From Arenicola marina (taxonomy: Eukaryota > Annelida > Polychaeta > Arenicolidae): a stretch of DNA of 64,000 nucleotides. The notes under the pieces were generated by a model. It ran no database searches. It saw only the letters and a program-made list of their open reading frames with translations, and was not told the DNA's origin. Shown here one piece after another: positions 1-64,000 of this stretch (the first letter of the stretch is position 1; every line of letters begins with the position of its first letter). The DNA lies in NCBI GenBank assembly GCA_964019135.1, contig OZ025265.1:26325143-26389142 (forward strand), read 5' to 3'. The position numbers were made by a program, and so were the translations under genes.

Positions 1-2249
1 CCCCTTGCGATATATAGCATACGGTAGCCCTCTCACTAAGATATCGGTAGGGGTGCAATTATCATAGGAGAAGCAGCATCCATGAGATTTGGTACCCCCC
101 TGCGATATACAGCATACGGTAGCCCTCTCACTAAGATATAGGTAGAGGGTGCAAATTCCCACAGGAGAAGCAGTATCCATGAGATTCGGTACTCCCCTCA
201 CCCTGCGATATATAGCGTACGGTAGCCCTGGCTCTAAGATATAGGTAGGGGGTGCAAATTCCCACAGGAGAAGTAGTATCCATGAGATTCGGTACCCCCC
301 TCACCCTGCGATATATAGCGTACGGTAGCCCTCTCACTAAGATATCGGTAGGGGTGCAATTATCATAGGAGAAGCAGCATCCATGAGATTTGGTACCCCC
401 CTGCGATATACAGCATACGGTAGCCCTCTCACTAAGATATAGGTAGAGGGTGCAAATTCCCACAGGAGAAGCAGTATACATGAGATTCGGTACCCCCCTC
501 ACCCTGCGATATATAGCGTACGGTAGCCCTGGCTCTAAGATATAGGTAGGGGGTGCAAATTCCCACAGGAGAAGCAGTATCCATGAGATTCGGTACCCCC
601 CTCACCCTGCGATATATAGCGTACGGTAGCCCTGGCTCTCAGATATAGGTAGGGGGTGCAAATTCCCACAGGAGAAGCAGTATCCATGAGATTCGGTACC
701 CCCCTCCCCTTGCGATATATAGCATACGGTAGCCCTCTCACTAAGATATCGGTAGGGGTGCAATTATCATAGGAGAAGCAGCATCCATGAGATTTGGTAC
801 CCCCCTGCGATATACAGCATACGGTAGCCCTCTCACTAAGATATAGGTAGAGGGTGCAAATTCCCACAGGAGAAGCAGTATCCATGAGATTCGGTACTCC
901 CCTCACCCTGCGATATATAGCGTACGGTAGCCCTGGCTCTCAGATATAGGTAGGGGGTGCAAATTCCCACAGAAGAAGCAGTATCCATGAGATTCGGTAC
1001 CCCCCTCCCCTTGCGATATATAGCATACGGTAGCCCTCTCACTAAGATATCGGTAGGGGTGCAATTATCATAGGAGAAGCAGCATCCATGAGATTTGGTA
1101 CCCCCCTGCGATATACAGCATACGGTAGTCCTCTCACTAAGATATAGGTAGAGGGTGCAAATTCCCACAGGAGAAGCAGTATCCATGAGATTCGGTACTC
1201 CCCTCCCCCTGCGATATATAGCGTACGGTAGCCCTGGCTCTAGGATATAGGTAGGGGGTGCAAATTCCCACAGGAGAAGCAGTATCCATGAGATTCGGTA
1301 CCCCCCTCCCCCTGCGATATATAGCGTACGGTAGCCCTGGCTCTAAGATATAGGTAGGGGGTGCAAATTCCCACAGGAGAAGTAGTATCCATGAGATTCG
1401 GTACCCCCCTCCCCCTGCGATATATAGCGTACGGTCGCCCTGGCTCTCAGATATAGGTAGGGGGTGCAAATTCCCACAGGAGAAGCAGTATCCATGAGAT
1501 TCGGTACCCCCCTCCCCTTGCGATATATAGCATACGGTAGCCCTCTCACTAAGATATCGGTAGGGGTGCAATTATCATAGGAGAAGCAGCATCCATGAGA
1601 TTTGGTACCCCCCTGCGATATACAGCATACGGTAGCCCTCTCACTAAGATATAGGTAGAGGGTGCAAATTCCCACAGGAGAAGCAGTATCCATGAGATTC
1701 AGTACTCCTCTCACCCTGCGATATATAGCGTACGGTAGCCCTGGCTCTAAGATATAGGTAGGGGGTGCAAATTCCCACAGGAGAAGCAGTATCCATGAGA
1801 TTCGGTACCCCCCTCACCCTGCGATATATAGTGTACGGTAGCCCTGGCTCTAAGATATAGGTAGGGGGTGCAAATTCCCACAGGAGAAGCAGTATCCATG
1901 AGATTCGGTACCCCCCTCACCCTGCGATATATAGCGTACGGTAGCCCTGGCTCTCAGATATAGGTAGGGGGTGCAATTATCATAGGAGAAGCAGCATCCA
2001 TGAGATTTGGTACCCCCCTGCGATATACAGCATACGGTAGCCCTCTCACTAAGATATCGGTAGGGGTTGCAAACTCTCACAGGAGAAGCAGTATCCATGA
2101 GATTCGGTACCCCCCCCCCCCCCCTCCCCCCCTGCGATATATAGCATACGGTAGCCCTGGCTCTAAGATATCGGTAGAGGGTGCAAATTCTCACAGGAGA
2201 AGCAGTATCCATGAGATTCGGTACCCCCCTGCGATATATAGCATACGGT
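1..2249. repeat. ~101-bp tandem repeat array (left end cut by window)
   Basis: About 22 head-to-tail copies of a 95-103 bp unit. Two main subtypes alternate: one with GGCTCTAAGATATAGG followed by CCCACAGGAGAAGC, the other with CTCACTAAGATATCGG followed by ATCATAGGAGAAGC. The longer subtype carries an extra CTCACC before CTGCGATATA. The short subtype recurs at 300, 400 and 500 bp, so copies are grouped in blocks of 3-5 monomers. Both strands hold 100-140 codon stop-free runs, but these only follow from composition and repeat length. One copy near 2110 contains an expanded C-run. The array starts before the window, so its full length is unknown. Confidence 0.95.
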
Positions 2250-2752
2250 TGTTGGGGCCCAAAACGTCCGACTGCCCAAAACGTCTTACATACCTAGGAA
2301 CAAACTGACAGTTACATTTGACGTTGCGCTACTACACAGTCTGCCTATATAAAGCCATGATAAGCTCGTTTTGTAGCCCTTCGTTAGCGATATACGAATA
2401 ACATTGAGGTTTTATGAGAAGCTGGGGAGGGAAGGGGGTGGGGGGCGGGCGTGTGAGCTTCAGTATGGGAACGGTGCGTAACAAGGCACGGAAAAAGCGT
2501 TAGCAATACTTTACAGGCTTAGCCTCTTTGCTCGTTATAGGACTTGTCACACCCTCCGGACCTAGATCTACCCATTAAAACAATATGTATTGCGAGATTA
2601 GGAGGGTACGAAACAAATCTGGGGACATATTTATTCTTTGATTATCGTGTTGTGCTTGGACAAAAATCGGCGTCTAACTGTGCATTGTGTTATAGGTGTG
2701 AAAGTCATGATCCTGGCCCGTTTTGGGCAGTCGGACGTTTTGGGTTCTCACA
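2250..2752. mobile_element. 503-bp TIR transposon (MITE-like), copy 1
   Basis: The ends are inverted repeats sharing CCCAAAACGTCCGACTGC followed by CCAAAACG, and the element runs TGT...ACA. It sits inside the last monomer of the 101-bp array. TACGGT occurs directly before (2244-2249) and after (2753-2758), a 6-7 bp target duplication; one extra shared base makes the length ambiguous. No transposase is present, so it is non-autonomous. A relative lies at 58383-61455 with the same ends and its own duplication. I do not assign a superfamily. Confidence 0.85.
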
Positions 2753-2815
2753 TACGGTAGCCCTGTCACCAAGATATCGGTAGGGTGTGCACATTCTCAC
2801 AAGAGAAGCCGTGAG
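2753..2815. repeat. Right-hand remainder of the 101-bp array monomer
   Basis: TACGGTAGCCCTG, AAGATATCGGTAGGG and the AGAGAAGCCGTGAG tail match the 101-bp unit. This is the half-monomer displaced by the TIR element. The array ends here, and the ~280 bp that follow show no recognisable feature. Confidence 0.85.
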
Positions 2816-3095
2816 GAGACCGGGGCTAGTTCGGCCAGTTTTCACTAAAATTGATCTTTAGGCCATTATTTCCTAGCTAGGAAGCCATGTTACGTCTGAT
2901 ATAATATGTACATATCTCGGCTAAGACACTGGCATTATTTTACAGTTGTGGATTGTTTACCAACAACATAATTTAACACCAAAGACACTATGGTTTAGGC
3001 AAGCAAAATGAATAGTAGACAGTGAAAATAACTGTTTTCCGAAAAAGTTTCAAACGGCGTGCCATGCAAGACAGGGTGGGTAGATGCATTTATGC

Positions 3096-3626
3096 TTAGC
3101 TAACGTGAAATCTTTTGCTGGCAAGTAACACCTTCTGCGACTCTGTCAGGTACAACCCATCCATGAGGACCACCGCACTACTCTCGGCCTCTGAGTTAAC
3201 GGCCTTCAGGCAGTTCCAATCAATGTGGTAGTAGTAATGCCTCCAGGAGTGGTGGTGGTAGCCAAGAGCCTTGCTGCGCATGCAGAAGGGTTTGTTCTCG
3301 TATCTCCTCGCTACAAGGGTATCGTCAACCTCATGTGCCTGGAATCCGCCCTTGCAGCCCTGACACCGTTTGACCCGTTTGCTGAGTTTGGTGACGGTGT
3401 AGGTTGAGGACGATATCACGGGCTGGGACTTGGCCCGGTTGAGACGCCTTCTACCGCTTGTTTCCCCCCCCTCGTGCTTGCGGTTGTGGGATGGTGCGGG
3501 TGCTGGGCATTGTCCGCCGGGCGCCACTGGATGACTCGGTTGATCGCAGTTTAAGCACAAGAAATCTGGTTGTGGGCTGTCCAGGCACCTTGCGTGGAAC
3601 CAGCGTATGCACTGGACACATTTGAT
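3096..3626 (-). CDS. Cys/His-rich C-terminal exon with PHD-like finger, likely mobile-element derived
   Basis: A 3' exon candidate running to a stop at 3096. A splice acceptor (CGTTTCAG) ends just before 3626, so the apparent in-frame start further upstream is probably intronic. The first part reads CVQC-IRWFHARCLD-FLCLNC, a partial PHD-type zinc finger. A basic Pro/Ser linker follows, then a second cysteine module starting RCQGCKGGF and ending YYYHIDWNCLK. Similar CxxC/YYH modules occur in uncharacterised invertebrate proteins linked to transposon integrases (recalled, not searched). It lies on the same strand as the integrase pieces at 4931-5168 and 7448-7600 and downstream of them, so it may belong to the same element, perhaps Ginger-like. 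Function unknown. Confidence 0.4.
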   Translation of the reverse strand: MKCVQCIRWFHARCLDSPQPDFLCLNCDQPSHPVAPGGQCPAPAPSHNRKHEGGETSGRRRLNRAKSQPVISSSTYTVTKLSKRVKRCQGCKGGFQAHEVDDTLVARRYENKPFCMRSKALGYHHHSWRHYYYHIDWNCLKAVNSEAESSAVVLMDGLYLTESQKVLLASKRFHVS

Positions 3627-3840
3627 CTGAAACGATGTACGGCGCAATTATAATATTCGTGATATTAAAGCTTATATAGTAATCCCGAGGTATAAACCAC
3701 AAGTTTAGTTGTCTAATTCAAGAAGCATTTGCTGGGGCAGTGTCTGGAGAAACCCATGTGGCACGACATTTATTCTTCGTCTGTTCGTAATAGGCCAGGC
3801 TGGACTGCAATAAAATCTAAGGGGTCCAGGGTGGCTTTTT

Positions 3841-3945
3841 TTCGACACGGCGACACGGCGATTTTTAAATCGACAACGCGGCATTGGGGTTGTCTTAAAA
3901 TCGACACGCGACACGGACCTTTTCTTAAAATCGACACGCGACACG
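3841..3945. repeat. Short repeats of ATCGACACGCGACACG
   Basis: The motif (TTAA)AATCGACACGCGACACG occurs twice in good form (3897 and 3928 areas) and two or three times in decayed form upstream, with a period of about 32 bp. It ends in a C-run at 3947-3958. No coding meaning is seen. Confidence 0.7.
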
Positions 3946-3958
3946 TGCCCCCCCCCCC

Positions 3959-4629
3959 TCAGGGGCCCTAATCTAGTGACTAACCTGATGTTTATTATTT
4001 ACTAAGACTGATCAAAATACTTGTATAAAAGTTATTATATTAGATGTATTAAATAATCAGTTTAATATAAAAGACGCAATAATATTTTTGGATACAAATC
4101 CGTTGCAATTATTCTTATCTTCCTTAGAAGGAGGTGTGGTGGGAAACAGAACCTATAGTCCCTATGTCACATGGCAGGTAAAAGGAAGCCACACTGCTAT
4201 AGTAAAGTACTCTCGGAGATACCGTACCATACGTTGCCGCGCCCCACTACAGAACCCAGTCGAGTTCGGTTTATGACAACAATCCATCTATGCAGAGAAC
4301 AATAACACAAGCATCCAACCCCATCCCATCACATCCCCCACCCACCCACTCCCAACAATACAGGTGGCACTGGACCATCACTAGTTATTCAATGCAAACA
4401 GGATAATTATGGGATTAGAAGGTGGTCCACTTTCGGGTACCAAACCGGCTTAATTTGTTTTATCTGGTTATGTCTCGGGGTGAGGCACAAAGGACCAGAA
4501 GGGTAGAGGTGGTTGGAGGGGGGGGGGGGTGCATCTCCACAGGAAGACATTAATGATACTCTCGACATAGAAAGTGTGACGCTCAGTTTGGAGACTAAAG
4601 CAGCCTGAGTGAACATATTAAAGTAATCA
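3959..4629. other. No gene recognised
   Basis: AT-rich sequence with a G-run at about 4518-4528. Short open frames here show no protein family features. Confidence 0.5.
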
Positions 4630-4745
4630 TCAAAAGTAATCATGATTACGATTACATTGCTTTTAAAAACAGTGTAATCGATTACGATTACTTGGAAAAT
4701 GTAATCGATTACAATCGATAACGATTACTGATTAAGATTACCCTA
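4630..4745. repeat. GATTAC/GTAATC inverted-repeat cluster
   Basis: TGATTACGATTAC and GTAATCGATTAC motifs are packed in both orientations, including the palindrome GTAATCGATTAC. Such clusters are common as subterminal repeats of hAT-type DNA transposons. No transposase or clear element ends were found, so that link is an inference. Confidence 0.6.
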
Positions 4746-4930
4746 TGTCTGGTCATGACGTTCAGTGAGTTATGGCCACATTGACATCTAATATGCGATG
4801 TCCCAATCTAACGGCTGCATTTCCAAACAACACTCATTTTCGCGTAGAAAGGGGTTAGCTCCTATATTGTTGTGGTGCGGTGGAAACATATCATCATCTC
4901 GCCGCTAAACCAAGGATTTATTTCACTTAC

Positions 4931-5168
4931 CTTGTTAACAAATTCCCTTCCTTGATCTGTTAATATGCAATGTGAAGCCCCGTGACGGTAGAAAATTTCC
5001 ATCAGGCACGAAGCAACTGATTCGGCAGTTTTATCTTTCAGTGGAAACGCTTCCACCCACTTTGTATCTTAATCAGTCGCTGTAAAGATGTATATACTTA
5101 TTTCCAGTCGTCGTGGTTACCAGGGGTCCCATGAGGTCGACGCCTAGCATTTCCCATGGGCCAGCTAC
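4931..5168 (-). mobile_element. Integrase catalytic-core fragment (Ty3/Gypsy or Ginger kin), fossil
   Basis: The translation shows the family signatures MLGVDLMGPL near the start and ILTDQGREF further on, as in the DDE core of Gypsy-type integrases and their Ginger/KRBA2-like relatives. The piece is bounded by an acceptor-like sequence (5168 side) and a donor-like GTAAGT (4931 side), suggesting an exon of an intron-bearing integrase gene. It is incomplete and treated as a broken relic. No terminal repeats were found around it. A zinc-binding integrase piece lies at 7448-7600 on the same strand. Confidence 0.7.
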
Positions 5169-7447
5169 CTATTAACAGAAGAGGGGATGTACATGTTTTT
5201 ATTTGATTAACAAAGGGCGTGTTATGATTAGACAATTTACACTCGATTTTTCTCCATTCTGTAATAGTGTCTTATGAGACATAGCAGTCATAGAAAAGCT
5301 GTGTAAAAAGAATTAAACATTAATTCACATTTATCCACGAATAATATGAAATGCTAATTTCTGTTTAAATGGCCAACAAGCATACCGTATTTCACGTTTA
5401 TTTTCGAATATCATGTCACACCATATATAGCAGTAACTGAGTCATTCTGCATCTGTTGGCTGGCATTTATAGTTACAATTACTTTAACTTTATCTTCCAT
5501 GAGCGACAAAAACCGCGAGGTGTGCATGAAGTCGTGTGTAGTGAACGTTTTGGCACGTTTAATTGTGTCAAAGGAATCGACCGTGAATTGTTCTGCCAGT
5601 GGGTGTGTTTCCAATATGTATGCATGTGTAACTAATGGTTGCACTATTATTTACAACCAGGGAACAATTACTAAATGTCCTCCTACCGTGCGAGCAACTT
5701 AGCTTTCCCCTGCCTAAGTAAAGAAATGACACATGTTTTGTCTCAAGGTTTGAATTTAGCACAATATTATGATATTTCACTCGCCGCGGAAGACGATTTT
5801 CGTCTGTCGCTAATTGATGATGATATAGGATAGGATTATCGAAATTCGGGGAAGATCGAACAAAGACGTGGATTTCTAGGCGGTCTAACATGGTATAAGT
5901 TTACAAATATTTACAAATTTGTATGAGGGGCTCTCCTTGTGTAGTCCTTAATTAGGGCAATAGACTGCAGATCAATAGCTCCTGGGTTCGAATCTTTTGC
6001 AATAAGCGTTTATACGGGCACGGGTGGATCTCGGGCGAGAGGCGGGGGGGTAGGGGAGTTTCACTTACCCCCAACGTACCCCTTGGTAAGTTGAGCAAGG
6101 CTCGTTTTCGTAGATGCCTCCCTCCCCCCCCCCCCCCCATCAAGCAAGGGAATGTTAAGTACATTAGTGGACACCCACGACCGCGTTATTCTTTTTTACT
6201 CCCTGCCCCCCCCCCCGACACTCCCGGTCGCAAGGTTTCAGATAGCAGAGATCCCCCCCCCCCCCACCTCCATTCTAAAATGTCTATATATCCGCCCTTG
6301 TAGGCGACATGCAGAATTCGAATGAAACAATATCGCGTATTACATATCAGGCCACATATGTTGTCTAGGCCTGTATACTGTTTACTGACAAATATTCTTC
6401 CGTGAATCCATAGTTATTCATGGGTAATTTTGGTGTATTGCACGAGTTAACATTTGTCAATGATGTTGGTGTATGAAGAAAACTGGTACAACACACGTTG
6501 ACACACGTAATAGGTAAGTATCGAGTTATTATTTTCCTGGGTGGGTCATTGTTGTGACGGAAATATAATGACCCGCCCTGGTAAAATAATGGCCTCCTTC
6601 TGCGGCACAACACGACTCTGATGAAACAATAGAAGCATGCAGTAACGGGTGTTAATTGATAGAGCTTGTTAAATAAAGTATCTTGCCCCTTGGTGCTACT
6701 AGTTTCTCTGTTATTGTATTTGCTGTAGCACGAGTTTTAAGCTGCTTAATGCATGACACTTGGCCACGGTCAGCTTATCTGATTTCTTAATCCGCCTGCC
6801 ACCCACTTTCCGGGCCCTCCAGTCGTTCCCCAGTCTAACCCTGCAAACCGAACTTATCAGTCCGGTGACTAACTAAACGCGTCTTTGAACGAAAACTTAT
6901 AGGCACTGCGAGTCAATAGGCAACAATCATTATTAATTGACAGAATTTAATTGTTTGATGTATCTAAGTTTACGGACAGTAGATGTCGGAGGTAATTTTG
7001 TTACTGCCAATGTTCCGCCAAGCAGAAAATTTATTATTTTTAAGCATCCGCAAATTTACGTGGTATAAGGTTATTTCTATAGCGAATTATGTCTAGCGAA
7101 CCTTGATTGACTGCAGCGGTTCCTTCTTCTCGAGGGATCCTACCCCCTGACACTTGTCACATGTCGCGATCTTTGTGAAGAAGGCAGAAAGCATAAAAAT
7201 GATATTATAATTAAAAGAAAGAAATGTATCAATGCTCCACGAATTAATAATAAATATTATTCCATTGCTAAGTTATATTGACAATTTCATATATTATAAG
7301 TAATGCGCTTTCACAGACACATATAAGCAATAACCGGATCCATGCACCTTACTTTAATTTTCTGCACAACTACGCATCCACAAACAAATCTTTAACAAAT
7401 ACTAGCCCAAAAAATGTTATAGGGCAAACGGTGTTTTGGAAACTTAC
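5169..7447. other. No gene recognised; poly-C tracts
   Basis: Lies between two integrase pieces. It contains C-runs at about 6125, 6208 and 6253, and a tRNA B-box-like GGTTCGAATC at about 5984 with no foldable tRNA. Short open frames at 5411-5891 match nothing I know. Confidence 0.5.
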
Positions 7448-7600
7448 CCATATCCGGATGTCGTCGGTCTGGCCCGGCCAGTAACATCGCTGACATATGG
7501 CATCTGCGGTTTTATTGATGCCACTATGTCCACCAATTTTACTGCCATTAAAAATTCTCGCTGAACACTGCCAGACACTCTTCTTTTCTCTTCAGGACCT
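7448..7600 (-). mobile_element. Integrase zinc-binding (H2C2) domain fragment, fossil
   Basis: The translation includes GGHSGINKTADAI followed by RCYWPGQTDDI, the hallmark of the N-terminal HHCC domain of Gypsy/Ginger-type integrases. A GTAAGT donor-like sequence immediately follows on the minus strand. It is probably from the same relic as 4931-5168, about 2.3 kb away. Incomplete and broken. Confidence 0.65.
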
Positions 7601-9739
7601 CAGTCCTTTTGCCACTTGATGTGTGGATTAGGTGCTGATTACCAGTCGTAGTCGCATTTTCTAAAATAGAAACGATCGCATTAAAACATATTCAGGGAAT
7701 TGGTAAAAAACGATGAAAATAAAATGAACAAAAGATTTTGCTTCGAGAGTTCACAGCCAAATATACCTGTGACAAACATGGCCACATTAGGATATAATTA
7801 TATCCTAGTGATGTGCTGTAAGCCAATTTTATAAAAGGCTTTATTCACAAATAAGGTCATCAGGTTTACCGACTGACTAAATAAGAACCGATAACTTTTC
7901 GCTTCTAGAAAACGTTGATTGTTATCTTTCAAAAATAAAATGAAACGTTGTGTATCTCTAAGTCGATCAATCGGTTCGGCACGGAAACGATTAGCTGAAA
8001 TTAGCAGCGGATTACGGGTTGCTCATGTGACTAAACAAGCAATTTCGATCGCTGCCGCAAGTCAGCCAAGTTTTGACCATTGTATTCTGATGCCACTCAT
8101 GCAATGTACGTATATATAACTGTAGCGAACTGCCTCGGCAGTATCGAAATCAAAGTTAGTGAGCTAAATGGCCGGACTATCTGGCTTGATATAGTCAAAA
8201 CTTAGCCAGTTTCAAGCCAAAAAATATTGTAATAATAATGTAAGTTGGAGAATGTGATAGGAACGGTTTTGTTTGTGTATCTCACGCAATATTCGTGTAG
8301 TGTCTTCGCTGTAATAATTAAGCGGGAGGGAAGGGGGCTCAAGGGGGGGTCGTGTTCGCAGATAACGATGAATAAATTTCTTAATTACCAGATCACCATG
8401 AACTAAGAGGAGAAATCTCCGCATACAAAGAAAGCGCAGATACATGATATAAATTGGCGATTTCTCGATGCACGGTTATTTAATATTATAATTCCAAGTG
8501 CACGACTAACGGAAATCATTGATCACGGTGGTCGGCTAATATCTCATTCTCAGTTCACGAAGAATTATTTTCTTCGTTCCCAATTCATAATGAAATGAAA
8601 AAATGATGGTTTGTTGACAGATCTGGACTCACGACTGTGCATAGACCTGGATTCTAGCGCAGTTGCTTCATTGTTCCACCTTGTCCCGTCGCCCCCTTCC
8701 ATCTGTTGCAGTAGATTCCTATTTTCATTTAGATATCTTATTTAAGAGAAGTAGATATTCGTCATTACGTGATTGATTGCAGGAGTCTCGTCAGATCTGG
8801 ACTCCTACCTTCAATTTGGTGTTGTGTGGTCAGTTAATGTTTCACCGGGAACTGGCCCGACACTGTCACTTTAGAACGCGTCTGTCAAGATGACCGTATC
8901 AGACTGTCGGTAGGGCTCCATGTTCGTCAATCTTGAAATTATCCATCAATTATTGGATCATCAGAAGTCTAGTCGCCATAGGGGAAGTAGGGCTTAACTA
9001 CACAGGCAGTCAGTTATCGAAGAAATATTAGATTTGATTTTGATTTGATCTTTATTTTCCATCAAAGTGATGAGTATACGATCAGGTCACTTAAGTAAAT
9101 TAGAATTCAATAGCTTCCACTGAAACAGCCGAGCACATATATACATATCAAGGTATTAAAAGTGAAATTTAAGTTACTGATGATATGCCATTTGTCTCAT
9201 ATTTCTTGATAAGGGGCCAAAATGTTCCGAAACAAACAGTGTAATGCTTGCACTAAATCGCAATCCAAATTAGGAGTTCTGTTGTGCCGGCCGACATCCA
9301 CCTCAAGTGTTCCAGAAACACTAGACGCTGCACATAACCAGTGAGTAAACCCTAGATAATACCCATTATACAACGTTATGGAAGCATTTCAATATCACAA
9401 GTTTATTATATGAGAACAGATGCACTGGCATAACGGTCTAACATGTACCAGCGCCAATATCACCGTACACCGTACAGTCGTACAACCCTTCACATATCGC
9501 AGCATAACTCGCTCCTCTGCAGGATATATATACAGCCTCCCCATCAACTCATCTCTCGGACGTTTAACTTCCCGAAAGTGGCTTATTACCTCTATGGTTA
9601 AATATCTAAACTGTCTTGCTACGCTTAAAAATAGTACAAAAATACACAAACAGGTACAGTACTGCTATGAAGTAATTTTTCTGAACTGTACATTAATTTT
9701 CACGAATTCAGCAAAAACAGATACATATTTCTCTTCAAA
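7601..9739. other. No gene recognised
   Basis: AT-rich. GATCTGGACTC recurs at about 8621 and 8797. A TTTGATTTTGATTTGATCT run at about 9029 resembles simple sequence near LINE tails. No open frame here shows family features. Confidence 0.5.
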
Positions 9740-10600
9740 ACAAGCGTAGATCAGAAAATCCATTTTTAGAAACTGAATTCGAGATCATATGTAATTCGCA
9801 TGCAAAATACATACCGACGTTTCTTTATATCCCATAATCAGACCAGAAATAATTTTTCTCTCTCGTGAATCCAACGAAACTCATTTTGCAAAGCGTATCC
9901 TATCCCTCAACAACGCACAGTGTTCCTTGTTTCAAACACCATCGCAACATCACTGCGTATCATATCCTTTCAGTATCTAATAATTTGAACGATAGCATCA
10001 TATTCCACATTCAAATGACACTTATCGTTTGTTTAAAGTAGTGTTATGGCGTCATCCTATTGTCTAAACTGTACATAAATTAACAAGAATGTACTGTTTT
10101 AGCCAGCTGAGAAAACTCAACAAGACCAAACAATATTCCAGTTAAACAATCTTACTTTTATGTCACGAAATCGACAATCGCAGTCAATGCCAATCATGAG
10201 CAATAAATGTTTCTCTGAAACAAGTGTCAACCACAACGGATGATGAAATGGAAGCTTGACGCCCGATGGAATGCTCCAGCAGAACAGATATACATCGCTC
10301 TTTGAAACAAGCATAGATCACGAATCCAATTTTAGAAACTGAAATTGAGATCATAGCTAATTCTTACGCAAAATACATACCGACATTCCTTATATCCTTC
10401 AATAATCAAACTAGAAATCTTTTTTTTTTCATGAATCCCATAAAATTTCTTTTGCAAAGCGTATCCTAGCCATCAACATCGTTCATTGTTTCAAACACCG
10501 TCGAAGCATCGCTGCATATCATATCCTTTTAGTATCCAATATTTTGCACGATTGCATCATATTCCACCTTCAAATGATAATTATCGTCCGTATAAGGACA
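9740..10600. repeat. Diverged direct duplication, period ~565 bp
   Basis: About 9740-10035 and 10307-10590 align along their length: GCGTAGATCA / GCATAGATCA, AAAATACATACCGAC, TTTGCAAAGCGTATCCTA, TTTCAAACACC, then CATCATATTCCAC. Scattered substitutions and small indels show an old duplication. Neither copy contains a long open frame. Confidence 0.8.
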
Positions 10601-11046
10601 CATAATCCATGTAAATAGCATACGCGCCTTGATTCAACCCACAACTTAATGCTTGCAATCTGCAGATAAAATAAACTGACTTGATGCTGCAGGGTCTGAC
10701 GGGTCTTCCATTTTAGAACGAACGTTGATTCGGCTTAGCTCACGTATGACTCAAGCCTACCATTTGCTACAATAAGACACGTGGGTCCAGAGATGGAAGA
10801 CGAACCGGCTTCAGTCAGCCATTTCATTGCTTTAAGTTACAGAATACCCGTGTAACAGTGTAACGATTAGATAAACAGAAAAATCTGATACAATCCTCTC
10901 GTGGGTATAAACGGGTTTGCTGGTCGATCGCTGGACAACTAAGTGGAGAAAACTTAGCAACAATGACATATACTAATATTCAAGGCTGTAGTCAACTGAC
11001 ATCTGATAGTTACATTACACGTTAGCGACCAATTTTGTTATACTGT
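10601..11046. other. No gene recognised
   Basis: Unique-looking AT-rich sequence between the duplication and the 3' end of the LINE. Confidence 0.4.
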
Positions 11047-11615
11047 TTATATGTGCTTGTTTCGTCTAGATAAAACATCAAAGCGATCAAAGCGTCCGCT
11101 TTCTATCATAAAATTTTGAACTTCCATAGTAAAACGTACATGCACGTTATCTGGACCGTAAAGAATCGAGTGTATATTATATGCTCTGAGTGGAACAAGA
11201 ATTGACGTCGAGCTTTGACATATAACGGACAACAGAAAAAATAGTCATCAGCGTCTTCGTATAAATGCCCACACTGACATTTTGGTGAATATATTATGTG
11301 CATACGACAAAAGTCAGCACAAAGCGGGCTACAACGCATCCTAAGCTGAGCGTGAATAATGGAGAATGCCCTGGTTCCCATACATTTCAACAGTTCAACT
11401 TTTGGTTTCGTCCCCGCTAGATGCTTTTTGAATTCCCCACGGTCTGAGATAATTCTGACATCCAATGGCAAGTTGTTCCACAGTTTAACCGTTGCAGGGA
11501 GGAATGATTGGTGATGGGATATTGTAACGACAGACAACGACAGATTTTGGGAGTTCCTGGTATTATATGGATTCCGCTGGGACACTGATGGTGGAAGCAA
11601 TTCACGTACATTCAA
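11047..11615 (-). mobile_element. LINE ORF2 C-terminal region (CR1/L2-like)
   Basis: The translation reads YNTRNSQNL, then SFLPATVKLWNNLPLDVR, then SIIHAQLRMRCS and CQCG...EDADDYFFCCPLY. This is the conserved tail of CR1/L2-type LINE reverse-transcriptase proteins, including the terminal CCHC-like cluster. The reading frame changes near 11230: the following segment (IHSILYGPDN..., SGRFDRF) fits the family in the neighbouring frame down to 11047. The copy is therefore inactive. It is the 3' half of the LINE whose RT part lies at 12600-13255. The two are separated by ~1 kb that includes a minisatellite. Confidence 0.85.
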
Positions 11616-11781
11616 TTACACATATTCGTTTTCTGCCCAGTCAATGACGCATTTAATCACCCTCCGCCCTTCCATTCGCTTTCATTAAACCTTACATAAA
11701 TGACAAACAACCTTATTCAGTGACTTTATTTACAGGACAATATATGGCAAGGCATGGAAAAACTGATCACATGGGGTTCAC

Positions 11782-12590
11782 AACACAGGCAGTAGGCACA
11801 CGTCAACACATAGGCAGTAGGCACGGCAGGAGCCAGGCAGGCACCCACTCAGTCACCGGTCAAAGCGACGGTGCCCACCCTACCACCCCCACCACATCCC
11901 AGCAATGACACACAGGCAGTAGGCACGGCAGGAGCCAGGCAGGCACCCACTCAGTCACGGGTCAACGCGACGGTGCCCACCCTACCACCCCCACCACATC
12001 CCAGCAATGACACACAGGCAGTAGGCACGGCAGGAGTCAGGCAGGCACCCACTCAGTCACGGGTCAACGCGACGGTGCCCACCCTACCACCCCCACCACA
12101 TCCCAGCAATGACACACAGGCAGCAGGCACGGCAGGAGCCAGGCAGGCACCCACTCAGTCACGGGTCAACGCGACGGTGCCCACCCTACCACCCCCCAGC
12201 AATGACACACAGGCAGCAGGCACGGCAGGAGCGAGGCAGGCACCCTCTCAGTCACGGGTCAACGCGACGGTGCCCACCCTACCACATCCCAGCAATGACA
12301 CACAGGCAGTAGGCACGGCAGGAGCCAGGCAGGCACCCACTCAGTCACGGGTCAACGCGACGGTGCCCACCCTACCACCCCCACCACATCTCAGCAATGA
12401 CACACAGGCAGTAGGCACGCCAGCAGCCAGGCAGGCACCCACTCAGTCACGGGTCAACGCGACGGTGCCCACCCTACCACCCCCACCACATCCCAGCAAT
12501 GACACACAGGCAGCAGGCACGGCAGGAGCCAGGCAGGCACCCACTCAGTCACGGGTCAACGCGACGGTGCCCACCCTACCACCCCCACCG
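11782..12590. repeat. 102-bp minisatellite, ~8 copies, inside the LINE
   Basis: The unit starts CACACAGGCAGTAGGCACGG and ends CATCCCAGCAATGA. Copies are 102 bp except two, which each lack 9 bp of the CCACCACCC stretch. Because 102 and 9 are multiples of three, a 277-codon frame stays open (11871-12704), giving a 34-residue repeat with TQAVGTAGARQAP and SRVNATVPTLPPPPHP. Most changes between copies alter the amino acid (V/A, A/V, T/S), which does not look like protein-level selection. The array starts abruptly within LINE-derived sequence. Confidence 0.95.
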
Positions 12591-12599
12591 GTGCTGACC

Positions 12600-13255
12600 A
12601 GTGAACAATTTTGTGCATTAGAACAATCTGGCTTCTCTTTTGCCTCTGTGCCAGTGTTTCCCAACCCAACTCTTCATAAACTGTATTACGTCCCGTCCTC
12701 TTAATTGCACCGCCGACAATTTTGGCAGCTCGGTATTGGACTTGTTCTAGCATTTCGATATCGGCATCGCTACAGTTGCTCCACACCACACTTCCATATT
12801 CCATCGTTGGCCCGATAAAAGTTTTATAAATCAGGTCAAGAGTTTTCCGATTCAATTTCCACTTTAGCGGTACAAGCAAGTCTACTCTGGCATTAGCTTT
12901 CCTAAGAATCTCCTTACTATTAAAATACCATGACAAGTCACTTTTCAACCCAATTCCAAAAGGCTTGTTAAAGGACACATCTTGAATGCGTGTGTCGCCC
13001 AAATATAATGGTGGATTACCAGAGTCGCGCTTCTTGCGCATTGCCAGCAACGCCTCAGATTTTTCGGGATTAAAAGTCATTAACCACTTTTTAGCCCAAC
13101 ACTCAAGGGCTTGTAAATCTTTTTGCAGCACAGTGCAACATTTATCGGGATCGTCAATGGTAATGAACAGTGTGGTGTCATCAGCGAACAACCGTATGTG
13201 CGACGTTACCGCTTCGGTCATATCAATTATGTATAAGAGAAACTGTTACATTGCT
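12600..13255 (-). mobile_element. LINE reverse transcriptase fragment (CR1/L2-like), 5'-truncated
   Basis: The translation begins FLLYIIDMTEAV, then has the catalytic RLFADDTTLF motif and LECWAKKWLMTFNPEKSE, the usual RT block after the FADD box. It continues to KTFIGPTMEYGSVVWS and LEQVQYRAAKIV, all diagnostic of CR1/L2-like LINEs. It is cut on the 5' side at ~13255, before the usual GPLLF segment, and at ~12600 by the minisatellite just after MHKIVHW. It continues at 11615 beyond the insertion. A dead 5'-truncated copy. Confidence 0.9.
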
Positions 13256-13346
13256 TCTCTCCGGATAGCCCACAGGCTTTCAGGATTTAAATTCAAGACA
13301 CAATATACTTATTTGACACGGGGAAGAGGTTAGTAACACAAAAAAT

Positions 13347-13383
13347 TACGCTCTAACCCACTGAGCTATCGAGGCGGCCCCAC
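13347..13383 (-). mobile_element. SINE head fragment (tRNA-like A box)
   Basis: The reverse complement contains TAGCTCAGTGGGTTAGAGCG preceded by GGGGCCGCCTCGA. This matches the first ~37 bases of the fuller SINE at 17620-17844. There is no B box, so it is a short fragment. Confidence 0.7.
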
Positions 13384-13612
13384 TCGGTGGATGTGGACTG
13401 GATGGCATGAGCGTTCCTCGAGGGCAGCAATACGGCGACTTTCCTCGATGTTAGCAAGATCAATCTGAATCCCTCCGGTGTTGCCACCGCTCGACTTATT
13501 CCGCGATCAGACCCAAGCTCTCGTAGATCTATTCCTTCACTTTGCCACGATGCCTTCCTGGAGCAGTTGGGCAGAGCAAGAGCACGTGTTGCCTACCGGA
13601 TAAGTGGTTATA

Positions 13613-13815
13613 CTAAAAGTACAATCGTTGGCGCTCTCTGATAGGCTGTCGGCATGTCGGACAGTCGCTAAGTTTACCCGCGCAAACTTGGCATAACACG
13701 TGGCCACAGGGAGAAAGCCGTGTGTCGACGTCTCGATCGACACACACCTTGCACAACGCCTTTTCCTTCTCTTCCTTCAACTGTTCCTCGAGCAGCGCAA
13801 GTAGCGACTGGTAAC
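13613..13815 (-). CDS. IAP-like protein, terminal RING-finger exon
   Basis: The exon follows an acceptor (CCGTTTCAG) and starts at 13815. It encodes GYQSLLALLEEQ, a Lys/Glu-rich helix, then a C3HC4 RING: CKVC, an 11-residue spacer, CGHVLC, QVC, six residues, CPTC, ending in IRERQRLYF and a stop. A RING at the extreme C-terminus after a charged helix is the layout of BIRC/IAP ubiquitin ligases, where it recruits E2 and drives ubiquitination of caspases, partners or the IAP itself. IAPs usually have H-x3-C here; this one has H-x2-C, as in generic RINGs. The open frame upstream of 13815 is intronic. It joins in phase to the exon at 14918-14995. Confidence 0.85.
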
Positions 13816-14917
13816 CTGAAACGGATGAAAGTACAGGCTCAAGTACTGAAGACAGGACGCTGATATGTTTAATACGATGGTATATGGTACAATGGTATAT
13901 GGCGCTGGTATTGATGGCCATGGACATAATGATGCTATTGGGGGCCATGATCACTTCGCGGGTGGGAGGAGCGGGAAGGCGTTAAGATGATCATTGAACC
14001 AAATATTGTACATTTTGTTCTGTAGTATTGCCTTTCAAAGGCCGAAAATGTTGTTGGTCATAAAATTCTCAAAACGTTAATTTCATTAATATTGTCTGAA
14101 ATGTCACGAAAGTGGCCGCATGCTAACATGTCAACGTTTCAAAATAATCGTTAAACAACATATGTCAAAGATAGGGCTACGAGTTCATGACTCACAGTGA
14201 AATAAACCCAAAGTCTTGAAACCTAGATCCTGAGCTAAAGTAATTCACTTAATCTTAAATAGAAGTCCAGCGATAAACGTTTTTTTATTGAAACTATGAA
14301 ACCAAAGGAATTTATTCTGAGAAGGACATTCACGTTTATGAACCTGATAAGGAAGTAATCATTGATTACCACTGCCCCAGTCATAGAGGTAGCGCATTGC
14401 AGCTGACGATGACGTCACGATTTAGGTCCGATATTTCCCACCTCGCCCGTCCGCTGTTGCAACCAGTCACCAGGTCGCAATTATTTGATTCTTGAGTTCA
14501 AAACAACTCACCGGCCGTCAATCGTATTAGCTGCCAGAGCTTTAGGATATATGGTTTATGTTATCACAATTAAGCGTATGGGCTGGATCGTGTAACGTGA
14601 GAACAACTTTTAGGAGACGTATCTTTAGACAATATTCTCTCATTGGCACTGCCCTTACGTCCGGAATTGGCCTCTCCTTTAAAGTCATGCAAATAACAGT
14701 CTATTAAAAGTACAATTGCAATCCTGAAATAGAACCTTTTTTATCAAAGAAAAATAGCCTTTTAAAAAAAGAGACTATTAATTAATGAAAATGACAATAA
14801 CGACACCCTGAGGGGGTAACATATGGATGGATACCATGACAATCAGACTACCCCCGCCCCCTTCCGGAAGAGACAAGGGACGCATCAACAGGGATTTATC
14901 CATAACTGTATCAATAC
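13816..14917 (-). other. Intron of the IAP-like gene
   Basis: No coding signature or repeat recognised. GACGTCAC occurs near 14411. The segment lies between the small acidic exon and the RING exon. Confidence 0.5.
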
Positions 14918-14995
14918 CTGTATCGCCATCATCACTGTCGCTTGAAAGGCTCCTACGTGCCCAGAGATTCTGCACTGGCTGTCTCGAAGGTAAAT
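14918..14995 (-). CDS. IAP-like gene, small Ser/Asp-rich linker exon (predicted)
   Basis: A 78-nt exon candidate between a strong acceptor (TTTTCCTGTATCAAACAG) and a donor (ACAG/GTATTG). It encodes LPSRQPVQNLWARRSLSSDS followed by DDGDT. It ends with one leftover base, which fits the RING exon at 13815 that needs two. Short acidic/serine linkers between BIR and RING are usual in this family. Its incoming phase does not match the exon at 15829-16007, so at least one further exon or another splice site is probably missing from this model. Confidence 0.5.
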
Positions 14996-15828
14996 CTGTT
15001 TGATACAGGAAAACTAGAACGTACAGCCAACAACAGAAGTATCCAACGAAACGGGATTGTTTCTCTGAAGATAAATCTTCACCACGTCAAGTGGGTAAAT
15101 TTGAAATAACTATTATTTCTCCCAGTGACGCAGGACTGACGCTTTTTAATGACCATTAATAATATAATATCAGTGTTTAAAGTTGCTGTTACAACAAAAG
15201 GTGAATATGCGAACCGACAGAGCTCGGTAAACTAATCTAAATGTTAATCTTACAATCAAATAAGGGTCTGTCTTCAAAATAAATCGGACGAGCGTACCTT
15301 CGTGTACAGATTGGATTCCCCTGGCTTCGTCACGCAATGGGACCGCCGATAAAGGCCCTTCACTGCATGAAAAGTAAAGTGCCGAAATGTACCGCTACAA
15401 GCTAATACCGGATTGGCACCTGCGTTCTCAGCGAGTTTAGGGAAGAGAGGTGGGGTGGGGGGGGCAACACCCACGCAATCTCAACATGTAGATTATACAA
15501 TCATGCAGTTTAAATAAACATTTTCTTCGACTATTACGAAATCGTTTTTAGGCAATTCCCGTTAGCCAGGTAAAGCTGCTTATACAGTAATATGTCTCAT
15601 GACAAACATGTTCAATCTCTTAGTTCAGATCTTATATTGAGGTTAATATTGTATAAAGAGACAATGCTATCGTGTACAGGAACTAAAAAGAAATACCATA
15701 AGATACTTTTTCGTCAGAGGCAGAAATACAAATGTATTTCTTTTTAACACCCAACACAGATTGAACGAAACAAGATGAAGTTCAATATTATTAGTGGTAA
15801 CTTTAATCGTTTTGTCTATACCACTCAC
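14996..15828 (-). other. Intron region of the IAP-like gene
   Basis: Contains a G-run near 15454-15463. A possible exon at 15298-15419 has plausible borders, but its phase fits neither neighbour. No repeat family recognised. Confidence 0.4.
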
Positions 15829-16007
15829 AGTCTCGATGAAGGTGCTTCATCTTCAACCGCTATCGTTAATGCGGTGGATAGGCCATAGGCTGTGGGCGGG
15901 GCCGCGGCGATGAGCGAGCCCGAGGCTGTGGGCGGGGCCGAGGCGGTGGGCGGGCCCGAGGCGGTGGGCGGGCCCGAGGCGGTCGGCAGGGCTGAGGTGG
16001 TGGTATT
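15829..16007 (-). CDS. IAP-like gene, Ala/Pro-rich linker exon (predicted)
   Basis: Bounded by an acceptor (TCTCATTGCCCTCAG) and a donor (GTGAGT). It is open only in the frame encoding NTTTSALPTASGPPTASGPP and ending EDEAPSSR. Most of the exon is an 18-bp repeat (GGCCCGAGGCGGTGGGCG on the plus strand) giving PTASGP units, so its length probably varies between alleles. The incoming phase (0) matches the BIR exon donor. The outgoing phase leaves two bases and does not match the next predicted exon. Confidence 0.5.
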
Positions 16008-16386
16008 CTGAGGGCAATGAGACAAAACAAGCCAGTTGATCATGCTTAAATCGGTACTCTAAGATGGTGTTGTTACTGCAAGTATCTAACAAAAAGGCAT
16101 TTTGCTATCCGGATCATCACATCAAAGTCCAATATGCCACCAGAACAGTATCTGAACATCAGATGCCTCAAAATGGCGGCATAGAGTGTTGCTTGATGAT
16201 AACACGATCGTGCAACTTCTCTATTGGGAACTGTATTGATTATCACGAAACGCAAATCCAAATGGCACATGGGGGTGTAGTGAGTATCTAGTCATCGTCA
16301 TCACCATTTACATTAACAGTTGGGGCTTGGGGCTGGATATAGGAGAAACGCATACAAACAGAAGCTGGTGGATAAGTCACACTTAC

Positions 16387-16761
16387 ACGCGTTCCAGACC
16401 TATGTGGCCCAGGTTCCGGCTGTTCCGCTGGTAACGCGACGTTGTTGACATCAATCCCCTGCAGTAATGGGCAATCTCTGAAGTGGCAAAGACTGCTGTG
16501 ACAAAACGCGCACTGAACTCTGTCTTTATATCCGAGATAGAAGAACCCGTTCTTGGCCAACTCATGGCGTCCGACACACGCTGTCGCCGGCCACCCGCGG
16601 AAGGTCCTGAGTCGGTAGCTCTCCACGTGGATTCTAGACGTGTCAACACCCCGGCGTCTACTGGTGGGGGAAATGGAAGCGCGCGACTGTTCACGAGGCC
16701 GCCGTCGCGTGTCCCTGTTGCCAGATTCCCGCGCTGATCCGATGGGTGGGTCGTCAGCCAT
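16387..16761 (-). CDS. IAP-like protein, BIR-domain exon with a shortened BIR
   Basis: ATG at 16761 (MADDPPIGSARES). The frame upstream stays open to about 16850, so the start could be earlier, via another exon. An Arg/Ser-rich N-terminus (~45 residues) is followed by a BIR domain: YRLRTFRGWP (49-58), ELAKNGFFYLGYKDRVQCAFC (67-87), then HFRDCPLLQG (93-102). BIR domains bind caspases or adaptor proteins and fold around one zinc held by CxxC, a His and a Cys. Here C84, C87 and C97 are present, but the ~13-16 residues that normally carry Trp, Asp and the zinc His between the CxxC and the last Cys are absent. No intron signal lies at that point. The exon ends at a GTAAGT donor after GTR (16387). 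The frame continuing past the donor to 16288 is intronic. Confidence 0.8.
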
Positions 16762-17609
16762 AATCAACTCGAACTGTTCAGCAAACGATTTTCCCTGAAG
16801 CCGTGGGTCGCTTTCGACACGCTGCTCGACGTCGCGGCCACTTGGTGAATGACCCTAGCCTGTTTAACTCGTACTTCATTTCCTCAACAGGATATAACGC
16901 AGGGCCACCGCGCGACATCGGTCTGAGGTGACCTTGAGGGTAAATTGCAGGTGAATATAATCTGTAACAGCAAGAAAAATAAACTTTACAGCATAGAATG
17001 CGAAGGAATTTAAATCTTCAGTATTAATATAGAGGCTGGTAACCTTGCCCTTTTCATCATATTATTTTACAGGCAGGTCGGTCAGTTAAAAGGTTGATGT
17101 GAGATGAGCAGTTTAACCTGCAAAGGTCACATCATATATACGTAGCAACGTTCAAGGACAGAGAGGACCAATACCCGTGGGAAAGCCGATGGCCGTTTCT
17201 TTGTCTTGCATAACCAAACACACAACTAAACCAGTAGCTCCATACGTTGGTAAAGCTGGTCTCACAGCAAATTCCAAATAACATAATAACAAACTATATG
17301 GTGTCACCTTACATCAAGGCCTCACTCATAAATTATATCACATAACTGAGTGCCCTTAAAATACAAAGGTATAACATGTAGTCGAGTTGGTGTATACAGC
17401 ATGAAACAAATACGGCTACACCCTGCAAATTTCATTTAAAAAGTGATGCGTCATGCGTATTTGCCTATTTGCTTTTCTGCACTTCTGCCCATATCAGGAA
17501 CTATCACAAATGCAGTTACAGGGTTCACTACTATAAAGATAATTGAAAAAACTTAGCTATTTCAAAGCAAGTTTCTGTATTTACCCCATACAACAAATGG
17601 TTTTGGTCA
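16762..17609. other. 5' side of the IAP-like gene; no further gene seen
   Basis: Should hold the promoter or upstream exons of the IAP-like gene. I see no clear TATA box. AT content rises past 16.97 kb. Confidence 0.4.
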
Positions 17610-17619
17610 TATTGCGTTA

Positions 17620-17844
17620 ACGGGAGAGTGGAGTGTGGAAGGAGAGTGGAGCCATGTCCCTGGAGACCGATAACCCCCAACTCTTTGTGAAGAAGGACAT
17701 GGGATCTCTATCCTGCGCCCACACAGACAATGAGACATAGCCACAGTGGGGCTCGAACCATCGATCCACCTGTCGTTAGGCTCTTAGGTGGCCAGAGCAC
17801 TCAAGGTGAGCGCTCTAACCCACTGAGCTACCGAGCCGGCCCCC
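17620..17844 (-). mobile_element. tRNA-derived SINE
   Basis: On the minus strand it starts GGGGGCCGGCTCGG. It has a pol III A box (TAGCTCAGTGGG) and, about 65-70 bases later, a B box (GGTTCGAGCCC). A non-tRNA body follows to about 17620. A related head fragment lies at 13347-13383. The 3' end and target duplications are not clear. Confidence 0.85.
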
Positions 17845-18537
17845 ATTGATCAATCGTAGACTGGCAGCTACCTATGACCCTATATATAGCATGACAAGCC
17901 AAAAATTTACATTAACATGGGCCCACACATCTTGTTATTATCTGATAGCTTGGCCTACCACAAGTGTTGTGAATTAAAACATTAAACATTAAAAGGAAAG
18001 TTCTACATAGAATATTAAACATCCTAAACAACATTATATATTACTAGGGTGTGATACACTGAAACAATTTGTGAAAATTTTAATAATGTTGATATCACCT
18101 ATGAACTGATGAAATACACTTAATAATATTGATTTTTTTTTTTTATTAAAGGAAATGGTAAGATGACAGCAACATATTAATAAGCTTGACATAAGAGAAA
18201 AACAAATATGGATAATAAATATTCTAAGACCTGGTCTAGATAATTACAAACTTAATTATAATTATAGAGAGTACAACAGCCCAATTTATATGTATAAAGT
18301 AGTATGTATCGTATAAAGTAGTATGTATCAAGGTCAAATGACTGGCTTGTGATGAGAATATTATTAAAACAAAAATTAGGTAAACCATACGAAATAGGAT
18401 ACTGGTACATAAACATTTATGATGTTCATATATAACATATAATACGAAATATACCATATTTTTTATATAATGAAGCTGCTATATATATATGGCAGAGGAT
18501 GTCTTGACTTGTTATATATTTGTGTCATTACTTGATG
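17845..18537. other. AT-rich, no gene recognised
   Basis: Includes a T-run at 18131 and a duplicated GTATAAAGTAGTATGTATC at 18291/18310. Ends with a short TA repeat near 18480. Confidence 0.5.
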
Positions 18538-18740
18538 TGTTGAACGGGTGTCCTTTAGTCACATGATTGTCAGTGTAAACCAATGGGAAGGAGGACACGT
18601 GGCTGGGCATTTGCATGTGTCTGTCAGCTAGTACGTCGATGTGGGGTGCCTGTGGTGTGGAGCTTAATAAATGTGCATATGAAGAGAAGCGACAAGTTGT
18701 GTCTCAACTAATGAAGAGTAGCAGCGGCTACATACACATA
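18538..18740 (+). mobile_element. Possible solo LTR (fossil)
   Basis: Runs TGTTGAACGGG... to ...ACATACACA. It contains AATAAA (about 18666) followed by GAAGCGACAAGTTGTGTCTC, the general look of a Gypsy-type LTR 3' part. No internal region and no target duplication were found, so this is weak. Confidence 0.25.
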
Positions 18741-18789
18741 ACTGTTTAAATACTGGTATAAAACACAGGAGTTTAATCCACAAAAAGGA

Positions 18790-18895
18790 GACTATAATTT
18801 CTGGGGTATAAGTCGCACTGGTGTATAAGTTGCACCTACCGATTTTGAAAAATATTTAGACTTGAGCCATATATAAGTCGCACCTTGGGGGTGGG
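18790..18895. repeat. TATAAGTCGCAC-type repeat
   Basis: Three versions of TATAAGTCGCAC / TATAAGTTGCACC within 100 bp (about 18808, 18824, 18874). Similar motifs occur in short DNA-transposon remnants of many animals. Element ends not defined. Confidence 0.5.
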
Positions 18896-18900
18896 AGATT

Positions 18901-19722
18901 TGCCTGTGTTGCCGCCGGCATCGGTATACATGTACTTCCACAGTTCTACCTTGCGTTAGCTTGACTTGACATTCTGACTTGTGCCCATCATTGTTAACTA
19001 TTGCCTGTAATCTTGGTGCTCCCACGCTGTTTGTTGTCAAAGGCGGTGCCAACTGACGGATCTATGTTCCTCTGATGGGTATACAGAGCACAGTTTCATT
19101 GGCACTGGCTTAACAACCTGCGGCATACACTTGACCAATAAAGCGGGCAAGTCAATTAGGCATTCTTTATATAGGTGGTTGACGCGGCGCATGGTCAGTT
19201 AAGCCGTGTTGCATTTGTAGGGAGGAAGTGGAGTGAGGTGTATAATGTCTTTGTTGGCTGGGTGCCCAATTTTTAATTGACTTGTAGAGTTACATCATTC
19301 AGGAAGCGGCAGTTGATAGTTGTCTTTAGCTGTTGTCACTGTCTACCTGCCTAAAGGTTTCAGTCCAACCAATTGGTTGATTATGGATAATTATGGATAA
19401 ATTGGGTATAAAAGGAGTTGTTGGTCTATGTTAAATAAATTTGTTGTTAAATCTCTATAAATTTCTATAAACTTTCGCTGCCTATTCTTCCATACAATCA
19501 AGCACACCAACCCAGACCATTCTATACAACTCCGCAATAGCCTGGCGGTCACTCTGGCGAGACGGCGCGAACAACAACACAGTCCAATCGCCGAAGGCTA
19601 ATCCCCTCAAATCCCCACCCCCCCCCCCTCAATCGCCGCAGACTAATCCCCTCGCTACTCGACCAACCCCCCCCCACCCCCTCCACCTATGGTAGGGGTT
19701 GGGAGAGCGACTCGGCCGTTAT
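18901..19722. other. No gene recognised; TATA-like site and C-rich direct repeat
   Basis: TATAAAAGG at 19407-19415, followed by AATAAA at ~19434, could belong to a promoter or LTR-like relic. CAATCGCCG-AGG/AGA-CTAATCCCCTC occurs twice (about 19587 and 19631), separated by C-runs. Confidence 0.4.
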
Positions 19723-20542
19723 CAGGTTGAGGCGCATACTCAAATTGAAGTAATATACTTGTCAAGTGTTACCTAAATTAAAGTAACTAGTGTTTAGATA
19801 AGGAGTCCAGACCTCATAGGATGATTTCATTATGCAAATATCCATATAAGTGTTCTGATTGGCTGTGTTTTTTTAGGTCAGCACACTTCTATATATATAT
19901 ATCGTCACCCTAAGTACAAACTTAACATGGCAGGCCAACGCCTTTGCTACCTAACAAGATAATGTCTTGTAGACCCATTTGTGTGGAAGATTGGTCTTGT
20001 AAGGGTATAAACTGTCACGCAGAAGTTATATGAAGGTGCCGAAATGTTTTTACAAATGGTATTACTAGTTTAAACCATATTAAATTGATTGTATGTTCCG
20101 AAATTTGACTTCTATGTGCGGATAAGTCTCAATTTCATTCAGCAGACCCCTACCCTGTGGACAAGCCGGTTTCTGAACATTTGTTTTTGTGTTTTTATTT
20201 CTTTTCCAAATAGTATTTGCTAATATAAGCTTTGTGTGTCTATAGTAGAAAAAAGATAAATCATTTTAGATAATTGCATGTGAAGTAGCAATTGTTTACT
20301 TCACTCATCCAGACTCTAAAATTAGTCTGTGACTCATGACACAGATGTGTTGTGCACGCCCTCTAACGGTGTCAGTTATTACTTCAATTAAAGTAACTTG
20401 AACGAAGTCCCTCATGAATTTACTCAAATTGAAAATAACATTGCCATAGATCTAAATACTAGAACTGAAGTATAAATGATATAAGATACCTCAGTTAAAG
20501 GAAAATACTGATTACTTCAATTTGAGTATGCGTCTCGACCTG
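19723..20542. mobile_element. 820-bp non-autonomous TIR transposon
   Basis: The terminal inverted repeats are 32 bp with 2 mismatches: left 19723-19754 begins CAGGTTGAGGCGCATACTC, right 20511-20542 read inward begins CAGGTCGAGACGCATACTC, both continuing AAATTGAAGTAAT. GTTAT flanks both ends (19718-19722 and 20543-20547), a likely 5-bp target duplication. Internal copies of AATTAAAGTAACT act as subterminal repeats. No coding capacity. Superfamily not assigned. Confidence 0.88.
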
Positions 20543-20584
20543 GTTATGCCGTTCGGCCATTAGCCTAGGCATAGCATGGTACCT

Positions 20585-20634
20585 AGTCTCGGGAGACCCA
20601 CCCAACGGCGGAACAGAGTAGGTCTCCCGAGGCT
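20585..20634. repeat. Inverted repeat around GGTCTCCCGAG
   Basis: Left arm AGTCTCGGGAGACC (20585-20598) and right arm GGTCTCCCGAGGCT (20621-20634) pair at 13 of 14 positions around a 22-base loop. It sits 38 bp beyond the 820-bp element. Confidence 0.7.
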
Positions 20635-21212
20635 ACATGTAACATGAGTAACATGTAACATGGTACCCAGACCTAAAATTAGACCTGATTAGTGGCTCAA
20701 GTTAAAGGTAAAAAATAAATAGGAAGTATCTACCTGTCAATATGCTCCACTATGTTCCTGAAGCTTTTATGACTTTCGGCGGACAATCTTTTCTCGCATC
20801 CATTTCCAACAGCTAATAGAACTGCTTGCCGATCTCAAACTGTCAAAGTGAAAAGTGACGGCCTGAGGGTTGGGCAGGTCGATCCAGAGGAAAAATTGTG
20901 ATGCGAGGAACAAGCTCCGTCTGCCGGGAGATCGACTAGAACTGTGACGTAACAGCGACATAGTGGCGGGGAGAGTTGTTGAAAATTGTTGTTGAAAACT
21001 TTCACCAGTGCAAAAAGTGGTGGATTTTGTTTGTTTTCAATCTCATTGCCCTTGGAACTATAAAGGTATGAAGAACAACTTGACAAATTGACAAGGACCG
21101 TTTATTTCTGTACTTTCTGCAATCGACGGCCGAAGGGCGCTGATTTTTAAATCAACGCTCACCTGCTCACAACCGAAACTGGCTTCATGGCTCTCTCTCG
21201 TCTCCTTTAGGT
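20635..21212. other. No gene recognised
   Basis: Several overlapping minus-strand open frames of 60-85 codons, none with a family signature. Confidence 0.4.
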
Positions 21213-21270
21213 TACCCATGAATGGCCTCGACTCCTTCGTCGACGAAGGAGTCGAGGCCATTCATGGGTA
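21213..21270. repeat. 58-bp perfect palindrome without spacer
   Basis: Every base from 21213 to 21270 pairs with its mirror about the point 21241/21242: two 29-base arms with no loop. The arms read TACCCATGAATGGCCTCG then ACTCCTTCGTC. Similarity stops at once outside (21212/21271). Confidence 0.97.
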
Positions 21271-21672
21271 CCTTTATAGTAATCGGACCAGTGATTGCGC
21301 GGGTACCAGTGATTGCGCACTTTATACAAATGATCTTACTTTCGAACGAAATACGGCTATAAGCTAAAATAAAAAGTACTCACAAAAACAGCGTTCATCA
21401 GTGTTTATTTCTCTTGAGAAATCATGTTCCGGACATGCGCAATTAACACTTCCGGTAATGCAGACGACACAGGTATTCACTTGGGGCGCTACGATCGTCT
21501 ACCCCTCAACACAGGTAAATGTAATAAATACGTCACAAAAAAAGAACAAACTGTGAAAAATAATAATTCAATTGGGAAAATACATTTTCAGGAACTAATT
21601 ATTATATTTTCTGGTTATACAAAGGTATTCAATACAAAGTAATCGCTAGAGACGCGCGTATGATCGGAATTC

Positions 21673-21790
21673 ATAGAAATGGCCTGACGTCACAATTTTG
21701 GTGCGCATGCGTAGTAGGTGAAAATACGGAGCCTCGTTATCGCGCAGGTGAAAACATTGCCACGTGGTTATAAAGCTGCATACAAATCTC
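21673..21790 (+). repeat. GC-rich segment repeated in inverse orientation at 23810-23930
   Basis: TTCATAGAAATGG, GCGCAGGTGAAAACA and GCACGTGG/CCACGTGG occur here. They recur in the same order on the opposite strand of 23810-23930. Both copies also carry ACTTCCGG/GCGCATGCG-like motifs, resembling ETS and NRF1 sites. The pair could be the ends of one ~2.2-kb element or two copies of a promoter-bearing repeat just upstream of the pogo-like gene. Confidence 0.55.
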
Positions 21791-22947
21791 GTGTTTTTGG
21801 TGTCTTTGTACTAGTTATGTTCCGTGGGTTTGCGTCTGTTTTTCTTTCATTGTGCTATGTCCTAATACTATTTGGAAACCCTACCTGGCGTAGTTAGTCC
21901 CAGGTACCCAGAAAACTAAAAGTAGCTGACCTAAAGCCCAACGAAGCAACAGAGAAGTAGGTGACCGTCTTCTTGGGATGAATCCCGTTTGGACTGTACG
22001 TGTGTGAGGGGGGGGAGAACCCTAGGGTATTGATAATTTGTTCAGTAACATAGGATTTCTAACCCTAATATTTTATCGCCTGACTTCCAGAGCTCACTTA
22101 CTGAATTATATAATTCTGGAATGTATGTCTTTACAGTTCCTACCCAAACATATATTTATGAACATTTTAATAATTGCTAAATTGCAGGTTCTATAGTAGC
22201 CTTAGACATTTATTGTAAATGTTTCACCTGTTATAGTTGATACATATAATTGTATTTACAGGTCCTTATGATTGCAAGTCCATGAGAACTGGAAAGTGTT
22301 AGAGTAAACCCATACAAGTCATGCAGCCAGAAAAAAAACCTAATGCAGAAACAAATTGATGTAGGTCAGGATGCATATTGAAACAGCATAATTTACATTT
22401 ATCCAGTGGATCTCTCATTTGTTGCTGCCGAATTCTTACCTCCTACTTGCTGACACACAATTAGAAACAGACCTATTTAAGTGGTCCTAATTAATAAGGC
22501 CCAAAACAAATGCATATCCTGAATTTGGGGGAAAGGCATTTTCTCTTGCCCTCAATTTGTGGATATAAAATAAACTTGCTTTGCACGTGACAGAAAATTC
22601 TCTCCCTAACAAAAAGTGGGGTTGGGGGGGGGGGGGGGGGTGGAACAGGGTGGCTCAGTTCTCTGGTCTTTTTTTTTTTGGTTGGCATGTTCTCTGATCT
22701 CTGATTTTTTAGTTGGCATGTTCTCTGATCTTTTTCAGACCTCTGGTCTCTGACCTTAGATATGTAAAGGCAGTATCTTTGATCTCAGATGTTTCTCTGA
22801 TGTGTGATATTTGATTTTCCTGATGTCTGATCCAAGGTTTCTGATGTTTTTAGGTCCATGTTCTCAGTGTTTCACCCCCATAACCCCCGAAAAAAGAAGC
22901 TTGCATTGAACTTGACAGAATTGCTTGAATTTTAATATTAGACACAA
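21791..22947. other. No gene recognised; low-complexity stretches
   Basis: Contains a G-run at 22624-22640 and a TCTCTGAT/TCTGGTCT-rich stretch from about 22660 to 22860. Confidence 0.5.
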
Positions 22948-23188
22948 TGAATTAATCCATTGGGTATCCCCATTTGTTGAGAGAATTAATCCAGTGGGTA
23001 TACCCATTTGTTGAGAGAATTAATCCAGTGGGTATCCCCATTTGTTGAGAGAATTAATCCAGTGGGTATCCCCATTTGTTGAGAGAATTAATCCAGTGGG
23101 TATCCCCATTTGTTGAGAGAATTAATCCAGTGGGTATCCCCTTTTGTTGAGAGAATTAATCCAGCGGGTATCCCATTTGTTGAGAGAA
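22948..23188. repeat. 34-bp minisatellite, 7 copies
   Basis: Unit GAATTAATCCAGTGGGTATC plus CCCATTTGTTGAGA. Copies differ by single bases, and the last has lost one C. Non-coding. Confidence 0.95.
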
Positions 23189-24072
23189 GAAAATACCTAA
23201 TTTATCACAGAAGAGATAACCTTGAAGTGATACAAAATACTTTCCTTAAGGGGTTTTCTTTTTTTATGGGGGGCGGGGGGTGGCTAAAAAAAGTTATATA
23301 ATGCTCTATAGATCAAATGATTTTTGACTCCTAGCTAACAATAATGCTTGCCCTAAATTTGGCAAAGAACAAATAAAACCCTTGACCAGATAGAAAAAAC
23401 CGTTGATTTTTCATTCACTGGGCTAGAGGGGGGGGGGGGTGCTTTGCTAAATAATATTGCTCCCATTGCAGCGCCAATATGTGTGACCCAAGCTGGAAAT
23501 GATCGCCAAGAGATAGTCTTCCCCCTACCCCCAGCGTGGATACAGGAATTAGAAAAAGGGGACGGGGGGGGGAGGTCCAATAAAAACTTGCGACCGAGGG
23601 GTGGGGTCCACACCTCAGCTGGCCTAAATTTTGCATTGAAAAATAACATTCTTCCTCAAAATGCGAGGGGAGGTCCCCCCCCCCCCCCCCCCCCCCGCGT
23701 CTTGCATATTGTGGTTGGGGCACCCCCAGACCTTGCACTGCTTCGGCGTTATCTTATTTGCATAGGCAGCGCTATATATATATATAGGGCAAGTACGGCG
23801 TTCGGTACGGTGGAGAATCAGAGCGGAACGCATGCAAATGAAGGGCCACGTGCGTTTGTTTTCACCTGCGCTTAGTGCGCCGCCTGGCGAGTATAGTGCG
23901 CATGACCGGAAGTCCATTTCTATGAATAAGTGACAGTCAATCATCAGAGTCCATAACAAATAATTATCCGCCTTTAGAAAATTCCGTGATCAGAATTTTT
24001 TTTTTTATTACATACTACAAAAGCAACAAAACATGAAATTTAAAGTGATTTTCATTCGTTTTCAAAAGGAAG
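23189..24072. other. Upstream region of the pogo-like transposase
   Basis: Poly-G at 23428 and a long poly-C at 23676-23694, then the GC-rich inverted segment (23810-23930). A T-run lies at about 23998-24006. I could not identify the transposon's terminal inverted repeat. Confidence 0.4.
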
Positions 24073-25695
24073 ATGCCAAAACAACGTCAACAGGGGTACG
24101 CTCCCTTTAACCAAGAGGTTTTATTCGCCGCCGTACGTCATTTTGAGCAGGGCGGCGTGTCGCGGAGGGCGGTATCTCGCATGTATGGCGTACCGGAGTC
24201 AACGCTGAGATCGCACACTGCGGACGGCCAGTACGCAGGCTACGACACGTGCTTCGGACCGGACAGGTGTCTCACGGATGACGAAGAGGAGACCCTCGTG
24301 AACTATTTAATTTACATGGCGGACCGTGGCTTTCCCCTGACACGTTCAATGCTTAAAATCTTGGCCACGCAGATCATCAGGCGGTCAGGGCGGGAGACCC
24401 TTCTCAACCTGCTGAAAGGGCCCTCAGACAAGTGGGCTAGACGGTTTTTCAAGCGACACAGACAATTAGTGCAGAGGCGCCCCAATCAACTGGAAGCAGC
24501 CAGGGCTGACCTCCCGTACTCCGCGATAATTGATTTCTTTCTTCTGTTGGACCGCACCCTTACTCATCTGGAAATTAAAGACCTACCAGAAAGAATATTT
24601 AACGCGGACGAGACTGGATTCTCCGGAAGACTGGGGGCTCGTGGGAAAGTGGTGGTGAGAAGGGGCACCAAGCACCCCTACCAACGATCGGTGACATTCA
24701 GCGGTCATACGACTGTTCACCTGGCAGCAGCAGCTTCTGGGCGGGTCCTTCCGCCCCTCATCATCTTTGACAAATCGTTGCCGCACGTTGATTTTCAAGT
24801 CCCAGATAATTGGTTGTTTACATCTTCGGATTCCGGCTACATAAAAACTGACTTATTCGAACTTTGGTTTCAGAAATGCTTTTTGCCAAATTGCGGAAGA
24901 AACAGACCTGTTCTTTTAGTTATGGATAACCATGTCAGCCACTTGTCCAATGTTGTCATCCAAATGGCCCGGGAAAATGATGTAGAATTATTGTGTTTGC
25001 CACCTCATTCCACCCATCTCATCCAGCCACTCGACTGCGTTTACTTTGCTCAATTAAAAGCCCAAGTTGCGCGTATCAGTGTCTCCCTCGGGTATGCTGG
25101 GATGAAAACTCTCCCAAAAACGAAATTCCCCAAAGTACTACATCAAGCCATGCTACAAATAAGCCCCAGTGTTGTCCAATCCTCCTTCAGGTCAACAGGT
25201 ATTTGCCCCTTTAACAAAGACAGAATCCCCGCAACAAGATGTTCCACTGCACCCCCACCAGAGCCACATGTAGAAGACGATCAATCGTGTGACCAATGCG
25301 GCCAGCAGCTAATCAACCCGCTTGTTAGAATGGGTCTTGTGCCGCCCTCCTTAGCCGATATCTTTCTGCCCCCTCCAGTTCCACAGAAAAGGCGCACCAG
25401 AAAGGACAAGCTCAATGGTGCGAGGCTCATAACGGCAAAAGAGTTGGCATCTTCTCCAGCAATAGATCCAAACACACAAACAAACCCAAAACTCAAAAAG
25501 ACACAAACGACCCCAAAACCCAAAAAGATGCAAAATCCGGAGCTATTGAGCGTTATAGTCTCAGAGCTCTCCATTCTACCCCTCGGAGGCTACGCCAGCT
25601 TGGAGTCTCGCCACAGAAAGACGATCTGTCTAACATTTTTGTGTGTAAAACGTGCAGAAAGAACTTCAGAAAAAGGTCTTGCCCCCCGACTGTAG
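24073..25695 (+). CDS. Pogo/Tigger-type DDE transposase
   Basis: A 540-codon frame opening MPKQRQQGYAPFNQEVLFAA. Residues ~12-50 form a psq-type helix-turn-helix (GGVSRRAVSRMYGVPESTLR) and ~60-140 fit a CENP-B-like second DNA-binding domain (KWARRFFKRHR). The RNase-H-like catalytic core has D179 (NADETGF), D285 (VMDNHVSH) and D321 (IQPLDCVYF), a DD35D spacing typical of pogo/jerky-like transposases, so the catalytic triad is intact. A CDQCGQQL cysteine pair and a Lys/Thr/Pro-rich tail follow. After about residue 460-485 the frame loses its character, while the +2 frame (about 25470-25874) reads YSLRALHSTPRRLRQLGVSP and VCKTCRKNF. A one-base frameshift in the tail, or an unrecognised intron, is likely. 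It cuts and moves its own element. Could be a domesticated relative. Confidence 0.9.
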   Translation: MPKQRQQGYAPFNQEVLFAAVRHFEQGGVSRRAVSRMYGVPESTLRSHTADGQYAGYDTCFGPDRCLTDDEEETLVNYLIYMADRGFPLTRSMLKILATQIIRRSGRETLLNLLKGPSDKWARRFFKRHRQLVQRRPNQLEAARADLPYSAIIDFFLLLDRTLTHLEIKDLPERIFNADETGFSGRLGARGKVVVRRGTKHPYQRSVTFSGHTTVHLAAAASGRVLPPLIIFDKSLPHVDFQVPDNWLFTSSDSGYIKTDLFELWFQKCFLPNCGRNRPVLLVMDNHVSHLSNVVIQMARENDVELLCLPPHSTHLIQPLDCVYFAQLKAQVARISVSLGYAGMKTLPKTKFPKVLHQAMLQISPSVVQSSFRSTGICPFNKDRIPATRCSTAPPPEPHVEDDQSCDQCGQQLINPLVRMGLVPPSLADIFLPPPVPQKRRTRKDKLNGARLITAKELASSPAIDPNTQTNPKLKKTQTTPKPKKMQNPELLSVIVSELSILPLGGYASLESRHRKTICLTFLCVKRAERTSEKGLAPRL

Positions 25696-25874
25696 TCTCT
25701 ACACCCTTCAAGTCCCCCGTGGCAAAGGCACTAAAAAGTCACAGGACATCGTCACCTGTTAAGAACTGGACGCATGCAAGGAGATCCGCCTGTGTCGAAA
25801 TTCAAGGCTATCGCTATGGCAAGGGGTTGTCCATTCTTATGGGCAACGCTACCGCTAAACGAGGGCTGCAGTAA
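25696..25874 (+). other. C-terminal continuation of the pogo-like gene in the shifted frame
   Basis: The frame that opens near 25470 runs on past the main stop to 25874 with basic, Ser/Pro-rich sequence (KALKSHRTSSPVKN). It is plausibly the original end of the transposase. No polyadenylation signal is obvious. Confidence 0.5.
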
Positions 25875-26035
25875 GCATTGCAATACAAAAAGATATTCGT
25901 ATAAAATAATAATTAATATTGTTAAAATTTCTATTCTATTTTACATTCTAGAAAATGAGTCTTTTATCTGATATATTTTATCAACAACACATCACCGCCG
26001 TTTTTAATCCCCCAGATTATTGTTAGGTTCGGAGA

Positions 26036-26340
26036 TTAGGGCATTAGGGCTCTGGGGTCAGGGTAGCTCTGACATCAAAACCACCACCAAGGCGGTTTTG
26101 ATGTCAGAGCTAGGGTCAGGGTAGCCCCAATTGAAGAAACGTCCTCAGAAAACGTCACACGGGACTAGGGTCAGGGATAAGGGGTCATGGATTAGGGATT
26201 GTGGGCCAGGGATTAGCGGCTGAGGACTGTGGGTCAGGAATTCATGGATTGAGTGTTAAACATCATGGCTCAGATATTTGACATTTGAGGATCAGGGATG
26301 GGGATAAGGGGATTTGGGGTTTAGGGTCTATGATTCAAAA
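26036..26340. repeat. Degenerate GGGATTAGGG / GGGTCAGGG-rich stretch
   Basis: Repeated short G-rich motifs (ATTAGGG, GGGTCAGGGTAG, AGGGATTAG) without a fixed period. Resembles decayed telomere-like simple sequence, but perfect TTAGGG runs are absent. Confidence 0.6.
26064..26112. repeat. 49-bp hairpin flanked by direct repeats
   Basis: Arms 26064-26085 and 26091-26112 (TAGCTCTGACATCAAAACC core) pair at 21 of 22 positions around ACCAA. GGGTCAGGGTAG occurs both before (from ~26055) and after (26113-26126) the hairpin. Confidence 0.9.
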
Positions 26341-26631
26341 GAAGCCTTTACAGCGTGCTAGATCGGCGTTGACGGACCGATCAGACCCGGAGGACATATA
26401 AAAGCCCTAAACATATATGCCTGCCCCCCCCCCCCCTTCAAACTCATGTTATTGGGGGACTCAAGTTATTGCTGGGCTTGGAAGGATTCCGCAGTACAGG
26501 ACCTCGCCATTGACATCCCCTAAGCCCGCTCTCTTTTTTGACCCGATATATGCGACCGATATGCGATAGAATAGTAAAGTAGTAAAGTATCAGAATAGTA
26601 ATGATGGTTGCGCTCTAGTAAATACCCCTAC

Positions 26632-26817
26632 CTCGTCAAGAAGCAAAGGATAGAGCATGAAAAGCATGGCCTTCCCATAGCCGGTCGGCAATATTGAGAA
26701 GACGTCCCGCCCGTTCAGAAGTTCGACAAAGACCTTTAGTTGTGCTTCTTTCAATGTTAAATCTAATTGTAACTTGGTTCTGACTTTGACAAACGCCTCT
26801 TGAACTTTGGATGCCAT
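26632..26817 (-). CDS. RecQ-like helicase first exon (partial)
   Basis: ATG at 26817 (MASKVQEAFVKVRTKLQLDL). The exon runs 62 codons to a donor (GAG/GTAGGG) at 26632. It carries the Q-motif-like LKEAQLKVFVELLNGRDVF and helicase motif I ILPTGYGKAMLF, followed by YPLLLDE, as in RecQ-family ATP-dependent 3'-5' DNA helicases. The motif I residue after the lysine is Ala, where Ser/Thr normally coordinates magnesium, so ATPase activity is doubtful. No second exon was found downstream (below 26.6 kb). RecQ-like fragments are often scattered by transposition in invertebrates, so this may be a dispersed copy rather than the host gene. Confidence 0.6.
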
Positions 26818-27109
26818 TTCGGTTTTCCCGCGCACGTGCACTAGTAAATTTCGCGTACGTACCAATTTTTCGGTAATTAGAAACTGTGAAACAGAATGAA
26901 GAAGAACTTACGCTGTGATGAATCAGACAATTTAAACTGGCAAAAATGTGAAATTATAGTCTTTACATCGCAGATTTATCACTATCAACTAGCCAAACAG
27001 GTAGTGTAACACACCAGAAACCTCTTGCCACTCATGACAATGCTCTTGCCATAAGTTTTATATTTGATGTCAGAAATTTGCATGAAGGGAATTGTGGCCC
27101 TATTCTTTG

Positions 27110-27480
27110 AATTGGGCAACTTGGGGCTAAGTTGAAGGTAGACATGTTGCATGAAAATCGCGAGTCCGTGAAAAGCCCAGGACTTTCACGTGAAAAGTGC
27201 GAGACCACCCAAATTTACTGCGTTAAAAACGCGAGTCCGTGGAGAACCCGAGTTCTTCACGTGAAAAAAGCGAGTTCTGAGTGCCGTCTCGCTGTTTCCA
27301 CGGACTTAATTTTTTCACGCGAGGGTCGCGTGAAAACGTAGAGACAGAGAGCGTGTGAAAGTCACGGTATTTTCACGATACTCCTCGTGAAAATACCGGG
27401 ATTACAACGCTACCGCTTGTGAAAGTCCCGAGTTCTTAACGTGAAAAACCCGAGTTTCTCACGTAAAAATCAGAAGCTGC
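27110..27480. repeat. Palindrome-rich flank related to the 124-bp satellite
   Basis: Dense CACGTGAAAA, CGTGAAAGTC and GCGAGTCCGTG motifs form several perfect hairpins. One has an 11-bp stem at 27312-27322/27326-27336 (TTTTCACGCGA). Another has a 14-bp stem at 27365-27378/27385-27398 (CGGTATTTTCACGA). A longer pairing joins AGTCCGTGGA (~27236) with TCCACGGACT (~27297). The TTTCACG/CGTGAAA core is also hairpin 2 of the satellite monomer. Confidence 0.8.
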
Positions 27481-27643
27481 ATCTTTTATCGCCCACAATG
27501 CCTCAAAAGTCCATATTATCGCCTGTGAATAAAGAAATCGGAAGTTACATATTCGTTACACGCCAGTGACACCTATAGTACAAATTTGGCTCGGAGAACA
27601 AAGAATCTGAGATCATTGCGGCTTGGCATGGGTGTACATGATA

Positions 27644-27832
27644 TCCACGTGGGTTTAGGGACATGGGGATGGGGGGGGGGGACAGATTGTCATAGACTGA
27701 ATATGGCGATGATCCTGTCGCTCACGCATAGGGATAGCTGTCTCTCATGCTAAGCAACGGGGGAAATTTGGTCATGGCTATCTTGATCCTCCCCCCCCCG
27801 GCCCCATCCCCCAGGTCCCTTAACCCACATGG
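27644..27832. mobile_element. ~190-bp foldback/MITE-like element
   Basis: The ends are inverted repeats: CCACGTGGGTTTAGGGACAT on the left and, read inward from the right, CCATGTGGGTTAAGGGACCT. Each is followed by a G-rich tract ending in long G or C runs. The interior is unrelated. No clear target duplication. Confidence 0.65.
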
Positions 27833-27849
27833 ATCGGTAGAGCCCACCC

Positions 27850-28214
27850 CATGGCTGTGCTTTATTTTTTCACGCTCGCTCCCCGTGGAGAAGGCGAGTC
27901 CTGCTCCGTCTCAGTACACAGTGAAATGGTCTCGCATATTTTACGGCTTGCTTGCCGTGAAAAGCCCGAGACACCCTATACCCACTGACTGCATGTGCTC
28001 TATTTCTCCACGCTCGCCCCCCGTTGTAAAGGCGAGTCCGTGCTCTCTCTATACCACATAGTGCAGCGGTCTCGCTTATTTCACGGGTTGCTTGTCGTGA
28101 AAAGGCCGGGACACCCTACCCAATGACTGCTCTATTTCTTCACGCTTGGCCCCCCGTTGTAAATGCGAGTCCGTGCTATCTCTGTAACACACAGTGCAGT
28201 GGTCTCGCATATTT
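27850..28214. repeat. Degenerate edge monomers of the 124-bp satellite
   Basis: Three diverged monomers precede the regular array, with CACGCTCG/CACGCTTG at 27871, 28009 and 28141. Spacings are 138, 132 and then 92 bp to the first regular copy. They share CTCGCATATTT, ACGGCTTGCTTG, CGTGAAAAGCCCG and the CCACG...CGTGG arms. The last one is cut before the TTTCACG hairpin and fused directly to GGCTGTGCCC. Confidence 0.9.
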
Positions 28215-31200
28215 GGCTGTGCCCTATTTCTCCACGCACGTTCACCGTGGAGAATTAGGTTCTCTATACTACATAATGCATTGGTCTCGCATATTTCACG
28301 GCTTGCTTGCGTGAAAAGCCCGGGACATTTCATCGCATGGCTGTGCCCTATTTCTCCACGCCCGGTCACCGTGGAGAATTAGGTTCTGTATACTACATGT
28401 TGCATTGGTCTCGCATATTTCACGGCTTGCTTGCGTTAAAAGCCCGGGACATCTCATCGCATGGCTGTGCCCTATTTCTCCACGCCCGGTCACCGTGGAG
28501 AATTAGGTTCTCTATACTACATAATGCATTGGTCTCGCATATTTCACGGCTTGCTTGCGTGAAAAGCCCGGGACACCTCATCGCATGGCTGTGCCCTATT
28601 TCTCCACGCACGTTCACCGTGGAGAATTAGGTTCTGTATACTACATGTTGCATTGGTCTCGCATATTTCACGGCTTGCTTGCGTTAAAAGCCCGGGACAT
28701 CTCATCGCATGGCTGTGCCCTATTTCTCCACGGCCGTTCACCGTGGAGAATTAGGTTCTCTATACTACATAATGCATTGGTCTCGCATATTTCACGGCTT
28801 GCTTGCGTTAAAAGCCCGGGACATCTCATCGCATGGCTGTGCCCTATTTCTCCACGGCCGTTCACCGTGGAGAATTAGGTTCTCTATATTACATAATGCA
28901 TTGGTCTCGCATATTTCACGGCTTGCTTGCGTGAAAACCCCGGGACATCTCATCGCATGGCTGTGCCCTATTTCTCCACGCACGTTCACCGTGGAGAATT
29001 AGGTTCTGTATACTACATGTGGCATTGGTCTCGCATATTTCACGGCTTGCTTGCGTTAAAAGCCCGGGACATCTCATCGCATGGCTGTGCCCTATTTCTC
29101 CACGCCCGGTCACCGTGGAGAATTAGGTTCTCTATACTACATAATGCATTGGTCTCGCATATTTCACGGCTTGCTTGCGTGAAAAGCCCAGGACATCTCA
29201 TCGCATGGCTGTGCCCTATTTCTCCACGCACGTTAACCGTGGAGAATTAGGTTCTGTATACTACATGTTGCATTGGTCTCGCATATTTCACGGCTTGCTT
29301 GCGTTAAAAGCCCGGGACATCTCATCGCATGGCTGTGCCCTATTTCTCCACGGCCGTTCACCGTGGAGAATTAGGTTCTCTATGCTACATAATGCATTGG
29401 TCTCGCATATTTCACGGCTTGCTTGCGTTAAAAGCCCGGGACATCTCATCGCATGGCTGTGCCCTATTTCTCCACGGCCGTTCACCGTGGAGAATTAGGT
29501 TCTCTATACTACATAATGCATTGGTCTCGCATATTTCACGGCTTGCTTGCGTGAAAAGCCCGGGACATCTCATCGCATGGCTGTGCCCTATTTCTCCACG
29601 CACGTTCACCGTGGAGAATTAGGTTCTGTATACTACATGTTGCATTGGTCTCGCATATTTCACGGCTTGCTTGCGTTAAAAGCCCGGGACATCTCATCGC
29701 ATGGCTGTGCCCTATTTCTCCACGCCCGGTCACCGTGGAGAATTAGGTTCTCTATACTACATAATGCATTGGTCTCGCATATTTCACGGCTTGCTTGCGT
29801 GAAAAGCCCAGGACATCTCATCGCATGGCTGTGCCCTATTTCTCCACGCACGTTAACCGTGGAGAATTAGGTTCTGTATACTACATGTTGCATTGGTCTC
29901 GCATATTTCACGGCTTGCTTGCGTGAAAAGCCCAGGACATCTCATCGCATGGCTGTGCCCTATTTCTCCACGCACGTTCACCGTGGAGAATTAGGTTCTG
30001 TATACTACATGTTGCATTGGTCTCGCATATTTCACGGCTTGCTTGCGTTAAAAGCCCGGGACATCTCATCGCATGGCTGTGCCCTATTTCTCCACGCACG
30101 TTCACCGTGGAGAATTAGGTTCTCTATACTACATAATGCATTGGTCTCGCATATTTCACGGCTTGCTTGCGTGAAAAGCCCGGGACATCTCATCGCATGG
30201 CTGTGCCCTATTTCTCCACGCACGTTCACCGTGGGGAATTAGGTTCTGTATACTACATGTTGCATTGGTCTCGCATATTTCACGGCTTGCTTGCGTTAAA
30301 AGCCCGGGACATCTCATCGCATGGCTGTGCCCTATTTCTCCACGCCCGGTCACCGTGGAGAATTAGGTTCTCTATACTACATAATGCATTGGTCTCGCAT
30401 ATTTCACGGCTTGCTTGCGTGAAAAGCCCGGGACACCTCATCGCATGGCTGTGCCCTATTTCTCCACGCACGTTCACCGTGGAGAATTAGGTTCTGTATA
30501 CTACATGTTGCATTGGTCTCGCATATTTCACGGCTTGCTTGCGTTAAAAGCCCGGGACATCTCATCGCATGGCTGTGCCCTATTTCTCCACGGCCGTTCA
30601 CCGTGGAGAATTAGGTTCTGTATACTACATAATGCATTGGTCTCGCATATTTCACGGCTTGCTTGCGTGAAAAGCCCGGGACATCTCATCGCATGGCTGT
30701 GCCCTATTTCTCCACGCACGTTCACCGTGGAGAATTAGGTTCTGTATACTACATGTTGCATTGGTCTCGCATATTTCACGACTTGCTTGCGTTAAAAGCC
30801 CAGGACATCTCATCGCATGGCTGTGCCCTATTTCTCCACGCACGTTAACCGTGGAGAATTAGGTTCTGTATACTACATGTTGCATTGGTCTCGCATATTT
30901 CACGGCTTGCTTGCGTTAAAAGCCCGGGACATCTCATCGCATGGCTGTGCCCTATTTCTCCACGGCCGTTCACCGTGGAGAATTAGGTTCTCTATACTAC
31001 ATAATGCATTGGTCTCGCATATTTCACGGCTTGCTTGCGTTAAAAGCCCGGGACATCTCATCGCATGGCTGTGCCCTATTTCTCCACGCCCGGTCACCGT
31101 GGAGAATTAGGTTCTCTATACTACATAATGCATTGGTCTCGCATATTTCACGGCTTGCTTGCGTGAAAAGCCCAGGACATCTCATCGCATGGCTGTGCCC

Positions 31201-34200
31201 TATTTCTCCACGCACGTTCACCGTGGAGAATTAGGTTCTGTATACTACATGTTGCATTGGTCTCGCATATTTCACGGCTTGCTTGCGTTAAAAGCCCGGG
31301 ACATCTCATCGCATGGCTGTGCCCTATTTCTCCACGCACGTTCACCGTGGAGAATTAGGTTCTCTATACTACATAATGCATTGGTCTCGCATATTTCACG
31401 GCTTGCTTGCGTGAAAAGCCCGGGACATCTCATCGCATGGCTGTGCCCTATTTCTCCACGCACGTTCACCGTGGAGAATTAGGTTCTGTATACTACATGT
31501 TGCATTGGTCTCGCATATTTCACGGCTTGCTTGCGTTAAAAGCCCGGGACATCTCATCGCATGGCTGTGCCCTATTTCTCCACGCCCGGTCACCGTGGAG
31601 AATTAGGTTCTCTATACTACATAATGCATTGGTCTCGCATATTTCACGGCTTGCTTGCGTGAAAAGCCCAGGACATCTCATCGCATGGCTGTGCCCTATT
31701 TCTCCACGCACGTTCACCGTGGAGAATTAGGTTCTGTATACTACATGTTGCATTGGTCTCGCATATTTCACGGCTTGCTTGCGTTAAAAGCCCGGGACAT
31801 CTCATCGCATGGCTGTGCCCTATTTCTCCACGGCCGTTCACCGTGGAGAATTAGGTTCTCTATACTACATAATGCATTGGTCTCGCATATTTCACGGCTT
31901 GCTTGCGTTAAAAGCCCGGGACATCTCATCGCATGGCTGTGCCCTATTTCTCCACGGCCGTTCACCGTGGAGAATTAGGTTCTCTATACTACATAATGCA
32001 TTGGTCTCGCATATTTCGCGGCTTGCTTGCGTGAAAAGCCCGGGACATCTCATCGCATGGCTGTGCCCTATTTCTCCACGCACGTTCACCGTGGAGAATT
32101 AGGTTCTGTATACTACATGTTGCATTGGTCTCGCATATTTCACGGCTTGCTTGCGTTAAAAGCCCGGGACATCTCATCGCATGGCTGTGCCCTATTTCTC
32201 CACGCACGTTCACCGTGGAGAATTAGGTTCTCTATACTACATAATGCATTGGTCTCGCATATTTCACGGCTTGCTTGCGTGAAAAGCCCGGGACATCTCA
32301 TCGCATGGCTGTGCCCTATTTCTCCACGCACGTTCACCGTGGAGAATTAGGTTCTGTATACTACATGTTGCATTGGTCTCGCATATTTCACGGCTTGCTT
32401 GCGTTAAAAGCCCGGGACATCTCATCGCATGGCTGTGCCCTATTTCTCCACGCCCGGTCACCGTGGAGAATTAGGTTCTCTATACTACATAATGCATTGG
32501 TCTCGCATATTTCACGGCTTGCTTGCGTGAAAAGCCCAGGACATCTCATCGCATGGCTGTGCCCTATTTCTCCACGCACGTTCACCGTGGAGAATTAGGT
32601 TCTGTATACTACATGTTGCATTGGTCTCGCATATTTCACGGCTTGCTTGCGTTAAAAGCCCGGGACATCTCATCGCATGGCTGTGCCCTATTTCTCCACG
32701 GCCGTTCACCGTGGAGAATTAGGTTCTCGATACTACATAATGCATTGGTCTCGCATATTTCACGGCTTGCTTGCGTTAAAAGCCCGGGACATCTCATCGC
32801 ATGGCTGTGCCCTATTTCTCCACGGCCGTTCACCGTGGAGAATTAGGTTCTCTATACTACATAATGCATTGGTCTCGCATATTTCACGGCTTGCTTGCGT
32901 GAAAAGCCCGGGACATCTCATCGCATGGCTGTGCCCTATTTCTCCACGCACGTTCACCGTGGAGAATTAGGTTCTGTATACTACATGTTGCATTGGTCTC
33001 GCATATTTCACGGCTTGCTTGCGTTAAAAGCCCGGGACATCTCATCGCATGGCTGTGCCCTATTTCTCCACGCCCGGTCACCGTGGAGAATTAGGTTCTC
33101 TATACTACATAATGCATTGGTCTCGCATATTTCACGGCTTGCTTGCGTGAAAAGCCCAGGACATCTCATCGCATGGCTGTGCCCTATTTCTCCACGCACG
33201 TTCACCGTGGAGAATTAGGTTCTGTATACTACATGTTGCATTGGTCTCGCATATTTCACGGCTTGCTTGCGTTAAAAGCCCGGGACATCTCATCGCATGG
33301 CTGTGCCCTATTTCTCCACGGCCGTTCACCGTGGAGAATTAGGTTCTCTATGCTACATAATGCATTGGTCTCGCATATTTCACGGCTTGCTTGCGTTAAA
33401 AGCCCGGGACATCTCATCGCATGGCTGTGCCCTATTTCTCCACGGCCGTTCACCGTGGAGAATTAGGTTCTCTATACTACATAATGCATTGGTCTCGCAT
33501 ATTTCACGGCTTGCTTGCGTGAAAAGCCCGGGACATCTCATCGCATGGCTGTGCCCTATTTCTCCACGCACGTTCACCGTGGAGAATTAGGTTCTGTATA
33601 CTACATGTTGCATTGGTCTCGCATATTTCACGGCTTGCTTGCGTTAAAAGCCCGGGACATCTCATCGCATGGCTGTGCCCTATTTCTCCACGCCCGGTCA
33701 CCGTGGAGAATTAGGTTCTCTATACTACATAATGCATTGGTCTCGCATATTTCACGGCTTGCTTGCGTGAAAAGCCCAGGACATCTCATCGCATGGCTGT
33801 GCCCTATTTCTCCACGCACGTTCACCGTGGAGAATTAGGTTCTGTATACTACATGTTGCATTGGTCTCGCATATTTCACGGCTTGCTTGCGTTAAAAGCC
33901 CGGGACATCTCATCGCATGGCTGTGCCCTATTTCTCCACGGCCGTTCACCGTGGAGAATTAGGTTCTCTATGCTGCATAATGCATTGGTCTCGCATATTT
34001 CACGGCTTGCTTGCGTTAAAAGCCCGGGACATCTCATCGCATGGCTGTGCCCTATTTCTCCACGGCCGTTCACCGTGGAGAATTAGGTTCTCTATACTAC
34101 ATAATGCATTGGTCTCGCATATTTCACGGCTTGCTTGCGTGAAAAGCCCGGGACATCTCATCGCATGGCTGTGCCCTATTTCTCCACGCACGTTCACCGT

Positions 34201-37200
34201 GGAGAATTAGGTTCTGTATACTACATGTTGCATTGGTCTCGCATATTTCACGGCTTGCTTGCGTTAAAAGCCCGGGACATCTCATCGCATGGCTGTGCCC
34301 TATTTCTCCACGCCCGGTCACCGTGGAGAATTAGGTTCTCTATACTACATAATGCATTGGTCTCGCATATTTCACGGCTTGCTTGCGTGAAAAGCCCAGG
34401 ACATCTCATCGCATGGCTGTGCCCTATTTCTCCACGCACGTTAACCGTGGAGAATTAGGTTCTGTATACTACATGTTGCATTGGTCTCGCATATTTCACG
34501 GCTTGCTTGCGTTCAAAGCCCGGGACATCTCATCGCATGGCTGTGCCCTATTTCTCCACGCCCGGTCACCGTGGAGAATTAGGTTCTCTATACTACATAA
34601 TGCATTGGTCTCGCATATTTCACGGTTTGCTTGCGTGAAAAGCCCAGGACATCTCATCGCATGGCTGTGCCCTATTTCTCCACGCACGTTCACCGTGGAG
34701 AATTAGGTTCTGTATACTACATGTTGCATTGGTCTCGCATATTTCACGGCTTGCTTGCGTTAAAAGCCCGGGACATCTCATCGCATGGCTGTGCCCTATT
34801 TCTCCACGCCCGGTCACCGTGGAGAATTAGGTTCTCTATACTACATAATGCATTGGTCTCGCATATTTCACGGCTTGCTTGCGTGAAAAGCCCAGGACAT
34901 CTCATCGCATGGCTGTGCCCTATTTCTCCACGCACGTTCACCGTGGAGAATTAGGTTCTCTATGCTGCATAATGCATTGGTCTCGCATATTTCACGGCTT
35001 GCTTGCGTTAAAAGCCCGGGACATCTCATCGCATGGCTGTGCCCTATTTCTCCACGGCCGTTCACCGTGGAGAATTAGGTTCTGTATACTACATAATGCA
35101 TTGGTCTCGCATATTTCACGGCTTGCTTGCGTGAAAAGCCCGGGACATCTCATCGCATGGCTGTGCCCTATTTCTCCACGCACGTTCACCGTGGAGAATT
35201 AGGTTCTGTATACTACATGTTGCATTGGTCTCGCATATTTCACGGCTTGCTTGCGTTAAAAGCCCGGGACATCTCATCGCATGGCTGTGCCCTATTTCTC
35301 CACGCCCGGTCACCGTGGAGAATTAGGTTCTCTATACTACATAATGCATTGGTCTCGCATATTTCACGGCTTGCTTGCGTGAAAAGCCCAGGACATCTCA
35401 TCGCATGGCTGTGCCCTATTTCTCCACGCACGTTAACCGTGGAGAATTAGGTTCTGTATACTACATGTTGCATTGGTCTCGCATATTTCACGGCTTGCTT
35501 GCGTTCAAAGCCCGGGACATCTCATCGCATGGCTGTGCCCTATTTCTCCACGCCCGGTCACCGTGGAGAATTAGGTTCTCTATACTACATAATGCATTGG
35601 TCTCGCATATTTCACGGCTTGCTTGCGTGAAAAGCCCAGGACATCTCATCGCATGGCTGTGCCCTATTTCTCCACGCATGTTCACCGTGGAGAATTAGGT
35701 TCTGTATACTACATGTTGCATTGGTCTCGCATATTTCACGGCTTGCTTGCGTTAAAAGCCCGGGACATCTCATCGCATGGCTGTGCCCTATTTCTCCACG
35801 CACGTTCACCGTGGAGAATTAGGTTCTGTATACTACATAATGCATTGGTCTCGCATATTTCACGGCTTGCTTGCGTGAAAAGCCCAGGACATCTCATCGC
35901 ATGGCTGTGCCCTATTTCTCCACGCACGTTAACCGTGGAGAATTAGGTTCTGTATACTACATGTTGCATTGGTCTCGCATATTTCACGGCTTGCTTGCGT
36001 TAAAAGCCCGGGACATCTCATCGCATGGCTGTGCCCTATTTCTCCACGCCCGGTCACCGTGGAGAATTAGGTTCTGTATACTACATAATGCATTGGTCTC
36101 GCATATTTCACGGCTTGCTTGCGTGAAAAGCCCAGGACATCTCATCGCATGGCTGTGCCCTATTTCTCCACGCACGTTCACCGTGGAGAATTAGGTTCTG
36201 TATACTACATGTTGCATTGGTCTCGCATATTTCACGGCTTGCTTGCGTTAAAAGCCCGGGACATCTCATCGCATGGCTGTGCCCTATTTCTCCACGGCCG
36301 TTCACCGTGGAGAATTAGGTTCTCTATACTACATAATGCATTGGTCTCGCATATTTCACGGCTTGCTTGCGTTAAAAGCCCGGGACATCTCATCGCATGG
36401 CTGTGCCCTATTTCTCCACGGCCGTTCACCGTGGAGAATTAGGTTCTCTATACTACATAATGCATTGGTCTCGCATATTTCACGGCTTGCTTGCGTGACA
36501 AGCCCAGGACATCTCATCGCATGGCTGTGCCCTATTTCTCCACGCACGTTAACCGTGGAGAATTAGGTTCTGTATACTACATGTTGCATTGGTCTCGCAT
36601 ATTTCACGGCTTGCTTGCGTTAAAAGCCCGGGACATCTCATCGCATGGCTGTGCCCTATTTCTCCACGCCCGGTCACCGTGGAGAATTAGGTTCTCTATA
36701 CTACATAATGCATTGGTCTCGCATATTTCACGGCTTGCTTGCGTGAAAAGCCCAGGACATCTCATCGCATGGCTGTGCCCTATTTCTCCACGCACGTTCA
36801 CCGTGGAGAATTAGGTTCTGTATACTACATGTTGCATTGGTCTCGCATATTTCACGGCTTGCTTGCGTTAAAAGCCCGGGACATCTCATCGCATGGCTGT
36901 GCCCTATTTCTCCACGGCCGTTCACCGTGGAGAATTAGGTTCTCTATACTACATAATGCATTGGTCTCGCATATTTCACGGCTTGCTTGCGTGAAAAGCC
37001 CGGGACACCTCATCGCATGGCTGTGCCCTATTTCTCCACGCACGTTCACCGTGGAGAATTAGGTTCTGTATACTACATGTTGCATTGGTCTCTCATATTT
37101 CATGGCTTGCTTGCGTTAAAAGCCCGGGACATCTCATCGCATGGCTGTGCCCTATTTCTCCACGCACGTTCACCGTGGAGAATTAGGTTCTGTATACTAC

Positions 37201-37699
37201 ATGTTGCATTGGTCTCGCATATTTCACGGCTTGCTTGCGTTAAAAGCCCGGCACATTTCATCGCATGGCTGTGCCCTATTTCTCCACGGCCGTTCACCGT
37301 GGAGAATTAGGTTCTCTATACTACATAATGCATTGGTCTCGCATATTTCACGGCTTGCTTGCGTTAAAAGCCCGGGACATCTCATCGCATGGCTGTGCCC
37401 TATTTCTCCACGCCCGGTCACCGTGGAGAATTAGGTTCTCTATACTACATAATGCATTGGTCTCGCATATTTCACGGCTTGCTTGCGTGAAAAGCCCAGG
37501 ACATCTCATCGCATGGCTGTGCCCTATTTCTCCACGCACGTTCACCGTGGAGAATTAGGTTCTGTATACTACATGTTGAATTGGTCTCGCATATTTCACG
37601 GCTTGCTTGCGTTAAAAGCCCGGGACATCTCATCGCATGGCTGTGCCCTATTTCTCCACGCACGTTCACCGTGGAGAATTAGGTTCTCTATACTACATA

Positions 37700-40600
37700 A
37701 TGCATTGGTCTCGCATATTTCACGGCTTGCTTGCGTGAAAAGCCCGGGACATCTCATCGCATGGCTGTGCCCTATTTCTCCACGCACGTTCACCGTGGAG
37801 AATTAGGTTCTGTATACTACATGTTGCATTGGTCTCGCATATTTCACGGCTTGCTTGCGTTAAAAGCCCGGGACATCTCATCGCATGGATGTGCCCTATT
37901 TCTCCACGCCCGGTCACCGTGGAGAATTAGGTTCTCTATACTACATAATGCATTGGTCTCGCATATTTCACGGCTTGCTTGCGTTAAAAGCCCGGGACAT
38001 CTCATCGCATGGCTGTGCCCTATTTCTCCACGCCCGGTCACCGTGGAGAATTAGGTTCTCTATACTACATAATGCATTGGTCTCGCATATTTCACGGCTT
38101 GCTTGCGTGAAAAGCCCGGGACACCTCATCGCATGGCTGTGCCCTATTTCTCCACGCACGTTCACCGTGGAGAATTAGGTTCTGTATACTACATGTTGCA
38201 TTGGTCTCGCATATTTCACGGCTTGCTTGCGTTAAAAGCCCGGGACATCTCATCGCATGGCTGTGCCCTATTTCTCCACGGCCGTTCACCGTGGAGAATT
38301 AGGTTCTCTATACTACATAATGCATTGGTCTCGCATATTTCACGGCTTGCTTGCGTTAAAAGCCCGGGACATCTCATCGCATGGCTGTGCCCTATTTCTC
38401 CACGGCCGTTCACCGTGGAGAATTAGGTTCTCTATACTACATGATGCATTGGTCTCGCATATTTCACGGCTTGCTTTCGTGAAAAGCCCGGGACATCTCA
38501 TCGCATGGCTGTGCCCTATTTCTCCACGCACGTTCACCGTGGTAAATTAGGTTCTGTATACTACATGTTGCATTGGTCTCGCATATTTCACGGCTTGCTT
38601 GCGTTAAAAGCCCGGGACATCTCATCGCATGGCTGTGCCCTATTTCTCCACGCCCGGTCACCGTGGAGAATTAGGTTCTCTATACTACATAATGCATTGG
38701 TCTCGCATATTTCACGGCTTGCTTGCGTGAAAAGCCCAGGACATCTCATCGCATGGCTGTGCCCTATTTCTCCACGCACGTTAACCGTGGAGAATTAGGT
38801 TCTGTATACTACATGTTGCATTGGTCTCGCATATTTCACGGCTTGCTTGCGTTAAAAGCCCGGGACATCTCATCGCATGGCTGTGCCCTATTTCTCCACG
38901 CCCGGTCACCGTGGAGAATTAGGTTCTCTATACTACATAATGCATTGGTCTCGCATATTTCACGGCTTGCTTGCGTGAAAAGCCCAGGACATCTCATCGC
39001 ATGGCTGTGCCCTATTTCTCCACGCACGTTAACCGTGGAGAATTAGGTTCTGTATACTACATGTTGCATTGGTCTCGCATATTTCACGGCTTGCTTGCGT
39101 TAAAAGCCCGGGACATCTCATCGCATGGCTGTGCCCTATTTCTCCACGCCCGGTCACCGTGGAGAATTAGGTTCTCTATACTACATAATGCATTGGTCTC
39201 GCATATTTCACGGCTTGCTTGCGTGAAAAGCCCAGGACATCTCATCGCATGGCTGTGCCCTATTTCTCCACGCACGTTCACCGTGGAGAATTAGGTTCTG
39301 TATACTACATGTTGCATTGGTCTCGCATATTTCACGGCTTGCTTGCGTTAAAAGCCCGGGACATCTCATCGCATGGCTGTGCCCTATTTCTCCACGGCCG
39401 TTCACCGTGGAGAATTAGGTTCTCTGTACTACATAATGCATTGGTCTCGCATATTTCACGGCTTGCTTGCGTGAAAAGCCCGGGACATCTCATCGCATGG
39501 CTGTGCCCTACTTCTCCACGCACGTTCACCGTGGAGAATTAGGTTCTGTATACTACATGTTGCATTGGTCTCGCATATTTCACGGCTTGCTTGCGTTAAA
39601 AGCCCGGGACATCTCATCGCATGGCTGTGCCCTATTTCTCCACGCCCGGTCACCGTGGAGAATTAGGTTCTGTATACTACATGTTGAATTGGTCTCGCAT
39701 ATTTCACGGCTTGCTTGCGTTAAAAGCCCGGGACATCTCATCGCATGGCTGTGCCCTATTTCTCCACGCACGTTCACCGTGGAGAATTAGGTTCTCTATA
39801 CTACATAATGCATTGGTCTCGCATATTTCACGGCTTGCTTGCGTGAAAAGCCCGGGACATCTCATCGCATGGCTGTGCCCTATTTCTCCACGCACGTTCA
39901 CCGTGGAGAATTAGGTTCTGTATACTACATGTTGCATTGGTCTCGCATATTTCACGGCTTGCTTGCGTTAAAAGCCCGGGACATCTCATCGCATGGATGT
40001 GCCCTATTTCTCCACGCCCGGTCACCGTGGAGAATTAGGTTCTCTATACTACATAATGCATTGGTCTCGCATATTTCACGGCTTGCTTGCGTTAAAAGCC
40101 CGGGACATCTCATCGCATGGCTGTGCCCTATTTCTCCACGCCCGGTCACCGTGGAGAATTAGGTTCTCTATACTACATAATGCATTGGTCTCGCATATTT
40201 CACGGCTTGCTTGCGTGAAAAGCCCGGGACACCTCATCGCATGGCTGTGCCCTATTTCTCCACGCACGTTCACCGTGGAGAATTAGGTTCTGTATACTAC
40301 ATGTTGCATTGGTCTCGCATATTTCACGGCTTGCTTGCGTTAAAAGCCCGGGACATCTCATCGCATGGCTGTGCCCTATTTCTCCACGCACGTTCACCGT
40401 GGTAAATTAGGTTCTGTATACTACATGTTGCATTGGTCTCGCATATTTCACGGCTTGCTTGCGTTAAAAGCCCGGGACATCTCATCGCATGGCTGTGCCC
40501 TATTTCTCCACGCCCGGTCACCGTGGAGAATTAGGTTCTCTATACTACATAATGCATTGGTCTCGCATATTTCACGGCTTGCTTGCGTGAAAAGCCCAGG

Positions 40601-43500
40601 ACATCTCATCGCATGGCTGTGCCCTATTTCTCCACGCACGTTAACCGTGGAGAATTAGGTTCTGTATACTACATGTTGCATTGGTCTCGCATATTTCACG
40701 GCTTGCTTGCGTTAAAAGCCCGGGACATCTCATCGCATGGCTGTGCCCTATTTCTCCACGCCCGGTCACCGTGGAGAATTAGGTTCTCTATACTACATAA
40801 TGCATTGGTCTCGCATATTTCACGGCTTGCTTGCGTGAAAAGCCCAGGACATCTCATCGCATGGCTGTGCCCTATTTCTCCACGCACGTTAACCGTGGAG
40901 AATTAGGTTCTGTATACTACATGTTGCATTGGTCTCGCATATTTCACGGCTTGCTTGCGTTAAAAGCCCGGGACATCTCATCGCATGGCTGTGCCCTATT
41001 TCTCCACGCCCGGTCACCGTGGAGAATTAGGTTCTCTATACTACATAATGCATTGGTCTCGCATATTTCACGGCTTGCTTGCGTGAAAAGCCCAGGACAT
41101 CTCATCGCATGGCTGTGCCCTATTTCTCCACGCACGTTCACCGTGGAGAATTAGGTTCTGTATACTACATGTTGCATTGGTCTCGCATATTTCACGGCTT
41201 GCTTGCGTTAAAAGCCCGGGACATCTCATCGCATGGCTGTGCCCTATTTCTCCACGGCCGTTCACCGTGGAGAATTAGGTTCTCTGTACTACATAATGCA
41301 TTGGTCTCGCATATTTCACGGCTTGCTTGCGTGAAAAGCCCGGGACATCTCATCGCATGGCTGTGCCCTACTTCTCCACGCACGTTCACCGTGGAGAATT
41401 AGGTTCTGTATACTACATGTTGCATTGGTCTCGCATATTTCACGGCTTGCTTGCGTTAAAAGCCCGGGACATCTCATCGCATGGCTGTGCCCTATTTCTC
41501 CACGCCCGGTCACCGTGGAGAATTAGGTTCTGTATACTACATGTTGAATTGGTCTCGCATATTTCACGGCTTGCTTGCGTTAAAAGCCCGGGACATCTCA
41601 TCGCATGGCTGTGCCCTATTTCTCCACGCACGTTCACCGTGGAGAATTAGGTTCTCTATACTACATAATGCATTGGTCTCGCATATTTCACGGCTTGCTT
41701 GCGTGAAAAGCCCGGGACATCTCATCGCATGGCTGTGCCCTATTTCTCCACGCACGTTCACCGTGGAGAATTAGGTTCTGTATACTACATGTTGCATTGG
41801 TCTCGCATATTTCACGGCTTGCTTGCGTTAAAAGCCCGGGACATCTCATCGCATGGATGTGCCCTATTTCTCCACGCCCGGTCACCGTGGAGAATTAGGT
41901 TCTCTATACTACATAATGCATTGGTCTCGCATATTTCACGGCTTGCTTGCGTTAAAAGCCCGGGACATCTCATCGCATGGCTGTGCCCTATTTCTCCACG
42001 CCCGGTCACCGTGGAGAATTAGGTTCTCTATACTACATAATGCATTGGTCTCGCATATTTCACGGCTTGCTTGCGTGAAAAGCCCGGGACACCTCATCGC
42101 ATGGCTGTGCCCTATTTCTCCACGCACGTTCACCGTGGAGAATTAGGTTCTGTATACTACATGTTGCATTGGTCTCGCATATTTCACGGCTTGCTTGCGT
42201 TAAAAGCCCGGGACATCTCATCGCATGGCTGTGCCCTATTTCTCCACGGCCGTTCACCGTGGAGAATTAGGTTCTCTATACTACATAATGCATTGGTCTC
42301 GCATATTTCACGGCTTGCTTGCGTTAAAAGCCCGGGACATCTCATCGCATGGCTGTGCCCTATTTCTCCACGGCCGTTCACCGTGGAGAATTAGGTTCTC
42401 TATACTACATGATGCATTGGTCTCGCATATTTCACGGCTTGCTTTCGTGAAAAGCCCGGGACATCTCATCGCATGGCTGTGCCCTATTTCTCCACGCACG
42501 TTCACCGTGGTAAATTAGGTTCTGTATACTACATGTTGCATTGGTCTCGCATATTTCACGGCTTGCTTGCGTTAAAAGCCCGGGACATCTCATCGCATGG
42601 CTGTGCCCTATTTCTCCACGCCCGGTCACCGTGGAGAATTAGGTTCTCTATACTACATAATGCATTGGTCTCGCATATTTCACGGCTTGCTTGCGTGAAA
42701 AGCCCAGGACATCTCATCGCATGGCTGTGCCCTATTTCTCCACGCACGTTAACCGTGGAGAATTAGGTTCTGTATACTACATGTTGCATTGGTCTCGCAT
42801 ATTTCACGGCTTGCTTGCGTTAAAAGCCCGGGACATCTCATCGCATGGCTGTGCCCTATTTCTCCACGCCCGGTCACCGTGGAGAATTAGGTTCTCTATA
42901 CTACATAATGCATTGGTCTCGCATATTTCACGGCTTGCTTGCGTGAAAAGCCCAGGACATCTCATCGCATGGCTGTGCCCTATTTCTCCACGCACGTTAA
43001 CCGTGGAGAATTAGGTTCTGTATACTACATGTTGCATTGGTCTCGCATATTTCACGGCTTGCTTGCGTTAAAAGCCCGGGACATCTCATCGCATGGCTGT
43101 GCCCTATTTCTCCACGCCCGGTCACCGTGGAGAATTAGGTTCTCTATACTACATAATGCATTGGTCTCGCATATTTCACGGCTTGCTTGCGTGAAAAGCC
43201 CAGGACATCTCATCGCATGGCTGTGCCCTATTTCTCCACGCACGTTCACCGTGGAGAATTAGGTTCTGTATACTACATGTTGCATTGGTCTCGCATATTT
43301 CACGGCTTGCTTGCGTTAAAAGCCCGGGACATCTCATCGCATGGCTGTGCCCTATTTCTCCACGGCCGTTCACCGTGGAGAATTAGGTTCTCTGTACTAC
43401 ATAATGCATTGGTCTCGCATATTTCACGGCTTGCTTGCGTGAAAAGCCCGGGACATCTCATCGCATGGCTGTGCCCTACTTCTCCACGCACGTTCACCGT
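37700..43500. repeat. Higher-order block: three copies of 17, 15 and 17 monomers
   Basis: Rare variants recur at fixed distances. ATGGATGTG occurs at 37885, 39993 and 41853 (2108 then 1860 bp). GTGGTAAATT occurs near 38541, 40401 and 42509 (1860 then 2108). ATGATGCATT occurs at 38441 and 42409 (3968 = 32 x 124). The middle block lacks one 248-bp dimer that carries the GGCCGTTCA variants. Edges are approximate. Confidence 0.85.
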
Positions 43501-44799
43501 GGAGAATTAGGTTCTGTATACTACATGTTGCATTGGTCTCGCATATTTCACGGCTTGCTTGCGTTAAAAGCCCGGGACATCTCATCGCATGGCTGTGCCC
43601 TATTTCTCCACGCCCGGTCACCGTGGAGAATTAGGTTCTCTATACTACATAATGCATTGGTCTCGCATATTTCACGGCTTGCTTGCGTGAAAAGCCCAGG
43701 ACATCTCATCGCATGGCTGTGCCCTATTTCTCCACGCACGTTAACCGTGGAGAATTAGGTTCTGTATACTACATGTTGCATTGGTCTCGCATATTTCACG
43801 GCTTGCTTGCGTTAAAAGCCCGGGACATCTCATCGCATGGCTGTGCCCTATTTCTTCACGCCCGGTCACCGCGGAGAATTAGGTTCTCTATACTACATAA
43901 TGCATTGGTCTCGCATATTTCACGGCTTGCTTGCGTGAAAAGCCCGGGACATCTCATCGCATGGCTGTGCCCTATTTCTCCACGCACGTTCACCGTGGAG
44001 AATTAGGTTCTGTATACTACATGTTGCATTGGTCTCGCATATTTCACGGCTTGCTTGCGTTAAAAGCCCGGGACATCTCATCGCATGGCTGTGCCCTATT
44101 TCTCCACGCCCGGTCACCGTGGAGAATTAGGTTCTCTATACTACATAATGCATTGGTCTCGCATATTTCACGGCTTGCTTGCGTGAAAAGCCCGGGACAT
44201 CTCATCGCATGGCTGTGCCCTATTTCTCCACGCACGTTCACCGTGGAGAATTAGGTTCTGTATACTACATGTTGCATTGGTCTCTCATATTTCATGGCTT
44301 GCTTGCGTTAAAAGCCCGGGACATCTCATCGCATGGCTGTGCCCTATTTCTCCACGCACGTTCACCGTGGAGAATTAGGTTCTGTATACTACATAATGCA
44401 TTGGTCTCGCATATTTCACGGCTTGCTTGCGTGAAAAGCCCAGGACATCTCATCGCATGGCTGTGCCCTATTTCTCCACGCACGTTAACCGTGGAGAATT
44501 AGGTTCTGTATACTACATGTTGCATTGGTCTCGCATATTTCACGGCTTGCTTGCGTTAAAAGCCCGGGACATCTCATCGCATGGCTGTGCCCTATTTCTC
44601 CACGGCCGTTCACCGTGGAGAATTAGGTTCTCTATACTACATAATGCATTGGTCTCGCATATTTCACGGCTTGCTTGCGTTAAAAGCCCGGGACATCTCA
44701 TCGCATGGCTGTGCCCTATTTCTCCACGGCCGTTCACCGTGGAGAATTAGGTTCTCTATACTACATAATGCATTGGTCTCGCATATTTCACGGCTTGCT

Positions 44800-47700
44800 T
44801 GCGTGAAAAGCCCGGGACATCTCATCGCATGGCTGTGCCCTATTTCTCCACGCACGTTCACCGTGGAGAATTAGGTTCTGTATACTACATGTTGCATTGG
44901 TCTCGCATATTTCACGGCTTGCTTGCGTTAAAAGCCCGGGACACCTCATCGCATGGCTGTGCCCTATTTCTCCACGCACGTTCACCGTGGAGAATTAGGT
45001 TCTGTATACTACATGTTGCATTGGTCTCTCATATTTCATGGCTTGCTTGCGTTAAAAGCCCGGGACATCTCATCGCATGGCTGTGCCCTATTTCTCCACG
45101 CACGTTCACCGTGGAGAATTAGGTTCTCTATACTACATGTTGCATTGGTCTCGCATATTTCACGGCTTGCTTGCGTTAAAAGCCCGGGACATCTCATCGC
45201 ATGGCTGTGCCCTATTTCTCCACGGCCGTTCACCGTGGAGAATTAGGTTCTCTATACTACATAATGCATTGGTCTCGCATATTTCACGGCTTGCTTGCGT
45301 TAAAAGCCCGGGACATCTCATCGCATGGCTGTGCCCTATTTCTCCACGGCCGTTCACCGTGGAGAATTAGGTTCTCTATACTACATAATGCAGTGGTCTC
45401 GCATATTTCACGGCTTGCTTGCGTTAAAAGCCCGGGACATCTCATCGCATGGCTGTGCCCTATTTCTCCACGCCCGGTCACCGTGGAGAATTAGGTTCTC
45501 TATACTACATAATGCATTGGTCTCGCATATTTCACGGCTTGCTTGCGTGAAAAGCCCAGGACATCTCATCGCATGGCTGTGCCCTATTTCTCCACGCACG
45601 TTCACCGTGGAGAATTAGGTTCTCTATACTACATGTTGCATTGGTCTCGCATATTTCACGGCTTGCTTGCGTTAAAAGCCCGGGACATCTCATCGCATGG
45701 CTGTGCCCTATTTCTCCACGCACGTTCACCGTGGAGAATTAGGTTCTCTATACTACATAATGCATTGGTCTCGCATATTTCACGGCTTGCTTGCGTGAAA
45801 AGCCCGGGACATCTCATCGCATGGCTGTGCCCTATTTCTCCACGCACGTTCACCGTGGAGAATTAGGTTCTGTATACTACATGTTGCATTGGTCTCGCAT
45901 ATTTCACGGCTTGCTTGCGTTAAAAGCCCGGGACATCTCATCGCATGGCTGTGCCCTATTTCTCCACGCCCGGTCACCGTGGAGAATTAGGTTCTCTATA
46001 CTACATAATGCATTGGTCTCGCATATTTCACGGCTTGCTTGCGTGAAAAGCCCGGGACATCTCATCGCATGGCTGTGCCCTATTTCTCCACGCACGTTAA
46101 CCGTGGAGAATTAGGTTCTGTATACTACATGTTGCATTGGTCTCGCATATTTCACGGCTTGCTTGCGTTAAAAGCCCGGGACATCTCATCGCATGGCTGT
46201 GCCCTATTTCTCCACGCCGGGTCACCGTGGAGAATTAGGTTCTCTATACTACATAATGCATTGGTCTCGCATATTTCACGGCTTGCTTGCGTGAAAAGCC
46301 AGGGACATCTCATCGCATGGCTGTGCCCTATTTCTCCACGCACGTTAACCGTGGAGAATTAGGTTCTGTATACTACATGTTGCATTGGTCTCGCATATTT
46401 CACGGCTTGCTTGCGTTAAAAGCCCGGGACATCTCATCGCATGGCTGTGCCCTATTTCTCCACGCCCGGTCACCGTGGAGAATTAGGTTCTCTATACTAC
46501 ATAATGCATTGGTCTCGCATATTTCACGGCTTGCTTGCGTGAAAAGCCCAGGACATCTCATCGCATGGCTGTGCCCTATTTCTCCACGCACGTTCACCGT
46601 GGAGAATTAGGTTCTGTATACTACATGTTGCATTGGTCTCGCATATTTCACGGCTTGCTTGCGTTAAAAGCCCGGGACATCTCATCGCATGGCTGTGCCC
46701 TATTTCTCCACGGCCGTTCACCGTGGAGAATTAGGTTCTCTATACTACATAATGCATTGGTCTCGCATATTTCACGGCTTGCTTGCGTGAAAAGCCCGGG
46801 ACACCTCATCGCATGGCTGTGCCCTATTTCTCCACGCACGTTCACCGTGGAGAATTAGGTTCTGTATACTACATGTTGCATTGGTCTCTCATATTTCATG
46901 GCTTGCTTGCGTTAAAAGCCCGGGACATCTCATCGCATGGCTGTGCCCTATTTCTCCACGCACGTTCACCGTGGAGAATTAGGTTCTGTATACTACATGT
47001 TGCATTGGTCTCGCATATTTCACGGCTTGCTTGCGTTAAAAGCCCGGGACATCTCATCGCATGGCTGTGCCCTATTTCTCCACGGCCGTTCACCGTGGAG
47101 AATTAGGTTCTCTATACTACATAATGCATTGGTCTCGCATATTTCACGGCTTGCTTGCGTTAAAAGCCCGGGACATCTCATCGCATGGCTGTGCCCTATT
47201 TCTCCAAGGCCGTTCACCGTGGAGAATTAGGTTCTCTATACTACATAATGCAGTGGTCTCGCATATTTCACGGCTTGCTTGCGTTAAAAGCCCGGGACAT
47301 CTCATCGCATGGCTGTGCCCTATTTCTCCACGCCCGGTCACCGTGGAGAATTAGGTTCTCTATACTACATAATGCATTGGTCTCGCATATTTCACGGCTT
47401 GCTTGCGTGAAAAGCCCAGGACATCTCATCGCATGGCTGTGCCCTATTTCTCCACGCCCGGTCACCGTGGAGAATTAGGTTCTCTATACTACATAATGCA
47501 TTGGTCTCGCATATTTCACGGCTTGCTTGCGTGAAAAGCCCAGGACATCTCATCGCATGGCTGTGCCCTATTTCTCCACGCACGTTAACCGTGGAGAATT
47601 AGGTTCTGTATACTACATGTTGCATTGGTCTCGCATATTTCACGGCTTGCTTGCGTTAAAAGCCCGGGACATCTCATCGCATGGCTGTGCCCTATTTCTT

Positions 47701-50700
47701 CACGCCCGGTCACCGTGGAGAATTAAGTTCTCTATACTACATAATGCATTGGTCTCGCATATTTCACGGCTTGCTTGCGTGAAAAGCCCGGGACATCTCA
47801 TCGCATGGCTGTGCCCTATTTCTCCACGCACGTTCACCGTGGAGAATTAGGTTCTGTATACTACATGTTGCATTGGTCTCGCATATTTCACGGCTTGCTT
47901 GCGTTAAAAGCCCGGGACATCTCATCGCATGGCTGTGCCCTATTTCTCCACGCCCGGTCACCGTGGAGAATTAGGTTCTCTATACTACATAATGCATTGG
48001 TCTCGCATATTTCACGGCTTGCTTGCGTGAAAAGCCCGGGACACCTCATCGCATGGCTGTGCCCTATTTCTCCACGCACGTTCACCGTGGAGAATTAGGT
48101 TCTGTATACTACATGTTGCATTGGTCTCTCATATTTCATGGCTTGCTTGCGTTAAAAGCCCGGGACATCTCATCGCATGGCTGTGCCCTATTTCTCCACG
48201 CACGTTCACCGTGGAGAATTAGGTTCTGTATACTACATAATGCATTGGTCTCGCATATTTCACGGCTTGCTTGCGTGAAAAGCCCAGGACATCTCATCGC
48301 ATGGCTGTGCCCTATTTCTCCACGCACGTTAACCGTGGAGAATTAGGTTCTGTATACTACATGTTGCATTGGTCTCGCATATTTCACGGCTTGCTTGCGT
48401 TAAAAGCCCGGGACATCTCATCGCATGGCTGTGCCCTATTTCTCCACGCCCGGTCACCGTGGATAATTAGGTTCTGTATACTACATAATGCATTGGTCTC
48501 GCATATTTCACGGCTTGCTTGCGTGAAAAGCCCAGGACATCTCATCGCATGGCTGTGCCCTATTTCTCCACGCACGTTAACCGTGGAGAATTAGGTTCTG
48601 TATACTACATGTTGCATTGGTCTCGCATATTTCACGGCTTGCTTGCGTTAAAAGCCCGGGACATCTCATCGCATGGCTGTGCCCTATTTCTCCACGGCCG
48701 TTCACCGTGGAGAATTAGGTTCTCTATACTACATAATGCATTGGTCTCGCATATTTCACGGCTTGCTTGCGTTAAAAGCCCGGGACATCTCATCGCATGG
48801 CTGTGCCCTATTTCTCCACGGCCGTTCACCGTGGAGAATTAGGTTCTCTATACTACATAATGCATTGGTCTCGCATATTTCACGGCTTGCTTGCGTGAAA
48901 AGCCCGGGACATCTCATCGCATGGCTGTGCCCTATTTCTCCACGCACGTTCACCGTGGAGAATTAGGTTCTGTATACTACATGTTGCATTGGTCTCGCAT
49001 ATTTCACGGCTTGCTTGCGTTAAAAGCCCGGGACATCTCATCGCATGGCTGTGCCCTATTTCTCCACGCCCGGTCACCGTGGAGAATTAGGTTCTCTATA
49101 CTACATAATGCATTGGTCTCGCATATTTCACGGCTTGCTTGCGTGACAAGCCCAGGACATCTCATCGCATGGCTGTGCCCTATTTCTCCACGCACGTTAA
49201 CCGTGGAGAATTAGGTTCTGTATACTACATGTTGCATTGGTCTCGCATATTTCACGGCTTGCTTGCGTGAAAAGCCCGGGACACCTCATCGCATGGCTGT
49301 GCCCTATTTCTCCACGCACGTTCACCGTGGAGAATTAGGTTCTGTATACTACATGTTGCATTGGTCTCTCATATTTCATGGCTTGCTTGCGTTAAAAGCC
49401 CGGGACATCTCATCGCATGGCTGTGCCCTATTTCTCCACGCACGTTCACCGTGGAGAATTAGGTTCTGTATACTACATGTTGCATTGGTCTCGCATATTT
49501 CACGGCTTGCTTGCGTTAAAAGCCCGGGACATCTCATCGCATGGCTGTGCCCTATTTCTCCACGGCCGTTCACCGTGGAGAATTAGGTTCTCTATACTAC
49601 ATAATGCATTGGTCTCGCATATTTCACGGCTTGCTTGCGTTAAAAGCCCGGGACATCTCATCGCATGGCTGTGCCCTATTTCTCCACGGCCGTTCACCGT
49701 GGAGAATTAGGTTCTCTATACTACATAATGCAGTGGTCTCGCATATTTCACGGCTTGCTTGCGTTAAAAGCCCGGGACATCTCATCGCATGGCTGTGCCC
49801 TATTTCTCCACGGCCGTTCACCGTGGAGAATTAGGTTCTCTATACTACATAATGCATTGGTCTCGCATATTTCACGGCTTGCTTGCGTGAAAAGCCCAGG
49901 ACATCTCATCGCATGGCTGTGCCCTATTTCTCCACGCACGTTCACCGTGGAGAATTAGGTTCTCTATACTACATGTTGCATTGGTCTCGCATATTTCACG
50001 GCTTGCTTGCGTTAAAAGCCCGGGACATCTCATCGCATGGCTGTGCCCTATTTCTCCACGCACGTTCACCGTGGAGAATTAGGTTCTCTATACTACATAA
50101 TGCATTGGTCTCGCATATTTCACGGCTTGCTTGCGTGAAAAGCCCGGGACATCTCATCGCATGGCTGTGCCCTATTTCTCCACGCACGTTCACCGTGGAG
50201 AATTAGGTTCTGTATACTACATGTTGCATTGGTCTCGCATATTTCACGGCTTGCTTGCGTTAAAAGCCCGGGACATCTCATCGCATGGCTGTGCCCTATT
50301 TCTCCACGCCCGGTCACCGTGGAGAATTAGGTTCTCTATACTACATAATGCATTGGTCTCGCATATTTCACGGCTTGCTTGCGTGAAAAGCCCGGGACAT
50401 CTCATCGCATGGCTGTGCCCTATTTCTCCACGCACGTTAACCGTGGAGAATTAGGTTCTGTATACTACATGTTGCATTGGTCTCGCATATTTCACGGCTT
50501 GCTTGCGTTAAAAGCCCGGGACATCTCATCGCATGGCTGTGCCCTATTTCTCCACGCCGGGTCACCGTGGAGAATTAGGTTCTCTATACTACATAATGCA
50601 TTGGTCTCGCATATTTCACGGCTTGCTTGCGTGAAAAGCCAGGGACATCTCATCGCATGGCTGTGCCCTATATCTCCACGCACGTTAACCGTGGAGAATT

Positions 50701-53200
50701 AGGTTCTGTATACTACATGTTGCATTGGTCTCGCATATTTCACGGCTTGCTTGCGTTAAAAGCCCGGGACATCTCATCGCATGGCTGTGCCCTATTTCTC
50801 CACGCCCGGTCACCGTGGAGAATTAGGTTCTCTATACTACATAATGCATTGGTCTCGCATATTTCACGGCTTGCTTGCGTGAAAAGCCCAGGACATCTCA
50901 TCGCATGGCTGTGCCCTATTTCTCCACGCACGTTCACCGTGGAGAATTAGGTTCTGTATACTACATGTTGCATTGGTCTCGCATATTTCACGGCTTGCTT
51001 GCGTTAAAAGCCCGGGACATCTCATCGCATGGCTGTGCCCTATTTCTCCACGGCCGTTCACCGTGGAGAATTAGGTTCTCTATACTACATAATGCATTGG
51101 TCTCGCATATTTCACGGCTTGCTTGCGTGAAAAGCCCGGGACACCTCATCGCATGGCTGTGCCCTATTTCTCCACGCACGTTCACCGTGGAGAATTAGGT
51201 TCTGTATACTACATGTTGCATTGGTCTCTCATATTTCATGGCTTGCTTGCGTTAAAAGCCCGGGACATCTCATCGCATGGCTGTGCCCTATTTCTCCACG
51301 CACGTTCACCGTGGAGAATTAGGTTCTGTATACTACATGTTGCATTGGTCTCGCATATTTCACGGCTTGCTTGCGTTAAAAGCCCGGGACATCTCATCGC
51401 ATGGCTGTGCCCTATTTCTCCACGGCCGTTCACCGTGGAGAATTAGGTTCTCTATACTACATAATGCATTGGTCTCGCATATTTCACGGCTTGCTTGCGT
51501 TAAAAGCCCGGGACATCTCATCGCATGGCTGTGCCCTATTTCTCCACGGCCGTTCACCGTGGAGAATTAGGTTCTCTATACTACATAATGCATTGGTCTC
51601 GCATATTTCACGGCTTGCTTGCGTTAAAAGCCCGGGACATCTCATCGCATGGCTGTGCCCTATTTCTCCACGCCCGGTCACCGTGGAGAATTAGGTTCTC
51701 TATACTACATAATGCATTGGTCTCGCATATTTCACGGCTTGCTTGCGTGAAAAGCCCAGGACATCTCATCGCATGGCTGTGCCCTATTTCTCCACGCACG
51801 TTCACCGTGGAGAATTAGGTTCTGTATACTACATGTTGCATTGGTCTCGCATATTTCACGGCTTGCTTGCGTTAAAAGCCCGGGACATCTCATCGCATGG
51901 CTGTGCCCTGTTTCTCCACGCACGTTCACCGTGGAGAATTAGGTTCTCTATACTACATAATGCATTGGTCTCGCATATTTCACGGCTTGCTTGCGTGAAA
52001 AGCCCGGGACATCTCATCGCATGGCTGTGCCCTATTTCTCCACGCACGTTCACCGTGGAGAATTAGGTTCTGTATACTACATGTTGCATTGGTCTCGCAT
52101 ATTTCACGGCTTGCTTGCGTTAAAAGCCCGGGACATCTCATCGCATGGCTGTGCCCTATTTCTCCACGCCCGGTCACCGTGGAGAATTAGGTTCTCTATA
52201 CTACATAATGCATTGGTCTCGCATATTTCACGGCTTGCTTGCGTGAAAAGCCCGGGACATCTCATCGCATGGCTGTGCCCTATTTCTCCACGCACGTTAA
52301 CCGTGGAGAATTAGGTTCTGTATACTACATGTTGCATTGGTCTCGCATATTTCACGGCTTGCTTGCGTTAAAAGCCCGGGACATCTCATCGCATGGCTGT
52401 GCCCTATTTCTCCACGCCCGGTCACCGTGGAGAATTAGGTTCTCTATACTACATAATGCATTGGTCTCGCATATTTCACGGCTTGCTTGCGTGAAAAGCC
52501 AGGGACATCTCATCGCATGGCTGTGCCCTATTTCTCCACGCACGTTAACCGTGGAGAATTGGGTTCTGTATACTACATGTTGCATTGGTCTCGCATATTT
52601 CACGGCTTGCTTGCGTTAAAAGCCCGGGACATCTCATCGCATGGCTGTGCCCTATTTCTCCACGCCCGGTCACCGTGGAGAATTAGGTTCTCTATACTAC
52701 ATAATGCATTGGTCTCGCATATTTCACGGCTTGCTTGCGTGAAAAGCCCGGGACATCTCATCGCATGGCTGTGCCCTATTTCTCCACGCACGTTAACCGT
52801 GGAGAATTAGGTTCTGTATACTACATGTTGCATTGGTCTCGCATATTTCACGGCTTGCTTGCGTTAAAAGCCCGGGACATCTCATCGCATGGCTGTGCCC
52901 TATTTCTCCACGCCCGGTCACCGTGGAGAATTAGGTTCTCTATACTACATAATGCATTGGTCTCGCATATTTCACGGCTTGCTTGCGTGAAAAGCCAGGG
53001 ACATCTCATCGCATGGCTGTGCCCTATTTCTCCACGCACGTTAACCGTGGAGAATTGGGTTCTGTATACTACATGTTGCATTGGTCTCGCATATTTCACG
53101 GCTTGCTTGCGTTAAAAGCCCGGGACATCTCATCGCATGGCTGTGCCCTATTTCTCCACGCCCGGTCACCGTGGAGAATTAGGTTCTGTATACTACATGT
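44800..53200. repeat. Higher-order block: 35-monomer (4340 bp) duplication plus a 496-bp local one
   Basis: CACGCCGGGTC occurs at 46214 and 50554 (4340 = 35 x 124). TAATGCAGTGG variants lie at about 45386, 47246 and 49726 (1860 and 2480). AAGCCAGGGA recurs at about 46298, 50638, 52498 and 52994. The last two are a 496-bp (4-monomer) tandem step, also marked by AATTGGGTTC. Edges are approximate. Confidence 0.85.
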
Positions 53201-53352
53201 TGCATTGGTCTCGCATATTTCACGGCTTGCTTGCGTGAAAAGCCCGGGACACCTCATCGCATGGCTGTGCCCTATTTCTGCACGCACGTTCACCATGGAG
53301 AATTAGGGTACATCTCTCTACAGTACATGATGCATTTCTGCAGGTATCTTGA

Positions 53353-53510
53353 ATATATCTAAAATTGAATTTAATATATCTTAAATTGAATTTAATATAT
53401 CTTAAATTGAATTTAATATATCAGAAATTGAATTTAAAACATCTTAAATTGAACTCAGGATATCTTAATTTCAATTTAAGAAATTGAATTAAAGATATCA
53501 TACATTCTGA
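53353..53510. repeat. 21-bp AT-rich tandem repeat
   Basis: Unit AATTTAATATATCTTAAATTG, about four good copies followed by decayed ones with AATTGAATT in both orientations. It begins 45 bp after the satellite's abrupt right end. Confidence 0.9.
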
Positions 53511-55205
53511 CGCTTTTGAATTATCTTGAATTAAACTTGTTATTATGAAAACGGGTTGCGATGGTCGGTACTCGGGGTCGAAGGTTCACTTAGTCACGAC
53601 TGTCATCGGGCGGGATCTGAGATGTATCCGGCTTCTCTTGTTACACACGGTCTTTCATTTCGTGTCCGCCCCTCCGCGCATTTTGCACCCCGGCACCCCC
53701 CCCCCCCCCCCGCCCGCGCCCCGTTCCTTATGAAAACAACAGGTTAAGAACATTTTATTGTGACGAGGAGGGCATGAAAGCGTGGGATAGCTCGGACAAC
53801 GGCTGAAGATCACTCGCCTTTGTTATATGTTCCTTATCTGGGCTGGCAACCGCAATCAATGTTACTGGTGTGACGTAGTTACTAGAGGATGCCTATATCC
53901 CAGGCATGCCCCACTCCCAACCCCTGTTCACACCACATAGGCGAAAAAAGTAGGGATACAACTCCAGGTTTGGAGAAATTTCGAAAAAGAAATTAATCAA
54001 CGTGTTAATATGGTTCTTTGGATGGATCGTTTTTATGCGACCTTTTATTGTCAAGCGTTCAAATAAAAGTTGAAGCTGCAACCTGTTTGTCTGTATTTTG
54101 TTATTTTTTGATATATGTATGCAACATAGAACTAGGCATCAGTAGGTAGTTTGTCAACCATTTTTATTCTGGGGGTCCAAATATAGAAAGAAAACCACGC
54201 TTTAAGATAAGATAAGATGCGTTTTTATTATACAGTTATTGTGCTTCTGTGTTTTGCATAAGTCTTTCAAAAAGTTCATCTTGACGAGTCCCCTTTAGTA
54301 GAGAGCTTTTGGAAAACTTAATATTTGTTTTCTACAAAGCTCAAGCTGGCCTCCATCGGCAATAAAACGCACAACCCTACTATTAAAAGCCCAACTAAAT
54401 TGCTACTGATTGAGCTAGAAGGTCATCATGGGGACATGTTTGAATGCGCTCGCTTCTTAACTCCGGATACCCTTCCTGCCGAATCTCTTAACCCCCGCCC
54501 GAACTGCACACAATTTATTCAGAATCTAAAATAATAACATGTATGGTTCATTAGTGTAAGAATTATATATTTTTGTCACAGAATTCTAAGACTGGTGCCT
54601 TTGCTTCCCATAAATGGTACAATAATTCCGTAAACTACATACTAATAATTAAGTGGCGAAAACTTAGAGCACGCAGCTGACCACTGATACCGCGTCTGCA
54701 CGAATTACCACTAGCGTGAACTGTCTATAAATGTATATAAATAAGTTCAGCTTTAAGGTTTGGTCATCTATTTATGGTCACCATATTGATTGATTTTTTT
54801 TGTGGGGGTGGGGGGGAGGGGCTGACGGTCAGCGACAAACATTTATTGAACAATATAAGTCATATTTATGACAGATGTGTATATATATATATGTACCCAA
54901 ATGACAGAATGTGTGCCCGAACAATACATGTTTATCTCACACGGTCATGTGAGCGTGAAAAAAAACCGGCACCGTAAGAATGCGCTTCATATACTTAGCA
55001 CCATGTGGTCAACACAATTAGAAAATGCATAACTATCTATTGATCAGATGATCAATCTTTGGCACGCTATTGTTATCAGTCTGAAAAACAAATACATTAC
55101 TGTTTGCATTTTATTTATTTGGTGACATTCATTATATTTCCCGTTACCCTAATTAATTTCCAATTTGTGTCCCCCCCCCCCCCCCACGCGCCCAAGCCAA
55201 CAGAC
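53511..55205. other. No gene recognised
   Basis: Poly-C at 53697-53711 in a GC-rich patch. A 69-codon open frame at 54325-54534 lacks family features and starts at a non-ATG codon. TA repeats near 54880, poly-C near 55170-55185. Confidence 0.45.
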
Positions 55206-55213
55206 TATAAAAG
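55206..55213 (+). promoter_or_regulatory. TATA box with initiator at ~55238
   Basis: TATAAAAG, with CTCAGTGTT 30-32 bases downstream (A at 55238), matching the metazoan initiator TCAGT. The ATG of the following open frame is at 55293, giving a ~55-base leader. Spacing of all three parts is textbook for a TATA promoter. Confidence 0.65.
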
Positions 55214-55292
55214 GGGGAAGCCGCACAAATGGGCCTCAGTGTTTTAAGTCCGTCTAACGAGTGAATTCAGAGCCATCATATCTACCGTAATA

Positions 55293-55550
55293 ATGCGCTA
55301 CAGCGATGCCCTGTACGATGCTTTACTTTATGGCGTGCAGTGCTTAAAGGACAAAAAAGATATCGACTGGACACATTCCACCTTTCAGCGTCTGGCGGAG
55401 TTCAGAAAGTTCGCAGATTGGCCTACCGGGAACTCCTTCAGTTCGCAAAGCAGAGCGTCACGGAATCGAAGGCAAAGGATTCTAGACCAGACCCGGAGAC
55501 ACAATATAACTGTTCAGGATGGGAAACTATACCAACGAATCTTTGAAAAG
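55293..55550 (+). CDS. First exon of an unknown gene
   Basis: ATG at 55293 starts 86 codons, MRYSDALYDALLYGVQCLKD onward, ending RIFEK at a consensus donor (AAAAG/GTAAGC) at 55550, phase 0. The N-terminus is hydrophobic-helical but is not a clear signal peptide. The second half is basic (SRASRNRRQRILDQTRRHN). I do not recognise the family. Support comes from the aligned TATA box, initiator, ATG and donor. The open frame just after it (55584-55973) contains a low-complexity GGGAGG/CCTCCC hairpin stretch and looks intronic. No acceptor or second exon could be assigned. Confidence 0.5.
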
Positions 55551-57396
55551 GTAAGCGGATTCAGGCCCGTAAGCTGAAAGAGAGTGGGGAATTTAAGCGA
55601 TCTACGGTCTAGCGAACACCCTGCGGTGTATTTTGCGGTGGATTCGTTATCGATACCACAGGCACCGTATATCAGTGGTGGATGGGGGAGGAGGGAGGGT
55701 GGGGGGCACCACCCCCTACCCCTCCTCCCTCACATTATGAGTTATTACTATTTTGTTAATGAGTCAACGCGCCTGTATCCCTACACACAGGCGACTGAAA
55801 TCAAGGCCCAGACGAGGTGGGCAGAACCTAATTGTGCCGAAGCTTATATAGGGATTAGGTGCAAGGTCATTGCTCGCGCCGCGTCGTGGGTTTCAGGCGC
55901 CTGTCCTTCATCAAGATCAGTCACAGGTTCGACAGGCCACTTCAAATTAACATTATCAGATTATGCAACATGAATTTTTATGAAATGTGGTTGTATAATT
56001 GTGCTGTAACAGTGATAACACAATAGCAGACCCAGCATTTTGAATCCACTATAAGTAAGTAAGCACGGGTGCACACCCAGAGGGCGACTTTGATTGGTCC
56101 GCATTTCACGCATGACGTGCCGCGGTAATTTTGTTTAGACATACCCGCTCAACGCCCCTTTTTTTCGGATGCACTCGCTCCAAAACTCCGCAATTTTTGG
56201 TTCTGTCTGCCCGAAATAGATCATTTGCCTCACTGTAAGTTAGTGCGGTTCCGTTTGCTGATCCATAAAGAATAGTGACAGCCCTATGCTCTAAAACAGC
56301 TTTCATTCCGCAGGTATGTGAAGAAATCATTGCAGCTTCAACATACCTCCCTTTTTGGTGAAAATATCCGTTCTGATAGTGTTTATATAGCTATATCGTG
56401 GCCAGGGTTTAAACTATTATTATGTAGTTATTTAAAATTGGCGATTTTCGGAGATCATTTTTTAAGATTATACATGATAACAATGTACGAGTAGTTCGCC
56501 TTATGCACATGAGAATTTCCATGCGAGAACTAGGCTATGCCTGCAAATTTGCGCGCGAACGGCACGTGCACAGGATGTGTGGCCCCGGTGTGTGTCACAA
56601 GAGCCTTCACTGGTTTCTAAAGTCTGGCCGTTCATTATTGTTCTAACTAGGTGGCAAGAACTATTTCTGCCAATCACACTCGAGCACACTTGACAATAGC
56701 CGAACGCGCTACCAATATAGTAGCCCCCCCCCCACCCCGAGGGGGGCGGGTATATACATTGCTGCATTCGGGGGGTTCCGCGGTAAAGGCCCCCCCCCTT
56801 TTCAACACCATAATCCGCTCGGAAGAGGAATTTGTTTTCCATTAATGCCCAATGCCCACCCTAACTTGAAACTGCCTTCCTTCTAGCGGCACGTCCCCAG
56901 CAGTCCATTACCTTGAGATCCTCCCCGGTAATGCTATCAGTTCAACATGATATGGAGAAGAAGAAATATGGCCATATTGGTCTCCTCCCCATCCTCCGAT
57001 TATTACAATACCGGGCAAAATATGTTCACCCGGGATTCCACAATGTTAGTGTGCACAAGTTTTCACGTATTTAGCATAAAGGTAGGACTATGTGTCCGGG
57101 TCGTAACACTCATAATACTAAATAAAAACACTCACAATAAAAAAAAAACGACAGTAAGTCTTTAGACCGACATGTCACAGCATAAGGATTGCAGCTAGTG
57201 TAGAAAGCGACCTAAAATTTAGGTGGAGCTGCCATGTGAATTGACCGTCGTTGCATGCCTCGGGAACCACCCTTTTCAAACATGCTCGCTCCTAAAAACC
57301 CTATTTTTTCACATGTACTAGCTACTAGGTAATTGGTGCCTAAATTCTAAGTCGTCTTTTCCATAATTTTATGTTCATAATGCCTCACTGTGCTTC
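55551..57396. other. No further gene recognised
   Basis: G-rich then C-rich arms at 55680-55735 can fold back. C-run at 56725-56734. Small open frames on both strands have no family features. Could hold introns or later exons of the 55.3-kb gene. Confidence 0.4.
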
Positions 57397-57506
57397 ATTC
57401 TTAATGCTATCTCCTTAATCCTTCATTTTAATGCTATCTCCTTAATCCTTCATTTTAATGCTATCTTCTTAATCCTACATTCTTAATGCTATCTTCTTAA
57501 TCATTC
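57397..57506. repeat. ~28-bp tandem repeat, 4 copies
   Basis: Unit TAATGCTATCTCCTTAATCC plus TTCATTTT. Later copies change CTCC to CTTC and end with AATCATTCATCCC. Confidence 0.9.
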
Positions 57507-58376
57507 ATCCCAAGTGCTTTATAATGGAATAATCATAATTTTTCATCCCAAGTGCTACATTCTTAAAACAATGCATTTTAGACGTTCTAGTTTCCACATT
57601 CAATGCAAGTCTTCTTTAATCATAAACTGAACTGGGTCACATAGAGCCACCTGTCGTTATAATAGTGTTTACACCCCAAATTATGACGGACACAGGCGCA
57701 GCGGAAAAGCGTGGTTATGAGAAACTAAATGATCGCCACCTCCATGTGCCACCCATCAAGGGGGTTTCGTGAAGAGTGACGCAGGGCGTGGGAGGGGCGT
57801 GTGAAGCTGGGGCTGTGAGAAGTGGGTGACGGGAGCAGCGTATGGAGGTTGCCTTGCTCAGCCCCAAACTGATCAAACGCGTTCGAATAAATGCTACTTC
57901 ACTGACGCGGTAGCACCACTGCTCACCCAGAGTTTCTGAGATTGGGGCTTTTATAATTGGCGACCAGCAACTGACCGATGCATGTGCAAGCGACCGGCTA
58001 TATCAGCAAGCGACCGAAATATAAACGTTTGATTAATACAATATGACCTCATTTCATCGGATGTGTTCATAGCCAGAATAGTTTGGTGCTGCCTGTGAGA
58101 ACTATTTCTCTCAGCGGTCAGTAGTAAGCGGCGGAATTTTATTTTAATTTTATGTTTAAAGTGGCATATCGAGTTCTTTCCCGCCAAGACTAAGCCCAGG
58201 CGACATATATATCACAATTTGCAGCAAACTCGATTCTTTCATTCTGTAAATTTAGACACCAAATAAACATCGCCGTTTCGGCCTTGATGTGGCAAACGTG
58301 TCTATCCCGGGACACCACAGAACTATGTCGCGACACTGCTACTTATACCAAAGCATCGCGAAGCACAAACACTGAT
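57507..58376. other. No gene recognised
   Basis: CATCCCAAGTGCT is duplicated near 57507 and 57544. A GGAGGGGCGTG-rich patch lies near 57790. Nothing further. Confidence 0.4.
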
Positions 58377-58692
58377 GACGTTTGTGGGGGCCTAAAACGT
58401 CCGACTGCCCAAAACGTCCTACATAACTAAGAACAAACTAACAGTTAAGAAGCCGCGATACGCTCCTTTTGTAGCTCTTAGTTAGCGATTTACGAATATC
58501 ATTGAGGTTTAATGAGAAGCTAGGGTGGGGGGGGGGGGGGCAGACGTGTGAACTTCAGTATGGGAACGGTGTGTAACAAGGCACGGACAAAGCGTCAGCA
58601 GTACTTTACGGCCTTGGCTAGATCTACCGATTAAAACAATAATTATTGCGATATTAGAAGGGTATGTAACAAATCTGGGGACATAATTATTA

Positions 58693-61338
58693 CTGACAGA
58701 AGCTGAAAACTTCTGTCAGTATAGTACTATGTTCGGTTTGTAAATTTATTTGTTTTTTTGTATATTTGTCAGTTGGATACAGGGCGCACGGTAACAGTTA
58801 CGGCTGTCATACTTAACCAAGTGATAGATATATGAAATATCTTGGCTAAGTTCGTTATTGGCATATGTAGGTCAAAGGTCAAGGTCACAGCGATTTTTTG
58901 AAAAAAAAATTAAGAATGCGATAATCTTCGTTAATATTAGACCTAGAGAAATGCGGTTAATTTCAGAATGTGCTACCGTTTAGACCGCATCTTTCAGCCA
59001 TTGACCACTTTTTGATGCGTCATACTCATTTTCGAGCTACATGACGTTTTATGTTTTCTGAAAAACGCAAAAGATGACCTTGAACCGTTTTTCTTCGGTT
59101 TGACCTATTTAGGTTGAAGGTATCGCTTTGGTGTTCCGGGCTCTCATAGAAATATGAATGGCAATAATCTCAGCGAAATCTGAGATTTTTCAGATCCGTC
59201 ATATGACGTCACGATGACGTCAATTTTGGTACATGGAAAAAATCGTCAAAAATCGGAAAAAAATCATAAAAAATCAAAAGTGGCGTCATTTTATAGAAAA
59301 TGGGGTCCGATGTTCGTCTGCATTATATAAATAGTATGTTTCTATCTTACTTCCGGTTCTAGGGGTAACGGCAATTCCCTATGGGACCTCCAATGTTAAA
59401 GCCTTCAATCTCTCAGGCTGTGGAAAATTGTTTGCCCCGTATTTCATCGATGCCTGCATGAAACAGTTTCGGGAATTTTTCTGCTGTTAAACGTGGTACC
59501 AAGTAGCCATGGTTCTTACGAGATGAAATTCGGACGAGAAATGACGTCACAGAATTTTTTTGCAATTTTCTCCATTGTAAAAAATAGGGAGTTTTGGCGC
59601 TTGCAGGGGCTCCCACGAGCGTCCTATTGAAGCCATCACTCTATGCTTGTAGTTGTAGAAGGATAGTAGTAGGATGAGCCATTAACTATAAACACGCCGA
59701 CATAGCCCGGTAACTTTTCGGTATATAGTCGAACGCGTTTAACATGGGACACTATGGAGATAATCAAACTTCCTTCAATATGACGTACTTCCGGTTATGC
59801 AATCTCACTTTGCTTTACCTCGGTGCGAGATCTGGACGTGTACAAGAGACTCAGGGTAGGCTGACAGCAAACGTTAGTCTCAGTTTCGTTTCCATGGCAA
59901 CCGAAGATTTTCCCAATGATAAAGTATACAAATTCCCTCTAACTTAGAAAATTCGTCAAAAATCGGAAAAACTAACTAGACCTTTGATCTCTGCGTATAA
60001 TGGTAGGGAAGATATGTCTTCAGATTACTATTGGCAGTAAAGCATTATTATCTTTTACATCTTATCTGCAGAGTCTTTTCTTCGTCTGCTCGTTTTTCAT
60101 TTATCCGTAATGATGAAGAATAGCAATTTTCGGTAATTATGTCAAGCCATATCTGAAGAACTAACAGACCTACCGCCGCTCTAATCAACGTTTTGGATTG
60201 AGAGCACAAATGTTTGTGTTTAGATATTTGGACGTTGCCGTGCGTCATGCCATGACGTCACCATGACGTCATAATTTTATAACCTCTATTACTGGACTAT
60301 TAAACCTCATAGCGACTTCCGGTTGATTTGACGCTGTACCTTATATCAAGGGACAACTGCTGGCGTGCGTAACTTTGTTTGCGGTACCGAAACGTGTAGG
60401 TGAAAACTGACGTGCACCTCGCGTTAAACGGCGTATTGAGCTTCAAAGGGTCGTAACTCGGTTAATATTTGAGCTAGGGAGCCCAGATTTGGCATGAAGC
60501 GAGAGGCAATTGTAAGGTTATCTATGGTAAATGGCGATAGAATTGCTCTAGGACGCTTAGTTTGGCCGCAAGAGCGCTCACAAGAGGTGCACCCCACTTT
60601 GCTGAAGCTCCCATTATGAGTCAACGGCGATATCGAGCGGCAATGCCTCTGCTTTGCGATGGCCGCCGTTTGCTTAATAGCGACGCTAGAGAGTCGGGAT
60701 TGGTTTCAAAGGACGGGCAAACGTCGACTATGGTGAGGAGTCCGCATTCGCTTCTAGCCTAGCACGCTTAGTTTTGACGCTAGAGGGCTCCGTAATTTAG
60801 CAATGACGAGTCCGAGAACAGGCATTAGGGCGGGACCAAGCACACGTAGAAAGTCGGGATTTGGCCGAATTCACTCAAAACGGCGCCCACTATCTGGGAA
60901 AACAGCCCGCGTTGAACAGCAGCCGTTAGATTGTGCTATTCCAGCATCCGCATCGTAGAGGTCCAATTTGGGCCAAATTGCGTGTTCAGCGAGCCCAATA
61001 CGGCTTTCAGCGGGCAGTGTGGGCTAGAACGCCTTCGGATATCGGCATTATTGAGCCCAAATTGGCCATTGAAGGCCATGTTTAGCCCAAATTGGCCGCT
61101 GAAGGCCGTAATTATTCCAAGTTGCCCGTTTATAGCGCTATTTAGCCCACGTTGTTCGTTCAAGGAGCTGTTTAACCCAATATGCCCACTGAAGGCATCA
61201 TGTAGCCAGCATGAGGCAAAATCAGCTTATAGTATATGTGTTTCTGCATGTCATCGCCTGTACCATAGTTTCGGCGCATAAATGGTGAAATGAAGATGAA
61301 GTCACTTCTGTCAGTACCTCAGCCTACGGCTGTCTTGT
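58693..61338. mobile_element. ~2.65-kb element nested in the TIR transposon
   Basis: It interrupts alignment with copy 1 at ACATAATTATT and resumes at TTATTATCGTG. The left end is a perfect hairpin (CTGACAGAAG at 58693-58702, CTTCTGTCAG at 58710-58719). CTTCTGTCAG recurs at 61305-61314 near the right end. TTATT may be duplicated at the borders. No open frame longer than ~116 codons, so non-autonomous. It holds paired TGACGTCA palindromes and an internal ~30-bp repeat. Family unknown. Confidence 0.7.
60955..61205. repeat. ~30-bp degenerate tandem repeat
   Basis: About seven units of TTTAGCCCAAATTGGCCGCT plus GAAGGCC, strongly diverged at the edges. It opens a frame with SPNWPLKA units on the plus strand, a by-product of the 30-bp period. 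Confidence 0.8.
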
Positions 61339-61455
61339 TATTTTATTATCGTGTTGTGCTCGGACAAAATCGACGTCTAACTCGACATTATGTCATAGGT
61401 GTGAAGGTCATGATCCTGGCCCGTTTTGGACAGTCGGACGCTTTGGGTTCTGACA

Positions 61456-63719
61456 GACGTTTACCACTAAGTTGAAAACCGGTGGTAAATTGATATCACG
61501 GGCAAGGCTAAGAGACGCCATTTGGCAGTCTGATATATGTAGAATATAGACAAAAGAAATATTCGATGATTCAAGGGCTGATTCTTGTTTGTATTTTGAC
61601 TTCTTTCTTCTTCAAGTTTTTAGGGGAAAGAGCTCGATATGCAACTTTAATATTACCATATATCTCCTCATCCTCTCCTGGTACTCCCAACCGTTCCTCT
61701 TGTGTTGGCGACCCCATCTCCTCTCTATGGTAGTACTTCCATGTTAGAATGAACCATGGTTTTAGCAAAGCTCTGCATTACGCCTACCAATTACTACAAT
61801 AATACGTGTTGTGGGCTCTAACATGGAAGATAGAAACCTCTCCTGGCATTCTCATAATTATGTTTTTCTTGCACGTCTTTTCTATCCCGCCCACCAACTA
61901 TTAATAAGCCTCTTCCGGAACCCCCTGCCTTCTTTAGGGCGGCAACACTTCCGGGAAAATGAGCCACAGGTCGAGTCTAGGTGACGTAGTACAACCGCTC
62001 ATATAGCAATGCCAATCCGGTTAATTTAGCTCCCACAACTTTTTAGGTGAAATGTAGTGAAAACATGGTTTGAATTTGGTGTTGTGAACCCTTTAAGATG
62101 TGCATGTAAGACGTGTCAATTTATTCGTGGAATTTTCAATTCTAAGCGTTGTCAACGTTGTATTAAATCGGATCTAAAAAAATAAGAATGAATTAAATAA
62201 GAAAAATACTCGAAGGTATGCACAATCTCCACTGTTACCTATATACATATACAGAAACACCGATTCAGAGAGGTCTGGCATTGCGACTAGATGGTGTGGG
62301 CAATATTAGTCCTCCTTTGGTACTGTAACTCTCTCCAGTGCTCGATTGCAATATGATAATAGAGTAGATATCGTCACTAATATTTCCGTGTTGCCAGAAA
62401 CGCACCCCACCTCCACCCCCTCTTTTTTATATAGCATTATACGGCACTGCCTTGTACCATTTAACACACTTGAAAACCGAAATCCACGCCATCCCTTGAA
62501 CCCCCCCCCCCCCCCCACCTACCCCTCGCCTCTCCAAAATATGTGGAACCACCCCTGGAGTAAGTGAGTTCTAAGAAAGTAGGAGAGTGAGTTTATGGGA
62601 GCACCAGGAGAAATGGTTATGGTCTTCTTCGCCAATCCTGTAAATCGACCGCTGATGTCCAGCCACCATTCTGTAGTTATTGATTCATCACACTTATTGT
62701 GCTTGCGTGATTTCGATGAAAAGTCTTCTTCTAAAAACCGTTGCAAACTGGCCTTTAGGCCGAAATAGTTTTTTTCCGGCAACGGGCAAAGTATTTTTTT
62801 GTACAAAATATAAAGCAACATTTTTTGTACGCCCCCCCCCCCCACCCCACCCCTCCCTCTTCCCGTGCGGAATATCAAATCATTTGTTCCTGGGGGCCTA
62901 AGAACGAAGGACGTGCCGAAGACATATACCACAAAATTAGTGAGGCGAAGCCAAACATTTTCCACTGACGACAGATTGACGATTTAATTAACATGGATAT
63001 ATATCCGATGGCTTCCTGAGCCGGACGCATGATAACGTGCCGCATTTCTGATGCAGGCGTACAAGAGAAAAGTTTTTCCTACAATGTGAACCAACGTTTT
63101 TAGTATTTGTTCTGTTTTTTTGTTAAGAAATGTTCATTCGACCCAAAGTTACGTAATCGTGACCTGTTACCACATATCAGAAACTTTTCTACTTACACGG
63201 AAGTCCTCTTCCATGCATAATCGTATGTGATATTAATATCCCATAGCCATAGCTCAACCTAAATGTCAAAATCTCTGAAAACAGAAGAGGTGAAACAATG
63301 TTTGTGCGTTATCCAAAAGGGTAGAACAAAATGAAACAATTCCGACATGCACACGTACATACAGACCAGGTCTGACGCAATGTTTTCGTCTAGTTAAAAT
63401 CCTACTTAGGGCCGTAGCACGTGTACAGCGGGATGTTGGGAGATGCATTTGTGATCGGTAAACGCAAAATTGTCCAATATCAAACCGTGGCCTGTGATTT
63501 TTGACTTTTGGGCTGAATGCCCTTTCCAATGCATAATGTACGCCCTGTTAGGTGTCGAACCTTCTTTTGATAAAACCTCTTCTTTTTTGCCTCTCCCCAC
63601 CCCATTCGCACTAGGTTATATCTTATTGGAGTCTATGATATACATACAGAACCACCCCTACCATATATTTGTTATCAATGTGTGAGCGTAAGATGTATGG
63701 AGCACCATCCATGTTGTTA
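61456..63719. other. No gene recognised
   Basis: C-runs at 62500-62514 and 62830-62842. A 148-codon minus-strand open frame (62519-62965) crosses the second C-run with a Gly/Arg stretch and has no family signature. Nothing else supported. Confidence 0.45.
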
Positions 63720-63739
63720 ATATCATCTATTCGATATGG

Positions 63740-63970
63740 AAAAATTAAGTTGCAATATTAAAAATCTCAAAATAGGAAAATGATTTCAAAGATAGAAAAT
63801 TGTATTTATCAATATTAGAAAATTATTTTCAATATTGAAAATTATTGTTTTAATATCGAAAATTAATGTCTTAATATGAACGATAATGTTTTAATATGAA
63901 AATTAATGTCTTAATATGGAAATTAATGTTTTAATATTGAAAATTAATTAACGGTTTAATATTGAAAACT
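63740..63970. repeat. AT-rich ~20-22 bp tandem repeat
   Basis: Units of GAAAATTAATGTTTTAATAT with variants (GTCTTAATATG, CAATATTGAAAATTATT), about ten copies to a T-run at 63970. Confidence 0.85.
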
Positions 63971-64000
63971 TTTTTTTTTTTCATTTACACCCCAGGGTGC

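Follow-up and report, generated by a model that had tools for sequence, protein, structure and literature searches.

How can a tandem array in an animal genome run for 25 kb without a single change in the length of its unit? The question is raised by the window, that is, the 64,000-nucleotide stretch of Arenicola marina contig OZ025265.1 analyzed here, in which 202 complete 124-bp units follow one another in the assembled sequence (28215-53262) with no indels and are succeeded by a partial unit that reaches ~53337. A sequence-only reading of this region had described 202 consecutive monomers with no net length change, and had proposed recent homogenization, selection on unit length or an assembler-expanded consensus as the cause. 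The register itself is borne out. The first unit starts at 28215 and the last one at 53263, exactly 202 x 124 bp apart; the start motif has 200 exact matches, with 196 of the 199 gaps equal to 124 bp and the remaining three equal to 248 bp because the start motif of one unit is mutated in each; and a second anchor motif has 202 sites, with every spacing equal to 124 bp. Tandem Repeats Finder (TRF), the check that had been suggested, agrees in delimiting the array at 28214-53307 with 97% matches and 0% indels, though the top-scoring period is 248 bp.

The units are uniform in length and varied in sequence. There are 53 distinct monomers among the 202 units, with a mean divergence from the consensus of 2.9%. 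Adjacent units differ by 4.9% and units two apart by 3.0%, and the autocorrelation of the array is 97.0% at 248 bp versus 95.1% at 124 bp; thus, a dimer is superimposed on the 124-bp period. The variants found most often in the window array (24C, 27G, 50G, 61G, 62T, and 99G) occur in 18-21 of the 21 other loci, which indicates that the frequent variation predates the expansion. The variants 23G and 108A are found in 41 and 40 copies, respectively, in the window array but in only one and two copies elsewhere; 13 of the 45 window variant states are absent from the other loci, and 35 rarer substitution states are scattered along the array. The proposal of recent homogenization is supported by two exact repeats within the array, one of 2,130 bp at a lag of 32 units and the other of 1,907 bp at a lag of 15 units, as well as by the fact that 62 of the 298 units taken at other loci match some window unit letter for letter. 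A third exact internal repeat, of 1,190 bp, starts at 40342 at a lag of 17 units.

The feature is larger than the originally noted interval of 28215-53308: on the left it extends to 27145, taking in an element end, a terminal domain and older units, and on the right it includes the divergent partial unit (Table 1). The outer end at 27145 has the sequence TGTTGCATGAAAATCGCGAG, and the region from there to at least 28447, which spans the junction between the older and the homogenized units, can be aligned without interruption to 11 of the 20 fetched loci described below, at 94-97%. The earlier account missed that the array belongs to a mobile element, as one of its arms.

Table 1. Parts of the window copy (window coordinates)
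Feature	Coordinates	Strand	Evidence or remarks
B-arm of a foldback-like element; spacer and opposite arm lacking	27145..53337	+	B-end; alignment to 11/20 loci
B-end terminal inverted repeat TGTTGCATGAAAATCGCGAGTC	27145..27166	+	153 genome matches of the 22-nt A/B consensus; reversed control 0
Outer terminal domain with dense CGTGAAA / TTTCACG half-sites	27145..27500	+	28.1 half-sites/kb
Inner terminal domain, free of half-sites and with short matches to spacer sequence	27501..27852	+	
Older divergent units	27853..28214	+	TRF period 133, 2.7 copies
202 complete units of 124 bp in 53 sequence types, free of indels and with a dimeric trend	28215..53262	+	
Region of exact block duplications	37542..43639	+	2,130 bp from 37542; 1,907 bp from 38482; 1,190 bp from 40342
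Last unit, divergent and truncated	53263..53337	+	Array ends in AT-rich DNA, not at the normal spacer junction

The unit is dispersed over many chromosomes of the genome (867 Mb in 762 contigs), with at least 485 matches (the best 39 of 389 candidates were scored), and several sites have arrays on both strands, one plus and one minus, ~3 kb apart. The mitochondrial cox1 of this genome has AAA at a position of expected Lys (NHKDIG) and ATA at one of expected Met, in agreement with the invertebrate code and not with that of echinoderms, so that a sea-urchin origin, considered because of the genome size and of TU elements, was rejected. A frame recognized as nad2 extends up to cox1, an arrangement typical of annelids and molluscs, and ARAGORN in bacterial mode detects no tRNA at that place. 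Mapping of the unit in twenty 10-kb loci, chosen by similarity to it, revealed two kinds of ends that face each other in inverted orientation, A (TGTTGCATGAAAATAGCGAGTCGTG) and B (TGTTGCATGAAAATCGCGAGTCCGTG). The element ends start with TGTTG; the genome matches to their 22-nt consensus are given in Table 1. In a complete copy, end A is followed by an array, an inverted spacer and a second array in inverted orientation, which leads to end B; in locus L011, moving from an end toward the interior, a terminal domain gives way to older units, these to the 124-bp array, and the array to a spacer, which is rich in G and itself inverted. The inverted arms are long, with inverted self-matches covering 60-85% of nine array-bearing copies; the coverage is low in two short old forms (20% in L033 and 40% in L035). 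The smallest copy (L038) consists of the two ends alone and is 125 bp long. Target-site duplications were assessed in 18 of 20 end pairs, leaving out an inner pair within L018 and L037, which has the same flank as L036. An exact 4-bp duplication flanks 13 of these 18 complete copies, L041 has a 5-bp duplication (TGGTT), and four copies (L011, L019, L021, and L034) have none; among mismatched pairs, in which the flanks come from different loci, only 7 of 378 match. The duplication evidence comes from the other copies; the window copy has one end. In the open-licence literature searched, no paper was recognized as describing this 124-bp family.

The window array is very probably the tandem-repeat part of one arm, the B-arm, in a family of foldback-like DNA transposons of which no coding copy was found, and has grown from a shorter array. 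It is not a free-standing satellite but the inner part of one transposon arm. An independent satellite, with transposons inserted beside or into it by chance and a unit that is not the element's own, could account for an array that far exceeds the other scored arms and has its right end in unrelated DNA. However, the arrays occupy fixed positions within copies that are bounded by target-site duplications, and the junction between old and new units is identical in 11 of the 20 loci, all of which had been chosen by unit similarity. This recurrence suggests that the junction arrived with the element, and chance association appears highly unlikely. An A-end of the opposite direction, with 17.75 units, is located at window coordinate 88982 and is directly adjoined by the B domain of another copy, without its first 224 bp. 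Since this end and the B-end at 27145 face each other on one contig and their arrays are oppositely oriented, the two could be the arms of a single giant element of ~62 kb with 32.6 kb of captured DNA in between. Such an element is nevertheless improbable: the flanking 4-mers are unlike (GACA versus TTTT), the piece missing from the B domain is not seen to the left of 27145, and no element piece is present in the 32.6 kb to the right of the array end. Given its unlike flank, the A-end is treated as part of a separate, rearranged copy. On the other side, the sequence leftward of the element contains a Tc5/pogo-type transposase frame at a distance of 2.5 kb. That frame is in line with a centromeric satellite carrying a CENP-B box. 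The CENP-B-box core, with at most one mismatch, has a single match in the window, outside the array, where 10 are expected by chance, and the unit is spread across many chromosomes; a ribozyme-bearing satellite fares no better, as no Rfam family reaches the gathering score in the window, which leaves the unit without a hammerhead match. The probability of either is negligible.

If the array is a transposon arm, the constancy of its unit still has to be explained. Selection holding the unit at 124 bp, through nucleosome phasing or a length of ~12 helical turns, would be in keeping with 202 units free of indels and with the 308 of 363 spacings at other loci that also equal 124 bp. However, the other 55 spacings deviate (100-143 bp), which tells against the earlier proposal of selection on unit length. 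Many of the off-length units, of 130-134 bp, are found at the outer edge of the arms, but in L013, L025, L026, and L029 such units occur further inside too, and in L026 a 125-bp form has itself been multiplied to seven copies. Moreover, the absence of indels is not statistically unusual. Outside the window, there are seven array-specific indels (nine with two large deletions in L029) alongside 183 rarer substitution states, and this ratio, with indel counts taken by hand from the spacing and variant listings, predicts 1.34 (1.72) new indels for the window array, with a probability of none of 0.26 (0.18). An indel deficit at P = 0.001 was considered and rejected; that calculation had counted as new the inherited edge insertions that are common to many arms. 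Unit-length selection is therefore very improbable, and the lack of indels over 202 units is explained by recent amplification of blocks in which every unit was 124 bp long: block amplification of this kind can produce 25 kb in perfect register and needs no selection. The third earlier proposal, an assembly artefact, divides into two parts. A consensus repeated by the assembler is at odds with the 53 monomer types and with the spread of the 35 rarer substitution states along the array. The number of exact ~2-kb blocks may be incorrect, because exact repeats of 1.9-2.1 kb are the type of sequence prone to a mis-set copy number; overall, inflation of the unit number by the assembler is unlikely.

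The growth of the arm can be viewed against the size distribution in the family. Among 40 scored arms, those outside the window contain 1-45 units and the window arm contains 204 by the same count, which includes two older units. In a search for long arrays, arms of ~56, 46, and 38 units are among the matches listed; the window array itself is not among them, so that 202 units is the largest array seen rather than a proven maximum. In 24 of the 40 scored arms, the array gives way to the spacer at a constant position within the unit. Ten arms hold only 1-3 units, mostly divergent, and all of these lack the normal inner edge. Of the 30 arms holding four units or more, the normal edge is present in 24 (4-35 units, median 12) and absent in six (11, 12, 18, 35, 45, and 204 units, median 26.5). 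Broken arms of this size class are larger than normal ones (26.5 versus 12, p = 0.02), in a comparison that was picked after the all-arm result, involves small numbers, includes the window arm and draws its first twenty loci from a unit-selected set. When all 40 arms are taken together, the relationship is the opposite, with a median of 2 in the edge-lacking arms versus 12 (p = 0.04), owing to the ten array-poor arms without a normal edge. The trend toward larger broken arms fits the suggestion, made for the Tetris element of Drosophila, that large arrays accompany element disruption (PMC4079207).

In the scenario that these observations suggest, the copy at 27145 would have arrived with a shorter array, the units of which were already varied. 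The array may then have been enlarged to 202 units through repeated unequal exchange or slippage involving blocks of 15-35 units; growth by unequal exchange is a reconstruction from one assembly. If the amplified blocks contained 124-bp units only, perfect register would result, and the copy would at some point have come to its present state without spacer or opposite arm.

The unit might also have a role in transposition. Each unit contains two head-to-head pairs of half-sites, TTCTCCACG...CGTGGAGAA and TTTCACG...CGTGAAA (or CGTTAAA). The half-site density in the array is 26.8/kb, close to that of the B terminus (27145-27500; Table 1), versus 0.11 and 0.28/kb in the flanks. From the presence of CGTG(A/G)A(A/G)-type half-sites in the units and their crowding at the B terminus, and by analogy with the Galileo element (see below), we infer that the units probably serve as additional binding sites for a transposase, putatively derived from the terminal sequence. 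There are no half-sites at 27501-27850 and just two in the 575 bp of the A terminus of L011, which leaves the B terminus as the basis of the binding-site proposal. On folding, a single array unit is little better than its shuffled versions on either strand (z -0.93 and -1.26), and the values for an older unit (27856-27979, z -2.21) and for the terminus (27145-27290, z -2.86) are lower; the fold signal is attributed to the palindromes, and no RNA function is claimed.

The examined interiors (L039, L040, L041, and L044) yielded neither a transposase nor a coding copy. L039 and L041 have a 3.1-kb interior in common, which contains a broken stretch that presumably resembles a PIF/Harbinger motif and has no Pfam match at 0.1. 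This interior recurs in L042 without convincing ends and has at least 54 genome matches (the best 40 of 249 candidates were scored); it was therefore rejected as the autonomous partner and is considered a separate dispersed repeat. The frames of L040 also have no Pfam match and were set aside; one of them has at least 145 matches (150 of 221 candidates scored) and, by eye among the ends listed, lies between paired ends only in its own copy. L044, which covers the central 5.0 kb of an end pair spanning 9.8 kb, has no frame longer than 118 aa.

A broader and rather doubtful possibility is that the foldback family is moved by a Ginger-like, integrase-related transposase, that the units are multiplied binding sites, and that arms which have lost their partner are released from transposition and run away into satellites. 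If so, a single genome would present successive stages of 1-3, 4-35, and 202 units. The main reading, in which the array is part of a transposon arm, already makes the family a second and richly represented example of satellite growth out of a foldback transposon. The coexistence of array-poor, normal-edged and broken arms in one genome makes the step in which an arm breaks and its array runs away testable between individuals.

Other foldback-like elements include FB of Drosophila and TU of sea urchins. To our knowledge, rolling-circle elements have neither inverted arms nor target-site duplications. Among these, oyster Helentron elements carry satellite-like arrays (PMC7492417) and resemble the present family in that tandem arrays are scattered through the genome by non-autonomous mobile elements, but differ from it in that the family described here has inverted arms and target-site duplications. 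The ends and duplications resemble those of Ginger1 and Ginger2, which have TGTNR ends and 4-bp duplications (5 bp in TDD-4 and TDD-5), with target preferences of CCGG/CCGT for Ginger1 and RTATAY for Ginger2 (PMC2836005). The TGTTG ends conform to TGTNR, and the duplication, in 13 of 18 copies, is of the same length; however, none of the 13 duplicated 4-mers is CCGG, CCGT or ACGG, an AT-rich preference is not seen by eye, the arms here are long and tandemly repetitive, and no Gypsy-integrase-like gene was found in the examined interiors of L039, L040, L041, and L044. Galileo shares long terminal inverted repeats that are internally repetitive and, as discussed in the Tetris report (PMC4079207), the repeats in them carry extra transposase-binding sites; it belongs to the P superfamily, and its unit sequence, ends and duplication length are different. 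The closest parallel is Tetris of Drosophila virilis, which that report presents as a noncoding foldback transposon, the arm repeats of which seeded the TIR-220 satellite, with arrays of up to 66 copies (PMC4079207). Like Tetris, as portrayed there, the present family shows no coding capacity in the interiors examined and has long inverted arms, each with an outer domain and a variable number of tandem repeats inside. These repeats also make up longer arrays of satellite-like character, rearranged copies are present, and the autonomous partner was not found. In contrast, the unit is 124 bp rather than ~220 bp, arrays reach up to 202 rather than up to 66 units, the duplications are of 4 bp rather than 8-10 bp, and the assignment of Tetris to Mutator does not fit. 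The family is therefore classified as a new one of a known kind and not as a Tetris, and its window array looks like satellite DNA being born from a transposon.

The window encodes, to the left of the foldback-like element, an uninterrupted Tc5/pogo-type transposase frame in which both DDE_1 (6.4e-21) and HTH_Tnp_Tc5 (6.8e-8) score over the cut-off and CENP-B_N falls under its own. The window also contains two further tandem repeats. One, at 1-2249, is an array with a period of about 103 bp and combined longer periods of 301 and 404 bp, truncated by the start of the window; the other, at 11806-12589, has a 102-bp unit that reads through as a 34-aa repeat within a 277-aa frame.

Features in the window and at the fetched loci, each in its own coordinates
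Feature	Location	Strand	Domains
Tc5/pogo-type transposase, open frame, 540 aa	window 24073-25695	+	DDE_1, HTH_Tnp_Tc5
BIR (inhibitor-of-apoptosis) frame	window 16288-16767	-	BIR, 7.7e-11
Dispersed repeat, >3 kb	L042 1194-4961		
Dispersed repeat, >3 kb	L041 1909-5666		
Dispersed repeat, >3 kb	L039 1061-4409		

Two copies of the element that reside on different contigs, C8 and C1, have an identical flank adjoining the B-end (L021 7594 and L024 8129), which suggests either that copies have exchanged sequence with one another or that they inserted into some other repeat. On contig C7 of the genome (G000), nine A-ends on the plus strand are found in pairs inside about 100 kb (38079042-38179964), as if the end of the element had been copied along with a larger tandem duplication. 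Another copy, only 125 bp long (L038 235-359), consists of the A-end and B-end alone and shows a 4-bp duplication, TGCC.

Two of the element's copies contain the dispersed repeat, which also occurs at many sites elsewhere. It includes a broken stretch that resembles a PIF/Harbinger motif but has no match in Pfam.
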